From Sphingomonas naphthae (GTDB lineage: Bacteria > Pseudomonadota > Alphaproteobacteria > Sphingomonadales > Sphingomonadaceae), in the NCBI RefSeq assembly GCF_028607085.1, contig NZ_CP117411.1, positions 2,790,001-2,854,000 on the forward strand: a stretch of 64,000 bases of DNA, in the 5' to 3' direction. A model generated the notes under the pieces. The model had not been told where the DNA came from, searched no databases, and saw nothing but the letters and a program-made list of their open reading frames with translations. The translations under genes were made by a program, and so were the position numbers. Each line of letters opens with the position of its first letter. The stretch's first letter is position 1. Shown here piece by piece: positions 1-64,000 of the stretch.

Positions 1-250
1 GCCATTCGAGTCGGCGGTTGATCAGCTTTAGCATCCGCATCTCGTCGTCGGTTGCGGCCGAGACGAGCTCGAAGCTGCCCCAGCCATCGGCGTCTTCGCA
101 TCCCACTAGCATCGAGACCGCGACCAGCCGGTGGAGGGCAGCCCGATCGATCTCCCGGCCGCGCCCGGCGATTGCGACGACCGCCGGATCCGGAGCGGTC
201 TCGATGTCGAGCACGATCACAGGGCCGAGAGGTTCCACCATTTCATTCAT
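1..250 (-). CDS. PolB-type 3'-5' exonuclease, N-terminal part (runs off window)
   Basis: The leftward reading frame starts at ATG 250-248 behind an AGAGGAT Shine-Dalgarno and stays open to the window edge (83 codons). The N-terminus contains VIVLDIETAPDP, the Exo I motif (D-x-E) of DEDD-type 3'-5' exonucleases. The layout best fits the family described as related to the exonuclease domain of DNA polymerase B (PF10108/COG3298-like). Such proteins would degrade DNA 3' to 5', but only Exo I is visible, so activity cannot be judged. It is the last gene of a leftward series of small accessory genes, and the leader before it is GC-rich with a strong hairpin. Confidence is good for a real gene and moderate for the family. 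Confidence 0.62.
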   Translation of the reverse strand, partial: MNEMVEPLGPVIVLDIETAPDPAVVAIAGRGREIDRAALHRLVAVSMLVGCEDADGWGSFELVSAATDDEMRMLKLINRRLEW

Positions 251-410
251 CGATTTTATCCTCTTGGGGCGTGCTTCAACTTCGCGCGCGCTCGTTCCAC
301 GCGCGGCTCAAGCTGCGGAAACATCCATTCGCAAAGCGACGGCGGCCGATGTCGCAGGCGGTGGCACAGGCTCCCGCTGCGCGGTCGAACGCGACGGATC
401 CGGTCCGCGC

Positions 411-432
411 GGGCCCCGCGGGGGCGGGGCCC
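411..432. repeat. GC-rich inverted repeat upstream of the exonuclease gene
   Basis: A perfect 9-bp stem, GGGCCCCGC / GCGGGGCCC, flanks a 4-nt loop. It lies about 160 bp upstream of the exonuclease start. Just beyond it (432-455) is a short stretch, ATGATCTGGA...GGAAAAGC, that resembles part of the leader found before the gene starting at 3156. It could be a leader hairpin, but no T-tract is present. The rest of 251-682 holds no convincing gene on either strand. Confidence 0.4.
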
Positions 433-610
433 ATGATCTGGAAGTAGAGCGGAAAAGCACCCCTGAACCGCCTTCCGGCGTTCAGAAGGAGACCCGAGCA
501 TGCTGTCGCGGCCTTCTACGGGCGCGCTTGACCGTCCGGCGGACAAACCCGTCGTCGGCGTCGGCGCTGCCGTGATCCGACGCGCTGACCCGACGGGCGA
601 CCGCCGGACC

Positions 611-674
611 GGCTCCGCTTGCGGGCGGAGCCGGGCAGGGACGCACGGGACCTCTCTTCCCGTGCGTCCCTGCC
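611..674 (-). terminator. Tandem hairpins, probable terminator of the 683-1414 gene
   Basis: Two perfect stem-loops follow the stop codon of the leftward gene. One is a 16-bp stem (634-649 with 659-674, loop 650-658). The other is an 8-bp stem GGCTCCGC/GCGGAGCC (611-632). No T-run follows, so this would be a strong but non-canonical terminator or an mRNA 3'-end stabiliser. Confidence 0.5.
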
Positions 675-682
675 GACGGCTG

Positions 683-1414
683 TCAGGATCGGACCAGCCG
701 AAGTGCCGGCCACTTCCGCTTGGCAGGCGAGGTAACGGGCTTCGCGAAAGGTTCGGACGAGCCGAAGGCCGGTGGCGCCTGATAGTCGTCGAGCCACGGG
801 ATGTGGCTCAGTGACCTCTGCCGCTTGATGTCGAGGAGCTTCGCCACCTCGTTCGGCATGAGGCCGAGCGTCTCGATCCGGCGCGCTGGACTGATCTTCG
901 TCGTCTTCGTGTAGCCCCACGGGCGCAGCACCGTCTCGAATCTGCCTTCCATCCTCCCGCCGCCGCTCAGCAGACACCTGGGCGCCTGTTGCAACGCGAG
1001 CGCGGCGATGGGACGCCTGAGCCCACCGACGATGGCCAGAGACGATCGCAGCGCACCGGTGAATTCGAGGTTTGGGTCGTCGTTGGCGTCCGAATAGTGC
1101 CCGCCCTGGAAGTTCAGATAGAGGTTGGCGAGGCCGTGCTGCTCGGTCATAAATCCGGTGGCTCCGTCGAAACCAGCACGGAGGCGCATGATGTCCTTTC
1201 GCCGGAAGTCGATCGGCAGCCTGCCGCGCTTCTCGATCTCGGTCCGGAGCAGAGATGCGAACTCCTCGGTTGTGAAGCCGGCGAGCCGGTAGGCTTCGGC
1301 CGTGACGCCGCCGACGACCCTGAGCCAGTCGCAGTCGCCGAACCGCTCGCGCAGTTCAAGCACCCGTTCCCTGATCGCGAAAGGTTCGGGGGCAATGTCC
1401 GTTGTTTTCGTCAT
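683..1414 (-). CDS. Hypothetical protein with duplicated leader
   Basis: This 243-residue protein starts at ATG 1414, and I recognise no family. It is soluble by appearance, with no signal peptide or membrane segment. The N-terminal third (about residues 10-75) is charged and helical. The middle contains LANLYLNFQGGHYSDAN followed by a conserved-looking ALRRPIAALALQ-type stretch. The C-terminus is basic and proline-rich. Codon use is normal for this high-GC genome, which supports a real gene. It is preceded by a ~250-bp leader whose near-copy precedes the gene starting at 3156, so both are probably controlled the same way. Strong hairpins follow the stop. Function is unknown; context suggests mobile or accessory DNA. 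Confidence 0.6.
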   Translation of the reverse strand: MTKTTDIAPEPFAIRERVLELRERFGDCDWLRVVGGVTAEAYRLAGFTTEEFASLLRTEIEKRGRLPIDFRRKDIMRLRAGFDGATGFMTEQHGLANLYLNFQGGHYSDANDDPNLEFTGALRSSLAIVGGLRRPIAALALQQAPRCLLSGGGRMEGRFETVLRPWGYTKTTKISPARRIETLGLMPNEVAKLLDIKRQRSLSHIPWLDDYQAPPAFGSSEPFAKPVTSPAKRKWPALRLVRS

Positions 1415-1522
1415 GATGTTCCTCGTGGAGTTGCCCTCCCACTCGCACGCGCGCGCAGCGCTTCGAAGACTGCCGTCCCGAATTTCAGGTTCAGGAATGA
1501 GGGAGGTAGGATGAGGGGAAAA

Positions 1523-1540
1523 GCGCCACTATGGCGGCGC
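1523..1540 (-). terminator. Attenuator-like hairpin in leader A
   Basis: On the minus strand the hairpin (perfect inner stem CGCCA/TGGCG) is followed directly by TTTTCCCC. It lies inside the transcribed leader of the 683-1414 gene, so it could terminate early or end a small RNA. The same element with a longer stem is at 3270-3288. Confidence 0.45.
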
Positions 1541-1617
1541 GTTAACTCCTTCTTAAGGGCTTGAGCCGATAGGCTCCGCCCGGGGTCTTACTTCTTCCTT
1601 TTTCCCCTCTCCTAGAT

Positions 1618-1633
1618 GTTACACTCTAGTAAC
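1618..1633. promoter_or_regulatory. GTTAC-N6-GTAAC palindrome (operator), copy A
   Basis: The sequence GTTACACTCTAGTAAC is a dyad with 5-bp arms. The same arms and nearly the same spacer recur at 3375-3390, at the same place in the other leader. A dimeric HTH repressor or activator site is likely; the protein is not identified in the window. Confidence 0.5.
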
Positions 1634-1856
1634 AACTGTTGAGACGCGCGCACGGGCGCCCGCAGGGGAGGTGAAAATGGTCCGGCGATACGCCGCTGAC
1701 AGCGTCACCTAAGGCCCCCGGAGGCCGTACCCGGCGGTCTGGGTTCGACGCGCTCGCAGCCTTCGGTACGTGGCGGAGGTGGATGGAGGTCTATTGCCTC
1801 CACCCATCTCCGCGGCGTTACTCCGTCGCTCGCACCTATGTGACTAATCGCGGTAC

Positions 1857-2471
1857 TTACTCGGATAGCGGCGTAACCTCGACGAAGATCTTCCGGCCCA
1901 CGTTGCTGAAGCGAGTTACCGCGCAGCCCTCAGAGGCGTTGCGAAGCTCACCGGAATTCAGCAGCCGGACTCGGCGAGCGGCGGCCCTCCGGAGGCCGGG
2001 CTCGAGGTTGCCTGCCGGCAGACCCGGCAGGTGCTTAAGCCGCGAGCCGGGCTGGAAGGCGAAGTGCCCGTGATCTCCAGTGGGGTCAGGCACGAGTATC
2101 GCCCGCCCCCCGTCGGCCGGTGACCAGAGGCGACAATCGCCGTACACCAATGTCTCGTGCTTCTCCTTCCGGAAAAGGCCGAGCCCGATCGGCGGTCCAA
2201 CGGCGTCGTCAACGTCGAACGCCACGTACACTTGGTCGATGCCGGTCCGCGAAGTGACGGCACCGCACAAGTGGTGCGCGCCCCCCATCAGCCTGAAACC
2301 CGCCGTCAGGCGCGGCTCGTCCTCGCGTGTCTCGATGACGCGACGTCCGGTGAGGACGAAGGAAACCGCGGCAAGGTGACGCATCATGTTAGCCACTGCG
2401 GCGGGGTCCGATATCGTGAGCTCCTCCAACTGACGGCGGGCGTCGCGCATCGTTTCGGTCTCTTCAATCAC
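1857..2471 (-). CDS. Hypothetical protein, LWSPADGG family (paralogue 1)
   Basis: This 204-residue protein has no recognised family. The start chosen is ATG 2471. Around residues 105-120 it carries YGDCRLWSPADGG followed by a hydrophobic strand (AILVPD) and HFAFQPG. The protein encoded at 2635-3156 has YSQCTLWSPADGG, then MLIMPQG and CFAFDG. The two are therefore distant paralogues with a conserved Cys-x-x-Leu-Trp-Ser-Pro-Ala-Asp-Gly-Gly core that looks like a beta-hairpin. The segment before the core (VYVAFDVDD...) matches IVHFVIDEK in the paralogue in pattern. No transmembrane segment is present. Downstream a GGAGG-loop-CCTCC stem (around 1785-1800) may end the transcript. Function is unknown. 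Confidence 0.6.
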   Translation of the reverse strand: MIEETETMRDARRQLEELTISDPAAVANMMRHLAAVSFVLTGRRVIETREDEPRLTAGFRLMGGAHHLCGAVTSRTGIDQVYVAFDVDDAVGPPIGLGLFRKEKHETLVYGDCRLWSPADGGRAILVPDPTGDHGHFAFQPGSRLKHLPGLPAGNLEPGLRRAAARRVRLLNSGELRNASEGCAVTRFSNVGRKIFVEVTPLSE

Positions 2472-2634
2472 AAATTAAACTCCCTGCTGCTGGCGGAGCC
2501 CGGGTCCGGGGCGGCGCCCCGTTTTTCCCCTGTTTCCTGCTCCGCAACTCGATCGGCACCGAAGTGCCCTTGGGGCGTGACCTCGCCCCTTCCGCCGGGG
2601 CCGGTCTCCGTGGTCGAAGCCGGCCCCCGGTTCG

Positions 2635-3156
2635 TCAGGCCGCCTTCGGCAGAGGCACGAAGCGCGCCAGCTCGGCGTCGGAGACGCTCTCGATCTCCCG
2701 GCGCACGCGCGAACGGGCGCGCATGGCGCCGTCCCCGATCGCGGTGACGGGGCGCTGGTCGATGGAGATCAGCGCCAAGCCGTCGAACGCGAAGCATATC
2801 TTCAGGCCTTGGGGCATGATGAGCATCGAACCGCCGTCCGCAGGCGACCAGAGCGTGCACTGGGAGTAGCGGTGGATGGCGCCATCGCGCTCGAGGCCGA
2901 GGACTACGTTCTGTATGCCGCGCTCGGGCCGCTTCTCGTCGATCACGAAGTGGACGATGTCGTAGCCGGACTTCGCGGCAGCTGTGGCCAGCGCCGTGAA
3001 CGTGCGCAGGTCGAGATCGCGGCCGTTGGAGAAGAGGACCGATGGCTTATCGCCGACGAACTCGGGCTCCGGCACCCCAGTGAGCAGTCGCTTGGCGGCG
3101 ACTGCGTAGCGGTTCATCTCGGCGTTGCCGTTAAGGTGGAGGGTGTTCGACTTCAT
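2635..3156 (-). CDS. Hypothetical protein, LWSPADGG family (paralogue 2)
   Basis: This 173-residue protein starts at ATG 3156. It has the same CTLWSPADGG core (about residues 101-110) as the neighbour at 1857-2471, again followed by a hydrophobic strand and F-A-F. The N-terminus (MKSNTLHLNGNAEMNRY) is polar, and the C-terminal 35 residues are charged and helical. It lies downstream of leader B, the near-copy of the leader before gene 683-1414, so it may be regulated by the same factor. No domain is recognised. The tandem paralogues plus duplicated leader suggest local duplication followed by divergence within an accessory locus. Confidence 0.6.
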   Translation of the reverse strand: MKSNTLHLNGNAEMNRYAVAAKRLLTGVPEPEFVGDKPSVLFSNGRDLDLRTFTALATAAAKSGYDIVHFVIDEKRPERGIQNVVLGLERDGAIHRYSQCTLWSPADGGSMLIMPQGLKICFAFDGLALISIDQRPVTAIGDGAMRARSRVRREIESVSDAELARFVPLPKAA

Positions 3157-3269
3157 GGTGGTCCTTCATTAAGATGGTCCCCTCCCGCGCGCGCGCGTGC
3201 GCGCGGCAGTCTGCGGACCGCCGTCCCGATCGGATGATCTGGATTCAAGGGGGGATGATGAGTGGAAAA

Positions 3270-3288
3270 GCGCCGCTGGCTGCGGCGC
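3270..3288 (-). terminator. Attenuator-like hairpin in leader B
   Basis: A perfect 7-bp stem with a 5-nt loop is followed by TTTTCC on the minus strand. It occupies the same position in the leader as the hairpin at 1523-1540. Confidence 0.45.
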
Positions 3289-3374
3289 GACTTAATCAAA
3301 TCTTAGTGTTTGAGCCTGTAGGCTCCCGCCTGGGGCATATGAAGGTAATGAGTTCTTTTTCCTCTCTAACTAAT

Positions 3375-3390
3375 GTTACACTTTAGTAAC
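3375..3390. promoter_or_regulatory. GTTAC-N6-GTAAC palindrome (operator), copy B
   Basis: The sequence GTTACACTTTAGTAAC differs from copy A only in the spacer, so the arms are the conserved part. Confidence 0.5.
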
Positions 3391-3662
3391 TTCTGTTGAA
3401 TTGCGCGTGGGCGCGCGCAGGGGAGGTGAGATCGCCGGAAAGTCGTCGGAACGACTGCTGCGGCTCGGATCCCCTTCCTTTCCCGATCGCGCCGGAAGGC
3501 GCTTTTCCGCACCTTCCGACCGATCACGGTCGCTGCTTTTGATTGGTTCCGGCACGCCTGCCGGAGTCGTCCCGGGAATGGGACGCGGACCGCCGCGCGG
3601 CTCGGACCGGATCGCGCCGTTAACCGTGCCCGGTAAGGCAGCGGCATGACCTGCCCGCTAGC

Positions 3663-4139
3663 TTGAGCGCTCCTTGGGGTCTGGCGCGGAGAATATCGGT
3701 GGAGATGATCGAGAAGGCTCGCGCGGTCCGCGAGGCCGTCCTCGCGATCGAGGACGGTGTGGAATGGACGAAGGGGGTGATCGACGGCGTCGAGCACTCC
3801 TGCTGGCGTATCCCCGGCGACGGCTGGCACGCGACGATCACCAACCTGTGGGACTTCCATGTCGCGACCTGTCAGGCGACCGGCCGGCCGCCGAACGAGC
3901 GCGACAACGTGATCCATCACGAGTTGCTCGAGGTCTATTGCGGTGATGACGAGCTTGTCATGAGTATGATCAATGAGATCGGCGGCGATTATGAGCAGTT
4001 ATATGATTTTTGTAATGATGGTTGGGAGCAATTGATTCTGAGTAAATCAGAGGGTAACGATCGAGACGACTATAAGGCATCCGGATCGCCCCAGTTCAAT
4101 AACTTCGAAGCGCAGGCCAATATTGTTTATACTTCGTGA
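3663..4139 (+). CDS. Hypothetical protein with low-GC 3' half
   Basis: The frame is open from TTG 3663; ATG 3705 (MIEKARAVREA) is an alternative start close behind GGTGGAG. The product is 144-158 aa with no recognised family. It is acidic and soluble, and has several Trp/Tyr/Cys residues in the first half (VEWTKGVIDGVEHSCW). Base composition changes sharply at about 3950: the first half is GC-rich like its neighbours, while the last ~180 bp (from about MSMINEIGGDYEQLYDF onward) is AT-rich and uses codons such as TTA, AAT and TTT that neighbours avoid. This suggests a recombined or transferred 3' part. It is transcribed divergently from the leader-B gene. Confidence 0.5.
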   Translation: MSAPWGLARRISVEMIEKARAVREAVLAIEDGVEWTKGVIDGVEHSCWRIPGDGWHATITNLWDFHVATCQATGRPPNERDNVIHHELLEVYCGDDELVMSMINEIGGDYEQLYDFCNDGWEQLILSKSEGNDRDDYKASGSPQFNNFEAQANIVYTS

Positions 4140-4218
4140 GAACTGATCATAAGTACGGCTCGTTGCTCCAGATTAAGCGGGCCTTTTTCAGGCTCGTTTC
4201 GATGGGTATATTGCTAGA

Positions 4219-5124
4219 CTAAGTCGTTTCCCACAGCGCGGAACGGTACCGGCTGAAACACTTGCTTCCGCAAACGAGCCGCATTAGCGCCCCCTCAGCC
4301 ATAGCTGTCGCGCGGCGGCCGTCCTCCTCAACGAGCGGACGAATGGCCTCCCGGTTCCAATCCTGACTGTGTTTGACGTCAAGCACGGCGTGTAGGTCGA
4401 AATAGCGCCTCTCTCTATCAGTCAAGCCTATTCGTCGAAGCCCCCGAGCGACGCATGCAGATCGGCCGGGCGCGGTGAGTTCGATCACGCCAAGGGCACC
4501 GACCGAATGCCAGGCGAACTGACGGTTCGTCGCCATGGCCGTCATCGCGTTCGCCAGCGCGAGACTCTCCCAGACGGTGTTCTCGATCACCGGGTTCACG
4601 GCGAGCGTCTCGACGAGCGCGTCGAGCATCGGCCCGTGCATGCCCTTGGCATTGCCGCGCCCCATCTCGTCCCAATAGTTGCGCGCCAGCTCCAGCTTCG
4701 CCCTGACGGGCAGCTTCACCTGGGTCAGCGCGACGAGGTCGTCGAAGCCCGCTTCGCCGGCTGCCTCCTGTTCGAAGAACCAGCGCAGCTGGTCCCGGTC
4801 GGCATCGCTCGCTAGCCACTCGAACAGAGGGTCATGCTGGCCGGGACCTGTCCTCTCGAGCTGTTCGAACCAGGCTATGAACCCGTCGGCGTCCGTCGGA
4901 GCGGCGGCGGCGAGATCCGTGATCTCCATGCGGAGTTCTTGGAGGAACGCGAGCTCGAGTCGATGCATCTTGAGATCGCGGTCAAACAGTTTCGAATCTT
5001 CCGCTTCTGGGAAGGAGGGCTCGAGACGCTCCCTATTCCAGTGCGCCAGCCCTCGCTGGAAGCTGTCGGTCAGAAACTGCGAGCCTCGTCGCTCGGTCAT
5101 CTGGCGGTTGATGGATCTGATCAT
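4219..5124 (-). CDS. Iron-containing redox enzyme / haem-oxygenase-like protein
   Basis: The 301-residue protein starts at ATG 5124. The central part is typical of the haem-oxygenase-like diiron family (PF14518, 'iron-containing redox enzyme'): helices with FEWLASDADRDQLRWFFEQE (about 120-140), ELARNYWDEMGRGN (about 165) and a late FDLHAVLDVKHS stretch. The E/H residues in these helices are the expected metal ligands. Members of this fold are oxygenases or oxidases; the substrate cannot be told. It is a lone leftward gene. An FNR/FixK-like box, CTGAT-N4-ATCAG, lies about 78 nt upstream (5202-5215), suggesting redox or oxygen control. The family call is fairly secure, the reaction unknown. Confidence 0.75.
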   Translation of the reverse strand: MIRSINRQMTERRGSQFLTDSFQRGLAHWNRERLEPSFPEAEDSKLFDRDLKMHRLELAFLQELRMEITDLAAAAPTDADGFIAWFEQLERTGPGQHDPLFEWLASDADRDQLRWFFEQEAAGEAGFDDLVALTQVKLPVRAKLELARNYWDEMGRGNAKGMHGPMLDALVETLAVNPVIENTVWESLALANAMTAMATNRQFAWHSVGALGVIELTAPGRSACVARGLRRIGLTDRERRYFDLHAVLDVKHSQDWNREAIRPLVEEDGRRATAMAEGALMRLVCGSKCFSRYRSALWETT

Positions 5125-5201
5125 GAGCGGCCCTACGCATAAGAAACTATGGGCAACACAAACCCCGTGTCCCGACCCATCGTTGCCACGACCCGTAAGA
5201 A

Positions 5202-5215
5202 CTGATCTACATCAG
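5202..5215. promoter_or_regulatory. FNR/FixK-like box
   Basis: CTGATCTACATCAG is a perfect 5-bp dyad with a 4-nt spacer, matching the CRP/FNR-family pattern TTGAT-N4-ATCAA in the core TGAT/ATCA. It sits upstream of the haem-oxygenase-like gene. The same dyad occurs at 20989-21002. Confidence 0.45.
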
Positions 5216-5261
5216 GACGAATCTCGGTCAATTCAGGCGCTCGCACTCTGTTGGGCAGCGG

Positions 5262-5981
5262 TCACCAAGGCAGCTCGCGGCGGTCGTTTAGGAACTGTCC
5301 GGTGAGCTTCGGATCGTCCGATGTCGCGAGCTGGACGATAATCTCGGCTGCTTGCTCAACGGTTCGGTAGCCGGAATGGCCGTTGAAGTCGGTCGCTGTG
5401 TAGCCCGGGTCGGCGCTGTTCACCCGGATCCCGTGCTCGGCCAATGCCTTCGCATACGAGACGGTGACCGCGTTCAGCGCGGTCTTCGAGCTGTTGTAGC
5501 CCAGCAGATTGACCCCGTAGAACTCGCCGTTCGGATCGCTCAACGAACCAAGCGAACCAAGTTCGCTGCTGACGTTGACGATGCTTGCGGACCCGGCCGC
5601 CTTGAGTAGCGGCAGGAACGTCTGGATCAGCCGGATCGCGCCGAAGACGTTGACCTCGTACACCTGCCGGATGTCCTCGATGGTCTGCGCGGTCGGATCG
5701 GCATACGCTCCGGGAATGCCGGCGTTGGCGATGAGGACGTCGAGCTTGCCGTCCTCCGTTGCCACGCGGTCGGCGGCAGCCTTGACGCTGGCATCATCGT
5801 CCACGGCGATCAGTATGACGCGAACGTCTCCGCCGGCGGCACGCAACGTCTCCGCAGCGGCCTCGCCACAACCCAAGTCACGGGCACCGAGCCAGACACG
5901 ATAGCCGATCTCCGAGAGACGGCGTGCGGTTTCGTAGCCGATGCTCTTGTTGGCACCGGTGATCAGGACGTGCTTGGTCAT
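5262..5981 (-). CDS. SDR family NAD(P)-dependent oxidoreductase
   Basis: This 239-residue classical short-chain dehydrogenase begins MTKHVLITGANKSIGYE. The cofactor motif TGANKSIG (TGxxxGxG) is at residues 8-15, NAG is near residue 90, a Ser around 140 (NVSSELG) and the catalytic YNSSK near 165. An insert between Ser and Tyr (LGSLGSLSDPNGEFYG) is typical of the plant-like/bacterial subgroup that reduces carbonyls. The substrate is unknown. It lies 12 bp behind the NmrA-type gene at 5994-6884 and probably forms an operon with it, divergent from a TetR regulator, so it is likely derepressed by a TetR ligand. Confidence 0.88.
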   Translation of the reverse strand: MTKHVLITGANKSIGYETARRLSEIGYRVWLGARDLGCGEAAAETLRAAGGDVRVILIAVDDDASVKAAADRVATEDGKLDVLIANAGIPGAYADPTAQTIEDIRQVYEVNVFGAIRLIQTFLPLLKAAGSASIVNVSSELGSLGSLSDPNGEFYGVNLLGYNSSKTALNAVTVSYAKALAEHGIRVNSADPGYTATDFNGHSGYRTVEQAAEIIVQLATSDDPKLTGQFLNDRRELPW

Positions 5982-5993
5982 GCGTAGTCTCCG

Positions 5994-6884
5994 TCAGCGA
6001 TGTGAATTGGGACGGGCGTCCGTGGAAGGCGAGAGCGCCTCCTTCAGGATGTCATAGAGACTGCGCGGTCGGCGACGCAGAATGCGCTCGAGAATGGGAT
6101 CGACCCGGGCGAAGTCGCCGTTGCGGGCGGCGCGGAACATGCCCAGCAGCATGTTCGCATACATCCGAGGCATCCCGCTTAAGACCCGGTCGTCGCACCA
6201 TTCGTCATCCGTAACGGTGATGTGGCGAACCTCGCGGCCGGTGATCTCGGACGCGATGGCGGCGACCTCAGCCATCGTGAGCGCGTCTGAGCCTGTCATA
6301 GGGTCGGTGACGCCTTGGCGGCTGCCCTCGTTCAGAAGCGTGTACGCGTCGGCTTCAGCCAGGTCCGCCCGTGCTGTCCAGCTCACCGGGCCGTCCGCAG
6401 GAACACGCAGCTCGCCGGATTTCAATCCCTCACCGACCATCTGCAGACAGCTCTCCGCGTAGAATCCGTGACGGAGCGATGTGAAGGGAAGCCCGCTCGC
6501 CGCGAGATCGTCCTCCGTCCGCGCGTGCTGATCTGCCGGCGCGAAGGCCGACCCGTGCCTGGCTCCCATGTGGCTCGTGTAGAGCAGCCGGCCGACACCG
6601 AGCGCCCTTGCAGCCTCGATCGCGTTTCGGTGGAGGCGCACGGCTTCGTCTCCGAGCTTGTCCGCTGAGACGAGCAAGACCTGCTCCGCGTCCACGAAGG
6701 CCGCGTTGAGACTGTGCGGCTCGTCGAAGTCGGCGCGTCGGATCGTCAGCCCAAGATCAGCCAGGTCGCAGATCTTGCCTGTGTCACGCGAGCTCGCGAC
6801 GATTCCGCTCAAAGGGGCCTTCTTCACGAGGGCCGAGATCACACCCCTACCCAGCTGGCCGGAAGCTCCCGTTACGACGATCAT
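5994..6884 (-). CDS. NmrA-like NAD(P)-binding oxidoreductase
   Basis: The start is ATG 6884, behind a GAGGAG Shine-Dalgarno, rather than upstream codons; the product is 296 aa. The N-terminus MIVVTGASGQLGRGV has the TGxxGxxG Rossmann motif of atypical (extended) SDRs. The pattern of LLYTSHMGARHG and an AlkD-like C-terminal half matches the NmrA/HSCARG/QOR2-type group, which act as NADPH sensors or quinone reductases. No YxxxK pair is obvious, as usual for this group. It is the first gene of a two-gene operon with the SDR, reading away from the tetR gene at 6988. The two operator-like repeats lie in the shared promoter region. Confidence 0.85.
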   Translation of the reverse strand: MIVVTGASGQLGRGVISALVKKAPLSGIVASSRDTGKICDLADLGLTIRRADFDEPHSLNAAFVDAEQVLLVSADKLGDEAVRLHRNAIEAARALGVGRLLYTSHMGARHGSAFAPADQHARTEDDLAASGLPFTSLRHGFYAESCLQMVGEGLKSGELRVPADGPVSWTARADLAEADAYTLLNEGSRQGVTDPMTGSDALTMAEVAAIASEITGREVRHITVTDDEWCDDRVLSGMPRMYANMLLGMFRAARNGDFARVDPILERILRRRPRSLYDILKEALSPSTDARPNSHR

Positions 6885-6917
6885 GCTGCGCTCCTCATAC
6901 CAGTGATATCCGAGTCT

Positions 6918-6979
6918 TGATAACACTGCTAACAGCGAAATGAGATCGGCGCTACCAAGTTTGTGATAACGCTGCTATG
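6918..6979. promoter_or_regulatory. Paired operator-like repeats between NmrA and TetR genes
   Basis: TGATAACACTGCTAAC (6918-6933) and TGATAACGCTGCTATG (6964-6979) are near-identical direct repeats 46 bp apart. Each contains an imperfect dyad TAnCnCTGCTA. They flank the divergent promoters and are the obvious sites for the adjacent TetR repressor. Confidence 0.6.
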
Positions 6980-6987
6980 TCCAAGGC

Positions 6988-7692
6988 GTGAGTTCGGATA
7001 GCAGCCTTGCCATTCCCGCCGATGCGCGCCGGCGCATCCTCGAGGCGGCGGTCGATCTGGTGGCTCAGGGGGGCGGCGAAGCTGCGACTACGAGGGCCGT
7101 TGCCGCCGGCGCAGGCGTGCAGGCACCTACGATCTACCGGTTGTTTGGCGACAAGGACGGGCTTCTGGCCGCGGTTGCCGACAAGGTGATGGCTGACTTC
7201 GTGGCTGCGAAGGCGGCTCGGCCCGCCGCCAAGGATCCGATCGCCGACCTCCGGGATGGGTGGGACGACTACATTGCATTCGGCCTGGCCAATCCGGCGG
7301 TGTTCACGATCATGACCGTCTTGCCGGCGGGGAGGACCTCCGCCACCACGGCAGCGGGTTTGACGGTTCTGCGGGAACGCGTGAACCGTGTTGCCCGGAG
7401 CGGACGCCTCAGGGTCGACGAGCGGAATGCGGTAGACCTCATCCACGCAGCTGGCACCGGCACGATCCTGACCCTTCTCGCGAAGCCTCCGGCAGACCGG
7501 AGCGTTCTATCGACGGCTGCCAGGGATGCGGTGCTTGCAGCGATCCTGGACACGACGTCGCGCGAGGTTCCGACGGTGACCACGATGGCTACCGGCCTGC
7601 GCGCCAACCTCGCCGACATTCCCACTTTCTCTCCTGGCGAACGCCTCCTCCTCGATGAGCTTTTGGCTCGTGTCGCCAAGAGCGGCGATTGA
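6988..7692 (+). CDS. TetR family transcriptional regulator
   Basis: This 234-residue protein uses a GTG start at 6988. The N-terminal HTH runs over about residues 12-58 ([19 protein letters not shown] ... [20 protein letters not shown]), the TetR signature with the recognition helix ending in [11 protein letters not shown]. The C-terminal helical ligand domain resembles TetR_C_11-type domains ([13 protein letters not shown]). It is divergent from the SDR/NmrA pair, with paired repeats in between, so it most likely represses those reductases and itself. The inducer is unknown. The SD is weak (AAGG very near the GTG). Confidence 0.9.
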
Positions 7693-7710
7693 GGCGTCTA
7701 GTTCGCCGTC

Positions 7711-7735
7711 TGAACCTGGTCAGTCACTGCCCGTT
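7711..7735 (+). promoter_or_regulatory. EcfG-like promoter of the SplB-like gene
   Basis: TGAAC-N16-CGTT differs by one base from the alphaproteobacterial general-stress sigma consensus GGAAC-N16/17-CGTT. Its -10 lies 8 bp before ATG 7744, which would make the transcript nearly leaderless or favour ATG 7765. Confidence 0.35.
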
Positions 7736-7743
7736 GTCGCGCG

Positions 7744-8832
7744 ATGGGATCTTCTGCCCCTTCGATGCCGCGTGCAGCAAAGCCCGTCCGCTGGCGGCGC
7801 GTACTCGTCACCCGCTCGGCGCGCGAGCATGCACACGGACTGAGGATTCTTGAGCGCGCTGCCGCCATCGGTATCGAGGTTGTCGAGCTGGCCGGGGACC
7901 GGCTCGTCCTGAACCCTCCTGGCGATCCGCGCGCAGCCTACGTCGACGCCAAGTCCACATTGGCCGTCGTCGTCGCGCCGCCCTCTAAGCGCAGGCTTCA
8001 GCCGATAGCGCCGAGTGCGGACTGGCGAGTGGACCTGGCCGAGGGCTGTCCGGCCCATTGCAGCTACTGCTATCTGGCCGGCTCGCTGAAGGGTCCTCCG
8101 ATCACGCGCGTATACGCCAATCTGGAGGAGATCCTCAACGTCCTGCCAGCCTATCTCGGCCAGGGGACGGTCACGTCGAGGAGCGCCGTTCGATCCAACG
8201 AGGGCACTACGTTCGAGGCATCCTGCTACACCGATCCGCTAGCTCTCGAGCCCCTGACCGGCTCGCTTTCCGCGCTGATCGAGTGGTTCGGCAACTGGGA
8301 CGTCGAGGCGCAGCTCCGCTTCACGACGAAGTTTGCCAACGTGGGCTCACTCTTGAATCAGGATCACCGTGGACGAACGCGGATGCGCGCCTCGATCAAT
8401 CCGAAGGCATTCGCGCGTTTCGAAGGGGGAACCGACCCCGTGGCGGATCGGCTCGACGCGCTGCGCCGGATGGCGATGGCAGGATACCCGGTCGGCCTCA
8501 CAATCGCGCCGATCATTGCGGCGCCTGCCTGGGAAGCCGCTTATGCCGAGCTCATTGAGGCCGCAGCACGCAGTCTCCAGGCCGTGTCGAACCTGGACCT
8601 CACGGTCGAGCTGATCACACACCGCTTCAACGCGGGATCCAAGGCGGTGCTCGAGACCTGGTATCCCGGCTCGGCGCTGGACATGAGCATTGAAGGCCGG
8701 GTTGCGAAGCGCACGAAGTTCGGCACGGAGAAGCTGGTATACGATGGCGAGACGATGCGGCGGTTACGCTCGTTCTTCGAACGAGAGGTTGCGATACGCT
8801 TTCCAGCTGCAGCCATTCTCTATTGGACCTGA
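7744..8832 (+). CDS. Spore photoproduct lyase-like radical SAM protein
   Basis: The 362-residue product (355 aa if ATG 7765 is used) has the radical-SAM cluster motif CPAHCSYC (CX3CX2C) near residue 105, in the context DLAEGCPAHCSYCYLAG. This is characteristic of the SplB family rather than classic CX3CX2C enzymes such as HemN. The conserved TxCYTDPLALEPLTGSL region and the C-terminal RFPAAAILYW also fit. SplB uses SAM and a 4Fe-4S cluster to reverse spore-type thymine dimers. The host does not sporulate, so the role is probably another DNA or nucleotide radical repair reaction. It sits in a stress/DNA-repair region and has an EcfG-like promoter. Confidence 0.82.
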   Translation: MGSSAPSMPRAAKPVRWRRVLVTRSAREHAHGLRILERAAAIGIEVVELAGDRLVLNPPGDPRAAYVDAKSTLAVVVAPPSKRRLQPIAPSADWRVDLAEGCPAHCSYCYLAGSLKGPPITRVYANLEEILNVLPAYLGQGTVTSRSAVRSNEGTTFEASCYTDPLALEPLTGSLSALIEWFGNWDVEAQLRFTTKFANVGSLLNQDHRGRTRMRASINPKAFARFEGGTDPVADRLDALRRMAMAGYPVGLTIAPIIAAPAWEAAYAELIEAAARSLQAVSNLDLTVELITHRFNAGSKAVLETWYPGSALDMSIEGRVAKRTKFGTEKLVYDGETMRRLRSFFEREVAIRFPAAAILYWT

Positions 8833-8850
8833 CGAGGGCGTTTGCTGCTC

Positions 8851-9054
8851 TCAGCCGGAGCCACCTGGCTTCTTTTCGGCTATTTCGGTCTGACCTCCAT
8901 GCGCGAGGAGGCCGTCTTTCGGCTTCTTGCCGGAGTGGGGATTGGGATAAGCTCCGCCACCGGAATCTCCGCCGCCTTTCCGTCCGGTCGAGTCTTCTGC
9001 GGCACTATGATCGCCGCGACCCGGGACCTGGGTAGGGTTCTTTTCCTCTGCCAT
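8851..9054 (-). CDS. Small Gly/Pro-rich protein, sphingomonad-type
   Basis: A 67-residue polar protein rich in Gly, Pro, Lys and His (PTQVPGRGDHSA ... GGGAYPNPHSGKKP). The start at ATG 9054 is preceded by AAGGAG at good spacing, a strong argument that the gene is real. It is probably intrinsically disordered. I recall similar short proteins with a GGGAYPNPHSG stretch in sphingomonads, but no function is known. It lies tail-to-tail with the SplB-like gene and directly behind the small ORF at 9058-9243. Confidence 0.65.
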   Translation of the reverse strand: MAEEKNPTQVPGRGDHSAAEDSTGRKGGGDSGGGAYPNPHSGKKPKDGLLAHGGQTEIAEKKPGGSG

Positions 9055-9057
9055 CGT

Positions 9058-9243
9058 TCACTCCTTCCGCCCTACAACGCTCGGCGAACCTTTGGGTTGG
9101 CCGATAAAATAGCGATTGATCTCGGGCGAGGCCGCGAGGGTACTGCCATCGGAGCAGCAGAAGCAGGGGCGATCTGCCTTAGACGGCTTGCCCCCTAGTT
9201 GGTCAAAGGCGCGTTTGGATAACTCTTTTGGGGAGTTTGCCAT
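9058..9243 (-). CDS. Possible small protein (61 aa)
   Basis: The ORF begins MANSPKELSKRAFDQLGG and contains PCFCC. Its stop is three bases before the next start codon (9054), as in an operon. However, it has no Shine-Dalgarno, its ATG lies on the complement of the CATG shared with the start of the 9242-9547 gene, and its upstream region is that gene's coding strand. It may be real or only an open frame that supplies the downstream RBS. Confidence 0.35.
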   Translation of the reverse strand: MANSPKELSKRAFDQLGGKPSKADRPCFCCSDGSTLAASPEINRYFIGQPKGSPSVVGRKE

Positions 9244-9547
9244 GCCGTCGACGATCACTGCGAAATTCGACACACGCCGCGAAGCCGAGATGGCTGTTGA
9301 GCGCTTGGTTCAGGAGTTCCAGGTCGAGCGCACCGATATTTTCGTGACGACCGACGGCGATGAGAACAGCGCCGGGGACGAGACAGCGGGATCGGATAAT
9401 GCAGCAGCCGAGCCCACGACGGAGAGCAGGTCCGATGCAGCTCTGACGGGAAAGATCACAGTTTCGGTCGACGTTCAAGATGACAGTTCGGCTGCCAACG
9501 TTCGTGCCGCGCTCACCGAATTCGGCGGCAGTCCTCAAGCTAGCTGA
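9242..9547 (+). CDS. Small hypothetical protein, ferredoxin-fold-like (101 aa)
   Basis: The protein begins MPSTITAKFDTRREAEMAVERLVQ behind GGGGAG. The pattern beta strand - helix (DTRREAEMAVERLVQEFQV) - strand (IFVTTD) - acidic linker - strand (GKITVSVDV) - helix (AANVRAALTEFG) looks like an ACT/ferredoxin-type two-layer fold, as in general-stress proteins with a 'flipping' domain that track neighbouring residues. No catalytic motif is visible. It ends 7 bp before the ABC1 kinase gene and is probably co-transcribed with it. I do not recognise a named family with certainty. Confidence 0.7.
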   Translation: MPSTITAKFDTRREAEMAVERLVQEFQVERTDIFVTTDGDENSAGDETAGSDNAAAEPTTESRSDAALTGKITVSVDVQDDSSAANVRAALTEFGGSPQAS

Positions 9548-9554
9548 GTAGTTC

Positions 9555-10919
9555 ATGGCCGATGATCCTCGCGGCAGGTCTGTGCCGAGCGGACGACTGT
9601 CGCGATTTGGTCTCTTCGGTCGGATGGCCGGAGGGGTTGCTGGCGGCATGCTCGCGGAAGGCGCTAGGCGCTTGGCATCGGGCGATCGTCCAAAGATGAC
9701 CGATCTCCTGCTGACGCCTGGCAATGTGACCCGCGTCGCCGACCAGCTCGCGCACCTTCGGGGCGCTGCGATGAAGCTCGGCCAGATGATCTCCATGGAC
9801 GCGGGGGACATGCTGCCTGCCGAGCTTACCCAAATCCTCGCCCGGCTGCGGGACAACGCTCATCACATGCCGCCACCACAGCTCGACAAGGTCTTGCGCG
9901 AGGAATGGGGGACGGACTGGCGTAGGCGGTTCAAGTTCTTCCAAGCCCATCCGATTGCCGCGGCCTCGATTGGTCAGGTCCACCGTGCGGAGCTGCCGGA
10001 TGGCCGCGTCCTAGCGATAAAGGTTCAGTATCCAGGCGTGGCCGAAAGCATCGATGCGGACGTCGACAACGTGGCAACGCTCCTGCGCATCTCCGGCTTG
10101 CTGCCCCGAGAGCTCGACGTCGCGCCGCTCCTTTCCGAGGCGAAGCGGCAGCTGCACGAGGAGGCCGACTACCGGCGCGAGCTCGATATGCTCGAACGCT
10201 ATCGCATGCTCGTGGGCGAGGATCCGGCGTACGTGGTGCCCCAGGCGGATCCTGAATTCAGTACCGGTCGCGTCCTCGCGATGGACTTCGTGCCAGGTGA
10301 ACGGATCGAGGCGCTGGAGGGACGATCGCAGGAGGAGCGGGACGCCGCAGCCTCCGCTCTGGTGACGTTAGTGCTTCGCGAGCTGTTCGCGTGGGGCGTG
10401 ATGCAGACCGATCCCAACTTCGCCAACTACCGTTGGCAGGCGAACGAGGAGCTTCCGTCTGCTGGTCGGCTGGTCCTTCTGGATTTCGGTGCCGCTCGGC
10501 TGACCAAGCCGGAAACTCGCGCTGGCTATCACCAGCTGCTGTTGGCTGGCCTGTCCGGTAACCGTGACGAAGTCAGGGCGGCGGCGGTCGATGCCGGCTT
10601 CCTCGGAGCGGCCGCGGTCGAACGGCACGGTCCCGCAGTGGACGCGATGATCGACGTGATAATCGGTGAGCTCAATCGGCCTGGAGCGTTCGACTTCGGG
10701 GATCGCGCCTTCGTCTCCGTGATCCGCGATGAGGCAATGACCGTCGCCGAGGACCGCTTGACCTGGCATCTGCCTCCAGTCGATACCTTGTTCGTGCAAC
10801 GGAAGGTCAGCGGCACCGCGCTGCTATGTGCCCGCCTCAAGGCGCGTGTGGACATCCGGAAGATGATCGAAGCGTATCGAAATGTCGATCCAACGGGCTG
10901 CGCCGACGCCTCCATTTAG
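9555..10919 (+). CDS. ABC1/AarF/UbiB family atypical kinase
   Basis: The 454-residue protein has all the ABC1 hallmarks: the KxGQ motif (KLGQMISMD, about residue 75), an Ala-rich nucleotide loop (AAASIGQVHRA, about 138), the lysine in AIKVQYPG, DPNFAN (the DPxxxN catalytic region) and LDFGAA (DFG). UbiB/COQ8 members are needed for ubiquinone biosynthesis and act as ATPases or protein/lipid kinases. This shorter member, without the C-terminal transmembrane pair of UbiB, resembles stress-associated paralogues. It follows a small gene by 7 bp and precedes a cupin gene by about 56 bp. Confidence 0.9.
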   Translation: MADDPRGRSVPSGRLSRFGLFGRMAGGVAGGMLAEGARRLASGDRPKMTDLLLTPGNVTRVADQLAHLRGAAMKLGQMISMDAGDMLPAELTQILARLRDNAHHMPPPQLDKVLREEWGTDWRRRFKFFQAHPIAAASIGQVHRAELPDGRVLAIKVQYPGVAESIDADVDNVATLLRISGLLPRELDVAPLLSEAKRQLHEEADYRRELDMLERYRMLVGEDPAYVVPQADPEFSTGRVLAMDFVPGERIEALEGRSQEERDAAASALVTLVLRELFAWGVMQTDPNFANYRWQANEELPSAGRLVLLDFGAARLTKPETRAGYHQLLLAGLSGNRDEVRAAAVDAGFLGAAAVERHGPAVDAMIDVIIGELNRPGAFDFGDRAFVSVIRDEAMTVAEDRLTWHLPPVDTLFVQRKVSGTALLCARLKARVDIRKMIEAYRNVDPTGCADASI

Positions 10920-10975
10920 GGATCGGAACGTCGATCGCTCTCGTTCGTCCGGGAAGCGACGGACAGGAGTGAGAA

Positions 10976-11392
10976 ATGGCGATCTTCAACAAGGACATGG
11001 TCGAACTCGCGAGCAAGAACGAGCTCTGGCAGAAGGAGGTCTATCGAGACCCGAAGGTGCAGATCGTGCTGATGAGCATTCCGGCCGGTGAGGAGATCGG
11101 GTTGGAGACTCATCCCGCCGATCAGACCACCTTCATCGTTCATGGCGAGGCGAGCGTCGTGATCGAAGGCCATTCAACCAAGGCGGGCCCGAACCACCTG
11201 GTCGTCGTTCCGAAGGGCTCCGAGCACAACATCATCAACAAGGGTGCTGGCACGCTGAAGCTCTTCTCAGTCTACGCTCCGCCAGCTGAGCCGGAGGGCG
11301 CGGCGTTCAAGACGAAGGCTGAAGCCGAGGAGGCGGAGAAGGGCATCCTGTCCAAGGCAGCGGATAAGCTGAAGGGCATGATGGGCGGCTGA
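10976..11392 (+). CDS. Cupin domain protein
   Basis: A 138-residue single-cupin protein behind an AGGAG SD. Cupin motif 1 is visible as G...EIGLETHPADQTTFIVHGEASV (His and Glu/Asp ligands; conserved H of the GX5HXH pattern reduced to ETHPADQ), and motif 2 as LVVVPKGSEHNIINKG (P-x-G-x-x-H-x-x-x-N). This class binds a metal in a small beta-barrel and acts as a mannose-6-P-isomerase-like or stress protein. The C-terminal 40 residues are helical and charged (KAEAEEAEKGILSKAADKLKG). Substrate is unknown. It closes the 9.2-11.4 kb rightward gene group. Confidence 0.88.
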   Translation: MAIFNKDMVELASKNELWQKEVYRDPKVQIVLMSIPAGEEIGLETHPADQTTFIVHGEASVVIEGHSTKAGPNHLVVVPKGSEHNIINKGAGTLKLFSVYAPPAEPEGAAFKTKAEAEEAEKGILSKAADKLKGMMGG

Positions 11393-11445
11393 CGCCGTTC
11401 GGCGGCAGGCCCGCGTTTGAAGCAATCGCCCGTCGGCACAATCGA

Positions 11446-11637
11446 TCAGACGGTAAGATGCCCGCGCTGGTCGTCGGTAAGCACTCCGGCCATCCCGGGG
11501 ACCTCGTCGAGCTGACGGGTGTCCGTGAAGCGACCGCGCTCGTCTCGATACCTGGCGATCTCGAACCCGTGCCCCTTGAGCCCGTCAGCTGCGTCGAGCT
11601 CGTCTGCGGACGCGACGTTGATGTTGGTCATCGGCAC
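11446..11637 (-). CDS. Small helix-hairpin-helix (ComEA-like) protein
   Basis: A 63-residue protein beginning MPMTNINVASADELDAADG. This matches the ComEA-type HhH pattern (INxAxxxEL...lkGhgfeIAryRdErGrFtdtrqLdeVPGM). The family binds DNA or packs on partner proteins; here no signal peptide or membrane anchor is present, unlike ComEA. It begins 3 bp after the GST stop codon, so it is the second gene of an operon with GST. Its role is unknown. Confidence 0.72.
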   Translation of the reverse strand: MPMTNINVASADELDAADGLKGHGFEIARYRDERGRFTDTRQLDEVPGMAGVLTDDQRGHLTV

Positions 11638-11640
11638 GGC

Positions 11641-12270
11641 TCAGGACCTCGCTGGTGGGGACATGGGGCCACCGACCTCGATGGCCTTCCTGAGCCCCTG
11701 TGTCGCTTCCAGACGACCGAGGTACGACAGTATGTCGGGGTGCTCGTCGAGCTGGCCGGCCTTGCGCAGCGCGTCGAGAAGATAGCTCATCTGGATGTCG
11801 GCCAGGGTCAGCCGGTCTCCCAAGAGGTATGTGCGCCCGCGCACGCCATCCGCGATGTAGGAGAGGGTCTTCCTCAGTTCTGGTGCGGTGAAGCCGGCGA
11901 GCCCCTGCGAGAGGCCGCCCGTCATTGTGCCCAGCAAGGTGAGCATGACGGGAAGCGCAGCCGAGCTTTCGACGTAGTCGAGCCACTCGTCGTGTATCGC
12001 ACGATCAGGCGTCCCAGGTGCGGGAACGAGGCGGCCGTCGCCGTACTTCTGTTCGAGGTAGCGTAGGATGGCAGCGGATTCCGCAAGGACGAGGTCGTCG
12101 TCGACGAGAATCGGCGCCTTGCCGAGGGGGTGGACGTTAGCGAGCGCCGCTGGCGCTCTGAAATGCTCGTCACGTTCGTAGGTCTTGAGGTCGTAGTTGA
12201 GGCCGAGTTCCTCAAGGAGCCAAAGCACGCGGGTGGAGCGTGAGAAATTAAGGTGATGAAGCGTCAGCAT
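11641..12270 (-). CDS. Glutathione S-transferase
   Basis: The 209-residue protein begins MLTLHHLNFSRSTRVLWLLEELG. The N-terminal thioredoxin fold (1-80) has the active-site region NFSRSTR, the cis-Pro region GKAPIL and the glutathione-binding ESAAI. The C-terminal all-helical domain contains TLADIQMSY. It conjugates GSH to electrophiles or reduces peroxides; the class is close to bacterial beta/theta types with a Ser/Thr rather than Tyr nucleophile. An EcfG-like promoter (GGGAC-N17-CGTT, 12325-12300) lies 30 bp upstream. It forms an operon with the HhH protein. Confidence 0.9.
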   Translation of the reverse strand: MLTLHHLNFSRSTRVLWLLEELGLNYDLKTYERDEHFRAPAALANVHPLGKAPILVDDDLVLAESAAILRYLEQKYGDGRLVPAPGTPDRAIHDEWLDYVESSAALPVMLTLLGTMTGGLSQGLAGFTAPELRKTLSYIADGVRGRTYLLGDRLTLADIQMSYLLDALRKAGQLDEHPDILSYLGRLEATQGLRKAIEVGGPMSPPARS

Positions 12271-12299
12271 GTACCTGCCTTAGTCTATCTGCCTGCCCC

Positions 12300-12325
12300 A
12301 ACGTCCGGGTGCCCACGTCGGTCCC
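12300..12325 (-). promoter_or_regulatory. EcfG-like promoter of the GST gene
   Basis: On the minus strand GGGAC-N17-CGTT differs from GGAAC-N17-CGTT by one base. The -10 lies 30 bp before the GST start codon. Confidence 0.4.
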
Positions 12326-12395
12326 CGCGATCCTTCTAGGATCAGCTAGATGGCAGGACGCTAGAAGCCGGGTTTGCTCACGCCAGCTTTGGCGC

Positions 12396-12409
12396 TTGAC
12401 CAAAATCAA
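12396..12409. promoter_or_regulatory. FNR/FixK-like box before the arylesterase gene
   Basis: TTGACCAAAATCAA matches TTGAT-N4-ATCAA in 9 of 10 conserved positions. It lies 67 bp upstream of ATG 12476. A similar site, TTGACTCAAATCAA, precedes the BLUF gene. Confidence 0.5.
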
Positions 12410-12475
12410 GCTAACCGCCCCGAAGGATGTGGAAAACTCCGCACCGATCACCATCTTCAGATTATAAAATTGGAC

Positions 12476-13075
12476 ATGTTCGGAGGATCGCACACGGACC
12501 TTTCTCCACTAATTCTCGCCTTCGGCGACAGCCTGACGGCCGGTTACGGACTCGGCGCTAAGGAGTCGTTCGCGGCGCAACTGGAGGCGTCGATCCGGGG
12601 CCGCATGCCATTGGCGCGGGTGCAGAACGCGGGCGTTTCCGGCGACACCTCCGAACGCGCCCTGGCGCGCCTTCCGAGACTGCTTTCTTCGCTTCTTCGC
12701 CGGCCGGATCTGGCGATCGTGGAGTTGGGAGCGAACGATTTTCTGCGTGGCATCCCTCTCGAGCGGACTCGCGCGAACCTCGACGCGATCATCACCGAAT
12801 TGAGCCGGTGTGGCATCCCCGTGATGCTGGCCGCGATGCAGGCGCCTCGGTCCCTCGGGGCCTTCGCTGAGAAGTGCGATGCGCTCTATGCCGATCTGGC
12901 CCGCAAGAATGCGATCCCGGTCGTCCCGTTCTTTCCCGCTGGGGTCATTGGCAACCCCGGGCTCACGCTTCCCGACCGCATCCATCCAAATGCGGCTGCG
13001 ATCCGGTTGATCGTCCGGGGAATGTTGCCGGCCGTCTTGGACGCGCTGATTTCGCAGCGGGGGATCGCCGCCTGA
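12476..13075 (+). CDS. Arylesterase / TesA-like SGNH hydrolase
   Basis: Start ATG 12476 gives a 199-residue protein, the usual TesA/arylesterase core length. Block I ILAFGDSLTAGYG holds the nucleophilic Ser. Block II has the Gly in NAGVSGDT, block III is GANDFLRG (Asn oxyanion), and block V is DRIHPN with catalytic Asp and His. The family hydrolyses aryl esters, thioesters and lysophospholipids. Periplasmic homologues have a signal peptide, but this start gives none (MFGGSHTDLSPL), so it is probably cytoplasmic unless a longer start is used. An FNR-like box precedes it. Confidence 0.9.
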   Translation: MFGGSHTDLSPLILAFGDSLTAGYGLGAKESFAAQLEASIRGRMPLARVQNAGVSGDTSERALARLPRLLSSLLRRPDLAIVELGANDFLRGIPLERTRANLDAIITELSRCGIPVMLAAMQAPRSLGAFAEKCDALYADLARKNAIPVVPFFPAGVIGNPGLTLPDRIHPNAAAIRLIVRGMLPAVLDALISQRGIAA

Positions 13076-13126
13076 AGGCGGATACCGAGGTGGTGAGCCG
13101 AGTTATTGTCGGATGAGGAGGCCTAG

Positions 13127-13390
13127 ATGGCTGGTGGTTGGACGCGCGATGGCGCGGTGCAGGATCAGATCGACGACACGATCACTGATGCGGTGCTCAG
13201 CGCCCGTGCGCGAATGCCGTTGGGTGAGAGTGCCGACTATTGCGACGACTGCGGAGACGAGATCCCGGAACGTCGGCGGCTAGCGTTGCCGGGGACGCGC
13301 ACATGCGTAGGATGCCAGTCGGCCCGAGATGCTGCGTATCGTCCGGCTGGTTTCAATCGTAGGGGCAGCAAGGACAGCCAGCTACGCTAA
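13127..13390 (+). CDS. TraR/DksA-type zinc finger protein
   Basis: An 87-residue protein behind a GAGGAGG SD. The C-terminal half has CDDCGDEIPERRR followed by TCVGCQ, i.e. C-X2-C-X17-C-X2-C, the C4 zinc finger of the short TraR/YbiI DksA family. The N-terminal half (DDTITDAVLSARARM) is a short helix rather than the long coiled coil of DksA. TraR-like proteins bind RNA polymerase through the secondary channel; whether this one does is unknown. It stands alone just before the IS66 insertion. The following 13391-13590 has no convincing gene. Confidence 0.85.
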   Translation: MAGGWTRDGAVQDQIDDTITDAVLSARARMPLGESADYCDDCGDEIPERRRLALPGTRTCVGCQSARDAAYRPAGFNRRGSKDSQLR

Positions 13391-13590
13391 TTGGCTTCGA
13401 TGGCTGCCGTCATCGGTGGCGCCAAGCACGGCAGCTGGCATCTGGTCATGACGACCCGCCACTCCCGCCTCGGCCGCCACGCCAATCGAACCGCCTAATC
13501 ACCGCTCCGGTCGCTGCCTTATCCTTTTGCTCGGCGATGCAGTTCGCTGGTGCTCAGCGCTAGGCTGCGGTCGCGTATCGGTCCGTTTCG

Positions 13591-13615
13591 GGAACGTCAT
13601 CGCGCCGTGCATGTT
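13591..13615 (+). promoter_or_regulatory. EcfG-like promoter of the split DUF4403 gene
   Basis: GGAAC-N16-TGTT has an exact -35 and one mismatch in the -10 (CGTT). It lies 45 bp before the IS66 insertion point and would have driven the DUF4403 lipoprotein gene. Confidence 0.35.
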
Positions 13616-13659
13616 TTCGTCGCGATCCTCGAAGAAGGGCTGGTGGAGATTGGCGCAGT
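13611..13659 (+). pseudogene. 5' fragment of the DUF4403 lipoprotein gene, cut off by IS66
   Basis: When IS66 and one copy of its 8-bp target duplication are removed, the frame entering the insertion from the left (ATG 13611, or TTG 13650 behind GGTGGAG) continues without a stop into the DUF4403 frame at 16168. The true start must lie in or near this fragment, because no ATG, GTG or TTG exists in the right-hand piece before the lipobox. Confidence 0.55.
13652..13659. repeat. IS66 target-site duplication, left copy
   Basis: GGCGCAGT here is repeated exactly at 16168-16175. Eight base pairs is the standard IS66 duplication. Confidence 0.9.
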
Positions 13660-13721
13660 GTAAGCGCGAAAACGTCCCCACATTTTCGTAGGCGCTGATC
13701 TGGCTATGTTTCGCCCCTCGT

Positions 13722-14159
13722 TTGAAGGGTATCGTAGTGGCCGATGATGTAAGAACATTCGAAACAGGTTTCGAAAGGCAGGAGGGCCAGCGGCCCTCGC
13801 GTATGGATGTCATTCCAGCAGGACCGATGCGGCGTCGGTGGTCGGCCGAGGCCAAGGCCCGGATCATTGCGTCGAGTTTTGAACCCGGCGCCAACATCGC
13901 AGAAATTGCACGAACGCATGGACTGCTACCGCAGCAGCTCTACGCTTGGCGGCACGACAGTATTCCGGGCAAGCGCCTTTCCAACAAGAAGCTGGGCTTT
14001 GTCCCGGCGATGATTGAAGATGCGGGCGTCACTGGCTCGGCTGATGATGGAAGCGATGAGATCGTGATCCGCACGGCCGCCCTTGCTATCCACGTGCCAC
14101 CGGGCGCGAGCGAGGAAAATATCGCCCGGGTGCTCGCCGCTGTGAGCCGGTCGGGATGA
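13722..14159 (+). CDS. tnpA: IS66 accessory protein TnpA
   Basis: The 145-residue ORF (TTG 13722; ATG 13803 is a plausible later start) contains the HTH of the IS66 OrfA/TnpA family: RRRWSAEAKARIIASSFEPG ... IAEIARTHGLLPQQLYAWRH, about residues 36-80. It is required with TnpB and TnpC for IS66 transposition and probably binds the ends. It overlaps tnpB by 4 bp (ATGA). Confidence 0.9.
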   Translation: MKGIVVADDVRTFETGFERQEGQRPSRMDVIPAGPMRRRWSAEAKARIIASSFEPGANIAEIARTHGLLPQQLYAWRHDSIPGKRLSNKKLGFVPAMIEDAGVTGSADDGSDEIVIRTAALAIHVPPGASEENIARVLAAVSRSG

Positions 14160-14509
14160 TCATCCCGCCAGGGCCGCTCAAGGTGATGGTGGCGACAAAG
14201 CCGGTCGACTTCAGGAAAGGTGCCGTCAGCCTCGCGGCGCTGGTCGAGCATGAACTCGGACTCAAGCCCTTCTCGGGGGTGGTCTTCATCTTCCGCTCGA
14301 AGCGGGCGAACAGGATCAAGCTGCTGGTCTGGGACGGCACCGGCCTGGTGCTTGTGAGCAAGGTTTTGCAGACCGGAGGCTTTCATTGGCCGCGGGCGCA
14401 CGATGGCGTGATGCGGCTGTCGGCATCGCAGGCGTCGGCCTTGTTCGAAGGGCTGCAATGGTCGAAAATGCACACGCCACGCACCCAGGTTCCGGTGACG
14501 ACGCGATAG
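14156..14509 (+). CDS. tnpB: IS66 accessory protein TnpB
   Basis: The 117-residue protein is the typical IS66 Orf2: KVMVATKPVDFRKGAVSLAA near the start, then VVFIFRSKRANRIKLLVWDGTG. The C-terminus WSKMHTPRTQVPV is slightly divergent from the usual W..L. Length and motifs are normal. It starts inside the last codons of tnpA, so translation is coupled. Confidence 0.95.
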   Translation: MIIPPGPLKVMVATKPVDFRKGAVSLAALVEHELGLKPFSGVVFIFRSKRANRIKLLVWDGTGLVLVSKVLQTGGFHWPRAHDGVMRLSASQASALFEGLQWSKMHTPRTQVPVTTR

Positions 14510-14576
14510 GTCGCATGCCTGATTCCCCTGATCGAAAGGCCATTGCGGACCGCCCGAAAACTGCCAGAAATGGGGC

Positions 14577-16136
14577 ATGTCCGCCACGGCATCCGACCTT
14601 CCTGATGATGTCGCCACCCTCAAGGCGATGGTCTTGGCCGGCCTCGAGCGTGAAGCTCGAATGCAGCATATCATCGACCAGATCACCCGCACGACCTTCG
14701 GGAAACGGTCGGAGAAACTGAGCGAAGATCAGTTGGCGCTTGCCTTTGATGATCTCGACGTCGCCCGTGCTGAACTCGAGGCGCTCGGTGAGCAGGCAGC
14801 AGGCCAGAAGAAGGAACGGGCGCGAAGGGAAAGTGGGACAGCACGGGCGTCGCTGCCGGCGCATCTGACCCGCGTTGAGGAAGTGATCCTTCCAGACGAG
14901 AAGGAATGCCCCTGCTGCGGAGGCACGCTGCACTGCATAGACAGCGACATATCGAGCCGGCTTGATGTGATCCCGGTCCAGTATCGCGTGATCGTCACGT
15001 CCCGACCGAAAATGGCTTGCCGCGCATGCAGCGAGGGGGTGTTCCAGGCGCCCGCGCCTAAGCATGTGGTGCCAGGCGGCCTGCCCACCGAAGCGTTGAT
15101 CGCCGATGTTCTGGTCAAGAAATATGCCGATCACATGCCCTTCTATCGCCAGGCGCAGGCGCTTGTGCGTCAAGGTATCGAGATCGACCGGGGAACTATG
15201 TGCAACTGGGCGGGCCGAGCTGCAGGCTGGCTCGGGCGCCTGACCGGCCGGATGAAGGCTGACCTCCTGACGGGCGGCAGGCTGTTCGTCGATGAGACCA
15301 CTGCCAAGGTCCTGGCCCCCGGCACCGGCAAGGTGAAGACGGGATATCTCTGGGCGATCGCTCGTGATGATGGCGCGCATGGCGGCACCGATCCACCGGC
15401 GATCGCCTACACCTATATGCCGGGGCGTGGGAAAGTCTGGGCAGAAAAATTGCTCGGGGACTTCACCGGCATCGTCCAATGCGATGGCTATGGCGCCTAT
15501 AAGCATATCGAGGCGCTGGACCGGAAGGGCGGCCCGGGAACGCTCGCCTTTTGCTGGGCGCACGTTAGGCGTGGCTTCTTCGACGATGCCAAGGGCGGCA
15601 ACGCCCCCGTCGCCGATGAGGCGCTAAGGCGGATCGCCAGTCTCTATAAGATCGAGGCTCGTATCCGAGGCTCCAGCCCCGAACGCAGGTTGGCGATCCG
15701 CCAGGCTGAAGCCACGCCGATCATCGCCGGCATGCGCCCCTGGCTCGAGGAAATACTGCCCAAGCTGCCCCGAAGCTCCAATACGGCCGAGGCCATCAGA
15801 TACACCCTCAACCACTGGAAAGGCCTCGTCCGCTTCCTTGAGGATGGGCGGATCGAGTTGGACAACAATACCGTCGAACGGTCCATCAGGCCCATTACCC
15901 TCCAGCGGAAAAATGCCCTGTTCACAGGCCATGACCTGGGAGCTGAAAACTGGGCGACCTTCGCCAGCCTCATCGAAACGTGCAAACTGGGTGGTATCAA
16001 CCCTCAGGCCTACCTCACCGATGTCCTCACCCGTATCGTCCTGCGCAACGACACAGATCCAATCGATGATCTGCTCCCTTACAACTGGGTCGATAGCCGC
16101 CTCGCCGCCAGCACCGTCATCGAACAGGCCGCCTAA
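14577..16136 (+). CDS. tnpC: IS66 transposase TnpC
   Basis: The 519-residue DDE transposase of IS66. Domains in order: an N-terminal leucine-rich helix (residues 10-35), the zinc-binding CPCCGG ... CRAC region (about 113-155), the catalytic domain with LFVDETTAKV (first Asp), VQCDGYGAYK (second Asp) and ELDNNTVERSIRPI (Glu), and the C-terminal IS66_C domain. No frameshift or stop is present. It cuts and joins element ends. Confidence 0.96.
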   Translation: MSATASDLPDDVATLKAMVLAGLEREARMQHIIDQITRTTFGKRSEKLSEDQLALAFDDLDVARAELEALGEQAAGQKKERARRESGTARASLPAHLTRVEEVILPDEKECPCCGGTLHCIDSDISSRLDVIPVQYRVIVTSRPKMACRACSEGVFQAPAPKHVVPGGLPTEALIADVLVKKYADHMPFYRQAQALVRQGIEIDRGTMCNWAGRAAGWLGRLTGRMKADLLTGGRLFVDETTAKVLAPGTGKVKTGYLWAIARDDGAHGGTDPPAIAYTYMPGRGKVWAEKLLGDFTGIVQCDGYGAYKHIEALDRKGGPGTLAFCWAHVRRGFFDDAKGGNAPVADEALRRIASLYKIEARIRGSSPERRLAIRQAEATPIIAGMRPWLEEILPKLPRSSNTAEAIRYTLNHWKGLVRFLEDGRIELDNNTVERSIRPITLQRKNALFTGHDLGAENWATFASLIETCKLGGINPQAYLTDVLTRIVLRNDTDPIDDLLPYNWVDSRLAASTVIEQAA

Positions 16137-16167
16137 CGCCTGCCAGCGGGGGTGATTTAGCGCTTAC

Positions 16168-16175
16168 GGCGCAGT
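16168..16175. repeat. IS66 target-site duplication, right copy
   Basis: GGCGCAGT matches 13652-13659 exactly. Confidence 0.9.
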
Positions 16176-17695
16176 CGGCGTTTGGTGACGAGTGTTCGAA
16201 GGGCCCGAGTGCTCGCCGTCCCGTACTGCGCTGCGCCTTCACCTGTGCGGTCGTCACAAGCCTTCTCGGGGGATGCCACGGTGTTCCGCACAAGGCGCCG
16301 GTAAGAGCCTTTGACAAGGTCAGGGCCACGCCGCAGGAGACCGTCATCGCAGTTCCGATCAGCGCAAAGCTCGGCAACCTCGCGCTGGCGTTGAACAAGG
16401 CCGTGCCGAAGCGCCTGTGGTCGATCGACAAGCCTGATCAGCTTTGCGTGGCCTCCAAGCAGGTGAAGGTGCTGTTTGCTCGGGTCAAGACGCCGGACCT
16501 GAAGTGCCGGATCGTCGGCGAGGTGATTCGTGGAGAGATCGCGATCTCCGGAGCGGGCAAGGACATCGTCGTGTCGATCCCCGTGCACGCGACCGTCAGC
16601 GCCAAGGACGTCGGTGGCGTTCTGAGGCAGGAGACGGCCCAGGCCGACGCGCATGTCCGCGCCCGCCTACGCCTCGACCTCGCTGACGACTGGACGCCGC
16701 GCGCGACGGCCGTGATCGCCTATGACTGGGTTGATGCGCCGCACATCCAGTTCCTGGGCCAGCGCATCGAATTCACCGGCAAGGCGGACGATAAGCTGAA
16801 GGGCGTCATCTCAAAGCTCCAGCGGTCGCTTCCAGGAGAGCTCAGGAAGCTGCGTTTCCGCGACCGGGTTGAGTACGCCTGGCGCGGCGCCTTCACGTCG
16901 GTTCAGCTCAACGAGAGCAACCCGCCGGTCTGGATGCAGATCAAGCCACATGAGCTCGATTACGGGGGCTACGAAATAAATGGTGATCGACTGACCCTGA
17001 AACTCGGGATGAGGGCGTCGACCGAGACGTTCGTCGGTCCTCGCCCGGCGGATCCGCCCGCCACGCCCCTTCCGCCGCTCCGGCACGTCGCCGAGAAGGC
17101 AAGCCGCGTGCTGTTCACGATCCCGGTCATAGCCGACTACAGGGAGCTTGAGCCGGTGCTGGCCAGGGCGCTGGCGAAGCGATCGCAGCGACCGTTTCAG
17201 GTCCCCGGCATTGGTCCGGTCAACGCTACATTCGGCAAGGTGCAGGCATACGGCACGACTGGCGGCCGTATCGCGGTCGGTGTGACCTTCAGCGCGGCCC
17301 GTCCGGGAAGCACGCCCTCCCACGGCACGATCTGGTTGACAGCCCGTCCGGTCAACGAGGTCAACAGCCGCCAGATTGGCTTCGCTGATCTCGAGGTGAG
17401 CGGCGTCACTAACTCGACCGGCACCGGGCTGCTCATCAAGCTGGCGAACACGCCAGGCCTCTCCAGCACGATTGCGGGCGCCCTGACGCAGAACTTCAGC
17501 AACGACTATGACAAGTTGCTGTCGAAGGTCGGGCAGGCGGTTTCCGAGAAGCGCGTCGGCGACCTTGTCGTGCGCGCCCGGATCACGGACGTGCGCACCG
17601 GCCGGATCGTCGCCGCAGGCCAAGGCGTCTACCTGCCGGTCTGGGGCAAAGGCACCGCAAGTATCGAACTCGCCCCGACTTCCCTTTCGAACTAG
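16168..17695 (+). pseudogene. DUF4403 lipoprotein gene, main part, 5' end displaced by IS66
   Basis: The frame is open from the IS66 right end to 17695. It encodes a lipoprotein signal (AFTCAVVTSLLGGC at 16233-16276, lipobox LGGC) followed by a ~470-residue DUF4403 protein: VPISAKLGNLALALNKAVPK, FRDRVEYAWRGAFTSV and a repeated barrel-like half beginning VLFTIPVIADYRELE. DUF4403 proteins are outer-membrane-associated, BPI/TULIP-like folds of unknown role. The first usable conventional start in this piece is TTG 16391, which lies after the lipobox, so the intact product can no longer be lipidated. Joining it to 13611-13659 restores one frame. The body is undamaged, so the insertion is recent. 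Confidence 0.75.
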
Positions 17696-17718
17696 TATCT
17701 TGCCGCAAGCGCGGTCGG

Positions 17719-20700
17719 TCAGGGCTCGGCTGACAGGGCCTCGACCAGCTCTTCGACTCTCTCCAACCTCGCGGCCGGATCCTGGATGCTCTCCGAGAGC
17801 AGCAGGCGACCCTTCTTCTCCTCGAGTCCCAAGGACTTCGCGTCACGATCGAAGTCGCTGCGGGGTGTCAGCGCGACGGCAGCCGGGCCCGCGTCGATCC
17901 GCGCGATCCTAGCGACACGTGATGCCACGCGGACGCGCGCGATCCTGAGTAGTGTTTCCGCCTCAGGCGGCATCGTTCCGAACCTGTCGGCGAGCTCGTC
18001 GGCGAACATCTGAAGCCCGTCGCCGTCCTCGATGCGGGCCAACCGACAGTAGAGCGTTACCCGCAGCTCCTCGTCAGGCAGCCAGCTCTCCGGAAATCTA
18101 CCGACGACGCCGAGGTTGAGCTCAGGGCTCCAGCGCTCGGTGTCCTCGCCGCGCGACGCGCGGATGGAGGCCTCGAGGAGGTGCTGATAGAGATCGACGC
18201 CTATCAGCTTCATGTGCCCGGCTTGAGCCTCGCCGAGCAGGTCACCCGCCCCGCGCATGTCGAGATCCTGCGCGCTGATCGCGAAACCGGCGCCCAGGCG
18301 GTCGAAAGCCTCGAGCGTGCGCAGCCGCTTGAGGGTGCGTGGGGCGATCTCCGCGGACGGATCGGTGAGCAGCAGAACCTGCCCACGACGGCTACCCCTC
18401 CCGACGCGACCACGAAGCTGATGGAGCTGGGACAACCCGAAGCGGTCCGCGCGCCAGATGACCATTGTGTTAGCGCGAGGGACGTCGAGGCCGGCCTCGA
18501 TGATGTTGGTTGCAAGGAGAACGTCGCCGTCGCCTCGACCGAACCGGACCATGGCATCGTCGATCTCCGGCGCGGGCATCTTTCCATGCGCCTGAACCAG
18601 TTCGAGCTCCGGGACGATCTTCTCCAACTGGGCGGCTAGAACCGCCATGTCCTCGATCCTCGGTACGACGACGAAGCTCTGGCCGCCCCGGCTCTTCTCG
18701 CGCAGCAGCGCGGTCCGGACCGTCTCCGGCACGAATGGTCCAACCGAGGTGCGGATGGGCTGACGACGCGCGGGCGGCGTCGCGATCACCGATAGTTGTT
18801 GGAGGCCGACTAGAGCGGTCTGCAGGGTTCGCGGGATCGGGGTGGCGGAGAGTGTGAGTACGTGCCCCGCGCCAAGCTCGCGCATCCGTGCCTTGTCGGC
18901 GGCGCCGAAACGCTGCTCCTCATCAATGACAACGAGCGCGAGATCCTTGTAGGTCACGCCCTTGGCGGCGACGGCCCCTGTCCCGACCACGACTCCGATT
19001 GATCCGTCGGCGAGACCCGACTTCACCTGCTTCCTCTCGGCAGCGGTCGAGAGACGGGACAATCCTGCCACGACGATGCCCGTGCCCTCGAACCGCTCGG
19101 TGAAGCTCTCGATATGCTGACGTGCCAGGACAGTCGTCGGAGCGGCGACCGCGACCTGCCGTCCGGCGAGCGCTGCGATGGCCGCTGCGCGCAGCGCGAC
19201 CTCGGTCTTGCCATATCCCACGTCCCCGACGACCAGCCGGTCCATGGGTTGGCCGGATGCCAGATCGTCGCGCACGGCTTCTATCGCCCGCGCCTGATCG
19301 GGCGTCTCGCTGAACGGGAATCCAGCGGCGAACCGTTCGTATGCGTCGGCTGCCGGTTCCAGCTTCGGCGCCGTTCGCTCGGCGCGTTCCCCGGCGAGCT
19401 TCGTCAGTTCACGCGCGCTCTCCGCGATCGCTGCGTCAATTGCGCCGCGACGCTTCTCCCAGCTTCCGCCATCGAGCTTGTCCAGCGTGACGGCATCCGC
19501 CTCCGCGCCATAGCGCCAGATGCGGTCCGCCTCCGCCACCGGCACGAGACGTATTCCGCCGTCCGCGAAGGTCAGGGCGATGGCATCGCCGGAGTCGGCG
19601 CCGTCGACCTCGGGCATCCGCTCGAGACCGGCAACGACCGATATGCCGTGATCCTCGTGGACCACCACGTCTCCGACCCGGATTTCCCCGAAGGAGAAAA
19701 GCGTGGTGTCGGCCGGCGCCGTTGGGGCGTCCCCGCGCTCCGCCCGGCTACCCAAGAGATCCGCAGCGGCGACCGCCAGCACGCCTTCGCGGTTGAAGCC
19801 CCGCTCGACGGGCATGGTGAGGGCGTGGACCGAACCGGGCTCTGCGGCGGCGATCTCCGCCCAGGACCCCGCATGACCGACTGGCCGCTTCATCGCGGAG
19901 GCAACTCGGCTGGAGAGGAACCGGAGATCGCGCTCACTACCGAGGAGCGCGATCTTCAGTCCGGCCTCCGCCGCCGCTAGCGCGGCCTTTGCGAAGGTTT
20001 GCAGCGGACGCTTGGCTTCGACGAAGCGCGGCGGTGCTTCGCTCGCCGGTTGAAGTTCGACCACCTCCCGTCTCGATAGCGTTTTGCGCCAGAGGGCGTC
20101 GGTCGCCACGTCGCGCACCGCGCGCTTCGGACGACGGCGTGCGGCATCCTGCGCCAGCGCGATGAATCGCCTGCGACGATCGTCCGAGGGGGCGGGAACG
20201 ACCACGCGGAAATCAGGCAGGTGATCCAGTAACGTCACGGCCCTCTCACCGAGCGGCGGCTCGGCTACGCGCCCCAGCTCCCGCCGATCGCATTCCGCCG
20301 TCGTGCGCTGATCAGCCGGATCGAAGATGCGGATGGCGGCCACGCGTCCCTCGCTCGCCTCGATCCGGAGGGGGGCGTCGGCGTCGGCCGGATAGACGTC
20401 GAGAACCTGTCCGCGCAGTCCGATCTCACCCGGCTCGTCTACGCGTTCATCGGGGATGTAGCCGATTTCCTCCAATCGCCCGAAGAGCTCCCCCAGATCG
20501 ACTGCCTCGCCCACCACGACGCGCGGGAGCACCGCGTCGAAGGCGGCAGGCTCGGGATAGAGGCGGCCGAGCGCCTCTCCCGTCGTGATGCAGACGATGC
20601 GGGGTCGTTCGGGCTCCGCCAGCAGTTGTCTGATCCGAAGCAGCGTCGAAACCCGCCGGCCGACGTTGGCGGGGGACGCGGGCGAGTCGTCTCCTGGCAG

Positions 20701-20910
20701 CGCGTCGCTGCTTGGGCAGAAGAGGACGGCGGCTTCCGGTGCGGCGGCAGCCAGCGCCTGCGTGACGGCCACTCCGCGCTGCTCGTCCGCAGCTGCGAAG
20801 AGTATGTCCCCGACGGAGGCGAGTTTCGCCAGGTCGACGGCGATTTCGCCGATGCCGAGCGTCGCCTCCTCCGGGGGTGCCGACAGAATTTCGTCGGCAG
20901 CTGCAGTCAT
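17719..20910 (-). CDS. Mfd-like transcription-repair coupling helicase (probable second paralogue)
   Basis: The 1063-residue protein starts at ATG 20910 behind GGGGGAG. It shows the Mfd order: degenerate UvrB-like N-terminal domains (1-300), an RNAP-interaction/CarD-type domain VGDVVVHEDHGI (about 410), then the SF2 translocase with Walker A GDVGYGKTE (about 562), DEEQRFG (about 663), TLSATPIPRTL and GRVGR, and a C-terminal TRCF domain. Mfd pushes stalled RNA polymerase and recruits UvrA. Many N-terminal Gly/Phe positions are changed, and the length is about 90 aa below canonical Mfd. Sphingomonads also carry a housekeeping mfd, so this is probably a stress paralogue. A perfect EcfG-type promoter and an adjacent FNR-like box precede it. 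Confidence 0.82.
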   Translation of the reverse strand: MTAAADEILSAPPEEATLGIGEIAVDLAKLASVGDILFAAADEQRGVAVTQALAAAAPEAAVLFCPSSDALPGDDSPASPANVGRRVSTLLRIRQLLAEPERPRIVCITTGEALGRLYPEPAAFDAVLPRVVVGEAVDLGELFGRLEEIGYIPDERVDEPGEIGLRGQVLDVYPADADAPLRIEASEGRVAAIRIFDPADQRTTAECDRRELGRVAEPPLGERAVTLLDHLPDFRVVVPAPSDDRRRRFIALAQDAARRRPKRAVRDVATDALWRKTLSRREVVELQPASEAPPRFVEAKRPLQTFAKAALAAAEAGLKIALLGSERDLRFLSSRVASAMKRPVGHAGSWAEIAAAEPGSVHALTMPVERGFNREGVLAVAAADLLGSRAERGDAPTAPADTTLFSFGEIRVGDVVVHEDHGISVVAGLERMPEVDGADSGDAIALTFADGGIRLVPVAEADRIWRYGAEADAVTLDKLDGGSWEKRRGAIDAAIAESARELTKLAGERAERTAPKLEPAADAYERFAAGFPFSETPDQARAIEAVRDDLASGQPMDRLVVGDVGYGKTEVALRAAAIAALAGRQVAVAAPTTVLARQHIESFTERFEGTGIVVAGLSRLSTAAERKQVKSGLADGSIGVVVGTGAVAAKGVTYKDLALVVIDEEQRFGAADKARMRELGAGHVLTLSATPIPRTLQTALVGLQQLSVIATPPARRQPIRTSVGPFVPETVRTALLREKSRGGQSFVVVPRIEDMAVLAAQLEKIVPELELVQAHGKMPAPEIDDAMVRFGRGDGDVLLATNIIEAGLDVPRANTMVIWRADRFGLSQLHQLRGRVGRGSRRGQVLLLTDPSAEIAPRTLKRLRTLEAFDRLGAGFAISAQDLDMRGAGDLLGEAQAGHMKLIGVDLYQHLLEASIRASRGEDTERWSPELNLGVVGRFPESWLPDEELRVTLYCRLARIEDGDGLQMFADELADRFGTMPPEAETLLRIARVRVASRVARIARIDAGPAAVALTPRSDFDRDAKSLGLEEKKGRLLLSESIQDPAARLERVEELVEALSAEP

Positions 20911-20957
20911 TTACGATCTCCCCCAAACGGGGCTGATCTCCCCATGTCGAGCGCCCG

Positions 20958-20982
20958 AACGGACCAGCGATCGCCACGTTCC
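20958..20982 (-). promoter_or_regulatory. EcfG-type promoter of the Mfd-like gene
   Basis: On the minus strand GGAAC-N16-CGTT is a perfect match to the alphaproteobacterial general stress response promoter. The -10 lies 48 bp upstream of ATG 20910. Confidence 0.65.
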
Positions 20983-20988
20983 TCGGCA

Positions 20989-21002
20989 CTGATCCACATC
21001 AG
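20989..21002. promoter_or_regulatory. FNR/FixK-like box between Mfd-like and DUF2252 genes
   Basis: CTGATCCACATCAG is a perfect dyad differing from the box at 5202-5215 by one spacer base. It is 6 bp upstream of the -35 of the Mfd-like promoter and could also act on the divergent DUF2252 gene. Confidence 0.45.
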
Positions 21003-21050
21003 TCCGTATTACCAGGCACGGGAATTGTTGCTGTGAGCAACAGTGGGATA

Positions 21051-21075
21051 GGAACGCGGGACTTCCCTATGCGCT
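21051..21075 (+). promoter_or_regulatory. Weak EcfG-like promoter of the DUF2252 gene
   Basis: GGAAC-N16-CGCT has an exact -35 and one mismatch in the -10, 41 bp before ATG 21116. Confidence 0.3.
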
Positions 21076-21115
21076 TGGCAACACTGCGGAAACGTGGCGA
21101 TGGAGGACGGTATTG

Positions 21116-22339
21116 ATGGCAAGCGGCCCGGGCGCTCATTCGCTGGCACCTTCAGCCGGTGATCGCAGGACGGTTTTGGAGGCGGCCCGAACGCTGAAGA
21201 TGGCCCGCTCCACTCACGCCTATGTCCGCGGCAACACCGTCAAGTTCTACGAATGGCTCGCTGCGTCCTCGGCGGCGAAGCGGCTGCCGCAGGGTCCGGC
21301 AATCTGGATCTGTGGCGACTGCCACCTCGGTAACCTCGGTCCGCTGAGCGACGGCGAGGGTAACGTGGAGATCCAGATCCGCGATCTCGATCAGACGGTA
21401 ATCGGCAATCCTGCGCACGATCTCATCCGACTTGGCCTCTCGCTCGCGACGGCAGCGCGCGGTTCGGACCTGCCGGGCGTGACGACGGCTCGAATGGTTG
21501 AGGAGATGATCGACGGCTACGAGCATGCACTTGCAGATCGCGAGGAGGAATACCTCGGCCGCGAGCCAGAGGTCGTTCGCGTGGTCAAGCGGCGCGCCCT
21601 CGGCCGACGGTGGCGCCATCTCGCGAAGGAGCGGATCGACGGACCCGAGCCGACCATCCCCATCGGCAAGAAGTTCTGGCCGTTGGAACCTGCGGAGCGA
21701 TCAGCGCTGGTCGAGCTTTTCTCTGATCCGGACGTCAAACACGCCATCCTATCGTTGGACGGCAGGGACCGCGCTCGCGAACTGCGTCTGGTCGATGCCG
21801 CCTATTGGATGAAGGGCTGCAGCTCGCTCGGGCTGCTCCGCTATGCGGGAATCATCGCTATAAAGGGGGCAAAGGGCCGCGAGAGCTTCGCGCTGGTCGA
21901 CATCAAGGAGGCGATTGCCGCTGCAGCCCCGATCGCACCGCAGGCCGTGATGCCGGCGGACCCGGCCGAGCGCGTCGTCGCCGGTGCCCGCGCGCTGTCG
22001 CCGCATCTCGGCGAGCGCACGATTGCGGCTCGCCTCCTCGGCAAGTCGGTCTTTATCCGAGAGTTGGCTCCGCAGGACATGAAGCTGGAGGTCGAGCAGT
22101 TCACTGAGAGCCAGGCGGTGAAGGCCGCGCGGTACCTCGCCTTCATCGTGGGCAAGGCGCACGCGCGACAGATGGACAGAGGGCAGCGCAATTCGTGGCG
22201 GCGAACACTTCTCGACCACCACGGATCAGGGATCGATGCCCCCACGTGGCTCTGGCAGGCCGTAGTCGATCTTTCAGGCTCGCACGAAGCTGGATACCTC
22301 GAGCATTGCCGTCGGTACGCCTTGCAGCGCGTAGCCTAG
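21116..22339 (+). CDS. DUF2252 family protein
   Basis: The 407-residue protein starts at ATG 21116 (GGAGG nine bases upstream; TTG 21113 also possible). Family marks are ARSTHAYVRGNTVKFYEWL near residue 30, WICGDCHLGNLGPL (about 67-80) and IRDLDQTVIGNPAHDLIRL (about 95-115). These resemble the HGDxHxxN and D-x-D loops of kinase-like folds. DUF2252 proteins are uncharacterised, and an aminoglycoside-phosphotransferase-like fold is inferred. It is shorter at the N-terminus than many members. Its stop overlaps by 4 bp, tail-to-tail, the stop of the TrxB-like gene. Confidence 0.85.
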   Translation: MASGPGAHSLAPSAGDRRTVLEAARTLKMARSTHAYVRGNTVKFYEWLAASSAAKRLPQGPAIWICGDCHLGNLGPLSDGEGNVEIQIRDLDQTVIGNPAHDLIRLGLSLATAARGSDLPGVTTARMVEEMIDGYEHALADREEEYLGREPEVVRVVKRRALGRRWRHLAKERIDGPEPTIPIGKKFWPLEPAERSALVELFSDPDVKHAILSLDGRDRARELRLVDAAYWMKGCSSLGLLRYAGIIAIKGAKGRESFALVDIKEAIAAAAPIAPQAVMPADPAERVVAGARALSPHLGERTIAARLLGKSVFIRELAPQDMKLEVEQFTESQAVKAARYLAFIVGKAHARQMDRGQRNSWRRTLLDHHGSGIDAPTWLWQAVVDLSGSHEAGYLEHCRRYALQRVA

Positions 22340-23268
22340 TCTGGGCTTTGACCGCGGGCTTCGCGACGGATCGGACGACGCTCTGCGAGGTCGTTCCGGA
22401 TAGTCGTTGCCGCGACACCGCCTTCGCCCATCGCGTGACTGATCTGGTCGAGGCCGAAGACGACGTCGCCAGCCGCGTAAAGACCTGGAATGTCGGTGCG
22501 CTGGTGCCGATCGACCACCATGCAGCCGTCATCGCTCATCTCGACACCGAGAGGCTTCGCAAGGTCGGAGTGGATCCGAGAACCGAGCGCCGGATAGGCC
22601 GTAGCGAAGTGTCGTCGTCCCGACGGCACTTCCAGCACGATGTCGTCGTCGCCGATCTCGATGTTGACGCATGGCCCGTCGACGATATCGACGCCGGCGT
22701 CCCGGAGCGTCTGTCGCTGGTCGGCATTCAAATCATGGGGTCCGCTCGGAGCGATCAGCGTTACGTCGGCGGTATAGCTTCGTAGGAAGTTCGCCTCGCG
22801 CGATCCGTGCTCGCCGGTCCCAATGACCGCGACGCGCTGGTCAGTCACCTCGAAGCCATCGCAGATCGGGCAGTAGCGCAGCAGACCGCGGCTCAACGCC
22901 GCATCATGGTCGTTAAGATCCATCTCCGGCCGGTTGTTCGCCGCGCCAGTGGCCAGCAGGACGGCGCAACATCGGTAGCCCGAACCCGCCGCCCAGACGA
23001 CGAAGCCGTCGCCATCCCGCTCTATCGCGGTCGCCTCGCCAATCTCGTTTATGGCACCATAGTTCACAGCCTGCGTCCTCATCCGCTCGACCAGATCCGC
23101 CCCTGTGATCCCGTCCGGAAAACCAGAGTGATTGCGCGTTCTTGGTATCGAATTGGCTCGGCCGCCGCCGCGGTCGATCACCGTTACGCCAAGGTGGAAC
23201 CGGGCAAGGTAGATGGCGGCGGTCAGTCCTGCAGGTCCACCGCCGATGACGACGACGTCCGTGAACAC
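22336..23268 (-). CDS. Thioredoxin reductase-like FAD/NAD(P) oxidoreductase
   Basis: A 310-residue two-domain flavoprotein. The FAD motif VVVIGGGPAGLTAA is at residues 5-18, the redox pair is in RYCPICDG (CxxC, about 132-140), the NADPH motif VAVIGTGEHG about 147-156, and the C-terminal FAD motif GLYAAGDVV about 262-270. This is the TrxB layout. The CPIC active site differs from the canonical CATC, so the partner may be a different thiol protein. It is the last copy of a type also present as a decayed fragment at 57040-57177. An FNR-like half-conserved box lies at 23427-23440. Confidence 0.88.
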   Translation of the reverse strand: MFTDVVVIGGGPAGLTAAIYLARFHLGVTVIDRGGGRANSIPRTRNHSGFPDGITGADLVERMRTQAVNYGAINEIGEATAIERDGDGFVVWAAGSGYRCCAVLLATGAANNRPEMDLNDHDAALSRGLLRYCPICDGFEVTDQRVAVIGTGEHGSREANFLRSYTADVTLIAPSGPHDLNADQRQTLRDAGVDIVDGPCVNIEIGDDDIVLEVPSGRRHFATAYPALGSRIHSDLAKPLGVEMSDDGCMVVDRHQRTDIPGLYAAGDVVFGLDQISHAMGEGGVAATTIRNDLAERRPIRREARGQSPD

Positions 23269-23426
23269 TTCTTCGCGTCCGGCAGTATTCTCTCGACTCG
23301 TGGATGGCAGGCCCGCGCTAAAACTCCGAGATCATTCGGTCTCCATGTTTCGGTTGCCGGCCGGATTCTCGTCATGAGCTCGTACACGATCTCGCGCATG
23401 ATGCGGCAGCAGGCACGTAGCAGAAC

Positions 23427-23440
23427 CTGATCTATGTCAG
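23427..23440. promoter_or_regulatory. FNR/FixK-like box, weaker
   Basis: CTGATCTATGTCAG has arms CTGAT/GTCAG with one mismatch in the dyad. It is about 159 bp upstream of the TrxB-like start. The surrounding 23269-23708 holds no convincing gene. Confidence 0.3.
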
Positions 23441-23676
23441 TGCGAAGGCCGCCGGGCAGAAGTGGGGCTCGGGTGATGCTTGAAACGGATGTCTCCTTTA
23501 CTGCCCTGGCTGAACGAGGTGCGTCGATCCCGAAGCAGAAGAGCTAGGCTAACATGCGGGACCGGAGAACTTGCCTCCTGAGTCGTTCCCAAACCCTGCC
23601 GGGAGCGCGAGGCAGTATAGTGCATGAGAGCGGCTCTGGCCGCGAAGTGAACTCAGCCGAGCCCAAACCAACCGTC

Positions 23677-23732
23677 GCACTCAGAGCGCCGCGGGAAGAC
23701 CGCGGCACTCAGAGCGCCGCGGGAAGACCGCG
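23677..23732. repeat. 28-bp perfect tandem duplication at the 3' end of the histidine kinase gene
   Basis: A 28-bp unit beginning GCACTCAGAGCGCCGCGGGA occurs twice head to tail (23677-23704, 23705-23732). It contains the stop codon and last codons of the kinase gene. Only the copy nearer the gene is read; the second is a non-coding duplicate. There are only two units, so it is not a CRISPR array. Confidence 0.9.
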
Positions 23733-25865
23733 TTGCTCTTGGCAATCTCGCACGAAGCCGCTCTCGGCTTGGCTTCGCACGGATTCGGGTGACAGGATGG
23801 CCGCGAGACGGCTCGCCAGGTCGGTCTGCCTGAACGGCTTCTCAAGGCGCGGCAATTCTGCGTCGATGCCGATCGCATCGGAGTAGCCCGAGACGATGAG
23901 GACCGGCAGTTCGGGATGCTCGCGCGCGGCCCTCCGCGCGAGCTCAACGCCAGTCATCTGCGGCATGAGGTGATCGGTTATGAGCACATCGATCCTCGGG
24001 CGGTCGTGAAGATGTCGGAGCGCCTCGGCTCCCGAACTCGCCTCGATCACCTCGAAGCCGATCTCCATGAGCATGGCGGCGGTCGTTGCGCGGACCAGCT
24101 CCTCATCATCGACCAGGAGGGCGATCCCGGCGATGGGTGTCTCGTTGTCGACATATGGCGGCGTGCGAACCGCCGTGTCGGCGCTGATGGGCAGCCAGAG
24201 GCTGACACGTGTGCCCTCTCCGAGGGCGCTCTCGATCGTGAGCGCGCCGCCCAGTTGGGAAGCGAGGCCATGCGCCATCGACAGACCGAGGCCGGTCCCT
24301 TGGCCGACCCCCTTTGTCGAGTAGAACGGCTCGACGGCGCGACGGCGGGTTTCCTCGCTCATGCCTGAGCCGGTGTCCGTCACGGCGATGACGACGTAGT
24401 TGCCCGCCGTCACCTCGGTGTGACTGGCGCCCGGTGTGCGGAGCCGCGCCGATAGCGTCAGCTTTCCCCCTCCGGCCATCGCGTCGCGGGCGTTGAGTGA
24501 GAGGTTGAGGATCGCCATCTCAACCTGATGCGCGTCCGCGACGGCAAGCGGCAGACCATCGGCCACATCGATGTTTAGCGTGACCTGCTGACCCAGCGTG
24601 GTCCCGACAAGCTCACGCATGCCCATTATCAGTGCCGAAGCGTCGACAGGCTCGGCCTTGAGCGGCTGACGTCGGGCGAATGCGAGTAGCCGTTGTACGA
24701 GCGTTTTCGCGCGTTCGGCCGACTGGATGGCACCACCGATCAGCCGCTGCTCGCGCTCGCCGCCCACCTGCCGGCGCTGCAGCATGTCGAGACTCCCGAT
24801 GATCGGGGTGAGGAGATTGTTGAAGTCGTGCGCGACGCCGCCGGTCAGCTGGCCCATGGCCTCTAGTTTCTGGGCCTGCCGAAGCGCCGTCTGCGCAGCA
24901 ACAAGCTCGCGGGTGCGCTCGTCGACGAGATGCTCCAACGTCGCAGCCGAGCTCTGGAGCGCCACCTCCATCCGCTTGCGGTCCGTTATGTCGATCGAGA
25001 GGCCGTCGAGCGACTTGGGCGAGCCGTCGGCGTTGTAGGAGGGCTGCGCCCGAATGCCGATCCAACGGGTCTCGCCGGTGGGCGTGATCAACCGGTATTC
25101 GATGTCGTAGTCACCGCCGGACTGGATGCTTGCGGTGATCGCATCTTCCACTCGCACGCTGTCGTCTGGATGGATCGCCGCGCGAAGCTCGGCGTAGCTG
25201 AATGGCTGCGAGACGTCGCGACCGAAGTTCGCGCGGCACATGGATGATGTCTCGAGCTCACCGGTCTTGATGTCGAACGACCACATGCCGAGGCGGCCTG
25301 CCTTGATCATCAGGTTACGCTGTCGCCCGCTATCCTCCGCGAGGCGGAGCAGCCGGGCATTGTCGAGCGAGATCGCCGCCAGCCTGGCAAGGCTTTCGAG
25401 CCGTCTCACGGTCTCCGGCACGTGTGGCCTCACGTCCGACCAGTAGGCTCCCAACGCCGCGACGGCGGTGGGACGCCCGATCGGCGCCATCAGAAGGCTG
25501 CGCACGAACGTGGGGGCGTATGTCTCCTGAGGCACGCGGGGATCATCGCGGACGTCCGATATGGCGACGGTCTCGAGGTGCTGCATCGCCCAGCCCGAGA
25601 TGCAGCTGTTCTCGTCGAAGCGACTACCGGACCACAATGGCGCGATTGCGTCCTCGGCGACGTAGAAGCAACGGCCCTCATCACGCAGGACGATCGCGAT
25701 CCCTTCGGCGCCGACGACGTCGCGAGCGGTCGTACGTAGGATCTCTACGATCTCGTCCATGGAATGCGCTGCGGCGAGTCGCTCGCTGGCGTCGATCAGA
25801 AGCGATTGGGCACTGCGAGGCTCTTCAGTCCCGGATCCTGGCACGTTGAGCAAGGCGATCTCCAA
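23709..25865 (-). CDS. Hybrid sensor histidine kinase (GAF-PAS-HisKA-HATPase-REC)
   Basis: A 718-residue soluble hybrid kinase with a TTG start at 25865 (no strong SD, start uncertain). Domains: GAF (about 25-165), PAS/PAC with MIKAGRLGMWSFDI ... WIGIRAQPSYNADG (185-300), a coiled coil, HisKA with phospho-accepting His in GGVAHDFNN (about 345), HATPase (N box LNLSLNARDAM, G boxes DTGSGM and GQGTGLGLSM) and a C-terminal receiver (LLVDDEE, phospho-Asp in LITDHLMP about 630). It has no transmembrane segment, so it senses an internal ligand, redox state or light through GAF/PAS. No partner regulator is adjacent; the receiver may be the output or a phosphate sink. Confidence 0.9.
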   Translation of the reverse strand: MEIALLNVPGSGTEEPRSAQSLLIDASERLAAAHSMDEIVEILRTTARDVVGAEGIAIVLRDEGRCFYVAEDAIAPLWSGSRFDENSCISGWAMQHLETVAISDVRDDPRVPQETYAPTFVRSLLMAPIGRPTAVAALGAYWSDVRPHVPETVRRLESLARLAAISLDNARLLRLAEDSGRQRNLMIKAGRLGMWSFDIKTGELETSSMCRANFGRDVSQPFSYAELRAAIHPDDSVRVEDAITASIQSGGDYDIEYRLITPTGETRWIGIRAQPSYNADGSPKSLDGLSIDITDRKRMEVALQSSAATLEHLVDERTRELVAAQTALRQAQKLEAMGQLTGGVAHDFNNLLTPIIGSLDMLQRRQVGGEREQRLIGGAIQSAERAKTLVQRLLAFARRQPLKAEPVDASALIMGMRELVGTTLGQQVTLNIDVADGLPLAVADAHQVEMAILNLSLNARDAMAGGGKLTLSARLRTPGASHTEVTAGNYVVIAVTDTGSGMSEETRRRAVEPFYSTKGVGQGTGLGLSMAHGLASQLGGALTIESALGEGTRVSLWLPISADTAVRTPPYVDNETPIAGIALLVDDEELVRATTAAMLMEIGFEVIEASSGAEALRHLHDRPRIDVLITDHLMPQMTGVELARRAAREHPELPVLIVSGYSDAIGIDAELPRLEKPFRQTDLASRLAAILSPESVRSQAESGFVRDCQEQRGLPAAL

Positions 25866-26084
25866 TTTGCCGTCTTTAGCACCTTTGACCTTAACAACAG
25901 CATCTTATCGGAAGGCCGTGGCGGTTTCGGCGCGCATGCGCGATTGTGCCGAAGATCCGGCCGGTCAGCCCGCAGCGCCTGTCGCGAGCGGGTTTCGGGG
26001 TCAGGCTTAAGCCAACAACGACGCGGACCGGATCTCGGACCCGCGACATTGCAGGCCTTCCAGCAGATCGTGAACGCCGCGCTC

Positions 26085-26666
26085 CTAGTTGTTCAGGATT
26101 GAACGCCCGCGCGCCGAAGGGCTTCGGAACGTCACCGACCAGCGCTGCTGCTCCATTTCCGCGATGCTGTGCTCCCACTCGTGCCTTGCGTCGCCAGCGA
26201 GGTGATACGCGGCCCTTGGTTCGAGGGGGATCGTAATTCGATCGAAACCGCCCTCGGAGCGGCGGCGGCGGAAGCGCATTTCCGCCGGGGCACCGAGGGA
26301 GAGCCCTATCACATGCTCATAGATCGGCCTGTCCCGGTGCCAACCGATGCCGGCACCGGGATCGTATCTGATCAGCAAGGCCTGCACGAACTGCTCGGCA
26401 CCGATGCCGGCAAAATCAGCCATGCGCCGCCTTATCGGCAGCAGCCAATCCGGGATCGGCGCGGCGCGCGCCACCTCCCGCGTGTCGAAATCGTAGTTCC
26501 AGCCGAACGGGTGCGTGACGCGCTTTCCCGTCCACCCCTGGAAGCGGAAAGGCGCCAGGTCGGTCGCATCAATGGCTTCTATCAGCGAAGCCTCCTCGTC
26601 CGGGCTGACTATGGCGTCCCTGGACGTGAGGCCGGGGATCAGCGGACTGTTGAACAGATCGAGCAT
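26085..26666 (-). CDS. AlkB-like alpha-ketoglutarate-dependent dioxygenase
   Basis: Start ATG 26666 (MLDLFNSPLIPGL) gives 193 aa, normal for short AlkB homologues. The Fe(II)/2OG site is visible: GWHRDRP (H-x-D, about residues 118-124), RYDPGAGIGWH just before, the distal His in HEWEHSI and the RWSVTFRS Arg pair that binds 2-oxoglutarate. It repairs alkylated bases by oxidative demethylation. It starts 30 bp after dinB and is probably co-transcribed. The same reading frame stays open far upstream through dinB, but that part is not coding. A decayed second copy is at 60667-61229. Confidence 0.92.
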   Translation of the reverse strand: MLDLFNSPLIPGLTSRDAIVSPDEEASLIEAIDATDLAPFRFQGWTGKRVTHPFGWNYDFDTREVARAAPIPDWLLPIRRRMADFAGIGAEQFVQALLIRYDPGAGIGWHRDRPIYEHVIGLSLGAPAEMRFRRRRSEGGFDRITIPLEPRAAYHLAGDARHEWEHSIAEMEQQRWSVTFRSPSARGRSILNN

Positions 26667-26695
26667 TGTCTCGTTCAGATAGGTGCTCCCTACGT

Positions 26696-27829
26696 TCAAG
26701 CCGAGTGCAGCGGCGTTGGCGAGGGGGCAGCCGGTGTCGCCTGCTCGGGTTCGCCGAACAGCGGCAGGTTTCGAGGCTCGGGTCTCATCGACCTGTCGAA
26801 ATTCGATACGGTGACGCCGACCAGCCTGATCCCTTTCTCCGTCGGTAGAACGGATCGGATGAGGGCGAGGCTCGCGTCCCGCAGCGCCTGCTGGGTATCG
26901 ACTGCCGAGGCCTGGCTTCGGCTCCTCGTGATGTTCTGGAAGTCGCCGTACTTCACCTTCACTGTCACGGTGCGCCCGAACTCGCCGGCCCGCTCGCACC
27001 ATCCCCAGACGTCGTCCGCCTGGCAGAGCACGCCGGCTTCGATGTCGGCATCCGCCAGAAGATCCTGATCGAACGTCGTCTCCGAACCCGACGACTTCCT
27101 CTCCCGGTTCGGGTTCACAGGACGCTCGTCGACCCCCCGCGCGATGCAGTAATACCATTCCGCCGAGCTCCCGAAGTTGGCCTGCAGGAACTCGATCGAC
27201 TTGGCGCGGAGGTCGGCGCCCGTCTTGATGCCGAGGCGCAGCATCTTGGCGGCGGTGACCGGGCCTACGCCGTGGAAGCGCGACACCGGCAGTGTCTCCA
27301 CCCAGGCCGCTCCCATGTCGGGCGTGACGGCGAATTGGCCGTTGGGCTTGCGCTGGTCCGAGGCGAGCTTCGCCAGGAACTTGTTGTAGGAGATGCCTGC
27401 GGAAGCGGTGAGGCCGGTTACCTCCAGGATCCGAGCTCGGATCTCCTTGGCAGTGATCCAAGCCGTCGGCAGGCCGCGGCGGTTCTCCGTCACGTCGAGA
27501 TACGCCTCGTCCAGCGACAATGGCTGAATGAGATCGGTGTACTCGGCGAAGATCGCATGGATCTGGCGGGAGACCGACTTGTAGACGTCGAATCGCGGAG
27601 GAACTAACGCGAGTTCCGGGCAGCGACGAAGAGCAGTCACCGACGGGAGCGCCGACTTCACGCCATGCGCCCTGGCTTCGTAGCTTGCCGCTGCCACCAC
27701 GCCCCTCGCCGCGGCGTAGCCTACGGCAACCGGACGACCCCGCAGTGTCGGGTCGTCTCGCTGCTCGACCGACGCGTAGAACGCGTCCATGTCGACGTGG
27801 ATGATCTTCCGGGTTTCCGGTTCGGCCAT
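26696..27829 (-). CDS. dinB: DNA polymerase IV (Y family)
   Basis: The 377-residue protein begins MAEPETRKIIHVDMDAFYASVEQ. The catalytic carboxylates are in HVDMDAFYASVE (motif I) and SLDEAYLDVT (motif III), followed by the HhH thumb FHGVGPVTAAKML and the little-finger domain. The C-terminal LPLFGEPEQ resembles a beta-clamp binding sequence (Q/LxLF). It is an error-prone translesion polymerase. It shares an operon with alkB, a DNA-damage pairing. No LexA box was identified upstream by eye. Confidence 0.95.
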   Translation of the reverse strand: MAEPETRKIIHVDMDAFYASVEQRDDPTLRGRPVAVGYAAARGVVAAASYEARAHGVKSALPSVTALRRCPELALVPPRFDVYKSVSRQIHAIFAEYTDLIQPLSLDEAYLDVTENRRGLPTAWITAKEIRARILEVTGLTASAGISYNKFLAKLASDQRKPNGQFAVTPDMGAAWVETLPVSRFHGVGPVTAAKMLRLGIKTGADLRAKSIEFLQANFGSSAEWYYCIARGVDERPVNPNRERKSSGSETTFDQDLLADADIEAGVLCQADDVWGWCERAGEFGRTVTVKVKYGDFQNITRSRSQASAVDTQQALRDASLALIRSVLPTEKGIRLVGVTVSNFDRSMRPEPRNLPLFGEPEQATPAAPSPTPLHSA

Positions 27830-27943
27830 GCGTCAGCCATAGCGTCGGCCGAACAGACTGTGAACAGATTTCCAGTTGCCGGCCGTCTCGGCACCAAGAG
27901 CGGGCCACGCTGCGATCAGGATAGACGCGACCGTAGGTCGTCC

Positions 27944-28757
27944 TCAGCAACGATCTCGATCGACGCTCCGCCCTGCAACGAGCTCTTCGGCGCGGCGGTA
28001 GGCGGGACTCGCATGCGCGAAGCGGCCGAAGGGCTGGTCAACGCTGACGACGAGCATCGTCGTGGTCGTCCCCACGGAGGAGACCACGCGCGCGCCGAGA
28101 CTTGCCAGCCAAGTCGCAAGAGGTCCGTCCCGGGGGGCTCCCAGGATGGCGGCCCGCTGGCCCTTGAGGGGGCCTTCCGCTGCCGGCTTCGGTGCGGGAG
28201 CGGATCTGGAATTCGTCGGCGTTAGCCAGCCTGCGAGGGAGATGCCGGTGTGTTCAATGGCCCGTACGATCACCATGCCGGCGGGCGCGGGCGTCGCTCA
28301 GTGCATCGTGATGCTTGTGCCGAATGCCGAGGAAGCGTGAAAGGACGTTCAGTCGGTGACTTGGCAGATCTGGCCAAGCCCTCTTCGCGACGCGGACGCT
28401 GTCGAGCCAGGTCGTCTTGATGTCAGTCCGCTCGTGGATCCGGCAGGCCGCCGAGAGCGCTCCCTTGTCGAAGAAGGAGTGCGCCACGGTGATGCGACCG
28501 GCGAGGTGCCCGTCGATTATCGAATGGATGTGGCCGAAGCTCGGCATGCCGGCGACATGGTCCGAGCTGATCCCGTGAATGCGGGTGTTGAACGAGGAGA
28601 ACTCGTCACATGGGTCGACGAGGGTCTCGTAGGCGAAAACCTCGCTGCCCGATCGGAACCCGACGATGCCGACCTGACAGATGCTACTGACGCGCGAGCA
28701 GGCTGTCTCGACGTCGATGACGACGAAGTCGGGCACTGCGTCCTGTTGCTGCGTCAT
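27944..28757 (-). pseudogene. DEDD exonuclease-BRCT gene split by a 1-nt frameshift
   Basis: The 5' part (28757-28254, 167 aa) encodes a DnaQ-like exonuclease: FVVIDVETA (Exo I), FNTRIHGI (Exo II region) and HDALSDARA (Exo III, HxxxxxD). It then runs out of frame into RRHGDRTGH and stops. The next frame (28276-27944) continues as MVIVRAIEHTGISLAGWL, a proline linker and a BRCT domain (GQRAAILGAPRDGPLATWL ... GTTTTMLVV). Removing one C in the GC-run at about 28280-28292 joins them as DARAAGMVIVRAI. Exonuclease-linker-BRCT is a known bacterial arrangement. It may be a true mutation, a sequencing error in a GC run, or programmed slippage. It starts 9 bp after the pirin stop. Confidence 0.8.
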
Positions 28758-28765
28758 GGGGTCGG

Positions 28766-29644
28766 TTAGGCGCCCACGCCGACAAGCGGCCCGGTGCCGT
28801 TGAACTTGCCGGCCTGATAGTCGCGTATCGCCTCGCCGATCTCCTCGCTGGTGTTCATGACGAAGGGTCCGTGCGCCACGACCGGCTCGCCGATGGGGTC
28901 CGCATGGCCGAAGAGCAGCACCGTGTCGGTCGATGCTCCGATCGAGATCTTGTCTCCGTCCGGGTTCATCGTGACGAGGTTCCACTGATCGACGACGACG
29001 CCGGCCACAGCGAGCCTGCCCGAGACGACGTAGAGGAGGACGCTGCGGTCGCGTGGCGCCGGCAATTCCATCCGTCCGCCGGATGCCAGCCTCAGCGTCG
29101 TCATGAAGACGCCCGTGAGCGGGTGGATTGGCCCGACCACCTCCCCGAACCCTCCGGCGATCAGACTTAGGGTGCCCTTGCCGTCGGCGACCGAGACCTG
29201 TGGGATATCCGCCTGCTGGAGCCCGGTATAGGCGGGCGCGTTCATCTTCAGCCGTCCGGGGAGATTGACCCAGAGCTGCAGGATCTCGAGCGGCCCTCCG
29301 GTCCGCTTGAACGACGGCGGCGAAACCTCGGCGTGGATGAGCCCCGAACCCGCGGTCATCCACTGGACGCCGCCGGCCTCGATGACGCTCTCGTGTCCGC
29401 CGGTGTCGTGGTGGGCCAGATTGCCCTCGAGGATGAACGTGACCGTCTCGAAGCCTCGATGCGGGTGGGGTCCGAACGGTAGGCCGTTGTTGCCGGGCTG
29501 GTAGGTCTGCGGCCCGTGGTGGTTCAGGAAGAGGAACGGGTCGACCTGGTCAAGACCCGGGGCCGGAACCGGCCTGCGGGTCGTCAGGTCGGAGATGTCG
29601 TCACGGTGTGCGGGCTGGACGCGGGCTACGCTTCGGGAGGTCAT
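28766..29644 (-). CDS. Pirin family protein
   Basis: A 292-residue bicupin; ATG 29644 has AAGGGGCG upstream. Pirin signatures are LDQVDPFLFLNHHGP, the metal site FGPHPHRGFETVTFI (two His), NLAHHDTGGH and WMTAGSGLIHAE (His and Glu), and a C-terminal pirin_C domain. Bacterial pirins bind Fe/Ni and act as quercetin 2,3-dioxygenase-like or redox-sensing proteins. It is first in a unit with the exonuclease-BRCT gene. Confidence 0.93.
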   Translation of the reverse strand: MTSRSVARVQPAHRDDISDLTTRRPVPAPGLDQVDPFLFLNHHGPQTYQPGNNGLPFGPHPHRGFETVTFILEGNLAHHDTGGHESVIEAGGVQWMTAGSGLIHAEVSPPSFKRTGGPLEILQLWVNLPGRLKMNAPAYTGLQQADIPQVSVADGKGTLSLIAGGFGEVVGPIHPLTGVFMTTLRLASGGRMELPAPRDRSVLLYVVSGRLAVAGVVVDQWNLVTMNPDGDKISIGASTDTVLLFGHADPIGEPVVAHGPFVMNTSEEIGEAIRDYQAGKFNGTGPLVGVGA

Positions 29645-29786
29645 TTTCGCCCCTTAACCCGTGTCCCTGACCACCGATACGATGATCGTGGTGGCTCGGT
29701 AAGACCACGGTTGGGCTTCAATGCTCCGGGATTGCTGGACCGGTCTCGCAGCGGTAGTTCGCGGTCGAAACAAGCCGATAGCGTCG

Positions 29787-30059
29787 ATGGAACGAGACCA
29801 AGCATACTATTACGAGCGTGCCGAAGCCGAGCTGAGACTTGCCCAGCAGGCGACGGAGCCGGCGGTGGTGAAGGCCCACTATCAGCTCGCCGGCTACTAC
29901 CTCGACCGGGTGTATGGCGGCGGGGACCACTCCCGGCTTTCGATCGAAGAATGCGTGGATGGTCCCGTGGATGAGGAACTTCGGGAAAGGGCGGACCGCT
30001 TGGCGAGCCGGCTGCGCGCCGCAGGCGTGATTATCGTCCGGTCTCCCGCCGATCGCTGA
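29787..30059 (+). CDS. Small hypothetical protein (90 aa)
   Basis: Start ATG 29787 gives MERDQAYYYERAEAELRLAQQA, a helical N-terminus, then AHYQLAGYYLDRVYG, which looks like one TPR-like helical pair, and a helical C-terminus. I recall similar short proteins in sphingomonads, sometimes annotated as hypothetical. No catalytic motif is visible. It is a lone gene divergent from pirin; a longer start at 29721 adds 22 unlikely residues. Confidence 0.65.
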   Translation: MERDQAYYYERAEAELRLAQQATEPAVVKAHYQLAGYYLDRVYGGGDHSRLSIEECVDGPVDEELRERADRLASRLRAAGVIIVRSPADR

Positions 30060-30078
30060 CGACCATCGGCAGGTGGTG

Positions 30079-30807
30079 TCAGCTAGCGACGTCGGGTTCC
30101 AGCAAGGCGTCTCCCAGGAAGCAGGTGAGCGTCGCCCACGAAAGCCGGTGAGCGGCGGGATCGTAGGCCATGCGCTCGTCGCTCAGCCCGTCGACGGCAT
30201 GGTTGGTGTAGCTGTGCAGCGCGCGTCCATGCACGAGGAGATGCCAGTCGGCGCCGGCTTCCGTCATCTCCCGCTGGAAGGCGGCCACGTCCTCTGACGG
30301 GACAAGCGGGTCCCGTGCTCCCGTTGCGGCAAGAATTCTCGCGTGAACATCGCCGGGACGCGCAGGCGCGGCTGTGGTGAGGAGGCCGTGGAAGCTCGCG
30401 ACCGCCCGCACGGGAGCCCCGCTCCGGGCAAGCTCCAGCACCGTCATGCCACCAAAGCAGAACCCGATGGCGGCGAGCCGACCAGGGTCGACATCAGGGC
30501 GTTGCGAGAACGCGTCGAACGCCGCCCGCACGCGCCGACGGAGAAGGTCGGGATCCGTTCGGAAGGCGGTCAGCGCATCGGCCATTTCCGCACCATCCAG
30601 TACTCGACCTCCGCCATGCATATCGGCGGCGGCGACGAGATAGCCGAGGCCGGCCAGCCTCCCGCTATGCTCACGGACGTTCCCGCCGATGCCGTCGGCC
30701 TCGTGGACGACGAGGACGAATGCACCGTTCGGCGTTGCCGTAGGCTGGAAAAGCTCCCCGCGAAGCTCCAAGTCTCCATCGCTGTAGATCCAAGGTTGCG
30801 CGGACAT
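30079..30807 (-). CDS. Dienelactone hydrolase family protein
   Basis: A 242-residue alpha/beta hydrolase; ATG 30807 follows AAAGG. The nucleophile elbow is GFCFGG (Cys, as in dienelactone hydrolases, about residue 115). The acid residue is probably in ATGARDPLVP, and the His in RALHSYTNHAVDG. The N-terminal VLVVHEADGIGGNVREHS is the conserved oxyanion region. It hydrolyses dienelactone or related esters; the real substrate is unknown. An EcfG-like promoter GGAAA-N16-CGTT lies 51 bp upstream. Confidence 0.9.
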   Translation of the reverse strand: MSAQPWIYSDGDLELRGELFQPTATPNGAFVLVVHEADGIGGNVREHSGRLAGLGYLVAAADMHGGGRVLDGAEMADALTAFRTDPDLLRRRVRAAFDAFSQRPDVDPGRLAAIGFCFGGMTVLELARSGAPVRAVASFHGLLTTAAPARPGDVHARILAATGARDPLVPSEDVAAFQREMTEAGADWHLLVHGRALHSYTNHAVDGLSDERMAYDPAAHRLSWATLTCFLGDALLEPDVAS

Positions 30808-30857
30808 ATTTGCCTTTCGGTTGGAGGACCCTGGTCAGCCGCTCCCGAGTCCTCCTG

Positions 30858-30882
30858 AACGCTCCCTTCGGGATAGCTTTCC
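30858..30882 (-). promoter_or_regulatory. EcfG-like promoter of the dienelactone hydrolase gene
   Basis: On the minus strand GGAAA-N16-CGTT has one mismatch to the GGAAC-N16-CGTT consensus. Confidence 0.35.
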
Positions 30883-30956
30883 CGGATCGCATTCGATTGG
30901 ACCTCCGTCCCTGCCCGATTATTGTGCCTTCTGAAGACGACCTCGAAACCACGCCG

Positions 30957-31097
30957 ATGGCCAAGACCTCCGTTGGACGGCATTCAGATGGTGACGGCGT
31001 GAGGGGAAATGCGCGTACGAACGTTGCGAACCGTGATGCCAGCGAGGGGGCGGCGAAGAAGAAGCAGCCGCAGGGGAAGTCCCGACGGGCCGACTAG
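30957..31097 (+). CDS. Possible small basic protein (46 aa)
   Basis: The ORF MAKTSVGRHSDGDGVRGNAR ends in KKKQPQGKSRRAD, giving a very polar, basic, probably disordered protein. No SD is obvious. The composition resembles small nucleic-acid-binding or stress peptides, but the evidence is thin. Confidence 0.35.
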   Translation: MAKTSVGRHSDGDGVRGNARTNVANRDASEGAAKKKQPQGKSRRAD

Positions 31098-31189
31098 GTC
31101 ATCGACGCGCGAAGACCAAGAGAAGCGACGGGGCCATCGGATCTCGATGAAAACCGCCCGGCCATCCTGTGGCGCTGCTCGCCCCGGCC

Positions 31190-31450
31190 TTAATTCGGCC
31201 TGACGCGGCGAACCCGGTAGGGTCCGGTACGTGCTGGCAGGTCATGCCCCTTCCAGGAGATCCGGACTAAGCCACGCGCCAGAAGATCGTCGATGGCGGC
31301 GTGTACTGCCGGCATTTCCCTGCGCCAGGAATGCGCGTCTTTCCCATCGCTTTTCTCAGCGACCGCACGCGCCACCTCGCTTGGACAGATCGTGGCGTTC
31401 ACCGCCCGGTTGGCGAGCAGGGCCAACGTAAACTCGCGCGCATCCGCCAT
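31190..31450 (-). CDS. DUF3253 family protein
   Basis: An 86-residue protein from ATG 31450. It matches the DUF3253 pattern: CPSEVARAVAE followed by WRREMPAVHAAIDDLLARGLVRISWKGHDLP. This is a small winged-helix-like fold, thought to be DNA-associated, of unknown function. It starts 2 bp after the YdcZ-like gene stop and is probably co-transcribed. Confidence 0.85.
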   Translation of the reverse strand: MADAREFTLALLANRAVNATICPSEVARAVAEKSDGKDAHSWRREMPAVHAAIDDLLARGLVRISWKGHDLPARTGPYRVRRVRPN

Positions 31451-31452
31451 GA

Positions 31453-31896
31453 CTAGAAAATTGCGATCAGCGAGAGGCCGGCGATCATCAGCGCACCGCC
31501 GGTGATGCGTCCCCACCCGGCACGATGGACATCGAAACCCAGTAAGCCAAAGTGATCGAGCAGCAGGCCGGTGACTACCTCGGCGGTCACGACCGATGCC
31601 ATGAAGAGGCCAGCCCCGAGCTTGGGCGCGGCGTAGACGGTTCCGAGTACGAAGCCGACGCCCAGCAGTCCTCCAGCCCATGCCCACCACGGCGCCGTCG
31701 CCGCCGCACTGGCAGCAGGCAACCGCTCTCCGGACGTCAGGACCACCGCGACGGATGTGATGGCCGTCACTACGGCTACGATCGCCGCAGCCCAGAGCGG
31801 CGCATCGAGCGCCTTCTGTAGCGATTGGTTCGATCCGGACTGGAAGGCACTGGCCATGCCCGCACTAAGGGCGATGAATATGAAGACGATCTGCAT
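31453..31896 (-). CDS. DMT-type small transporter (YdcZ/DUF606)
   Basis: A 147-residue membrane protein with about five hydrophobic segments (IVFIFIALSAGMASAFQSG, AAAIVAVVTAITSVAVVL, WWAWAGGLLGVGFVLGTVY, FMASVVTAEVVTGLLLDHF and GGALMIAGLSLIAIF). The first segment with the FQSGSNQ motif and the E in the fourth are typical of DUF606/YdcZ members of the drug/metabolite transporter superfamily. These probably work as dimers. Substrate is unknown. It is first in a pair with the DUF3253 gene. Confidence 0.88.
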   Translation of the reverse strand: MQIVFIFIALSAGMASAFQSGSNQSLQKALDAPLWAAAIVAVVTAITSVAVVLTSGERLPAASAAATAPWWAWAGGLLGVGFVLGTVYAAPKLGAGLFMASVVTAEVVTGLLLDHFGLLGFDVHRAGWGRITGGALMIAGLSLIAIF

Positions 31897-32038
31897 CGCC
31901 GACGAACGCTAGGCAGTCACGATGAGGTCCCACTTTGTCAGCGCGCCACCGGCACTCGTATCCAAAGCCGTCCTCTTATTGAAGCCGGGTTCATGAATGT
32001 CCGCCGCAAGCGCCGCATGGTCGATTGGCTCGACATAC

Positions 32039-32042
32039 ACTC
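32039..32042. repeat. IS3 target-site duplication, left copy
   Basis: ACTC is repeated at 33240-33243, immediately outside the inverted repeats. Confidence 0.7.
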
Positions 32043-32101
32043 TGACCTGCTCCCCGGAAATCATGCCATTGGTAGGTTAGCTCGTCAGATGGAGACGAGC
32101 G

Positions 32102-32365
32102 ATGCGTCGAGGCCGTTTTACCGAGGACCAGATTATTGGCGTGCTGCGTGAGCACGAGGCGGGCGTGAAGACCGCCGAGCTATGCCGGAAGCATGGCATC
32201 AGCGATGCGACGTTCTACAACTGGAAGGCGAAGTACGGCGGCATGACCGTGTCGGAGGCGGCGCGGTTGCGCACGCTCGAGGATGAGAACCGTCGGCTGA
32301 AGAAGCTGCTGGCGGAGTCGATGCTGGACGTGTCGGCGCTGAAGGATCTGCTGGGAAAAAACTGA
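32102..32365 (+). CDS. IS3-family OrfA (transposase HTH subunit)
   Basis: An 87-residue protein: HTH ([37 protein letters not shown], about residues 6-42) and a leucine-zipper helix ([20 protein letters not shown]). This is the standard OrfA layout. It stops just after the A6C slippery sequence, through which -1 frameshifting would fuse it to OrfB. Confidence 0.95.
32356..32362 (+). other. Candidate -1 programmed frameshift site (A AAA AAC)
   Basis: In the OrfA frame the codons are GGA AAA AAC TGA. Slippage by -1 moves ribosomes from OrfA directly into the OrfB frame, which is open here (CTG ACC CGG ...), making the OrfAB transposase. Confidence 0.65.
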
Positions 32366-32373
32366 CCCGGTCT

Positions 32374-33222
32374 GTGGATCGCTACGCTGCGGTGGAGAAG
32401 CTGATGGCCGACCACGGCTTCTCCGAGCGTCGCGCTTGCAGACTGATCGGGGTCAACCGGTCGGCATGGCAATATGAGCCGCTTCGCGGGAAGGACGACG
32501 CTGTGCGCGAACGGATGCGCGAGATCGCCAACGAGCGTCGTCGGTTCGGTTATCGCCGGCTGGCGGTCCTGCTCCGGCGTGAAGGCAAGGGCATGAACCT
32601 GAAGAAGATGTACCGGCTGTATCGCGAGGAGCGGCTGACGGTGCGAAAGCGCGGCGGCCGAAAACGAGCGTTGGGCACGCGGGCGCCGATGGCGATTCCG
32701 CAGGAACCCAACCAGCGCTGGTCGCTCGACTTCGTGTCGGATGCATTGGCCTGCGGCCGGCGGTTCCGCCTGCTCAATGTCATCGACGACTACAGCCGGG
32801 AGTGCCTGGCCTGCATCGTCGATACCTCGCTGTCAGGGCGGCGTGTCGTGCGGGAGCTGACGGCCATCGCCGAGCGTCGTGGGCTGCCATGCATGGTGGT
32901 CAGCGACAACGGGACCGAACTGACCAGTCACGCCGTCCTCGCCTGGTGCCAGGACACGGGCGTGGAGTGGCATTACATCGCGCCGGGCAAGCCGCAGCAG
33001 AACGGCTTTGTCGAGAGCTTCAATGGTCGCTTGCGCGACGAGTGCCTGAACGAGCACCTGTTCTCCTCGCTGGCTGCGGCGAGACGGATCATCGAGGCAT
33101 GGCGGACAGACTATAACACCGTGCGTCCGCACAGCAGCCTCGGCGGCATGGCGCCCGCCGAGTTTACCAACCGCCCCCGCCAGGGGCATGAGGACACCGA
33201 AGCTAACTTATCAGCGGCATGA
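32374..33222 (+). CDS. IS3-family OrfB (DDE transposase)
   Basis: A 282-residue integrase-like protein with an HTH_21 segment ([17 protein letters not shown]), then the rve core: [11 protein letters not shown] (first Asp), [11 protein letters not shown] (second Asp) and [18 protein letters not shown] (Glu). The C-terminal [16 protein letters not shown] is the IS3 hallmark. It uses a GTG start, or more likely is made by frameshift as OrfAB. It is complete. Confidence 0.96.
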
Positions 33223-33239
33223 AAACGGGGAGCAGGTCA

Positions 33240-33243
33240 ACTC
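33240..33243. repeat. IS3 target-site duplication, right copy
   Basis: ACTC matches 32039-32042. Confidence 0.7.
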
Positions 33244-33316
33244 CGATGTGCCGCGAGGTAGCGATCCGCACGACGCGCTGAAGAGCAGCGGCCACCACTC
33301 CCACGGCACCAAGCGA

Positions 33317-33330
33317 TTGACTCAAATCAA
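33317..33330. promoter_or_regulatory. FNR/FixK-like box before the BLUF gene
   Basis: TTGACTCAAATCAA matches TTGAT-N4-ATCAA at 9 of 10 conserved bases. It is 52 bp upstream of ATG 33383 in an AT-rich promoter region. Confidence 0.55.
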
Positions 33331-33382
33331 TTTATTCAAACTTAAGATCGTAATTTTAGATCTGGTTTGGAGGAGAGGTCGA

Positions 33383-33787
33383 ATGCTTCAGCTCACGTAT
33401 ATCAGCACCGCGACGCGACAACTTCAGGATACCGATATCAACCTCATCCTTGAGGCTTCCCGTCGCAACAACGCCCTCGTTGGGGTGACTGGACTGCTCA
33501 TCTATGACGGCAAGCGGTTCCTGCAGGCACTGGAAGGCGAAGAGACCGCAGTGCACCTTACATACGATCGTATCAATCACGACCCGAGGCATCGCGGGAT
33601 CGTGCTGCTAGGGTCCCGCCAGGTGGAGACCCGTTCGTTCGGCGCGTGGTCGATGGCGGCACAGAAGGTCGCTTCAGCCTTCGGTACGACCGTGCCGGAG
33701 GTAGTGGACCGGCTCACCGCTCAAGTCGAGGATGCCAACACCCGAGAGCTGTTTAGGGGCTTCGCCAGGGTGCGGGCCGCCGCTTGA
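33383..33787 (+). CDS. BLUF domain blue-light sensor
   Basis: Start ATG 33383 behind AGGAGAGG gives 134 aa. The BLUF fold covers residues 1-95: LTYIS (Tyr6, the photoactive Tyr), RRNNALVGVTGLLIYDG (Asn30), RFLQALEG (Gln48) and a late FGAWSMA with Trp89 and Met91. All key flavin-contact residues are present. The protein is a stand-alone sensor with a ~40-residue helical tail; output would be by protein-protein contact. The site TTGACTCAAATCAA suggests oxygen/redox-linked expression. The longer frame from 33188 covers IS sequence and is not expected to be translated. The 33788-34010 gap holds no evident gene. Confidence 0.92.
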   Translation: MLQLTYISTATRQLQDTDINLILEASRRNNALVGVTGLLIYDGKRFLQALEGEETAVHLTYDRINHDPRHRGIVLLGSRQVETRSFGAWSMAAQKVASAFGTTVPEVVDRLTAQVEDANTRELFRGFARVRAAA

Positions 33788-34010
33788 GCTTCCGAATGCC
33801 AGGCAGGACCACAACTTTGGCGTTTCTCAGCGGCGGTCGTGTTATGAAATGCGCAGGACTGTTTCTAAAAGCCCCAGTTGGCCATGCATTGTCGATCAAC
33901 TGCTAAGTTGGGTGGATTACAGCCCGACCGCTTTCAGGCATCGATCCCGCTTATCGACCATTCGTTCAGCTGTCGGCGTCCCGGCTCAGCTTAAACTCGC
34001 ATGCCCAATC

Positions 34011-34706
34011 TCAGGCGAAGTCGAGCACGGTGTGCAGCACCGTTACAGGATTTAGACCTAAAGCTGCACGAGGATGGTCCGAAGCATGTGCCATGCGTCC
34101 GCGGCTGAGGGCGACGTCGGCACACCTAGTTGCGCTGCCGGCCGACCCTAGATGACGCGTCAGCGCCGGCATCCAAGCCGCCGGATTACGGTAAGCGTAG
34201 CCAAGCATGCCGACGGCAAGCTCGCGAGAATAAGGTGGGCTGCGCTCCAAAAAGCAGCCCAGCCCATCTGCCGCCATATAGCGGTTGGGGATATCGGCCG
34301 GTGTTCGCAACGGCTTCGCTTCAACGACGAATGCGGCCGCGAAGCCCGCATCAAATTTCTTCTCGAACCGGAAGTCCGCCTTGGACTTGCGGTTGCCGTG
34401 CCGCTCGTCGCCCGGGGTCGGGCATTCGTACCCGACTTGGATGCGGTCGCGGCTGCTGTCGATCGGCGCGTCGTTCCGCAATCGCTGCATGCGGTCACCA
34501 AGCCCCGACGTCAGTTCGGGCTCGGTCGGCGCAGGACCAGCGCATCCACCTAGAAACGAGGCCCATTCAGCGGGCGTGCGTAACAAGGCGTGTCCATCAT
34601 CGAGCAGTTCCAAGGCGTCGTTGATAAAGTCGGCCCACAGATCGGCCTCCTGAACGGTCAGCCCTCTGTCCATCAGCCAGCGATGGAGCGAAACGCTGGC
34701 GCTCAC
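34011..34706 (-). CDS. Putative PD-(D/E)xK restriction endonuclease-like protein
   Basis: A 231-residue protein starting at ATG 34706, overlapping the methylase stop by 4 bp (ATGA). No named family is recognised. About residues 100-135 it has SKADFRFEKKFDAGFAAAFVVEAKPL: an Asp on one strand, then a hydrophobic strand ending E-x-K, matching the PD-(D/E)xK nuclease core. This is followed by helices with YMAADGLGCFLE and LAVGMLGYAY. Coupling to an N6-methylase makes a cognate restriction subunit the natural reading. It is the third gene of the HTH-methylase-nuclease operon. The nuclease call is inference from motif and context. Confidence 0.5.
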   Translation of the reverse strand: MSASVSLHRWLMDRGLTVQEADLWADFINDALELLDDGHALLRTPAEWASFLGGCAGPAPTEPELTSGLGDRMQRLRNDAPIDSSRDRIQVGYECPTPGDERHGNRKSKADFRFEKKFDAGFAAAFVVEAKPLRTPADIPNRYMAADGLGCFLERSPPYSRELAVGMLGYAYRNPAAWMPALTRHLGSAGSATRCADVALSRGRMAHASDHPRAALGLNPVTVLHTVLDFA

Positions 34707-37700
34707 GCGGCGTCTTGGGTGTTGTAGCCGGCCATCGCAGCGGCGGTAACGAGATCCGCGTCGGCGAACGCCCGATCAAGCGTCCAGTGCATCCACTCGC
34801 GCGGCTTGAGGAGCACGCTCGCCATCGACGCGCGCGAATGCCAGAGGTAACGGCTCTGGGCCACGCTACTGGCCCCCATGTTTCGGTACAGGTCGGCGGC
34901 CTGCGCAGCCAACTGCTCCACATCGAACCCGTCGGCGCTGGCTGCGCGGTGCTGGACCACGGCCGCGAGCAGGTCGGGGCCGACCGGCACCACCCTGGCG
35001 TCGTATCGGCCACGTCCCCCGTCGAGCTCATGCAGCACCGCATCCAGATAGGCGTCCGTTTCCGTCTCGTCGCTCTCGCGCATGGCGCCAATCGGGGTCT
35101 TGCCGTCGGCGAAACCCTCCCGGAAGGTAGTGAACTCCTCGACCAACTTCTGGTAGATGAGCGGCAACCCGAGCGCGGCGCAGAGCATCGCGTCACGCGT
35201 CGCTTCGTTGGCGGCCGCAAAGTCCTCCCAATCCGTCGCCGACAGGTCACCGAATGGCCACGGGAGATCGAGCACGGCCGACAGCTCGGTGTTGGCCCGA
35301 TCGATGGTCATCCGCCGACTGTTCGTGAAGCACAGGTAACGGAATGTCTTAGTGGCCATGTAGTCCGCCAGCGCTTTCAGGAATGCAGTGTGTCGGGGCG
35401 GCAGCGGTGCCCCCGCGAGCGCCGGAAAGCATGCAACGATGAAGAAGCTCCCGGCGACCGGCAGCGCGACGAACAGCGCGGTCTCGCAGGTTCGCGGCAT
35501 CAACACGACATTTCCCTGTAGGAACGGACGTGAGCTCGGGAGCGCCGCATCTATCTGGCTTTGCGGGAGCGGCACCGCATCATGGGGGTTGCCCGCCAGA
35601 TCAGGTGAAAGGCCCAGCTGCCGACGCCAATAGGTGGGGCGGCGCGGATCGCTGCTAAGGACATAGCGGCGATCGAGGTTCTGATCGACCTCAATTTTGA
35701 AGTGTAGCCCGATGCTTTCGGCCAGGCGGCCGAGCGGGACGAGGCGCCCCGCGTCGATCTGGCGATCGAGCTTTGCGAGAATACGACGATCCACCGAGGA
35801 ACAGGTAAACAGCCGCCGCCAGCGGGTATCGTTAAGATCGTCGACGTCCTGCCAGACGACTTGTGTCCAGTCGTGGATCAGCGTCCATAGCCGGCCGTTG
35901 CGGCTTGCCGGCTGCGTCGACCGGAGCGGGCGGTACAGCCAGAAACGGCTGCCCGGCTTGGGTTTGGCCTTGCGGAGCACGACGATCGCCGTCGATTGGC
36001 GCGCGCCGCGTTCTGACGCGCTGCCGTCACCGCCGGCGGTGCGCGCTGCGGACCGGCGAAAGAGCACGTACCGCAGGTGAGCGAGATCGGCGATGCCGAT
36101 CAGTTCCGCCTTCTCACGCAACGCTAGGGTGAACTTGTCGGAGAATTTATTGACGAGGCTCTTCTGGGGGAGCAGCAGACCTATGACGCCCATGTCCGCG
36201 AGATGATCGCGGTAAGCCTTCCAGAGAAATAGTTCAGCGGCTTGCTTGTCGCCGATCGCGACCCGGTGGCGTTTGAGGTAAGCGTCGGCGTCCTCGCTGC
36301 GCAGCGTTTTCAGCTGCACCCAAGGAGGGTTCCCGACGACCAGATCGCACCGCAGATCATCGGCGACCGTCGAGAAGAAGTCACCGGCACGGATGTTGGC
36401 GGCGCGCTCGTTGGTCGCGGTCAGCATCGGCGGGAACAGCCGTGGCCGCCCGACGAGTGTCGGCCATTTGGTATAGTCGGCCGCTTCGAGCGGGTCGACA
36501 TAGTCGAGCATCGTCAAGTAGAGACTGAACGCTGCGACGTGGCAGGCCGTGGCGTTAAGCTCTACGCCGAAGATGTTGTTGGTCATCAGCGTATGGAGCA
36601 ATTCGAGCGGCAGACGCGTCTGCCGCTTCTTCAGCGACGCCTCGACGATGCGGCGATACGCGCCGACCAAGAAGACGCCGGACCCCATGGCCGGATCAAG
36701 GACGCGGGTAGTCGCGCCGAGCGGCTGCTCGTCTTCAAGGCGGTCGAGCGTATAATCTGCGAGAAATGGCGGGGTGTAGAAAGCGCCAAAATTCTTGCCC
36801 GCATCCTTGTCCTCGTTGCGAAGGAACATCTCGTAGATCGCCGACAGCGTCTCGGTGCGGATGCTGGCGAAATCGTAATCCAAGAAGCTGAGCTGCAAAA
36901 CATCCTGCGCACCCAGCTCCGCGCCATGGCGGATGACACGCCGAAGAAGGTTGAGATGCGTTGCATCATACGCGTCGACATAAGCCGCGGGCATCGGAAA
37001 GATGCTGCCGTTGAACACCTCGTCCAGCCTGTGAAAGAGAGTTGTTGTGTCGGCGAGCGACCATTCGTCTTCACTGCCCAGCCCGATGTCCGCAAGGCCC
37101 CAAGCGTCCAGTCGCTCGCGCGTGATGAACTGACGATCGACGAGGAAGTAGAAGTAGAGGAGACGCGCGATTAGAGCATTGATGACTGCGGGTTCCAATG
37201 CCTTCCGCGCTGGAGCATCGCTCGCGAACGCGACAGACAAGGCGGCCAACGACCGAAGCAGGCGCTCGTCGACGAACTCGTCGGCCGTGCGAGCTTCGTC
37301 GCGCCAAGCCAGCGAACTGCGCAGCTTGCGCGCGGTGAGCGGCGCGAGCGCATCGTGCGCCGTCATCAATGGCGACCGCCTATCGGCGGCGAACGGGATC
37401 TCGACAGCGAAACGCTTCCAATCACGCGACGAGAAAGCGAACCCTTGGCACACCCACAGACGGTCGGGGCCGACCGCCAGCAGATAGGGTGCCAAACCTT
37501 GGCTCCAGACGCTGCGGTGGACGAGCTGCGCCTGGGCAGCGTCCTGCACTTCGGCGAGGAAGACGAGCGGCGTGAAGCGGGCGTGCTTCGGTCCTAGTAG
37601 CGCGCCCTCGCGCCCGGTCCACAGACCGAACGCGGCGCGAACCTGCATGAGCTGCGAAGCGAGCCGAAGCGCGTGCCGGTGGTTGGGCTGATCAGCGAAG

Positions 37701-37774
37701 TTGTCCGCCGCGACGAACCCCGGGTCCATCGCGTAGCCGAGAAGCTCTGCAAGGGTTTCAATCCGGCCGGTCAT
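34703..37774 (-). CDS. N6-adenine DNA methyltransferase (type IIG/Eco57I-like)
   Basis: Start ATG 37774 overlaps the stop of the HTH gene by 4 bp and gives 1023 aa. The upstream 173 residues of the open frame are out-of-frame sequence of the HTH gene. MTase motif I is VLDPAMGSGVFLVGA (about 355-370), motif IV is VVGNPPWVQLK (NPPW, about 479), and NNIFGVELNATACHVAAFSLYL lies between. The N-terminal ~300 residues have a TPLVFLAEVQ strand but no clear ExK, so nuclease activity is uncertain. The C-terminal ~400 residues are the presumed target-recognition region. It methylates adenine in DNA; the recognition sequence is unknown. Confidence 0.85.
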   Translation of the reverse strand: MTGRIETLAELLGYAMDPGFVAADNFADQPNHRHALRLASQLMQVRAAFGLWTGREGALLGPKHARFTPLVFLAEVQDAAQAQLVHRSVWSQGLAPYLLAVGPDRLWVCQGFAFSSRDWKRFAVEIPFAADRRSPLMTAHDALAPLTARKLRSSLAWRDEARTADEFVDERLLRSLAALSVAFASDAPARKALEPAVINALIARLLYFYFLVDRQFITRERLDAWGLADIGLGSEDEWSLADTTTLFHRLDEVFNGSIFPMPAAYVDAYDATHLNLLRRVIRHGAELGAQDVLQLSFLDYDFASIRTETLSAIYEMFLRNEDKDAGKNFGAFYTPPFLADYTLDRLEDEQPLGATTRVLDPAMGSGVFLVGAYRRIVEASLKKRQTRLPLELLHTLMTNNIFGVELNATACHVAAFSLYLTMLDYVDPLEAADYTKWPTLVGRPRLFPPMLTATNERAANIRAGDFFSTVADDLRCDLVVGNPPWVQLKTLRSEDADAYLKRHRVAIGDKQAAELFLWKAYRDHLADMGVIGLLLPQKSLVNKFSDKFTLALREKAELIGIADLAHLRYVLFRRSAARTAGGDGSASERGARQSTAIVVLRKAKPKPGSRFWLYRPLRSTQPASRNGRLWTLIHDWTQVVWQDVDDLNDTRWRRLFTCSSVDRRILAKLDRQIDAGRLVPLGRLAESIGLHFKIEVDQNLDRRYVLSSDPRRPTYWRRQLGLSPDLAGNPHDAVPLPQSQIDAALPSSRPFLQGNVVLMPRTCETALFVALPVAGSFFIVACFPALAGAPLPPRHTAFLKALADYMATKTFRYLCFTNSRRMTIDRANTELSAVLDLPWPFGDLSATDWEDFAAANEATRDAMLCAALGLPLIYQKLVEEFTTFREGFADGKTPIGAMRESDETETDAYLDAVLHELDGGRGRYDARVVPVGPDLLAAVVQHRAASADGFDVEQLAAQAADLYRNMGASSVAQSRYLWHSRASMASVLLKPREWMHWTLDRAFADADLVTAAAMAGYNTQDAA

Positions 37775-38235
37775 CGCTTGGCGCTCCCGACCGCTTGGGG
37801 CGCAAACGGCAGCGGGACCTGATCCTGCCCGACCTCGCCGGAGAAGGCCGCCGACCAGAGGCGTTCGATGATCGGCTGGCACGGCACCACAATGGCGGCC
37901 GCATCGACTTCCAGCCGGGTCGCTTCCACCAACCTTACGGCGTCGGCGCTTACTACCAGGCAGGAGGTACGTAGCGCTGCGATACGCTGGGCGGCGCATA
38001 GCTCGAACAGGTCGTCCCAGCGCCTGACCAAGCCGCCAACGCCGACGCCGAACGTGCCGATGATCGATGCCACCACCGCAAGCCCGACGACTTCGCCCGC
38101 GGAGAACCGGGCCTTCTTCCCGCGTTTGGCGGCCAACCTGGGCACGACCTTGCGCCAGTGCCGCCAAGCCTCCGGCGACACGTTCGCGAAGCTGCGCGCC
38201 TGCTCGCCAGTAAACTGAATGGTGTTTGCGGCCAT
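37771..38235 (-). CDS. MerR-like HTH protein preceding the methylase
   Basis: Start ATG 38235 behind AGGAAAG gives 154 aa. The N-terminal part (TIQFTGEQARSFANVSPEAWRHWRKVVP ... ARFSAGEVVGLAVV, about residues 4-60) resembles a MerR-type winged helix: a helix that picks conditions, then RFSAGEVVGLA like the 'fts-ddl' wing. No MerR effector coiled coil is present. Residues 60-150 are hydrophobic with a Gly-rich VVASIIGTFGVGVGGL stretch. It is first in the operon, so it may regulate the defence island. Similarity to the HTH component (MAD1-type) of methylation-associated systems is possible but not provable here. Confidence 0.65.
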   Translation of the reverse strand: MAANTIQFTGEQARSFANVSPEAWRHWRKVVPRLAAKRGKKARFSAGEVVGLAVVASIIGTFGVGVGGLVRRWDDLFELCAAQRIAALRTSCLVVSADAVRLVEATRLEVDAAAIVVPCQPIIERLWSAAFSGEVGQDQVPLPFAPQAVGSAKR

Positions 38236-38595
38236 CTTTCCTGTGGTCAGCAACAAGGAACTTTGTCCTAGACCACTCCGGTGAGTTCGCCAAGAGCCGT
38301 GGAAAGCGATGCCAGGCGGCGCGCGATCCTGGTCAACCATGCGGCGGGGTAGGCGATCGGGCGGCCCGTCCAACCCCATGATTGAACGATGGATTACAGG
38401 TGGCAGCTAAGCGGCGCCGAATGACCGGAACTGGGATAGATGTTGAAGTGCTGCCGCCGTCGGGTAAAGTTGGGCAGGAACTTGACCCCTAGCGGTACTC
38501 GGCCGTCCGGGTCGGCGATGGCGCAGCTTCGGTGACCTCGGCACGGACGAGACCGAGAGACCGAGTGGGGTCGCGGGGAGCGGGGGATTGCGGGT
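38236..38595. promoter_or_regulatory. Divergent promoter region between the methylase operon and the kinase operon
   Basis: A 360-bp stretch without a gene on either strand that separates two divergent operons. It contains GGGGAGCGGGGGA just before the TTG start at 38596. No operator can be named. The HTH protein encoded just to the left is a reasonable candidate regulator. Confidence 0.4.
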
Positions 38596-41500
38596 TTGCG
38601 CGTTGTTCATGTGCCGTGCGGGCCGTTCGCCAACGACAGCGAGCTCAAGGCCTTTAATGCGGTTAATCAGGAGATCAGGAAGCAGGACGGGGATGGCACT
38701 GCCTACGTCCTGACGAACCTGACGCACCCCAACCTGCGTGGGCAGGCGGACGAGATCGACATGGTGGTGATCGGGCCGGCCGGGGCCGTGGTCATCGAGG
38801 TCAAGCACTGGGATGCCTCCGCGATGCGCCGCCCCGACATGGCGGATCCTGCGGCCGAGCTCATCGTCGCCAAGTCCAAGCGGATCGCGGGGAGGCTCCG
38901 AGCCGCCGATCGGAGCCTCGGGTTCGTCGCGCCTGCGTTCCTGCTGACCCGGGAGACCGGGACCCTCAGGAAGAACGGCTCCCCCCTCCGCCACGCGATG
39001 GGTGTCGTGGCCCATGGTCTGAAAGACGTGGGCGAGCTCGTCGCGGCCGCCGCTTCGCCGGGTCGGACGGATCCCAGACGCCTCGCCGACCTGCTGGCGG
39101 TTCGCTACAACCTTGCGGAAGCCGGCCGGCTGAAGCGTCTCGGCCGCTTTGACGAGTTGCGCCTGCTCACCGACGAGAATGAGCGATTCCAGAGAATCTT
39201 TACGGCCCGGGATCCGTGGACCGGTGATCGGGTGCTGCTTCACACTTACGATCTCTCGGCTGCCCCGGCGGGCGAAGCGGCTGCGCTCAGCGACCGCCGG
39301 GCCCGGCGCGAATTCGACGTGGTGCAGCGCTTTCAGAAGTCGCCTCACATGCCGAGCCTCGTAGACACCTGGCAGTCGGTTCCGAACTACGCGGGCGAGA
39401 TGTATTTCTTCAGCGTCAGCGACAGCGCGGCGACGCCAGTCTCCGCTCTCATGGGCGAGGCGGAGTGGACGCCCGCCCAGCGTCGCGACTTCGCAGTGCG
39501 CGCGCTTTCCGCTCTGGGCGAGTTCCTCACGGCGGAGCAGGGCCCGCTGCTCCACCGCGCGCTCGACGGCGAGAGCCTGCGGGTCCGTGCCGATAATAGC
39601 CCGCTGTTCGCAGGATGGCGCTGGGCGCGGCTTGCACCCGCCCAGACGGTCAGCGTCAATCAGCTCGGTGATCGGTCGGGAGACTTCGCAGCGCCGGAGG
39701 TGATCGCAGGCGGGCTCGCCGCCGCCACGCCCAAGTCGGACCTCTACAGCCTGTGCGCCTTGCTAGCTGACCTCTTTCGCGACCCGGCCGACGCGGACGT
39801 GCGAGCGGCTCTGCTCCTTGGCTGCGACCGCGACCCCGCGCGCCGACCGGGGGTCGAGGAGATCCTGGACCTCCTCGAGAACCGCGCAGCCGACGAACTC
39901 GTCGCCACGGCTCGCGATCAGGTGGAGGTGGTCTCGCCGTCGCGGTGGGACGAGGGCCACCGATTCCAATGGAAAAACGGCACCTACCGTGTGATATCCG
40001 TGCTGGGCCAGGGCAGCATCGCGAGGACCTTCAAGCTCGAGCAGCTCGACGCCCGCGGCGAGCCAATCGGCACGTTCGTTGGCAAGGCGGTGTTCAATGC
40101 TGAGTTTGGCCCGACTTCGCTCGCGGCCTACCAGCGGATGCGCACCTTCTCCTTGCATCCCGGCCTGTCCAACATCTTGGAGTGCGCGAGCGACTGGAAC
40201 CCTCATGGGCTGACCGCGCTGCTGCGCTGGAGCCAAGGCTCGCCCCTGAACGCCTGGCGCGGCGACCTGGATTTCATTGCGCAGGAGGTAGGGGCCGACA
40301 CGCCTGAGCAGCTCGCGACCGACTGGTTCGAGAGGCTCTGCGAGGCGCTGCACGCCCTGCATGGCCAAGGCTGGGTGCACGGCGACGTCAGCCTCTCCAA
40401 CATCCTCGTCGACGAGTCCAAGGTGATCCTGATCGACTACGACCTGTCGGGCCCGGACGGGCATCGCCCGCCGAGCTCTGGCACCCTTCTCTACGCGTCG
40501 CCCGAGCGTCGCGACGGTGCGGAGGCGCTCGCAAGGGACGATGTCTACAGCCTGGCCGCCTCGCTCTTCCACGCCATCACTGATAGGCCCCCCGCGCGCT
40601 CGACGAGCGGATCGGGTCTCGACTGGAACGAGAAGGAACGGGCGGCCTTTCCGGACATCGTGCCCATCCTGGACCGCGCGACCGGTCCGGCCGAGGCGCG
40701 GTTTCCCGATGCGGGTGCAGCTCTTGCCGCTCTCCGTGCCCGGCGCGTCTCGGCTCCCGCCCCTGTTCAGGCCGTCGTCGCGCCGCCGCCCTCGCAACCC
40801 GTCCTGCGGCCGAACGTCGTTCCGCGCGTTCGAGACATCCTCAGCACCTATCCAGGCTCGCGCTTTGGAAATGCTGAGACGCGCGGTCTCGACACCGACT
40901 TCGCGTTCGATACGTACGTGCCGACCGGCCTCGACGATACGCTCCCTGCTGAGATCAGGGCGGGTGAGGTCTCGCTAGTGATTCTGTGCGGCAATGCCGG
41001 GGACGGCAAGACGGCGTTCCTTCAGCGGCTCGTGCAGACGCTTGGCGGGGAGCCGCCGCAGTCGAGCGAGCGCGTCTGGTCGGGAACGCTGGCAGCCCGA
41101 AAGGCCATGATCAACCTAGACGGCGCTGCCAGCTGGAAGGGCCGCTCGGCCGACAGCCTGCTCGACGAGCTCTTCGCCCCGTTCCTCGACGGCCCGCCGC
41201 GCGACGGCAGCATCCATCTCGTCGCCGTGAACGACGGGCGCCTGATGGAGTGGATCGAACAGGCCGAGGCGGAGCGGGGCGAGCGGCCCCTCACGCTTGC
41301 GCTCACGGCGGCGCTGACGCAGCAGAGCGAGGGGCTCGCGCCTCACATTCGCCTGGTCGAACTGAACAACCGTTCTCTCGTCGGCGGACTCGTTGTCGGC
41401 CAAGGTGTGATATCCACCCGGTTTGTCGACGAGCTGGTCCGCCGGCTGGTAGGAGGCGACCAGGCTCCAGAGATCTGGGCGCCGTGTCGCACGTGCACCG

Positions 41501-42564
41501 CGCAGGCGCGTTGCTCCATGCGACGATCCGCCGATCTGATGGGAGCCAGCGCCGATCCTACGGTCCTGGCCGACGGTGCGCGACTGCGCGAGCGGCTGAC
41601 CGAGGCGCTGCAGACGGTCCACCAGCGCAACGAGATCCACATCACGGCTCGCGAGCTGAAGGCCGCGGTCAGCTATGTCCTCTTCGGCCTGCACGACTGC
41701 GAGGACCTCCATCGTGATGCCGAACTCGAGCCGCACGATCCAGCCGACCACGCGTTCAACCCCGAGTCACCGGGCCGGCAGGGCGAGCTCCTTCGTGAGC
41801 TGGCGCGGCTCGACCCGGCGCTAGAGGGCAACGCTCGCGTTGACCGGTATCTCGTCGGGAAGGGCGGGTCTCATCCGGCCCATGGCGCGCGTCGCTTCCG
41901 TGATCGGGTCGGAAGGCCCGTGCCTCTGCGCGACGCCCGGCGACGGGCCTATCTGAGCTGGTCGGTCGACCAGGTCGAGGCGGTGGGAGGCGACGATCAT
42001 GCCTTGACGCTGAGGGACGGACGCAGGGCGAGCGAGTTCCGCCGGTTCCCGCTGCTTTCTGATGCGGAGCAGGCGCAGATCAAGAGCCGGCTGTGCAATG
42101 GGCTCTCTCGCCTCGAGCCGCTGCCCGACCTCGCCTATCGCGACGCCGAACGGGTGCCGATCCGCGTTCTTCCGCGGACCCCCACGGAGACCGCGTTCTG
42201 GATTGAGAAGTCCTCATCGCGCTTCTCGCTCGCCCCCGAGCGCTTCCAGCCGATGGCCGGCCTTGAGACGCTCCATCGCTTCCTCGTGCTGAGCTACGAG
42301 CCGGATCACGGCGGTGTCGAGGAGCTGCTGGTGCCGCTCGAGCTCTACAGCCTGCTCATGGACCTTGCGGATGGCGTCCAGATCCTGGACGCCTTCTCCG
42401 ACGACGTCTTCGCCAATCTCGGGGTCTTCACGAGCCGCCTTGCTCAGGAGGACGAGCGTCGGCTCAACGCCTGGAACCCCGTTGACAGCGACGTCGTACG
42501 TCAGCTTGGCGTCTCGGACCGGTCGGGCAGGCAGGCGATACTTCTTTCTAGGGAGAGCGCGTGA
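38596..42564 (+). CDS. NERD-pseudokinase-kinase-ATPase defence protein (PglW/MAD6-like with DptF-like ATPase)
   Basis: The 1322-residue protein has a TTG start behind a purine-rich SD. A NERD nuclease-like domain spans about residues 35-130 (DEIDMVVIG, then VVIEVKHW: D55, E68, K70). A kinase fold lacking catalytic residues covers about 195-440 (HRALDG for HRD; only the APE-like AAPEV and SDLYSL kept). An apparently active Ser/Thr kinase lies at about 455-680 (GQGSIART loop, Lys in VGKAVF, HGDVSLSNIL, IDYDLSG, YASPE). A linker leads to a P-loop ATPase, CGNAGDGKTAFLQ (about 798-810), with a Cys cluster CRTCTAQARC (about 963). NERD + kinase is the PglW (BREX type 2) and MAD6 layout; the GNAGDGKT ATPase recalls DptF. 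It is probably the sensor/signalling part of an anti-phage system. Confidence 0.85.
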   Translation: MRVVHVPCGPFANDSELKAFNAVNQEIRKQDGDGTAYVLTNLTHPNLRGQADEIDMVVIGPAGAVVIEVKHWDASAMRRPDMADPAAELIVAKSKRIAGRLRAADRSLGFVAPAFLLTRETGTLRKNGSPLRHAMGVVAHGLKDVGELVAAAASPGRTDPRRLADLLAVRYNLAEAGRLKRLGRFDELRLLTDENERFQRIFTARDPWTGDRVLLHTYDLSAAPAGEAAALSDRRARREFDVVQRFQKSPHMPSLVDTWQSVPNYAGEMYFFSVSDSAATPVSALMGEAEWTPAQRRDFAVRALSALGEFLTAEQGPLLHRALDGESLRVRADNSPLFAGWRWARLAPAQTVSVNQLGDRSGDFAAPEVIAGGLAAATPKSDLYSLCALLADLFRDPADADVRAALLLGCDRDPARRPGVEEILDLLENRAADELVATARDQVEVVSPSRWDEGHRFQWKNGTYRVISVLGQGSIARTFKLEQLDARGEPIGTFVGKAVFNAEFGPTSLAAYQRMRTFSLHPGLSNILECASDWNPHGLTALLRWSQGSPLNAWRGDLDFIAQEVGADTPEQLATDWFERLCEALHALHGQGWVHGDVSLSNILVDESKVILIDYDLSGPDGHRPPSSGTLLYASPERRDGAEALARDDVYSLAASLFHAITDRPPARSTSGSGLDWNEKERAAFPDIVPILDRATGPAEARFPDAGAALAALRARRVSAPAPVQAVVAPPPSQPVLRPNVVPRVRDILSTYPGSRFGNAETRGLDTDFAFDTYVPTGLDDTLPAEIRAGEVSLVILCGNAGDGKTAFLQRLVQTLGGEPPQSSERVWSGTLAARKAMINLDGAASWKGRSADSLLDELFAPFLDGPPRDGSIHLVAVNDGRLMEWIEQAEAERGERPLTLALTAALTQQSEGLAPHIRLVELNNRSLVGGLVVGQGVISTRFVDELVRRLVGGDQAPEIWAPCRTCTAQARCSMRRSADLMGASADPTVLADGARLRERLTEALQTVHQRNEIHITARELKAAVSYVLFGLHDCEDLHRDAELEPHDPADHAFNPESPGRQGELLRELARLDPALEGNARVDRYLVGKGGSHPAHGARRFRDRVGRPVPLRDARRRAYLSWSVDQVEAVGGDDHALTLRDGRRASEFRRFPLLSDAEQAQIKSRLCNGLSRLEPLPDLAYRDAERVPIRVLPRTPTETAFWIEKSSSRFSLAPERFQPMAGLETLHRFLVLSYEPDHGGVEELLVPLELYSLLMDLADGVQILDAFSDDVFANLGVFTSRLAQEDERRLNAWNPVDSDVVRQLGVSDRSGRQAILLSRESA

Positions 42565-44384
42565 TGCCCAGCGAGACGCGACGGGTGATCGAATCCGTCC
42601 TGGGGAGCCAGATGACGGCCCAGATCTGGACCAGCACCTATTCGCCCGTGTTTCCGTTCGTGCCGCAGGACTTCTCGGTCGGGGCCGTTCTGCCGATGAT
42701 GCTATACCTGTTCAGGTGGGGGAACCGGCGGGGGAAGGGCCAGTTCGCGGCCGTCTACGGCACGAACGGCGCGCCCACGATCACCTCGACCGTGGAGAAG
42801 CTGGTCTCTGATCCCGCCATCGAGGGTTTCGACACCGCTTCGGGTAGAGCGATCCTGGGTGACTTCCTCCTGACCTCGATCCTGGAGAACAGGCGGCACT
42901 CGGAGTCCCACGACGAGCAGGTCCAGCGCTGCTTCGCGAACCACTACTACGCCTCCTGGATCGACCTCCCGATTAGCGCCGCTAACCTCCGCGGGGTGCC
43001 CGAGCTCGTCACGGCACTTCTCAGCGACCAGCGCGAGGGCGAGACGGTCGAGCCCTTCGGGGAGCGGGGGCGCTACCGGGTCGGCGCCCGGATCCAAGAC
43101 AACGACCTGCTGCGAGCTCTCGCGCCTGGAACGTCGACAACCGGCATGAAGAGCGACCTTCGCTCGGACGAGCTTGACGAGTCCGTGCCTCTTCCGCTCG
43201 ACCAGCTGCTGACCGTGCGTCTCGCCCAGGGCTGCGGCGAGGCCCCGGCCAAGGCGGTGGGACGAAACAATCCTGGACCGATCCCGAACCAGCGCCCGAT
43301 CGCGGCGCAGGCGGGTGAGAACTTCAGGGACGACCTGCTCGTCTTCCTGGACTGCTACGCGGCCGGCGGGTCGATGCCTCGATCCGCGCTTCTCCAGATG
43401 CTGGAGTCCGCGATCGCGATCGGCCTCACCACGATCCTAACCGCATCGGTGGAGATCATGAACCGGTGGGCCGCCACGGGCATTCTTCCGGACCACGCCG
43501 ATGCGCCTCCGTTTCCCATCTTCTTCGATTGTTCGAGCGGGTCGGACCCGGTCCTGCGGGCGACGTCGGAGGAGTCCGGCTTCCTTTTGCGGCAGGCGCT
43601 CAATCGACTGCCCGCCGTCCTCATGTACGCGAGGCTGCTCGACCACTACGTGCGCAGCGAGTCAGAACTCGACCGGCGCAAGCTGCCGCCCACCTCGCCC
43701 GACGCGACCCAATGGCTGAACCTGACGGGCAGCATCCTGAACGGCAGTCACGAGGAGGCCAGGGACGCCCGCCGGTTCTTCAGCAAGACCGCCCGCAAGC
43801 TGAGGGACGCCGCCGACGCGGCGGAGGATCTCGAGCTGCGAGTTCTCCTGGGGGAGGAGGGGAGCCACTCCGATCCCGGGCGCGCACTCGCGGAGGCACT
43901 GAGCACGGCGTTCGTGGAGTCCTCAAACGGCGGCACCGAGCGCCTGAACAACTTTCTGTCGTCGGCGCTCATGATCGACGAGGTCAACGGACTCGCCAAG
44001 CGCCGCAAGGTGGTGCTCCACCAGACGCGGCGGAAGGGGCAGGGTCGCAGGGGCGACGCGCTGTCGTTCGTGATGACCAACCCGGTCATCGAGTTCCTGG
44101 TCCATCGCCACATCCGCAGGATCGGGAAGGGACGTAAGGAGCAGCCGCTGTCGTATCCCGACTTCCTTCGGGTCCTGCGTGAACGCTACGGGTTCTACGT
44201 CGATCGTGCGCCGCCCAACCTGGCGGTGCCCAGCGACGTCCTGCAGCGCAACCGTCGAATGTTCGAGCGCCGCCTACGCGACTTGGGCCTGCTCGTGGGC
44301 GTGAACGACGCCGAACGGATGAAGAAGATCAAGTGGCGATATCGCGCGCAGCAGGACGCGCAGGTCAGGGAGCAGGCGGCGTGA
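42564..44384 (+). CDS. DptG/MAD7-like defence protein
   Basis: ATG 42564 overlaps the upstream stop (TGATG), giving 606 aa. No catalytic motif is seen. The protein is mostly helical. The C-terminal part is the most distinctive: FLSSALMIDEVNGLAKRR, LSFVMTNPVIEFLVHRHIRR, FLRVLRERYGFYVDRAPP and FERRLRDLGLLVGVNDAE. I associate this pattern with the middle gene of kinase/ATPase defence trios (DptG of phosphorothioation-dependent restriction, MAD7). It likely bridges the kinase-ATPase and the nuclease-ATPase. It is strictly coupled to both neighbours. Function is inferred from position. Confidence 0.65.
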   Translation: MPSETRRVIESVLGSQMTAQIWTSTYSPVFPFVPQDFSVGAVLPMMLYLFRWGNRRGKGQFAAVYGTNGAPTITSTVEKLVSDPAIEGFDTASGRAILGDFLLTSILENRRHSESHDEQVQRCFANHYYASWIDLPISAANLRGVPELVTALLSDQREGETVEPFGERGRYRVGARIQDNDLLRALAPGTSTTGMKSDLRSDELDESVPLPLDQLLTVRLAQGCGEAPAKAVGRNNPGPIPNQRPIAAQAGENFRDDLLVFLDCYAAGGSMPRSALLQMLESAIAIGLTTILTASVEIMNRWAATGILPDHADAPPFPIFFDCSSGSDPVLRATSEESGFLLRQALNRLPAVLMYARLLDHYVRSESELDRRKLPPTSPDATQWLNLTGSILNGSHEEARDARRFFSKTARKLRDAADAAEDLELRVLLGEEGSHSDPGRALAEALSTAFVESSNGGTERLNNFLSSALMIDEVNGLAKRRKVVLHQTRRKGQGRRGDALSFVMTNPVIEFLVHRHIRRIGKGRKEQPLSYPDFLRVLRERYGFYVDRAPPNLAVPSDVLQRNRRMFERRLRDLGLLVGVNDAERMKKIKWRYRAQQDAQVREQAA

Positions 44385-47300
44385 TGGGACCCGACCACGT
44401 CAGGTATCTGGCGCAGGCGATCACGAACCGCTTGGGTGCCCCGAAGGCGGGCGCGGTCGCGTTCATGCGGTGCCTTCCGTCCGAGCAGATCGATGCCCTC
44501 GCCGACAGCGACGCGTTCGTGGTGCCGGGCTGGAACGTGAACGCCGTCGTCGATGCGGCCGGCCTGCGTCGCATCACCGCCGATCAGGCGGTGGAGCAGC
44601 GCGAGGACAAGGCCGATGCCGCCCTACTGCTGATCGATCCGCTCCGCGCGGGTGCCGGCCTCGACGGCATCTACAGCGCCGGTCGCGAGATCGGGGAGGG
44701 CGAGCTCTTCGGCGAGGCCCTGAAGCTCGCACGCAAACCTTTCTTCGGCAGGATGCGCGTGCTCGACGACGCGGTTTGGCGAGCCGAGCGGCTCGGCCGC
44801 CGCCGGCGGCTGACGCCCTGGTCGAAGTTCGACTACTACGTCAGCGCTGCCCAGGGCTCCGGCGGCGCTCTTGCTCGGCTCGGGCTGTGGCCCATCGCCA
44901 GCGACGGGGATCCTTCGACGGGCGAGCTCGACCTCTCCGCCGAGCTCGCCGACCGGCTCCTATACGTGAGCGACACCCGTGCGATCGCGGAACGGGTGCG
45001 GGCCCTTCAGCTGGACGAGTCCGACGAGAAGGGCGCGGTTCTCGAGCAGGCCCTCAGGATCGCGTCGGGCATGAGCCCGGAGGAGGCTGCCAGACGGATC
45101 GAGGACCAGCGCGACCTGTGGCTGGGTTCGATCAAGCCCGGCTTCGCCAGCGAGGAACTCCGACGGATCCAGCTCTCCTCTTGGCGTGACGCGAGGGGCA
45201 ACGTTCTGAAATGGTCGGGCCTCGCCAAGCCCGAGGCCGACGACGGCGCACCGAGGCTAATCTTGGATCGGGCCGCACCGTCCAGAGAGCGCGCTCAGCT
45301 CACCGTCCGCTGGACCACCGAGCCTGAGGAGCTGGCGGCCGGCAACGTCGAATACCGCATCTCCGTCGTCGCCGGCGAGGACGTCCTCGCCGAGCGCGTC
45401 GTCCACCACCGCGACCATCGCACCCAGCAGGTCGTGATCACGGTAGACGACTTCGAGGAGCTCGAGGGCACCGAGAAGTTCGATGCGACCATCGACGTCA
45501 CGGCAGTCGGGTTGGAAGGCGTGGGCGCCGTGCGAAGCGAGGCCTTTGTGCTGCAGTTCGGCGAGACGGTGAAGCAGCTCACGAGCGCCTCGGGCCAGGA
45601 GGTAAGGACGCTGATCGAGGGCGCGATCAATATGCCTGACCGAGATGCCTTCGATGCTCTGGTCACCGGCCCCGGTGCCGCGGCGCGAGCGGTCGAGGAC
45701 AAAAAGGGCTTCCTAACCTGGAAGGGAGACGCGGCTACGAGAGGAGCGCGCGTGTTCCGGCCGGCGCTCCTTCGTGCGGTGGAGGCGGACTGGGCCCGCC
45801 GGACGGGCACCATCGGCTACTGGACGCAGGTGGTGCGCGCCGATGGCTCCCCGGTCGGGGATCTCGTGTTCACTGAGATCGAGCAAGCGGACCGCAGCGC
45901 GTCCACGGACCGCGCACGTGAGGCGAGCCGGAAGCTCGCTGGCGAACTCGGGGCGGCGGGCCTTCTAGGTGTGGTCATACCGCCCGGCTGGTCCGCCGCG
46001 GACAACTATATCAACGCTTGGGAGAAGGCCCTCGACGTAGGCGCGCCCGTCCTGGCCCGTCACGGCACCGTGGAGGTGCGCGGGCAGTCTGGTGCGCTGA
46101 TCGGGCTGCTCGTGACCCCACTGCACCCGGTCCGCTTCGCGTGGCATGCTCACTACGATCAGGTGGTCGCCCATGCGCGCTTCGAGCAGGGGCTTGCGCC
46201 GCAGCACATCCAGTCGACGGTCCAGCCGGTTGACTCATCCTTCTTCCCGTTCGCGCTGCCCGGGGATGGGTGCGCGGGCTTCGTCTTCGCCGACGTGATC
46301 GGTTTTCACACGGTGGCGATGACTGTCGACGGCGAGCGCGAGCCGAAGGCCGCGACAGCGCTGCTGGCCGCCTGCCTGGGCTCTGGCACGGCCACGATCC
46401 CCTCCATCGGACAGGCGAGCGCCGCCGCCATAGCACGCGAGCTCGGACACTACCTGGACTGCTACGGCGGCGCGAACGGCGAGCGGCCCGACCTCCTCGC
46501 CATCCAGGCCTGGCGCGCCGGTGACGGCCTGACGGTCTCGAGCGCGCTTGGTCAGACGCTCACGGCACGCGGGTTCAACGACGACGAAGACGAGGTGGAC
46601 TCGCCGCTTTGCTTCACGCTCGACCTGTTTCACGCGCCGCGTTCCGGAGGCGCGGGACAGTTCTTATCCGCCGTCGGTCAGCGTCGCCGCGCCGGTGGTC
46701 AGGTTCTTGATCAGAGGGACCGCTGGCTTGCGGAGACCGCGACGCGGCCGGGCGAGGTGCTGGTCCCCCGGCTTCGCTGGGCCAAGCACGAGGAGCCGTC
46801 GGTGGACGATGACTCCGCATGGGCCCGGATGCGGGCCTCGCATGTTAGCCTCGCGTTCGATCTGTTCCAGACGGGTCTGGGGACCGTTCCCTCGTGCACG
46901 CTCTCGGACGTGCGGCCACTGCATGCCTGGGGGCTCCTGCGCACGCTCGAGCGGCGTGCCGTCCCCGGTCAAGACCATGAATGGATGACCTACGCGGCAC
47001 CCGAACTTGGCGGTGAGCCCGGCCCGGAGGGTCGCACTGCCAGCGACCGGCTTCGCCGCATCGACCGTGCTACGGCTCGTGCCACGGCACGCGCGCTGGG
47101 TGGCACGAGCGAGGATTGGCCGGTGCTCAAGACGCGGCTGTCGCCCGAGGACCGTCGCCGGATCGACAGGATGCATGAGCAGAGCGACTGGGTGATCACG
47201 CTCGATCGAAACGCGGCGCTAGACTACTTCGACTCCCCCCAGGGTAGTCCGGACGCCTACGAGCGGTTCGTCATCGACACCGTGCCGGAGCGTTCGGATC

Positions 47301-49432
47301 TGACAGCGATCCAGCTCGTCACCTCCACGACGAAGCTCGACGCGGTCCGAGACCTTGTGGACGAGGCGCTCGGTGACATGGGCCTGAGCAGCAGCGAGCG
47401 GAACAGCCGCTTCCTGGTCGCGCAGCTGAAGGCGTTGAGTGGCAGGCTCGCGATCCGGCTCGCGGACGGCGGGACGAGGACTGGCGAGCTGATCGCGCTG
47501 GCGCTGATGTATGCTCATTGCGCGGCGGGCGGGGAGCAGAAGGGCCCTTGGCTCAACGTCGCCCAGGGCGTGCTGATACCGGTCGACGAGATCGCCGACC
47601 ACGCGCCGATCGTGAACACGCCGGCGGCCGAGGGCGAGACCGCCCGGCGTGCCGACTTCATCCACGTCAGCGCTCCTGCCCGCGGACCGCTCGAGTTTCG
47701 CTTCGTCGAGGTGAAGAACCGGCAGCATCTGCGAACGGCAAGGCAGCCCGACATGCTCGCGCACATGGTCGCCCAAACCGGTGAGCTGCGCGAACGGTGG
47801 ATGAACTGGTTCTTCGGAGATGGCCTGCAGTCGCTGGACCGCGTCGTCCGGCGAGCTCAGCTGGCCAAGCTCCTGCGGTTCTACGTCGATCGCGCGGCGC
47901 GCCACCGGCTGTCGCCGCAGGCCACGGCCCGTCTGAGCAGCGAAATCGATCAGATGGTGCTCAAGGAGACCTATCAGCCCGGCACGGTGGCCGATCCCGA
48001 CGTCGGCTACGTCTTCTGCCCGGAGCACCGCACCGGACAGGTCGAACGCATTTACTCGGAACGGAGCGAGACGGCGTTGTGGCTCTTTGGGCCGACGATG
48101 CTCCCAGACGAGACGACCGGGACCCCCGGCACGTTGCTCCTGCCGAGTGAACCGCCGGAGTTCCAGGAGCTCAGAGCCGAGGAGGACGCGGTCGGAGGTG
48201 GCGAGGAGCCTGGGGCAGGTTCGGTCCCAGCGCTGCGGGCCAACGCGGAACTGCCGGCGTTGGGCGACGTACTTGGAACCGAGCCCGCGCCCGCCGCCGG
48301 CATGAGTGTCGCCTCTGGCGGATCTCTCGAACCGACGACCTCGGCGACGATGTCGGGCCCGGCTGCCGAGAAAGACGAAGGAGTTCCGTTATCGGTCCGG
48401 GATCCGGTCGACGTCCGCCTGGGCGAGTCCCTGACGCAGGTTCCCGTGGACTGGTCGCTGTCGATCCGCAGCAACCCGCACATGATGATGGTGGGACTTC
48501 CAGGCATGGGGAAGACGACTGCGCTCATCAACATCTCGAAGCAGCTGACGGCCGCCGGGATCGCGCCGGTGATCTTCTCCTATCACGACGACATCGACGA
48601 GAAGCTGGCGGACGCGATCGGGCCCATGCGGACCATCGACTTCGACGGCCTGGGGTTCAATCCCCTGCGCGTCGACGCGCCGGGACCGATGGCCTACATC
48701 GACGTCGCGGGAACGCTGCGGGACATCTTCGCCTCGATCTTTCCCGATCTGGGAGAGATCCAGCTCGAGGAACTCCGCGGCGCGATCCGGCAGAGCTACG
48801 ATGATCTCGGTTGGAACGACCGCGCCGCGCAGCGCCCGGCGCCGCCGCGGTTCCGGACGTTCCTCGACATCCTGAAGTCCCGCCCCAAGCCCAACCAGAA
48901 TCTGCTCGCCCGCCTTCAGGAGCTCGACGACTACGGCTTCTTCGACGGGGAGGTTGGAGGCGGCGGCATCCTAGTCGATCGCAAGCCGACGCTCATCCGG
49001 GTGCACCTCAGCACCAACGAGATCGTCCAGCGCGCTTTCTCCTCTTTCGTCCTTTACAGCATCTACAAGGACATGTTCCGGCGCGGCGTGCAGCAGAGCC
49101 TCACTCATGCGATTATCTTCGACGAGGCGCACCGGGCGGCGAAGCTGAAGCTGATTCCACGCCTGGCGAAGGAGTGCCGCAAGTATGGCCTTGCGCTGAC
49201 GCTCGCGTCGCAGGGCGTCAGGGACTTCGATGCAGGCCTGTTCGAGGCCGTGGCCAACTACCTGATCCTGCGGGTGACCGAGGCGGACGCGCGCACGCTC
49301 GCGCGTAACTCTGGCCCGACAGCGGACCAGCAGCGGACGACCGACCGGCTGAAGGCGCTGGAGCCCTATCAAGCGATGTTCTTCTCCGCGGCCACGCAGC
49401 GGCCGACCTCCTTGCGGCTGAACGCCGACTAG
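44384..49432 (+). CDS. Large nuclease-HerA/FtsK-type ATPase (DptH/MAD8-like)
   Basis: ATG 44384 overlaps the previous stop (TGATG); the product has 1682 aa. The N-terminal ~1050 residues are unassigned, with all-beta stretches near 300-380 (EYRISVVAGEDVLAERVV). Around 1090-1115 there is a PD-(D/E)xK-like core: RRADFIHVSAP, then LEFRFVEVKNRQHL (D ... E-x-K). The C-terminal ~330 residues are an ATPase of HerA/FtsK type: Walker A GLPGMGKTT (about 1371), Walker B HAIIFDEAHRA (about 1577), sensor LTLASQGVRDF and a late RVTEADARTLARN. DptH and MAD8 share this size and order. It is the likely DNA-translocating effector. Third and last gene of the operon. Confidence 0.8.
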   Translation: MGPDHVRYLAQAITNRLGAPKAGAVAFMRCLPSEQIDALADSDAFVVPGWNVNAVVDAAGLRRITADQAVEQREDKADAALLLIDPLRAGAGLDGIYSAGREIGEGELFGEALKLARKPFFGRMRVLDDAVWRAERLGRRRRLTPWSKFDYYVSAAQGSGGALARLGLWPIASDGDPSTGELDLSAELADRLLYVSDTRAIAERVRALQLDESDEKGAVLEQALRIASGMSPEEAARRIEDQRDLWLGSIKPGFASEELRRIQLSSWRDARGNVLKWSGLAKPEADDGAPRLILDRAAPSRERAQLTVRWTTEPEELAAGNVEYRISVVAGEDVLAERVVHHRDHRTQQVVITVDDFEELEGTEKFDATIDVTAVGLEGVGAVRSEAFVLQFGETVKQLTSASGQEVRTLIEGAINMPDRDAFDALVTGPGAAARAVEDKKGFLTWKGDAATRGARVFRPALLRAVEADWARRTGTIGYWTQVVRADGSPVGDLVFTEIEQADRSASTDRAREASRKLAGELGAAGLLGVVIPPGWSAADNYINAWEKALDVGAPVLARHGTVEVRGQSGALIGLLVTPLHPVRFAWHAHYDQVVAHARFEQGLAPQHIQSTVQPVDSSFFPFALPGDGCAGFVFADVIGFHTVAMTVDGEREPKAATALLAACLGSGTATIPSIGQASAAAIARELGHYLDCYGGANGERPDLLAIQAWRAGDGLTVSSALGQTLTARGFNDDEDEVDSPLCFTLDLFHAPRSGGAGQFLSAVGQRRRAGGQVLDQRDRWLAETATRPGEVLVPRLRWAKHEEPSVDDDSAWARMRASHVSLAFDLFQTGLGTVPSCTLSDVRPLHAWGLLRTLERRAVPGQDHEWMTYAAPELGGEPGPEGRTASDRLRRIDRATARATARALGGTSEDWPVLKTRLSPEDRRRIDRMHEQSDWVITLDRNAALDYFDSPQGSPDAYERFVIDTVPERSDLTAIQLVTSTTKLDAVRDLVDEALGDMGLSSSERNSRFLVAQLKALSGRLAIRLADGGTRTGELIALALMYAHCAAGGEQKGPWLNVAQGVLIPVDEIADHAPIVNTPAAEGETARRADFIHVSAPARGPLEFRFVEVKNRQHLRTARQPDMLAHMVAQTGELRERWMNWFFGDGLQSLDRVVRRAQLAKLLRFYVDRAARHRLSPQATARLSSEIDQMVLKETYQPGTVADPDVGYVFCPEHRTGQVERIYSERSETALWLFGPTMLPDETTGTPGTLLLPSEPPEFQELRAEEDAVGGGEEPGAGSVPALRANAELPALGDVLGTEPAPAAGMSVASGGSLEPTTSATMSGPAAEKDEGVPLSVRDPVDVRLGESLTQVPVDWSLSIRSNPHMMMVGLPGMGKTTALINISKQLTAAGIAPVIFSYHDDIDEKLADAIGPMRTIDFDGLGFNPLRVDAPGPMAYIDVAGTLRDIFASIFPDLGEIQLEELRGAIRQSYDDLGWNDRAAQRPAPPRFRTFLDILKSRPKPNQNLLARLQELDDYGFFDGEVGGGGILVDRKPTLIRVHLSTNEIVQRAFSSFVLYSIYKDMFRRGVQQSLTHAIIFDEAHRAAKLKLIPRLAKECRKYGLALTLASQGVRDFDAGLFEAVANYLILRVTEADARTLARNSGPTADQQRTTDRLKALEPYQAMFFSAATQRPTSLRLNAD

Positions 49433-49809
49433 CGGTAGCCTAGGCACTGTCGTGGTGTTCTTCTTCGAGTCGTTCACTCGCCTCTCAACTCGCGAGCGAA
49501 GCACCCCGGTGATGGGCTCTTCTGCTGTTCCTCTGAGCTTGACCGAGGCCCAGTCTGGCGCGGGAACGAATTGCTTCGGGCAAGCTGGTCAAGGTTACGC
49601 TTGGCCGTCCCGCTCGGTTTTGGCGTGCCCTGAAGGTCGTACGCTCGACTCGGTAAAACGACCGGCTGGATCTCGCGGCCTGAACGAACATACGGTTCCG
49701 AATCTCAGTAGCAGCACCCTGAGTGACTGCTTCTGGGTCGCCGTCCCTTCGAGCGAGAGCGCTAGCCCTTCTGATAGGCGGCATCGAGAACGGGTTTTCC
49801 GATTGCTCA
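49433..49809. other. Intergenic region between convergent defence genes
   Basis: This 377-bp gap lies between the large ATPase stop and the truncated nuclease gene. I see no convincing gene or terminator in it. Because the nuclease frame is broken at about 49815, this stretch may contain decayed 3' sequence of that gene. Confidence 0.4.
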
Positions 49810-50103
49810 TCAGCCAGTCGAGATAGAAAGCCCCTGGTCGATGACGTTCTCGTTGGACGAGCGCTTATGCTCGATGACAACAGGCGCGTTGTTCTCATCG
49901 ATGCCGAGCGTGCCCATCCGCCCGCCTTCGTTGGTGACGAACTCCGACGCGAGGAACCGCACGCCCAGCAGAGCTTCAAGATTGGCTTCGAACAGCGTCT
50001 GGAGCGACTTCTCCAGCGCCGTATCCCCGCCGGGCAGCTCGGCCGCGCCGGATGGCGTGGTGCGAAACAGCTTAGATCGCTCATGCGGCGTATCGTCCAT
50101 CAT
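49810..50103 (-). pseudogene. Truncated NucS/DUF5655-like nuclease gene (frameshift)
   Basis: The frame starts MMDDTPHERSK at 50103, overlapping the restriction-methylase stop by 23 bp. Residues about 30-90 match the DUF5655/NucS-like nuclease start: LQTLFEANLEALLGVRFLAS, GRMGTLGIDENNAPVVIEHK (D ... E-x-K). The usual continuation is NENVI-x-QGLFYLDWLM. Here it reads QGLSISTG and stops. Restoring one T in CTTTC (about 49826) gives GLFYLDWLM again, so a 1-nt deletion broke the gene. The sequence further 3' no longer resembles the family, so the tail is lost too. It was probably a partner nuclease of the neighbouring enzyme. Confidence 0.7.
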
Positions 50104-53100
50104 TGAGGCGGCGGGCCATGCCGAGGCCGGCAAGCGCGTCGAGCACCGGACGCACGGTGGCGGCGCGCTTACCCTTGAAGCTGCGGGCGATGTCGCTCGC
50201 GCCAAGCGGCGCGGGCGCGGCGGCGAGAATCGACTGCACCGCGCCGACCTGCTCGGGCAAAGTCGCCGGCCACGGAATGACATTGCTGGCCGGCGCCACC
50301 GCGGCCTCGCCAAGGTCGAGCGTGGTCGCGACCGGCGCGTGGTAGCCGGGGTCCTGGAATTCGGAGCGCAGGTAGCGCACCATCCCGCGCGCCTCTTCGG
50401 CCGCACGCTCCTTGTTGAGCGCGACTAGGCGGTCGAGGATCGTCTCCTCGCCCAGCGTGCCGGCGCGATGCTCGTCGCCCCAGCCATAGGCATCCGCCAC
50501 TCCCTCGTCGATCGCGTGGTGATGCTGGCGGATCAGCGTGACGAGCCCGCGATCGTGTATGTCGCGCTCCTGCGGCGTGAGCGCACGGCCCTCGCGCAGC
50601 GCTTCGAGGACGTTGTAGAGCTTGGTGAGCGTCAGGTCTGCGTGCTCGGCGAGCACGCGCTTGCGGAGAGCGTCCAATGCTTCGGCATCCGCACGGATGC
50701 GAGCAGTCAGCGATCCGGAAACGTCTGCGGGGAAGGGAAACGGATCGAAGCATTCGCCGATGTTGTAGTTTAAATCGTTGCCGACACCTTGCTTAGCTCC
50801 CCAAGCGATGCTCCAAATAGAGTGAAACTTGGAGCTCAGCACCGCGAGCGCCAATGCATCCGAAAGCGCGAACGCCACCAAACGGCTCTCTGCGAGCGTG
50901 GTGATGTCAGTGAATGCGAACATGCGATGTTTCGCTGTCCGCGCGGTAATGACGTATCTATGAAGCCCGGAAAGAGCGGCTCTCAAGTCGTTCCTTGGTT
51001 CTCCATATATCCACCAGCGATCCCGATATGACTTGCGAGCATTTGTCTGACGCTGAGGTAGCACAGTCGCATGAAGATGCTGATAGAGGCGGGGATGCTC
51101 CTCAACGAGGTTCCGCTCCTCCAGTCCATAAGCATCGATCGTATATAGCCCTCTGCCACCGGACGTAAGATCGCGACCGCTTGTATAGGGCCGGATAATC
51201 GACGCGGATGCGGGCTCGAGATTAAGCAGGTTCTGACGTTCGAGTTTATCAATGATGAACCCCGACCCGATCAGGGTCGCTCCCAAGGACGCAAGCCCTG
51301 TGTTCGCCCGTAGCGGTTGAGCTGAGAGCAAATCGGCTCCCACCCGCAAGTTTGCTCCGACCACCCCTGTTTTTTCGCTCAGCACCTCGAGGCCCGGGAT
51401 TTTGCTCTCCGACTGAACTGCCAGCGCCTTCCCTGCTATCCTCCCGGAAGCAGCTACCGAGAGAGCAACCCGGACAGCTGCCGAGCCTGTTTCATCAATC
51501 CAAGGGTGATCGGCTATCGCGAAGGTGATCGAGAAATCCTGCATCCCGGCGAGGTGCTTCGCCAACACTTGCCGATTGAGGGTCTGTGTCAGCGAGTTTG
51601 TGGTGATGAAGCCAAAGCGCTTAGCTTCCCCTGCCTGAACAGCTCTTGCCGCGATCTCCCACCAGTACATGACGAAGTCGACGGACTGTGGAACTCGCCA
51701 AGCGCTAAAGAGCGCGTCCACGTAGCCACCGCCCAGTCGCTCCCGCATGCGCTTGTTGCCAATGAACGGCGGGTTCCCAACGATGAAGTCAGCCTTCGGC
51801 CACGTCGCCGCACGCGGATTGACGTAGCGATACACGTCTACCTGCGCCGCCTCGTCCGGAACTGGCTTGCCGGTGACCGGATGCGCCTTCATCGTCTCGC
51901 CGTCCCAGCGAGTGACGGTTGCGCCGGACGCGTCGCGCTCCAGCACGCGCTCGTCCCATGCGATCAGCGCGTCGCGGTTCTCGATGGTGCGGATGTCGCG
52001 TAGGATCGGTTCGGGCGGTGGACGGTCGGCACCGTTCACGCGGAAGTGCCACTGGAGATAGCCGATCCACAGCACCAGCTGCGCGATAGCGGCGGCGCGC
52101 GGGTTGATCTCGATGCCGAGGAAGTTCTCGGGCGTGATCGTGTGGCCGGTCAGCTCGGCGAGATACTGGTCGTCCCCGAGATCGACGAGGAGGTCGAGCA
52201 CCTCACCTTCCAGCTCTTTCATCCGCGCCATGGCGACGTAGAGGAAGTTGCCCGTGCCGCAGGCGGGATCGAGCACGCGAGTTTGGGCAAGGCGGGTATG
52301 GAAGGTCTCCACCGTGCGGCGCGCTTCCTCCGCCTTGCCCTGGTCAATGAGCTCCGACGCGGCGACGCGCACGCCCGCCCAGTCGGCGCGCAGCGGCTCG
52401 ATGATCGTCGGCCCGACCAGTCGCTCGACATAGGCGCGCGGCGTATAGTGGGCGCCGAGCTTGGCGCGTTCCTTGGGATTGAGCGCGCGCTCCAGCAGCG
52501 TGCCGAAGATGGCGGGCTCGACCTCGGTCCAGCGATGCTCGGCCGCCTGGATCAGCACCTCCAGCTCCTCGGCATCGAGCGGGATGGCGGTGCGATCCTT
52601 GAACAGATAGCCGTTGAACTTGCGGAGCGGCACGCCGAGCGCGGGGGAGAAGTCGCCCGCATCCATCGCCGCCCACAACGCGGTGAGCTGGTGCTCCAGG
52701 TGCTGCGGCGCCGCCCGCTGCGCCTTGAGCAGGTTGGTGAAGCTCTTCTCCGGGATCAGCCCGCTATCTTCCGCGAACATTGTGAAGAGCAGGCGCATGA
52801 GGAAGCCGCTGGTGCGCTCGGCGGTGTGGCCGCGCTTCTCCAGCCGGCGGGCGACGGTGGCGAGCAGGTCGGCAATATCGCGTGTGACGCGGGCCGCGCG
52901 GGCGGCGGGATCGAGGCTGGTGGGCACGTCCCAGATGGCTGCCAGCCGCTTGCGCACGTCTGGATCGCGCAGGTCGTCGAGCATGATCCGATAGCGTGAG
53001 CGATCGGGAAACTGGGCATACGATTTCCCCGTACCGGAGAAGTCGGAATAGACCTCTATGCAGTATCCGATATCGGCAACGAGCAGGAACGGCGGCCAGC

Positions 53101-53545
53101 CGTGGTCGGCGGGAAGCGCCTTGGCGTAGCGTTCGGCTTGGCCCTTGGCCTGCACCATCGCCTTCGCCCAACCCGGCGTGCCACGCTTCGCGGTGCCCCG
53201 CTTGAGACGCGCGAAGGCAGTCTGGCCAAACAGGTCGAGATCGTCTTCGCCGCGCTCCGCGGCGGCGCGATCGGCCTCGCTCCCTTGCTTCGCTTCGAGG
53301 ATGAAGGCGCCGCGCTTGTAGCAGTCGATCCGGCCGAAGCTGACCGTGCCGTCGCCGTTATCCTGGAACACGCGACGCTCGAAGACATAGTCGTTCTGGG
53401 CATCATCGGTGCGGCTGCCGCGCGGCGGTTCGACTCCGATCAGCCGGCACAGGCCGTTGATGAAGCTCTGAGTGTTCGCGAGCTCCGATCCACCTGTGTC
53501 GCGCCACTCCGCGATGAACTGTTCGACGTCAGAAGTCTCCCCCAT
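50081..53545 (-). CDS. MmeI-like single-chain restriction-methylase (type IIL/DrmMI-like)
   Basis: The 1154-residue protein begins MGETSDVEQFIAEW at ATG 53545. The N-terminal nuclease part has GRIDCYKRGAFILEAKQGS (D74, E84, K86: D-x9-ExK). A helical connector (about 200-380) is followed by the gamma-class N6-adenine MTase: motif I VLDPACGTGNFLYVA (about 425) and motif IV FIVGNPPFIG (about 589). The C-terminal ~450 residues form the target-recognition domain plus a helical tail. MmeI-type enzymes use one specificity domain for cutting and modification; DISARM DrmMI is related, but no other drm gene is here. The TRD-coding part (about 50.75-51.75 kb) is visibly lower in GC than the rest, suggesting domain exchange. 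Confidence 0.88.
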   Translation of the reverse strand: MGETSDVEQFIAEWRDTGGSELANTQSFINGLCRLIGVEPPRGSRTDDAQNDYVFERRVFQDNGDGTVSFGRIDCYKRGAFILEAKQGSEADRAAAERGEDDLDLFGQTAFARLKRGTAKRGTPGWAKAMVQAKGQAERYAKALPADHGWPPFLLVADIGYCIEVYSDFSGTGKSYAQFPDRSRYRIMLDDLRDPDVRKRLAAIWDVPTSLDPAARAARVTRDIADLLATVARRLEKRGHTAERTSGFLMRLLFTMFAEDSGLIPEKSFTNLLKAQRAAPQHLEHQLTALWAAMDAGDFSPALGVPLRKFNGYLFKDRTAIPLDAEELEVLIQAAEHRWTEVEPAIFGTLLERALNPKERAKLGAHYTPRAYVERLVGPTIIEPLRADWAGVRVAASELIDQGKAEEARRTVETFHTRLAQTRVLDPACGTGNFLYVAMARMKELEGEVLDLLVDLGDDQYLAELTGHTITPENFLGIEINPRAAAIAQLVLWIGYLQWHFRVNGADRPPPEPILRDIRTIENRDALIAWDERVLERDASGATVTRWDGETMKAHPVTGKPVPDEAAQVDVYRYVNPRAATWPKADFIVGNPPFIGNKRMRERLGGGYVDALFSAWRVPQSVDFVMYWWEIAARAVQAGEAKRFGFITTNSLTQTLNRQVLAKHLAGMQDFSITFAIADHPWIDETGSAAVRVALSVAASGRIAGKALAVQSESKIPGLEVLSEKTGVVGANLRVGADLLSAQPLRANTGLASLGATLIGSGFIIDKLERQNLLNLEPASASIIRPYTSGRDLTSGGRGLYTIDAYGLEERNLVEEHPRLYQHLHATVLPQRQTNARKSYRDRWWIYGEPRNDLRAALSGLHRYVITARTAKHRMFAFTDITTLAESRLVAFALSDALALAVLSSKFHSIWSIAWGAKQGVGNDLNYNIGECFDPFPFPADVSGSLTARIRADAEALDALRKRVLAEHADLTLTKLYNVLEALREGRALTPQERDIHDRGLVTLIRQHHHAIDEGVADAYGWGDEHRAGTLGEETILDRLVALNKERAAEEARGMVRYLRSEFQDPGYHAPVATTLDLGEAAVAPASNVIPWPATLPEQVGAVQSILAAAPAPLGASDIARSFKGKRAATVRPVLDALAGLGMARRLNDGRYAA

Positions 53546-53989
53546 GTGAGCACCTTAGGGTGTTGAAAGTGCCCTGAGCAACACGGCAGTGACGACAGCG
53601 GCAAGCAGTTTGGCGGTTTCCTCACGGGGGATGAACGGGTGTCCAGTTCTGGAAAGGGGCTGAGCGGCGCTGGGCGTCCGGGTGTGGGTCAATTCGCCGA
53701 ACGAAGATGGAGGAATTTCCCTACCAAATCACGCCGTCCCGCAGCGGATGCTTGTTCGCGGCGTTCGCTAGCGGCACGCAGGCGCGACTGGCCGATCAAC
53801 CCTAGGATGGCTCTCGCTGCGAGGGTCGTTTCATAAGCCATCCCCTCATCAATCTAGGTGGATCGGAACTCGCGACCGATCCTCGTTTCAAGCAAACGGG
53901 CCATCTCGCCACGATAGACGGTTTCGTCGAATCCAATTGCTCAAGAAGCGGACGTGCTGCGCCAAGGCAAGGCTTGGCGCAGCCGTTCA
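53546..53989. other. Gap between defence island and stress genes
   Basis: A 444-bp stretch without a supported gene. It contains the upstream region of the MmeI-like gene and, at 53957-53982, a long hairpin. It probably marks the edge of the defence island; no tRNA or attachment repeat was found. Confidence 0.4.
53957..53982 (-). terminator. Hairpin after the general-stress gene, candidate terminator
   Basis: A perfect 10-bp stem CTGCGCCAAG/CTTGGCGCAG with a 6-nt loop lies 7 bp after the leftward stop at 53990. No T-tract follows. Confidence 0.45.
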
Positions 53990-54619
53990 TCAATACCGGT
54001 CGGTCGTGGCGACCGTCGAGTAGCGGGTCCGCTCGCGATCGACTTCGTCGCTCGTATAGGCCGGGGCGTCCGCGTCGAAGCTCGTCCAGCCGGATTCGCG
54101 ATACGCGGCACCGCGAACCGACGTGTCGACCGCCTTGTTTCGATCCAGCACCGCTTCGGCTTGCGCAGCTTGATCGTCCGGCACCTTCGCGCTCACCAGC
54201 GTGCCGCCACGGCGGACGCCTTCGGAATAAACGTTGGAGTCTTCGTCCGAATGACCCGCGTTCTTGAGCGCGCCCACGAGGCTGCCGGTGGCCGCACCAC
54301 CGACCGCGCCGATGCCGGCGCCGGCCGCCGTCGCTGCCAACCAGCCGGCTGCGACGATCGGACCGAGGCCAGGAATGGCGAGAAGTCCGAGGCCGGCCAG
54401 CAATCCGCCCGCCCCACCGAGCAGCGCACCCGTCGTGGTGCCGCGGGTGACGTCGCCGTCATCGTTGATGCCGTCGTGCCCGTCGGTGTCGTGGTGGCCG
54501 TGCGCGTTGTTGGCGACGATGCTGATGTCGCTATGATCGATCCCGAACGCTTCGAGATCGCGAACTGCAGTCGTGGCATCTGAGTAGTCGTCGAACAGAC
54601 GTGTGATTGTCTTGGACAT
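53990..54619 (-). CDS. General-stress glycine-zipper protein
   Basis: The 209-residue protein begins MSKTITRLFDDYSDATTAVRDLEAFG, the 'flipping' YflT/general-stress 17M-like beta-alpha unit. A hydrophobic glycine-zipper segment follows (about 64-118: GALLGGAGGLLAGLGLLA ... GAVGGAATGSLVGALKNAG), then a second beta-alpha unit (GTLVSAKVPDDQAAQAEAVLD) and a polar tail. The layout suggests membrane association with two similar cytoplasmic domains. It is common in sphingomonads under general-stress control. It follows the PepSY-like gene by 22 bp and probably shares its transcript. Confidence 0.82.
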   Translation of the reverse strand: MSKTITRLFDDYSDATTAVRDLEAFGIDHSDISIVANNAHGHHDTDGHDGINDDGDVTRGTTTGALLGGAGGLLAGLGLLAIPGLGPIVAAGWLAATAAGAGIGAVGGAATGSLVGALKNAGHSDEDSNVYSEGVRRGGTLVSAKVPDDQAAQAEAVLDRNKAVDTSVRGAAYRESGWTSFDADAPAYTSDEVDRERTRYSTVATTDRY

Positions 54620-54641
54620 TATCGTTCTCCGGTAATCGGGA

Positions 54642-54947
54642 TCAATGGACGGTGACGTTGCCCTTGTAATCGAGCGCGACGTTCACCTTGCCGCCGTCCT
54701 TGGTGGCCGTTCCCTGCCAGACGCCATTCTTGTTTTTCGCCAGCCCGCTTACGTTCGCGTAGCCGGCCTTTTCGATCCGACCGCGCGCCTGCGACTCCGT
54801 GAAGGAGTTGCGCCCCTTCGCCGCCATCGTGGTCGTGTGCGCGGTGGCATCCTTGACCGCGGGATTGTGCGAGCTTGTGTCGGCCTGGGCGAAGGCGCCC
54901 GTTGCCAGCGTGGTCGCCATTGCGGCGACCAGGATCTTCCTGTGCAT
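54642..54947 (-). CDS. Secreted PepSY-like small protein
   Basis: Start ATG 54947 behind GGAGAGAAAG gives 101 aa; an upstream ATG adds residues before the signal peptide and is unlikely. The signal peptide is MHRKILVAAMATTLATGAFAQA, with cleavage probably after AFA. The mature part has FTESQARGRIEKAGYANVSGL, then GVWQGTATKDGGKVNVALDY, the single alpha-beta-beta PepSY pattern. Periplasmic PepSY proteins may inhibit peptidases or bind ligands. It heads the operon with the general-stress glycine-zipper gene. Confidence 0.8.
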   Translation of the reverse strand: MHRKILVAAMATTLATGAFAQADTSSHNPAVKDATAHTTTMAAKGRNSFTESQARGRIEKAGYANVSGLAKNKNGVWQGTATKDGGKVNVALDYKGNVTVH

Positions 54948-55059
54948 CTTTCTCTCCTGTGACTCGCGTTCCATTGTCGCGAGCTCGACGGCCCAACGAT
55001 CGACAGGCGGGAACGGCGCCTAAGCAAAGCTACCGATGAATTTATGCGTCAGCGGCCGA

Positions 55060-55329
55060 TCAGCGAACCGATCCGCGACGAACCAGATTGATGATCGCGA
55101 GCAGGACGATGGCGCCCAGCAGCGAGACCAGGATCGTCTGGATGTTGATGACGCCGCTCGTGATCGGCGCGCCGCCGATCAGCGGCGTGACGACGAAGCC
55201 TGCGATGAGCGCGCCCACGATGCCGACCACGACATTCAGAATGATGCCCTGCTGACCATCTGTCCGCATGATCATGCTGGCGACCCATCCGATGAGTCCG
55301 CCGACGACGAGAAGGATGATGAGACCCAT
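55060..55329 (-). CDS. GlsB/YeaQ/YmgE family stress membrane protein
   Basis: Start ATG 55329 behind GGAGG gives 89 aa. Three hydrophobic segments with Gly motifs are seen: GLIILLVVGGLIGWVASMIM, GIILNVVVGIVGALIAGFVV and TILVSLLGAIVLLAIINLV. These are typical of the GlsB/YeaQ transglycosylase-associated family, small inner-membrane proteins of the general stress response. An EcfG-like signal (TGAAC-N16-TGTT) lies 67 bp upstream. Confidence 0.92.
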   Translation of the reverse strand: MGLIILLVVGGLIGWVASMIMRTDGQQGIILNVVVGIVGALIAGFVVTPLIGGAPITSGVINIQTILVSLLGAIVLLAIINLVRRGSVR

Positions 55330-55395
55330 GGTGTCCTCCATTTCCCCGAAGCGTGCAGCGGGATGCCGCGCGCTGTTGGTTGGTTAGGTCGCATC

Positions 55396-55420
55396 AACAG
55401 TCATGCGTCGGGGACGTTCA
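55396..55420 (-). promoter_or_regulatory. Weak EcfG-like promoter of the GlsB-type gene
   Basis: On the minus strand TGAAC-N16-TGTT has two mismatches to GGAAC-N16-CGTT. It is upstream of a gene family usually under EcfG control. Confidence 0.25.
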
Positions 55421-55540
55421 TTGCAGCTCCGAAGCCGCGGCCGGCGGCTTGATCCTCCTGTCACGGCGCTATTGGTAGATTTGTCGCGCAGCTGGGGCTG
55501 CCAATGGGGAACGCACACGCTCCTCGAACCTTGACGCCGC

Positions 55541-57028
55541 ATGACCGATGATTTCATCGAACGGCCGCGTTCCCCGACGCTTCATCACCTTGAGCAGCTG
55601 ATGTCGGGGCTCACTGCCGGGGTGATCCTCGTCGATCCTTCTGGCGTGCTCGTAAACGCCAACGCCGCCGCGTTGCGGATGCACGGTGTTGCGACACTGC
55701 AGGATCTGGGCACCACCGCCGACGATTACTGCCAGCGCTTCTGCCTGCGCTACCGAAACCACAACCGTCTGACGAAGCGCGAATATCCGATCATGCGAAT
55801 GCTGGCGGGGGAGAGCTTTCCCGACCTGGTCGTGGAGGTCGCACCGATCGGGACCAACGAGCCGCGCTGGACGCATGCGGTCCACGACGTGGTGATGGAC
55901 GAAGATGGGGGCGAGCCCGACTGCCTGGCGCTGGTCATCCAGGACGTATCCGAACGCTATGACGCCGAAGCGCGGTTCGAATCGATGTTTCAGGCGAACC
56001 CTGCACCCGCGCTCATCCTACGGCTCTCGGATCAGCGCTTCATCCGCGTCAATGCGGGCTTCGCCGATCTGTGCAGTTGCCCGCGCGATGCGATCGAAGG
56101 CCGCCATCTGCGCGATCTGGACATTCTCGCGCATGCGGACCGCCATGCATTTGTTGCGGAGCGTCTCGCAAGCGGCGCTACGATACCGCAAGTCGAGTCC
56201 GAGCTGCCGCTTCCCGATGGTTCGACACGGCTTGTCATCTTCGCGGGACAGCCGATCGAGGTTGCCGATCAGCCCTGCATGCTGTTCACGTTCGCCGATC
56301 TGGAGCCGCGGCGTAAGGCTGAGCACGCTCTCAGATCGAGCGAGCATCGCTCGACGACCATGTTCCGTCTGGCGCCGGTTGCGATGGCGGTGACTTCCGG
56401 AGCCGAAAACCGCATCGCCGAGGTCAACGAGGCGTTCGAGCGCATGTCGGGTTTTGCCACCGGCGAGCTCATTGGGCGGAGCGTGGACGATTTCCAGCTC
56501 TGGAATGACGCCGCGTTGCGCCGATCGATTGAGGAGGAGATAGAACGTCGCGGCGGTGTGCGGACATGCGACGTTCGCGTCCTTCCAAAGGACGGCGACC
56601 CGGTTGACTGCCTCGTCTCAGCGGAGGCGATCGACGTGAGAGGCGAGCGATGCGTGCTCTGGCTCTATCAGGACGTCACTTCGAGACGGCACAGCGAGCT
56701 GGAGCTCGTCCAGGCGATCGATGCCGTGATGAAGGATGCCAGCTGGTTCAGCCGCTCTATCATGGACAAACTGGCCACGCTCCGCGGACCAGGCGGTGCG
56801 ACGGCTCCGGCCGTCGCGGAACTCAGCAAGCGCGAGCGGGAAGTGCTGGAATTGCTTTGCGAAGGGCTGGACGACAAGGCGATCGCCAGCCAGCTCGACC
56901 TTTCCGGAAACACGGTGCGGAATCACGTTTCGCGTCTCTATGCGAAGATCGGTGTGAATCGACGCAGCGCAGCGGTGATCTGGGCACGAGAGCGAGGGAT
57001 CGGCGGTCGCGCCGGGGAGCCACGTTGA
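55541..57028 (+). CDS. Multi-PAS transcriptional regulator with LuxR HTH
   Basis: A 495-residue protein with three PAS domains (about 15-135, 145-260 and 270-390; e.g. GVILVDPSGVLVNANAAAL, PAPALILRLSDQRFIRVNAG and APVAMAVTSGAENRIAEVNEAF), a short helix, and a C-terminal LuxR/FixJ-type HTH: LSKREREVLELLCEGLDDKA ... LDLSGNTVRNHVSRLYAKIG (about 425-485). It has no receiver or transmembrane segment, so the PAS domains sense directly. The targets are unknown; neighbouring stress genes are candidates. Confidence 0.88.
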   Translation: MTDDFIERPRSPTLHHLEQLMSGLTAGVILVDPSGVLVNANAAALRMHGVATLQDLGTTADDYCQRFCLRYRNHNRLTKREYPIMRMLAGESFPDLVVEVAPIGTNEPRWTHAVHDVVMDEDGGEPDCLALVIQDVSERYDAEARFESMFQANPAPALILRLSDQRFIRVNAGFADLCSCPRDAIEGRHLRDLDILAHADRHAFVAERLASGATIPQVESELPLPDGSTRLVIFAGQPIEVADQPCMLFTFADLEPRRKAEHALRSSEHRSTTMFRLAPVAMAVTSGAENRIAEVNEAFERMSGFATGELIGRSVDDFQLWNDAALRRSIEEEIERRGGVRTCDVRVLPKDGDPVDCLVSAEAIDVRGERCVLWLYQDVTSRRHSELELVQAIDAVMKDASWFSRSIMDKLATLRGPGGATAPAVAELSKREREVLELLCEGLDDKAIASQLDLSGNTVRNHVSRLYAKIGVNRRSAAVIWARERGIGGRAGEPR

Positions 57029-57039
57029 CGGGGCTGGGC

Positions 57040-57177
57040 ACCAGCCGCCCCCGCGCCGCTGTTGCCCGCATCGACGACCGCGACCGAAAGAAGGAAGCGA
57101 CTGATGTAGATCGCGGCTGTCATCCCGGCGGGTCCCGCGCCGATAATTGGAACGTCGAAGGAGCCATTGGCGGGGAG
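57040..57177 (-). pseudogene. N-terminal remnant of a TrxB-like flavoprotein gene
   Basis: A short frame contains FDVPIIGAGPAGMTAAIYIS and RFLLSVAVVDAGNSG, the FAD-binding start of a TrxB-like enzyme, close to VVIGGGPAGLTAAIYLARF of the intact gene at 22336-23268. After about 45 residues the similarity ends in the stop region of the PAS-LuxR gene, and no redox CxxC or NADPH domain follows. It is a decayed paralogue or leftover of a rearrangement. Confidence 0.7.
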
Positions 57178-57363
57178 TGACCGCTCATCGAACTCGAGTT
57201 TATGGCGTCCTCGCGATGTCACTTGCTGCAAAGGGGCCAGCGGGCTGCCGGGTATGGCGCTAAACCATCGCACGCCGAGATGGGGCCACGCAGAAGGCTC
57301 GCTTCGCAAGTTCCGTCATCCGCGGCAGGCTTCCGTCGCCGCAGCCACGCGGCGGGGTCGAGC

Positions 57364-57388
57364 GGAACGCGAGACATGCCCGGCTGTT
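57364..57388 (+). promoter_or_regulatory. EcfG-like promoter of the 57422 gene
   Basis: GGAAC-N16-TGTT has an exact -35 and one mismatch in the -10, 33 bp before ATG 57422. Confidence 0.35.
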
Positions 57389-57421
57389 GAGCGGTCTCCA
57401 CACGAAAGCGAGGCGACGACC

Positions 57422-57730
57422 ATGAGCCGCATTCCTACAGACGACCTCGCACCCGAGACCGACAACAGCGAGCAGAGCGACGACGGGCAGGCGCAGGACG
57501 TCGCCGACGACGCCCTCGGGCTCAGCAGCGACCTCTCCGAGGACAGTGAGCATGGCGGACGGGCAAATCCGGCGGCGATCACTCCCGACGACGTGCCCGA
57601 TCTGGTCGACACCATGAACCAGATGGTCACCAGTGGTCGCATCGACAATGGCGCGTTCCGAGGCGAGCCGATGCACGATGACGAGGAAGACGGCCTCGGT
57701 CAGACTGACAGCGACGACGACAACGAGTAG
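57422..57730 (+). CDS. Acidic hypothetical protein (102 aa)
   Basis: The protein starts at ATG 57422: MSRIPTDDLAPETDNSEQSD, a highly acidic disordered first half, then ITPDDVPDLVDTMNQMVTSGRIDNGAF (a short ordered helix) and an acidic tail DDEEDGLGQTDSDDDNE. No family with known function is recognised. It is probably a soluble stress protein; it has an EcfG-like promoter. Confidence 0.7.
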   Translation: MSRIPTDDLAPETDNSEQSDDGQAQDVADDALGLSSDLSEDSEHGGRANPAAITPDDVPDLVDTMNQMVTSGRIDNGAFRGEPMHDDEEDGLGQTDSDDDNE

Positions 57731-57929
57731 ATCGCGCGGTTGCCGCTGCCTCGAATGGAGGCAGCGGCAACCGGGTTGGCATGGGCGAATGCCGCCGGCG
57801 ATATGATGTCGGAGTTTCGACAGCGGTTAGTCATCAGTCCGACTGCACCAGTTCGCTGCGGCTGGGATATGCAGCCGATACCGGGGGAGCATCCCTCTCG
57901 AGATCCTTGTTTGAGTGAAGGCCGGCACG

Positions 57930-59009
57930 ATGGCGATTTCCCGACAACGCGTCGAGAATGGCGGGTTCATTCTCTTTCTGGTCCTGATCACCGCGGGCCT
58001 GACGGCGGTTGTGTCCGGGTTCCTAACGGCGCTTCTCTGGGCAGGGCTCGCTGCCTTGCTCTTTCAACCGATCTTCCAGCGATTGCTCCGGCGGTGGCCC
58101 TCGCGCCGAAACACCTCCGCGGCGGTCACGATCCTGATAATCACGGTCGCGGTCGTGATACCCGCCCTCGTTCTGGCGAGCCTTGTGATCGAACAGGCCG
58201 CCGGCGTGTATGGCCAGATCCGTTCAGGGCAAATCAACTTCGCAGACTATTTTCTGCGGGTTCACAACGCATTGCCGCTGCGACTTCAGCACCTTTTGGA
58301 CAGCTCCGGCTTCGACACGTTCGAGCGGGCGCAGTCGCAGATATCAGAGGCCATCAGCGGCAGCATGAGCGTGCTTGCGCGCCGCGCCTTCGCTATCGGA
58401 GCCAATGCGGCTGCTCTCTTCCTTGCGTTCGGCGTCGGTCTCTACGTGACCTTCTTCCTGCTGCGGGATGGCGACACCATAGGACCTGCCGTCGTGAACG
58501 CCCTGCCGCTGGAGCCGTCGATCGCTCAGCGCCTGTCGGATAAGTTCGTCTCGGTAGTCCGGGCCACCATAAAGGGCTCCGGCGTCGTCGCTCTCGTCCA
58601 GGGCGCTCTAGGCGCGATCACCTTCTGGATCGTCGGCCTGCCGGCGGTGATCCTCTGGGGCATGCTGATGGCGGTGGCGGCTCTCCTACCCGCGATCGGA
58701 CCGACGATCATCTGGGGACCGGTCGCCGTATACCTCCTCGCGACCGGCGCGATCTGGCAGGCGATACTGGTGGTGTTGTCGGGTGTGCTTGTGATCGGCC
58801 TCGCGGACAACATCCTCAGGCCCATTCTCGTAGGTCGGGATACGGGCATCCCCGACTGGCTCGTCCTGGTGACAACCTTGGGCGGCATCGATCTTGTCGG
58901 CCTGAGTGGAATCGTGGTCGGACCTCTCGCGGGGGCCCTTTTCATCACCGGGTGGCAGATATTGGGCGAGCAGCGACGCGGAGTGAAGGCCGCCGCGCCG
59001 GCGGCCTAG
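57930..59009 (+). CDS. AI-2E family (UPF0118) transporter
   Basis: Start ATG 57930 gives 359 aa (GTG 57915 adds five residues). It has about seven to eight hydrophobic segments, beginning GGFILFLVLITAGLTAVV, with pairs near 60-95 and four at 205-345. The family signature is visible in VALVQGALGAITFWIVGLP and ALLPAIGPTIIWGPVAVYLL, and a late GGIDLVGLSGIVVGPLAGAL. The family includes AI-2 exporters and Na+/H+ antiporters; the substrate is unknown. It is a single gene. Confidence 0.9.
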   Translation: MAISRQRVENGGFILFLVLITAGLTAVVSGFLTALLWAGLAALLFQPIFQRLLRRWPSRRNTSAAVTILIITVAVVIPALVLASLVIEQAAGVYGQIRSGQINFADYFLRVHNALPLRLQHLLDSSGFDTFERAQSQISEAISGSMSVLARRAFAIGANAAALFLAFGVGLYVTFFLLRDGDTIGPAVVNALPLEPSIAQRLSDKFVSVVRATIKGSGVVALVQGALGAITFWIVGLPAVILWGMLMAVAALLPAIGPTIIWGPVAVYLLATGAIWQAILVVLSGVLVIGLADNILRPILVGRDTGIPDWLVLVTTLGGIDLVGLSGIVVGPLAGALFITGWQILGEQRRGVKAAAPAA

Positions 59010-59063
59010 GGTGACAGACGATTTAGGGGTCCAGCCGCCGCTCTCGGCGACTGGACCATGATA

Positions 59064-59477
59064 TCAATCCCGCAGGCTGTCCGGCACCACACCGCCGTTC
59101 TCGGCCAGTTTCGCGATGACTGCCTTCTGGAGAGCTATGTTCTGCTCGGCGGTGCCGTCGGCGCCGGCGCGGACGCCGAGTTCGTCGGCGAGTTCTTTTC
59201 GGGCGCCCAGACTGGAGTCGAGGTCCAGAAGATGCAGAAGATCGACGATGGACGTCTTGTAATTGCCGCCGCCGCCCTTCATCGCCGCCATCTCCCCCAG
59301 TACCGCGCCTACATCCACTTTGGCCGCAGGGGCGGCGGGCGCAGCAGGTGCCTGAGCCGCGGGAACTGCAACGGGAGCCGAAGGTGCGGGTGAGGTCGTG
59401 GGCGTGGTCGGCGCTGCGGGCGCTGGAGCTGAGGCATGATTGAAGATCTTGCTCATAATCGATCCGAAGATGCTCAT
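59064..59477 (-). CDS. DUF3597 family protein
   Basis: Start ATG 59477 gives 137 aa. MSIFGSIMSKIF is followed by a Pro/Ala-rich linker (about 15-50) and the DUF3597 domain: DVGAVLGEMAAMKGGGGNYKTSIVDLLHLLDLDSSLGARKELADELG. This is close to phage/LysM-associated domains and of unknown function, typical of stress-inducible sphingomonad genes. A GGAGC-N16-CGTT signal lies 47 bp upstream, back to back with the DUF4142 promoter. Confidence 0.9.
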   Translation of the reverse strand: MSIFGSIMSKIFNHASAPAPAAPTTPTTSPAPSAPVAVPAAQAPAAPAAPAAKVDVGAVLGEMAAMKGGGGNYKTSIVDLLHLLDLDSSLGARKELADELGVRAGADGTAEQNIALQKAVIAKLAENGGVVPDSLRD

Positions 59478-59523
59478 GTCTCGTTCGCCTTTTGTGAGCC
59501 GGGATGCGGCCGTCGACGGGGAC

Positions 59524-59548
59524 AACGACGGCCGCGCGGCTTCGCTCC
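59524..59548 (-). promoter_or_regulatory. EcfG-like promoter of the DUF3597 gene
   Basis: On the minus strand GGAGC-N16-CGTT has one mismatch to consensus. Confidence 0.4.
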
Positions 59549-59558
59549 GGACAATTCC

Positions 59559-59584
59559 GGAACGGCGAAGATAGGTCGATCGTT
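59559..59584 (+). promoter_or_regulatory. EcfG-type promoter of the DUF4142 gene
   Basis: GGAAC-N17-CGTT is a perfect consensus match 29 bp before ATG 59614. It is the clearest general-stress promoter in the window together with 20958-20982. Confidence 0.65.
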
Positions 59585-59613
59585 CGAGGCGCTCCCAGGA
59601 AGAGGTTCCAGCC

Positions 59614-60201
59614 ATGAAGCGCAGTATTGTAGCACTAATGACCGCCACGGCCTGCCTCGTCGCCGGCTGCAGTCAGAAAACAGAGCCGGCGGCTACCAAT
59701 ACCAGCACGGAAGCGACAAGCATGAATGCGTCCGAGATGACGGCAGGAAACGATCAGGCGGCAGCAGCGGCAACTACCGGCGGCCAGGTATTTGCCAATA
59801 CGGTTGCTGCTAGCGATGCCTTCGAGATCGCCAGTTCCAAGCTCGCTGCGGACAATGGCGCCTCTGCGGGCGTGAAGAAATTCGCCACGCAGATGATCTC
59901 GGCACACACGGAATCGACCGCGAAGCTGAAGACCACCGCATCGGCGCTTTCGCCCGCCGTGACGCCCGACCCCACGCTGAGCGCCGACCAGCAGGCCAAG
60001 CTGGATGCGCTCAAGGCGGCAAAGGGAAGCGAGTTCGACACGGCTTACGCAGCCGACCAGGTCGCCGCGCACGAGCAGGCGCTTCAATTGCTTCAGGATT
60101 ACGGTGCATCAGGCGACGTGCCAGAGCTGAAGCAGTTCGCAACCGGCCTCGCTCCCAAGGTCGCCGCGCACCTAAACATGGCCAAGGGCCTGAAGCCCTG
60201 A
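59614..60201 (+). CDS. DUF4142 lipoprotein
   Basis: A 195-residue lipoprotein: MKRSIVALMTATACLVAGCS has the lipobox VAGC (Cys19). A Ser/Thr/Ala-rich linker is followed by the ferritin-like DUF4142 domain (about 60-195): FANTVAASDAFEIASSKLA, FATQMISAHTESTAKL, YAADQVAAHEQALQLLQDYG. Conserved His residues of the four-helix bundle are present. Such proteins are outer-membrane or periplasmic and commonly under general-stress control; the function is unknown. Confidence 0.9.
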   Translation: MKRSIVALMTATACLVAGCSQKTEPAATNTSTEATSMNASEMTAGNDQAAAAATTGGQVFANTVAASDAFEIASSKLAADNGASAGVKKFATQMISAHTESTAKLKTTASALSPAVTPDPTLSADQQAKLDALKAAKGSEFDTAYAADQVAAHEQALQLLQDYGASGDVPELKQFATGLAPKVAAHLNMAKGLKP

Positions 60202-60358
60202 GGTTTCAACGAGCAGCGAACACGAGGCGGCAAGGGCGGTGGAGAGATGCGGCCTGGCAGCTGAGGCGCTGCGGGCCGCCAATGCTTGTTGCAGAGACGG
60301 ACGAATTGCAGCCCACGTCACTTCGCGCGAGCGGAGAGTTCAGAACGCAAGGACTTCG

Positions 60359-60670
60359 ATGACGGAAGCGATATGGGGTGACGCAGCGTCACCGGGCATC
60401 GACTGGCGCATCAGCGCCGCGCTGGAGAACGTGCCGCGCGGCGATGGCGACGTCGCCGAGGTCACGAGCCTTGAAGGTGCGGTTCGGGCTTGGCTGACGC
60501 TGGATGCAGGGCATCGCGCCGACGCGATCCTGACGGTGGAGCACCCGGTCATACTCGACGGCGTGTCCATGACGGGATTCTCGGGCGAGGGGATCTCCGC
60601 CCTGGCCGAACGGCTACCGGGCCCCGCGCTGCGGCCGATCGACGGGACCGTCGTGGACGACGCCGACTAG
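60359..60670 (+). CDS. Hypothetical protein (103 aa)
   Basis: ATG 60359 gives MTEAIWGDAASPGIDWRISA. The central VRAWLTLDAGHRADAILTVEHPVILDG suggests a small alpha/beta protein. No family is recognised. A start at 60239 adds 40 less convincing residues. Its stop overlaps the end of the decayed alkB copy on the other strand. Confidence 0.55.
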   Translation: MTEAIWGDAASPGIDWRISAALENVPRGDGDVAEVTSLEGAVRAWLTLDAGHRADAILTVEHPVILDGVSMTGFSGEGISALAERLPGPALRPIDGTVVDDAD

Positions 60671-61229
60671 ACGCGCGTGGCGCGCCGGCTTCGGAACGTG
60701 ACGGACCAGCGCGGCTCGTCCTTCTCGACGATGCTGTGCTCCCAGAGGGGGACGAGCCTCGCCGTTCAGATGGTCAAAGCCGCGCGGAATCGGCGGCGCG
60801 GACGCGCGTTTGAACCGTTCGCCTCTGCAGCGGCGGAAGCGTGTGTCCGCAGGCGCTCCCATCAAAATCCCGACGACATGCTCGAAGGCGGGGCGGTCCC
60901 GATGCCAGCCGATCACAGCGCCGGGATCGTACCGTATCAGCAGCGCGTGTATCAAGGGGTCAGGAGACAGGTCGGCGAACCGCGCGGCGCAATCGCGGAC
61001 CGGCAGCAGCCGGTCGGGGAGGGCTGGCCTCGTTCAAGCCGTCCGGCGTTGAAGTCGTAGGTCCATCCGAACGAGTCCGTCATCCGCTCGGCGGTTCAGC
61101 CCTGAAAGCGAAAGGGCGACAGCGCGGCGGCATCGATGGTTGCGACGAGCGACTCCTCTTTGGCACGGGAGGTCAGATCATCCGGCGAGGAAGGCCCGGA
61201 AGGACCGAAGTGTTGAAGAGGTCCAGCAT
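60667..61229 (-). pseudogene. Second alkB copy, decayed
   Basis: Pieces in three frames reproduce AlkB order: MLDLFNTSVLPGLP (61229), then ESLVATIDAAALSPFRFQG with TGA (61096-61098) in place of the Trp codon (FRFQGW in the intact gene), then FGWTYDFNAG, then RLLPVRDCAARFADLSPDPL and RYDPGAVIGWHRDRP, and finally WEHSIVEKDEPRWSVTFRS at the 3' end. At least three frameshifts and one nonsense change separate them. The intact copy is at 26085-26666. Confidence 0.85.
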
Positions 61230-61401
61230 CACCCGACCTCCGCCAGTTCGCGCGACGGGACATCGGCCGCACCGTTCGGGTCGAAGAGCCAAGCCGTCCT
61301 TGAACCAAGATGGATGAGTGGCTGAAGATGGGAGTGATAGGAAGGGCGTTGAATGACGACTTATGGATCAGACCGGACGATTACGCCTCTTACCTCTGCC
61401 C

Positions 61402-62046
61402 TTAGCGTTGATCGTCCTCCGGCACGATCCATGGTTGCTGTACCAACCAGTTCCACAGATGGTCCTGAAGCCTGCCTTCGCTCACCTCCAGCTCGGCAAA
61501 TTGATCATCGACCCCGTAAAAAATCTCCTTGGCCATCATGTCATCGCCCCCTGCCCAAAGTTCGAATATATCATCCTCGTTCTCGATGATGATATGTTCT
61601 AGCTTGTTCAGCAGCTCTGCATGGCCCGGCAGACCTATGCGCCGCAGCAGCTCCCGAAGCGCATGCAACCGCAGAACGCAGTCTTCCTCATTCTCATGAT
61701 ATTGCGCGTGACCGCCGTTGGTCACCTCGCCAAGGTACTTCCACAGGTCGGCGAAGAGCAGTGCGTCGGGCGATAGCTCGGCCTCCCCGCCACTCTCCCT
61801 TACCTGTTCGACGAAGTATCCAACCTGCAGACACGGCCGCCAAGGCTCTCCAGCGATAATGTCGGCCCTGGGAACTGGAATAGGCTTGATCATACTGCGC
61901 CGATATCGCCTTTCGACGACGGGTCTGCCAATCGGATCAGCTGCCCGCCATCGAGCGTAGAATTGTTCGATAGCTCTGTCGCAACGGTCGAAGCATACCT
62001 GCGTTTCCGCGCCATACATCAGCTGCCGCTTCCTGTCGGGCCTCAC
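61402..62046 (-). CDS. DUF4375 (DMP19-like) protein
   Basis: A 214-residue protein. The family core is VGYFVEQVRESGGEAELSPD (elongated helix) and YLGEVTNGGHAQYHEN (the EVxNGGxxQY motif, about 108-120), followed by LRLHALRELLRRIGLP. DMP19 is a proposed DNA-mimic protein in Neisseria, though most DUF4375 members are uncharacterised. It overlaps the PAP2 gene stop by 4 bp (ATGA) and is the second gene of that operon. Confidence 0.75.
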   Translation of the reverse strand: MRPDRKRQLMYGAETQVCFDRCDRAIEQFYARWRAADPIGRPVVERRYRRSMIKPIPVPRADIIAGEPWRPCLQVGYFVEQVRESGGEAELSPDALLFADLWKYLGEVTNGGHAQYHENEEDCVLRLHALRELLRRIGLPGHAELLNKLEHIIIENEDDIFELWAGGDDMMAKEIFYGVDDQFAELEVSEGRLQDHLWNWLVQQPWIVPEDDQR

Positions 62047-62648
62047 GCCATCCGGCGCGGCTGCGACCGCTTCGCCACAAGCGAGCCTGCCGCCAGGCCG
62101 ATAACGGCCCCGGCTCCGACATCGCTCACGAAGTGGCTACAGCGTGGGATCTGGATACCCCCGGCGAGCGTCGCGAGCAGCGTGGCCGTAGCGGCATGTT
62201 CGGGATACTCGCTGGAATAGGCTCGCGCCACCGCGACAGCACCGGCCGTGTGACCGGACGGAAAGGAACTCATGGCACTGTCTCGGCTTCCACCGCGCTC
62301 AATCCGGTACCGGCCTCCCTCGACGGGGACATGTGGACGGGTACGATCGACGCGATGCTTCACGAAGTTCTTCGCCTTCGTCGCCAGCCATTCGGCCGCC
62401 AACATCCTAACACCGGCGCGGACCATCCGACTGTCTGCCCGGAACAGGCCGATTACCACCGTCGCGGCAGAAAGGGCGTAAAGCTGAGGTTGGTCCGCAA
62501 GCTCGCCGACTATGCCAACCGTACGGACGGCCGGATGATCGCGCCACTGGCCGATCTTCCTCGCAACCTTGAGATCAGCCTTCTCGATGCCGCCGCGGGT
62601 CTTCACTTTCGTCTTCGTCTTAACGGACGGCTTCCGCGATGCGCTCAT
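62043..62648 (-). CDS. PAP2 family phosphatase
   Basis: A 201-residue protein. The tripartite PAP2 signature is present: KHRVDRTRP (K-x6-RP, about 95-105), SSFPSGHTAG (PSGH, about 128) and SHFVSD (the -H-x3-D part; the usual SRxxxxxH becomes PRCSHFVSD). Hydrophobic segments flank these (SAATVVIGLF, ATATLLATLAGG, GAGAVIGLAAGSL). It dephosphorylates lipid phosphates such as phosphatidate or undecaprenyl pyrophosphate at the membrane. The N-terminal Lys-rich tail (PSVKTKTKVKT) is cytoplasmic. Confidence 0.88.
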   Translation of the reverse strand: MSASRKPSVKTKTKVKTRGGIEKADLKVARKIGQWRDHPAVRTVGIVGELADQPQLYALSAATVVIGLFRADSRMVRAGVRMLAAEWLATKAKNFVKHRVDRTRPHVPVEGGRYRIERGGSRDSAMSSFPSGHTAGAVAVARAYSSEYPEHAATATLLATLAGGIQIPRCSHFVSDVGAGAVIGLAAGSLVAKRSQPRRMA

Positions 62649-62923
62649 GTGCTCTTAATGTCCGGCACGGGCTGGCGGGCCCGTTAGGTTCGGCAACCGC
62701 CGCACTTCGCCAATCGCGAACGCGCACCTATATGACGCCGGTGCATGCGATGTACTTGGTTCATCGCAGCTCTCGCTACAATCATAGCCACGGTAAGGCG
62801 TGGTTAACCATGATCCGCTAGATGCGCCGCCACCGGGCAACCGCAGAGCGGACCGGGATCGTGTCCCACGAGGTGGTGTAGCTGGGGTCGATCCCCGCAA
62901 TTTCCGGCGTCAGTCTGAGCCGA

Positions 62924-64000
62924 TCATGTGCCCGGCACTGCCGACAGCATGATGATGGGATTGTCGCTGAGCGGTGCCATTGTTTCAAGTGTCATGTAGC
63001 GTGCACGCTGGACGGCCCATTCGTCGGACTGTTCCATGAGGATGGCGCCAACGAGGCGGGTGATCGCGGCTTCGTTCGGGAAGATGCCGACCACCTCGGT
63101 CCTGCGCTTGATCTCGCCATTGAGCCGCTCGATGGGATTCGTGCTGTGCAGCTTGGCGCGATGCTCCCGGGGAAAGGTCATGTAGGCCAGCACATCGGGT
63201 TCGGCATCGTCCATCAAGGTTGCCAGTTTGGGCAGTTTGGGTCGCACCTGATCGGCCACGGAACGCCATTGCTGGCTTGCAGCTTCGGGCGTTTCCTGGG
63301 CGAAGGCGGTGGCGATAAACGCGGAGACGACGCGCCTGCCACTCTTGCCGGCATGGGCCAAGGCATTGCGCATGAAGTGGACGCGGCAGCGCTGCCAGGT
63401 GGCACACAGCAGCTTGGAGACGGCCGCCTTGATGCCTTCGTGTGCGTCGGAGATGACCAGCTTCACGCCGCGCAGACCCCGGCGCGTCAGCTTGCGCAGG
63501 AAGGCTGTCCAGAAGGGTTCTGCTTCCGAAGGGCCGATGTCCATGCCGAGAACTTCACGGCGACCGTCGCTGTTCACACCCACCGCGACGATCACTGCAA
63601 CCGAGACGATCCGCCCGTTCTGGCGAACCTTCACATAGGTCGCATCGATCCAGAGATACGGCCAGTCGCCCTCGATCGGGCGATCCAGAAAGGCGTGAAC
63701 GCGCTCGTCGAGTTCTTCGCACAGTCGGCTGACCTGGCTTTTGGAGATGCCATCCATACCCAGTGCCTTGACCAGATCGTCGACCGAGCGGGTCGATATC
63801 CCTTGGATGTAGGCTTCCTGGATCACTGCGGTCAGCGCCCGCTCGGCCATTCGGCGTGGCTCCAGAAAACCGGGGAAGTAACTGCCCTTGCGTAGCTTGG
63901 GGATGCGCAACTCTACTGTTCCGGCGCGAGTCTGCCAGTCGCGCTCACGATGGCCATTGCGCTGGACAAGCCGGGTAGACGACTTCTCGCCGTAGCCAGC
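62924..64000 (-). CDS. IS256-family transposase (5' end beyond window)
   Basis: The frame is open to the window edge (359 codons present), the C-terminal ~90 percent of a ~400-aa transposase; a TTG at 63910 is only an internal codon. The DDE residues are in [12 protein letters not shown] (first Asp), [13 protein letters not shown] (second Asp) and [17 protein letters not shown] (Glu). [15 protein letters not shown] is the IS256-specific C/H region. The preceding sequence [21 protein letters not shown] is also in frame. No frameshift is seen. Confidence 0.93.

Follow-up and report, generated by a model that had tools for sequence, protein, structure and literature searches.

A kinase-fused DndFGH-type gene trio in Sphingomonas naphthae, its relation to MAD6-7-8 and the absence of a recurrent modification gene beside it

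The window, that is, the whole stretch of 64,000 nucleotides of Sphingomonas naphthae contig NZ_CP117411.1 that was analysed, contains three rightward genes, referred to here as P1, P2 and P3. Both junctions between them read TGATG, with the ATG of P2 at 42564 lying within the stop codon of P1 and the ATG of P3 at 44384 within that of P2. The mechanical ORFs span 38596-42564 (1322 aa), 42561-44384 (607 aa) and 44333-49432; because the start of P3 is placed at the ATG of the TGATG junction, 44384, the protein is taken as 1682 aa and not as the 1699 aa of the mechanical ORF. The genes and their domains are:

38596..42564, + strand: P1, NERD-pseudokinase-Ser/Thr kinase-DndF/SspF-type P-loop protein (MAD6-like), 1322 aa, TTG start as called
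38656..38814, + strand: NERD (PD-(D/E)xK) domain of P1, aa 21-73 (Pfam and conservation)
39193..39915, + strand: pseudokinase of P1, about aa 200-440, approximate limits (profile and conservation)
39997..40641, + strand: protein kinase of P1, aa 468-682 (Pfam and conservation)
40804..42561, + strand: DndF/SspF core of P1, aa 737-1322 (P-loop GNAGDGKT, CxxC...C cluster)
42564..44384, + strand: P2, DndG/MAD7-like protein, 606-607 aa, ATG at 42564 or GTG at 42561 (profile and predicted structure)
44384..49432, + strand: P3, DndH/MAD8-like protein, 1682 aa (profile and alignment)
46358..47341, + strand: predicted SAM-methyltransferase fold of P3, about aa 659-986 (VIA on the model; [DNS]PP[YFW] absent)
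47471..48028, + strand: PD-(D/E)xK-like nuclease core of P3, about aa 1030-1215, approximate limits (conservation and helix-strand order)
48416..49429, + strand: HerA/FtsK-type ATPase of P3, about aa 1345-1682 (PADLOC, 7es4 and conservation)

P1 combines a NERD domain (PF08378, 2.6e-07), a pseudokinase, an intact protein kinase (PF00069 Pkinase, 2.7e-15) and a P-loop part matching SspF (PADLOC, 8.2e-19) in a single chain, which also matches MAD6 (NF047741, 6.9e-31). The NERD residues D55, E68 and K70 are identical in 44/44 covered relatives. In the pseudokinase, the HR at positions 320-321 is kept in 43 of the 46 covered relatives and the window protein reads HRA, the Asp after HR being absent; the active kinase retains K480 (45/48), D597 (44/48), N602 (47/48) and D614 (45/48). 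Within the C-terminal core, the Walker A lysine, N879 and the CxxC...C cluster are each present in 53/53 covered relatives, and the residue following N879 is an Asp in 40 of these. A profile of this core, built from five sequences, four of which are themselves inside the searched set of 48, reached SspF proteins at 1.7e-15, 3.6e-11 and 7.7e-10, a kinase-less F protein at 2.3e-26 and, weakly, DptF at 4.5e-4. The top PADLOC profile for P1 is Mokosh MkoA (2.7e-25); this match runs through the kinase region and counts against a DndFGH assignment. The NCBIfam DptF model TIGR03238 had no match in the S. naphthae genome, Dpt models were absent from the profile matches of P1-P3 at E 0.1, and a PDB sequence search with the F core returned no relative.

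For P2, the profile match to MAD7 (NF047733, 7.8e-30) is accompanied by a predicted structure of high confidence (pLDDT 89, pTM 0.90), for which the single PDB match below 0.001 was DndG (7exx, Foldseek 7.1e-05). VIA aligned the same pair over 404 residues with Z 17.0 and an rmsd of 6.6, the next row having a Z of 4.1. P2 is thus predicted to adopt the DndG fold, and a triple wHTH would follow from this match. By sequence, P2 had no match to DptG (hhalign E 0.14), and a PDB sequence search with P2 gave no relative.

The HerA end of P3 matches the profiles of DndH (1.6e-17) and mad8 (2.5e-16) as well as DptH of 7es4 (3.1e-12), and its residues K1377 and Q1610 (64/64) and D1580 and E1581 (63/63) are present in all covered relatives. 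The preceding part, aa 430-1255, aligns with the MADS-type MAD8 of locus L125 (1.3e-31, 686 columns) and with SspH (hhalign 2.3e-06, 239 columns), the latter alignment spanning the nuclease region. There, the helix-strand order fits D-(n)-ExK and the residues D1091 (64/69), E1109 (63/69) and K1111 (63/69) are kept in covered relatives. The model of aa 430-1255 (pLDDT 84, pTM 0.86) shows a methyltransferase fold with a best VIA Z of 12.2; Foldseek gave nothing below 0.001 for this fragment (best 2.2e-03), so that the fold assignment comes from VIA. Solved restriction endonucleases were absent from the VIA rows, but these were filled by methyltransferases, hence this is no evidence against the nuclease. 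Of 67 rows, 66 lack the [DNS]PP[YFW] motif, window P3 included, and the one that has it is another relative. Hence, the model suggests that P3 carries a catalytically inactive methyltransferase fold, as in DndH, although this part may still bind a ligand, given the conserved AGDG-type turn at 712-715 (G713 in 68/68). Against DptH by sequence, P3 reached only an hhalign E of 0.021. Since neither DptG nor DptH could be reached at the sequence level, membership in the DndFGH family is argued from SspF and SspH, the MAD proteins and structure. Target-specificity switching in P3 was also considered and rejected: across eight relatives, identity stays fairly uniform over the length of the protein, the linker at 1261-1320 being the one hypervariable stretch.

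P1-P2-P3 is a kinase-fused DndFGH trio. Sequence and structure comparison establish its homology and domain order, and the catalytic residues of five enzymatic centres, the NERD domain, the kinase, the P-loop, the nuclease and HerA, are almost invariant in the covered relatives; as they are kept at all five, all five look selected and not just one. We consider it probable (roughly 0.78) that the three genes encode a standalone DndFGH-type restriction complex, in which the DndF subunit additionally carries a NERD domain, a pseudokinase and a protein kinase. By analogy with DndFGH, P1, P2 and P3 would form a complex, translocate and nick. P2 and the methyltransferase-fold part of P3 would read DNA, the HerA motor of P3 would move it and the PD-(D/E)xK-like domain of P3 would nick or cut it, with P1 supplying the DndF P-loop subunit and two further enzymes, the putative NERD nuclease and the kinase.

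A fusion of DndF to NERD, an inactive kinase and an active kinase has been described in PMC10853773, as have DndFGH acting as a standalone system and the inactive methyltransferase of DndH, and the fusion is restated in PMC12839542. The described type shares with the trio the domain order of P1, the F-G-H gene order, a DndG-like P2 and a P3 with an inactive methyltransferase fold, a nuclease motif and HerA, and it likewise needs no modification genes in cis; against what the accessible text of PMC10853773 describes, no anatomical difference could be shown. The first-pass annotation of this DNA had correctly placed three rightward genes with overlapping TGATG junctions and recognized the four-part architecture of P1 (borne out by the Pfam, NCBIfam and PADLOC matches), the DptG/MAD7-like nature of P2 (by the MAD7 profile and the DndG structure) and the HerA-type ATPase of P3 (by the DndH and mad8 profiles, both over the HerA end). 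The homology it proposed to MAD6-7-8 and DptF/G/H also holds, through matches to the MAD proteins, SspF and SspH and structural matches to DndG and DptH. Its view that the system is undescribed does not, in the light of PMC10853773 and PMC12839542: the kind is already described, and what is new here is the clade, its link to MADS and the lack of a recurrent marking gene in cis.

Two better-known systems resemble parts of the trio. SspFGH shares with it the F core, the nuclease region of H and the gene order, but SspF was seen without NERD or kinase, and in L119 the genes SspB, C and D precede SspF. PglW of BREX type 2 has, like P1, an N-terminal NERD domain followed by an inactive and an active kinase (PMC12839542), whereas the two differ in their C-terminal halves, a DndF core in P1 and a triple wHTH plus iSTAND in PglW. 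Accordingly, the best PglW-matching stretch of P1 is aa 40-394, and the C-terminus of P1 matches DndF/SspF instead.

A scan of genome contigs with P3 gave 148 relatives, 80 of which are listed, and all scan counts given here are among the matches listed. Sixty-nine of them (L009-L077, P3 identity 31-82%) were assigned to the clade of the window and 11 (L078-L088, 24-34%) form a far group. The 69 clade loci come from at least 18 named phyla, with two unassigned. By tblastn, 53 of these 69 listed loci have all three genes, 52 of the 53 in the order P1-P2-P3, so that the trio is not a chance arrangement; the other 16 miss P1, alone or together with P2, in most cases where the available sequence ends. 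Departures from the common layout include L036, with a 1.5 kb gap, and L067, whose F core is encoded after P3 and lacks the NERD and kinase parts. In a tree of the F core with 47 rows (L124, a duplicate of L081, excluded), 29 clade rows lie on one side of a branch with support 98/95 and 12 MADS-side rows on another branch with support 82/69; DptF, L121 and L122 form long branches of unsure placement. The clade rows represent 25 of the 69 scan loci together with the window, L004, L005 and L126, and the other 44 scan loci were assigned by P3 identity (31-82%, as opposed to 22-34% for L078-L088 and L007).

At the sequence level, MAD6-7-8, the restriction part of MADS, is homologous to the trio, with homologous genes in the same order and the NERD-kinase-F fusion in most MADS-side loci, L123 and L125 among them. 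In L007, a plasmid locus, P1 matches mad6 at 8.3e-221 and the NCBIfam cut-offs are passed for MAD7 (657.8 of 410) and MAD8 (230.9 of 175). The F core stands behind the kinase in L007 and L079, and L081 has an F protein without the kinase. We infer that MAD6-7-8 is itself a kinase-DndFGH module, which would link MADS restriction to a biochemically characterised family; a 2026 review lists the MADS restriction mechanism as unknown in its accessible text (PMC12904381). The accessible text of PMC10853773 contains neither the word MADS nor PglW and draws no link to MADS, and no printed link between the MADS genes and DndFGH was found in the literature searched, which was thin on subscription papers and did not include the MADS founding paper. 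MADS loci differ from the clade of the window in carrying genes for a MAD2 methylase and a MAD5 specificity protein. Among 15 MADS-side loci (three of which are the query sources, and L124 repeats L081), MAD2-type genes were found in eight and MAD5-type genes in seven; among the seven remaining loci, L082 and L083 have another gene there and five end close to P1 or P3. The MAD2-type genes of L079 and L081 (341.7 and 696.4 bits, cut-off 720) and the MAD5-type gene of L079 (265.7, cut-off 400) fall under the cut-offs, with these families being the best by far.

No such marking genes recur beside the trio. The flanks of 73 clade loci (L008, a duplicate of L023, excluded) were searched over 0-10 kb downstream of P3 and, for the 41 loci in which the start of P1 is present, over 0.5-4.3 kb upstream of it. 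Within these limits, MAD5-type, SspC-/SspD-type and DndC genes (the last with a single query, from L089) were all absent, and the sole MAD2-type match was an HsdM/MAD2-like methylase in L024 (3.8e-12, 78 bits against a cut-off of 720). The context in the flanks searched is thus standalone, in agreement with the earlier statement that neither Dnd nor a MAD1-5 set adjoins the trio. Nuclease, motor and kinase residues are nearly invariant over at least 18 named phyla, yet recurrent marking genes do not adjoin them. This matters because relatives of the complex are toxic without a DNA mark: DndFGH has nickase and translocase activity and harms the cell when phosphorothioation is lacking (PMC11662687), and SspF, SspG and SspH are each required for phage protection, while SspFGH alone impairs growth and damages DNA (PMC8092258). 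A standalone form hence needs another brake, and how the host is protected is a question that can be addressed with three genes. The kinase may either control the complex or act as a second effector, and invaders would be hit, and not self, without a mark encoded in cis.

One possible brake, which we put forward tentatively, is the kinase itself. The built-in kinase and pseudokinase would act as a switch by which the FGH nuclease is held off, or turned on, by an infection signal, replacing the DNA mark. This would fit the lack of a widely recurrent modification gene in cis and the kinase residues kept in 44-47 of 48 relatives, and there is a published example of control by phosphorylation, in which a phage kinase phosphorylates and thereby inactivates DndFGH (PMC12345140). 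However, whereas the first-pass annotation supposed that the kinase-ATPase fusion would trigger the nuclease, this sole precedent found is one of inhibition and not activation, and phosphorylation alone was insufficient in vivo (PMC12345140). In addition, PMC10853773 takes the fused NERD and kinase domains as backup effectors, and clade member L067 has an F protein lacking both. The same fusion is also present in the MADS loci L123 and L125 and in one trio (L121/L141) separated from SspDCB by two genes and about 6 kb; as the fusion co-occurs with modification modules, the kinase cannot be regarded as a plain replacement for a mark, and kinase and mark are not mutually exclusive. A bolder reading, which we regard as doubtful, is that the kinase/pseudokinase of the F subunit, and not DNA modification, gates the translocating nuclease in the clade or, in a wider form, that NERD-kinase-FGH is a single portable restriction module that is found together with MADS methylation, in one locus close to phosphorothioation genes or, in the clade, without a recurrent mark in cis. 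If such gating were true, the complex would tell infection from health by phosphorylation state and not by a self-mark.

Alternatively, phosphorothioation genes at an unlinked locus, or DNA methylases of another kind encoded elsewhere, could mark self DNA in trans; in alphaproteobacteria, CcrM would be a candidate methylase for this. Fifty clade genomes were searched: G000, G262 and the genomes of 48 of the 69 scan loci. DndC exceeded the cut-off in 8/50, as compared to 9/269 genomes of a phylum sample (Fisher p 0.0017), and SspD-like genes (E<=1e-5) were found in 12/50 and 14/269, or at E<1e-40 in 10/50 and 8/269 (Fisher p 6e-5), the groups being unmatched for phylum and genome size in these comparisons. 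Unlinked phosphorothioation genes are thus commoner in clade genomes, which speaks against a purely mark-free reading, with the enrichment confounded, as the clade genomes are mostly from other phyla and large environmental assemblies. Either gene is present in 18 of the 50, but 32 have neither, including S. naphthae itself, where SspD was not found and the best DndC-like match (77 bits, cut-off 290) is a PAPS-reductase-type protein beside a Lar-like gene. For 11 such loci, four of DndC, three of SspD and four of MAD5, the position was set against that of the trio in the same genome, and no overlap was seen. With both genes missing from 32 of the 50 genomes, and with SspC, SspD and, by its one query, DndC absent from the flanks of the 73 clade loci, marking in trans is a rather unlikely explanation.

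The methylases adjoining the trio in the window are very unlikely modification partners in a new MADS-like system. As the first-pass annotation had noted, IIG/IIL-like enzymes flank the trio on both sides, an N6-MTase/Eco57I protein at 34703-37768 and a full-length MmeI/IIL-type protein at 50081-53545, the former being part of a divergent operon (34011-38292) that encodes an HTH-like protein, the N6-MTase and a D-(n)-ExK protein. Restriction-modification-type genes are also found near some relatives: profiles run on the 107 nearest genes of 38 loci detected an N6_N4_Mtase domain in four and PADLOC mad2 matches in two (up to 1.3e-16), the mad2 profile also matching the window's own methylases at 1.3e-12 and 2.1e-14, and an ISP-type restriction-methylase cluster occurs in three loci (L005, L019 as a fragment, and L041). 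However, of the genes adjoining the trio in the window, only one, for a PAS/LuxR-type protein, was matched at relatives, in one locus. Thirteen queries for methylase and Ssp genes and for genes adjoining the trio in the window, which do not cover every methylase, had matches in 5/73 clade loci, namely L020 and L068 (matched by the L004 methylases), L024 (by MAD2) and the window and L004, which were hit by genes of their own among the queries. The commonest neighbour cluster in the clade, of oxidoreductase type, is found in four loci and no family in more; other clusters, transposase genes included, occur in three each. The divergent operon, for which it had been asked whether it always stands divergent from such trios, is not recurrent beside them and instead recurs as a unit on two other plasmids (Rhizobium and Agrobacterium) where the trio is absent; on one of them the MTase is split. 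It is thus a module of its own, and both the partnership suggested earlier and a fixed trio-methylase system are rejected.

Most improbable is a MADS system from which mad1-5 were deleted locally, since, although P1 and P2 match MAD6 and MAD7 and P3 aligns with MAD8, the scores lie far under the NCBIfam cut-offs (P1, 107.4 of 460; P2, 104.4 of 410; the two window methylases against MAD2, 15 bits with a cut-off of 720), whereas L007 passes for MAD7 and MAD8, the F core falls outside the MADS-side clade on a branch of its own, the missing genes are common to the clade loci seen, and MAD5 is over the cut-off in 4/50 clade genomes, in loci apart from the trio, and in none of the genes of S. naphthae. 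A trio always found beside dnd genes or a full mad1-5 set had been held to indicate a standard system with a local deletion; no MAD5-type gene and a sole weak MAD2-type match, that of L024, in 73 clade loci do not show this pattern.

The trio is rare among the close relatives of its host. P3 was matched in 1/199 genomes of the family, that of S. naphthae itself, and in 2/385 of the class, the genus being represented by one genome in the collection. In a scan of viral contigs with the P3 alignment, none of the 141 pattern matches was a relative. Among plasmids, the complete trio is present on two conjugative plasmids of Rhizobium, with P3 identities of 78% and 58%. The closest relatives among the matches listed, at 81%, are from Bosea and Novosphingobium, which belong to different orders; combined with the rarity of the trio in its own family, this suggests that it was acquired horizontally.

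The divergent operon to the left of the trio is an independent three-gene unit. Its methyltransferase carries the motifs NPPW and DPAMGSG, and the same operon recurs on a plasmid of Rhizobium sp. WYJ-E13 (L135) and, with the methyltransferase gene split, on an Agrobacterium pA plasmid (L136). A Pfam search with the two small proteins of the operon gave zero matches. Genes around the trio in the window include the following; the region is flanked by transposases, one on each side.

32374-33222, + strand: rve-type (IS3-like) transposase
34011-38292, - strand: three-gene operon encoding an HTH-like protein, an N6-MTase and a D-(n)-ExK protein
50081-53545, - strand: full-length restriction-methylase of the MmeI/type IIL-like kind, with a PADLOC score of 1442 bits
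62924-63910, - strand: Mutator-family transposase

Among the relatives of the window trio, one locus places a kinase-fused trio close to a phosphorothioation module, with SspD, SspC and SspB encoded on the opposite strand, about 6 kb away and separated by two genes. Unlinked DndC or SspD genes are also more frequent in trio-bearing genomes of this clade (n = 50) than in the phylum sample (n = 269). This excess may reflect a functional link with the trio, or possibly merely genomes that are rich in defence genes. In the S. naphthae genome itself, a DndC-like gene is followed by one whose product has a Lar restriction-alleviation domain.

G846:C5, about 112.8-134.8 kb (L121 and L141): divergent kinase-fused F-G-H trio with SspD, SspC and SspB
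S. naphthae C1, about 316.8 kb (L142, 5802-8924): DndC-like PAPS-reductase-type gene, then the Lar-domain gene

Three other homologous loci are listed here.

L081, 733-13360: MADS variant with gene order F-G-MAD2-MAD5-H
L067, 14941-16689: F core of a clade member
L007, 13595-18780: MADS-type trio on a Piscinibacter plasmid

The F subunits of L081 (643 aa) and L067 are without NERD and kinase, and in L067 the F core sits after P3, not before P2. Three MADS-side trios (L082, L083 and L085) have a common upstream gene at the place taken by MAD2/MAD5 in other loci; in L082 it encodes a UvrD-type helicase and matches PADLOC 'NERD+UvrD'. The L007 trio adjoins Tn7-like genes (TnsA-type, TniB and TniQ).
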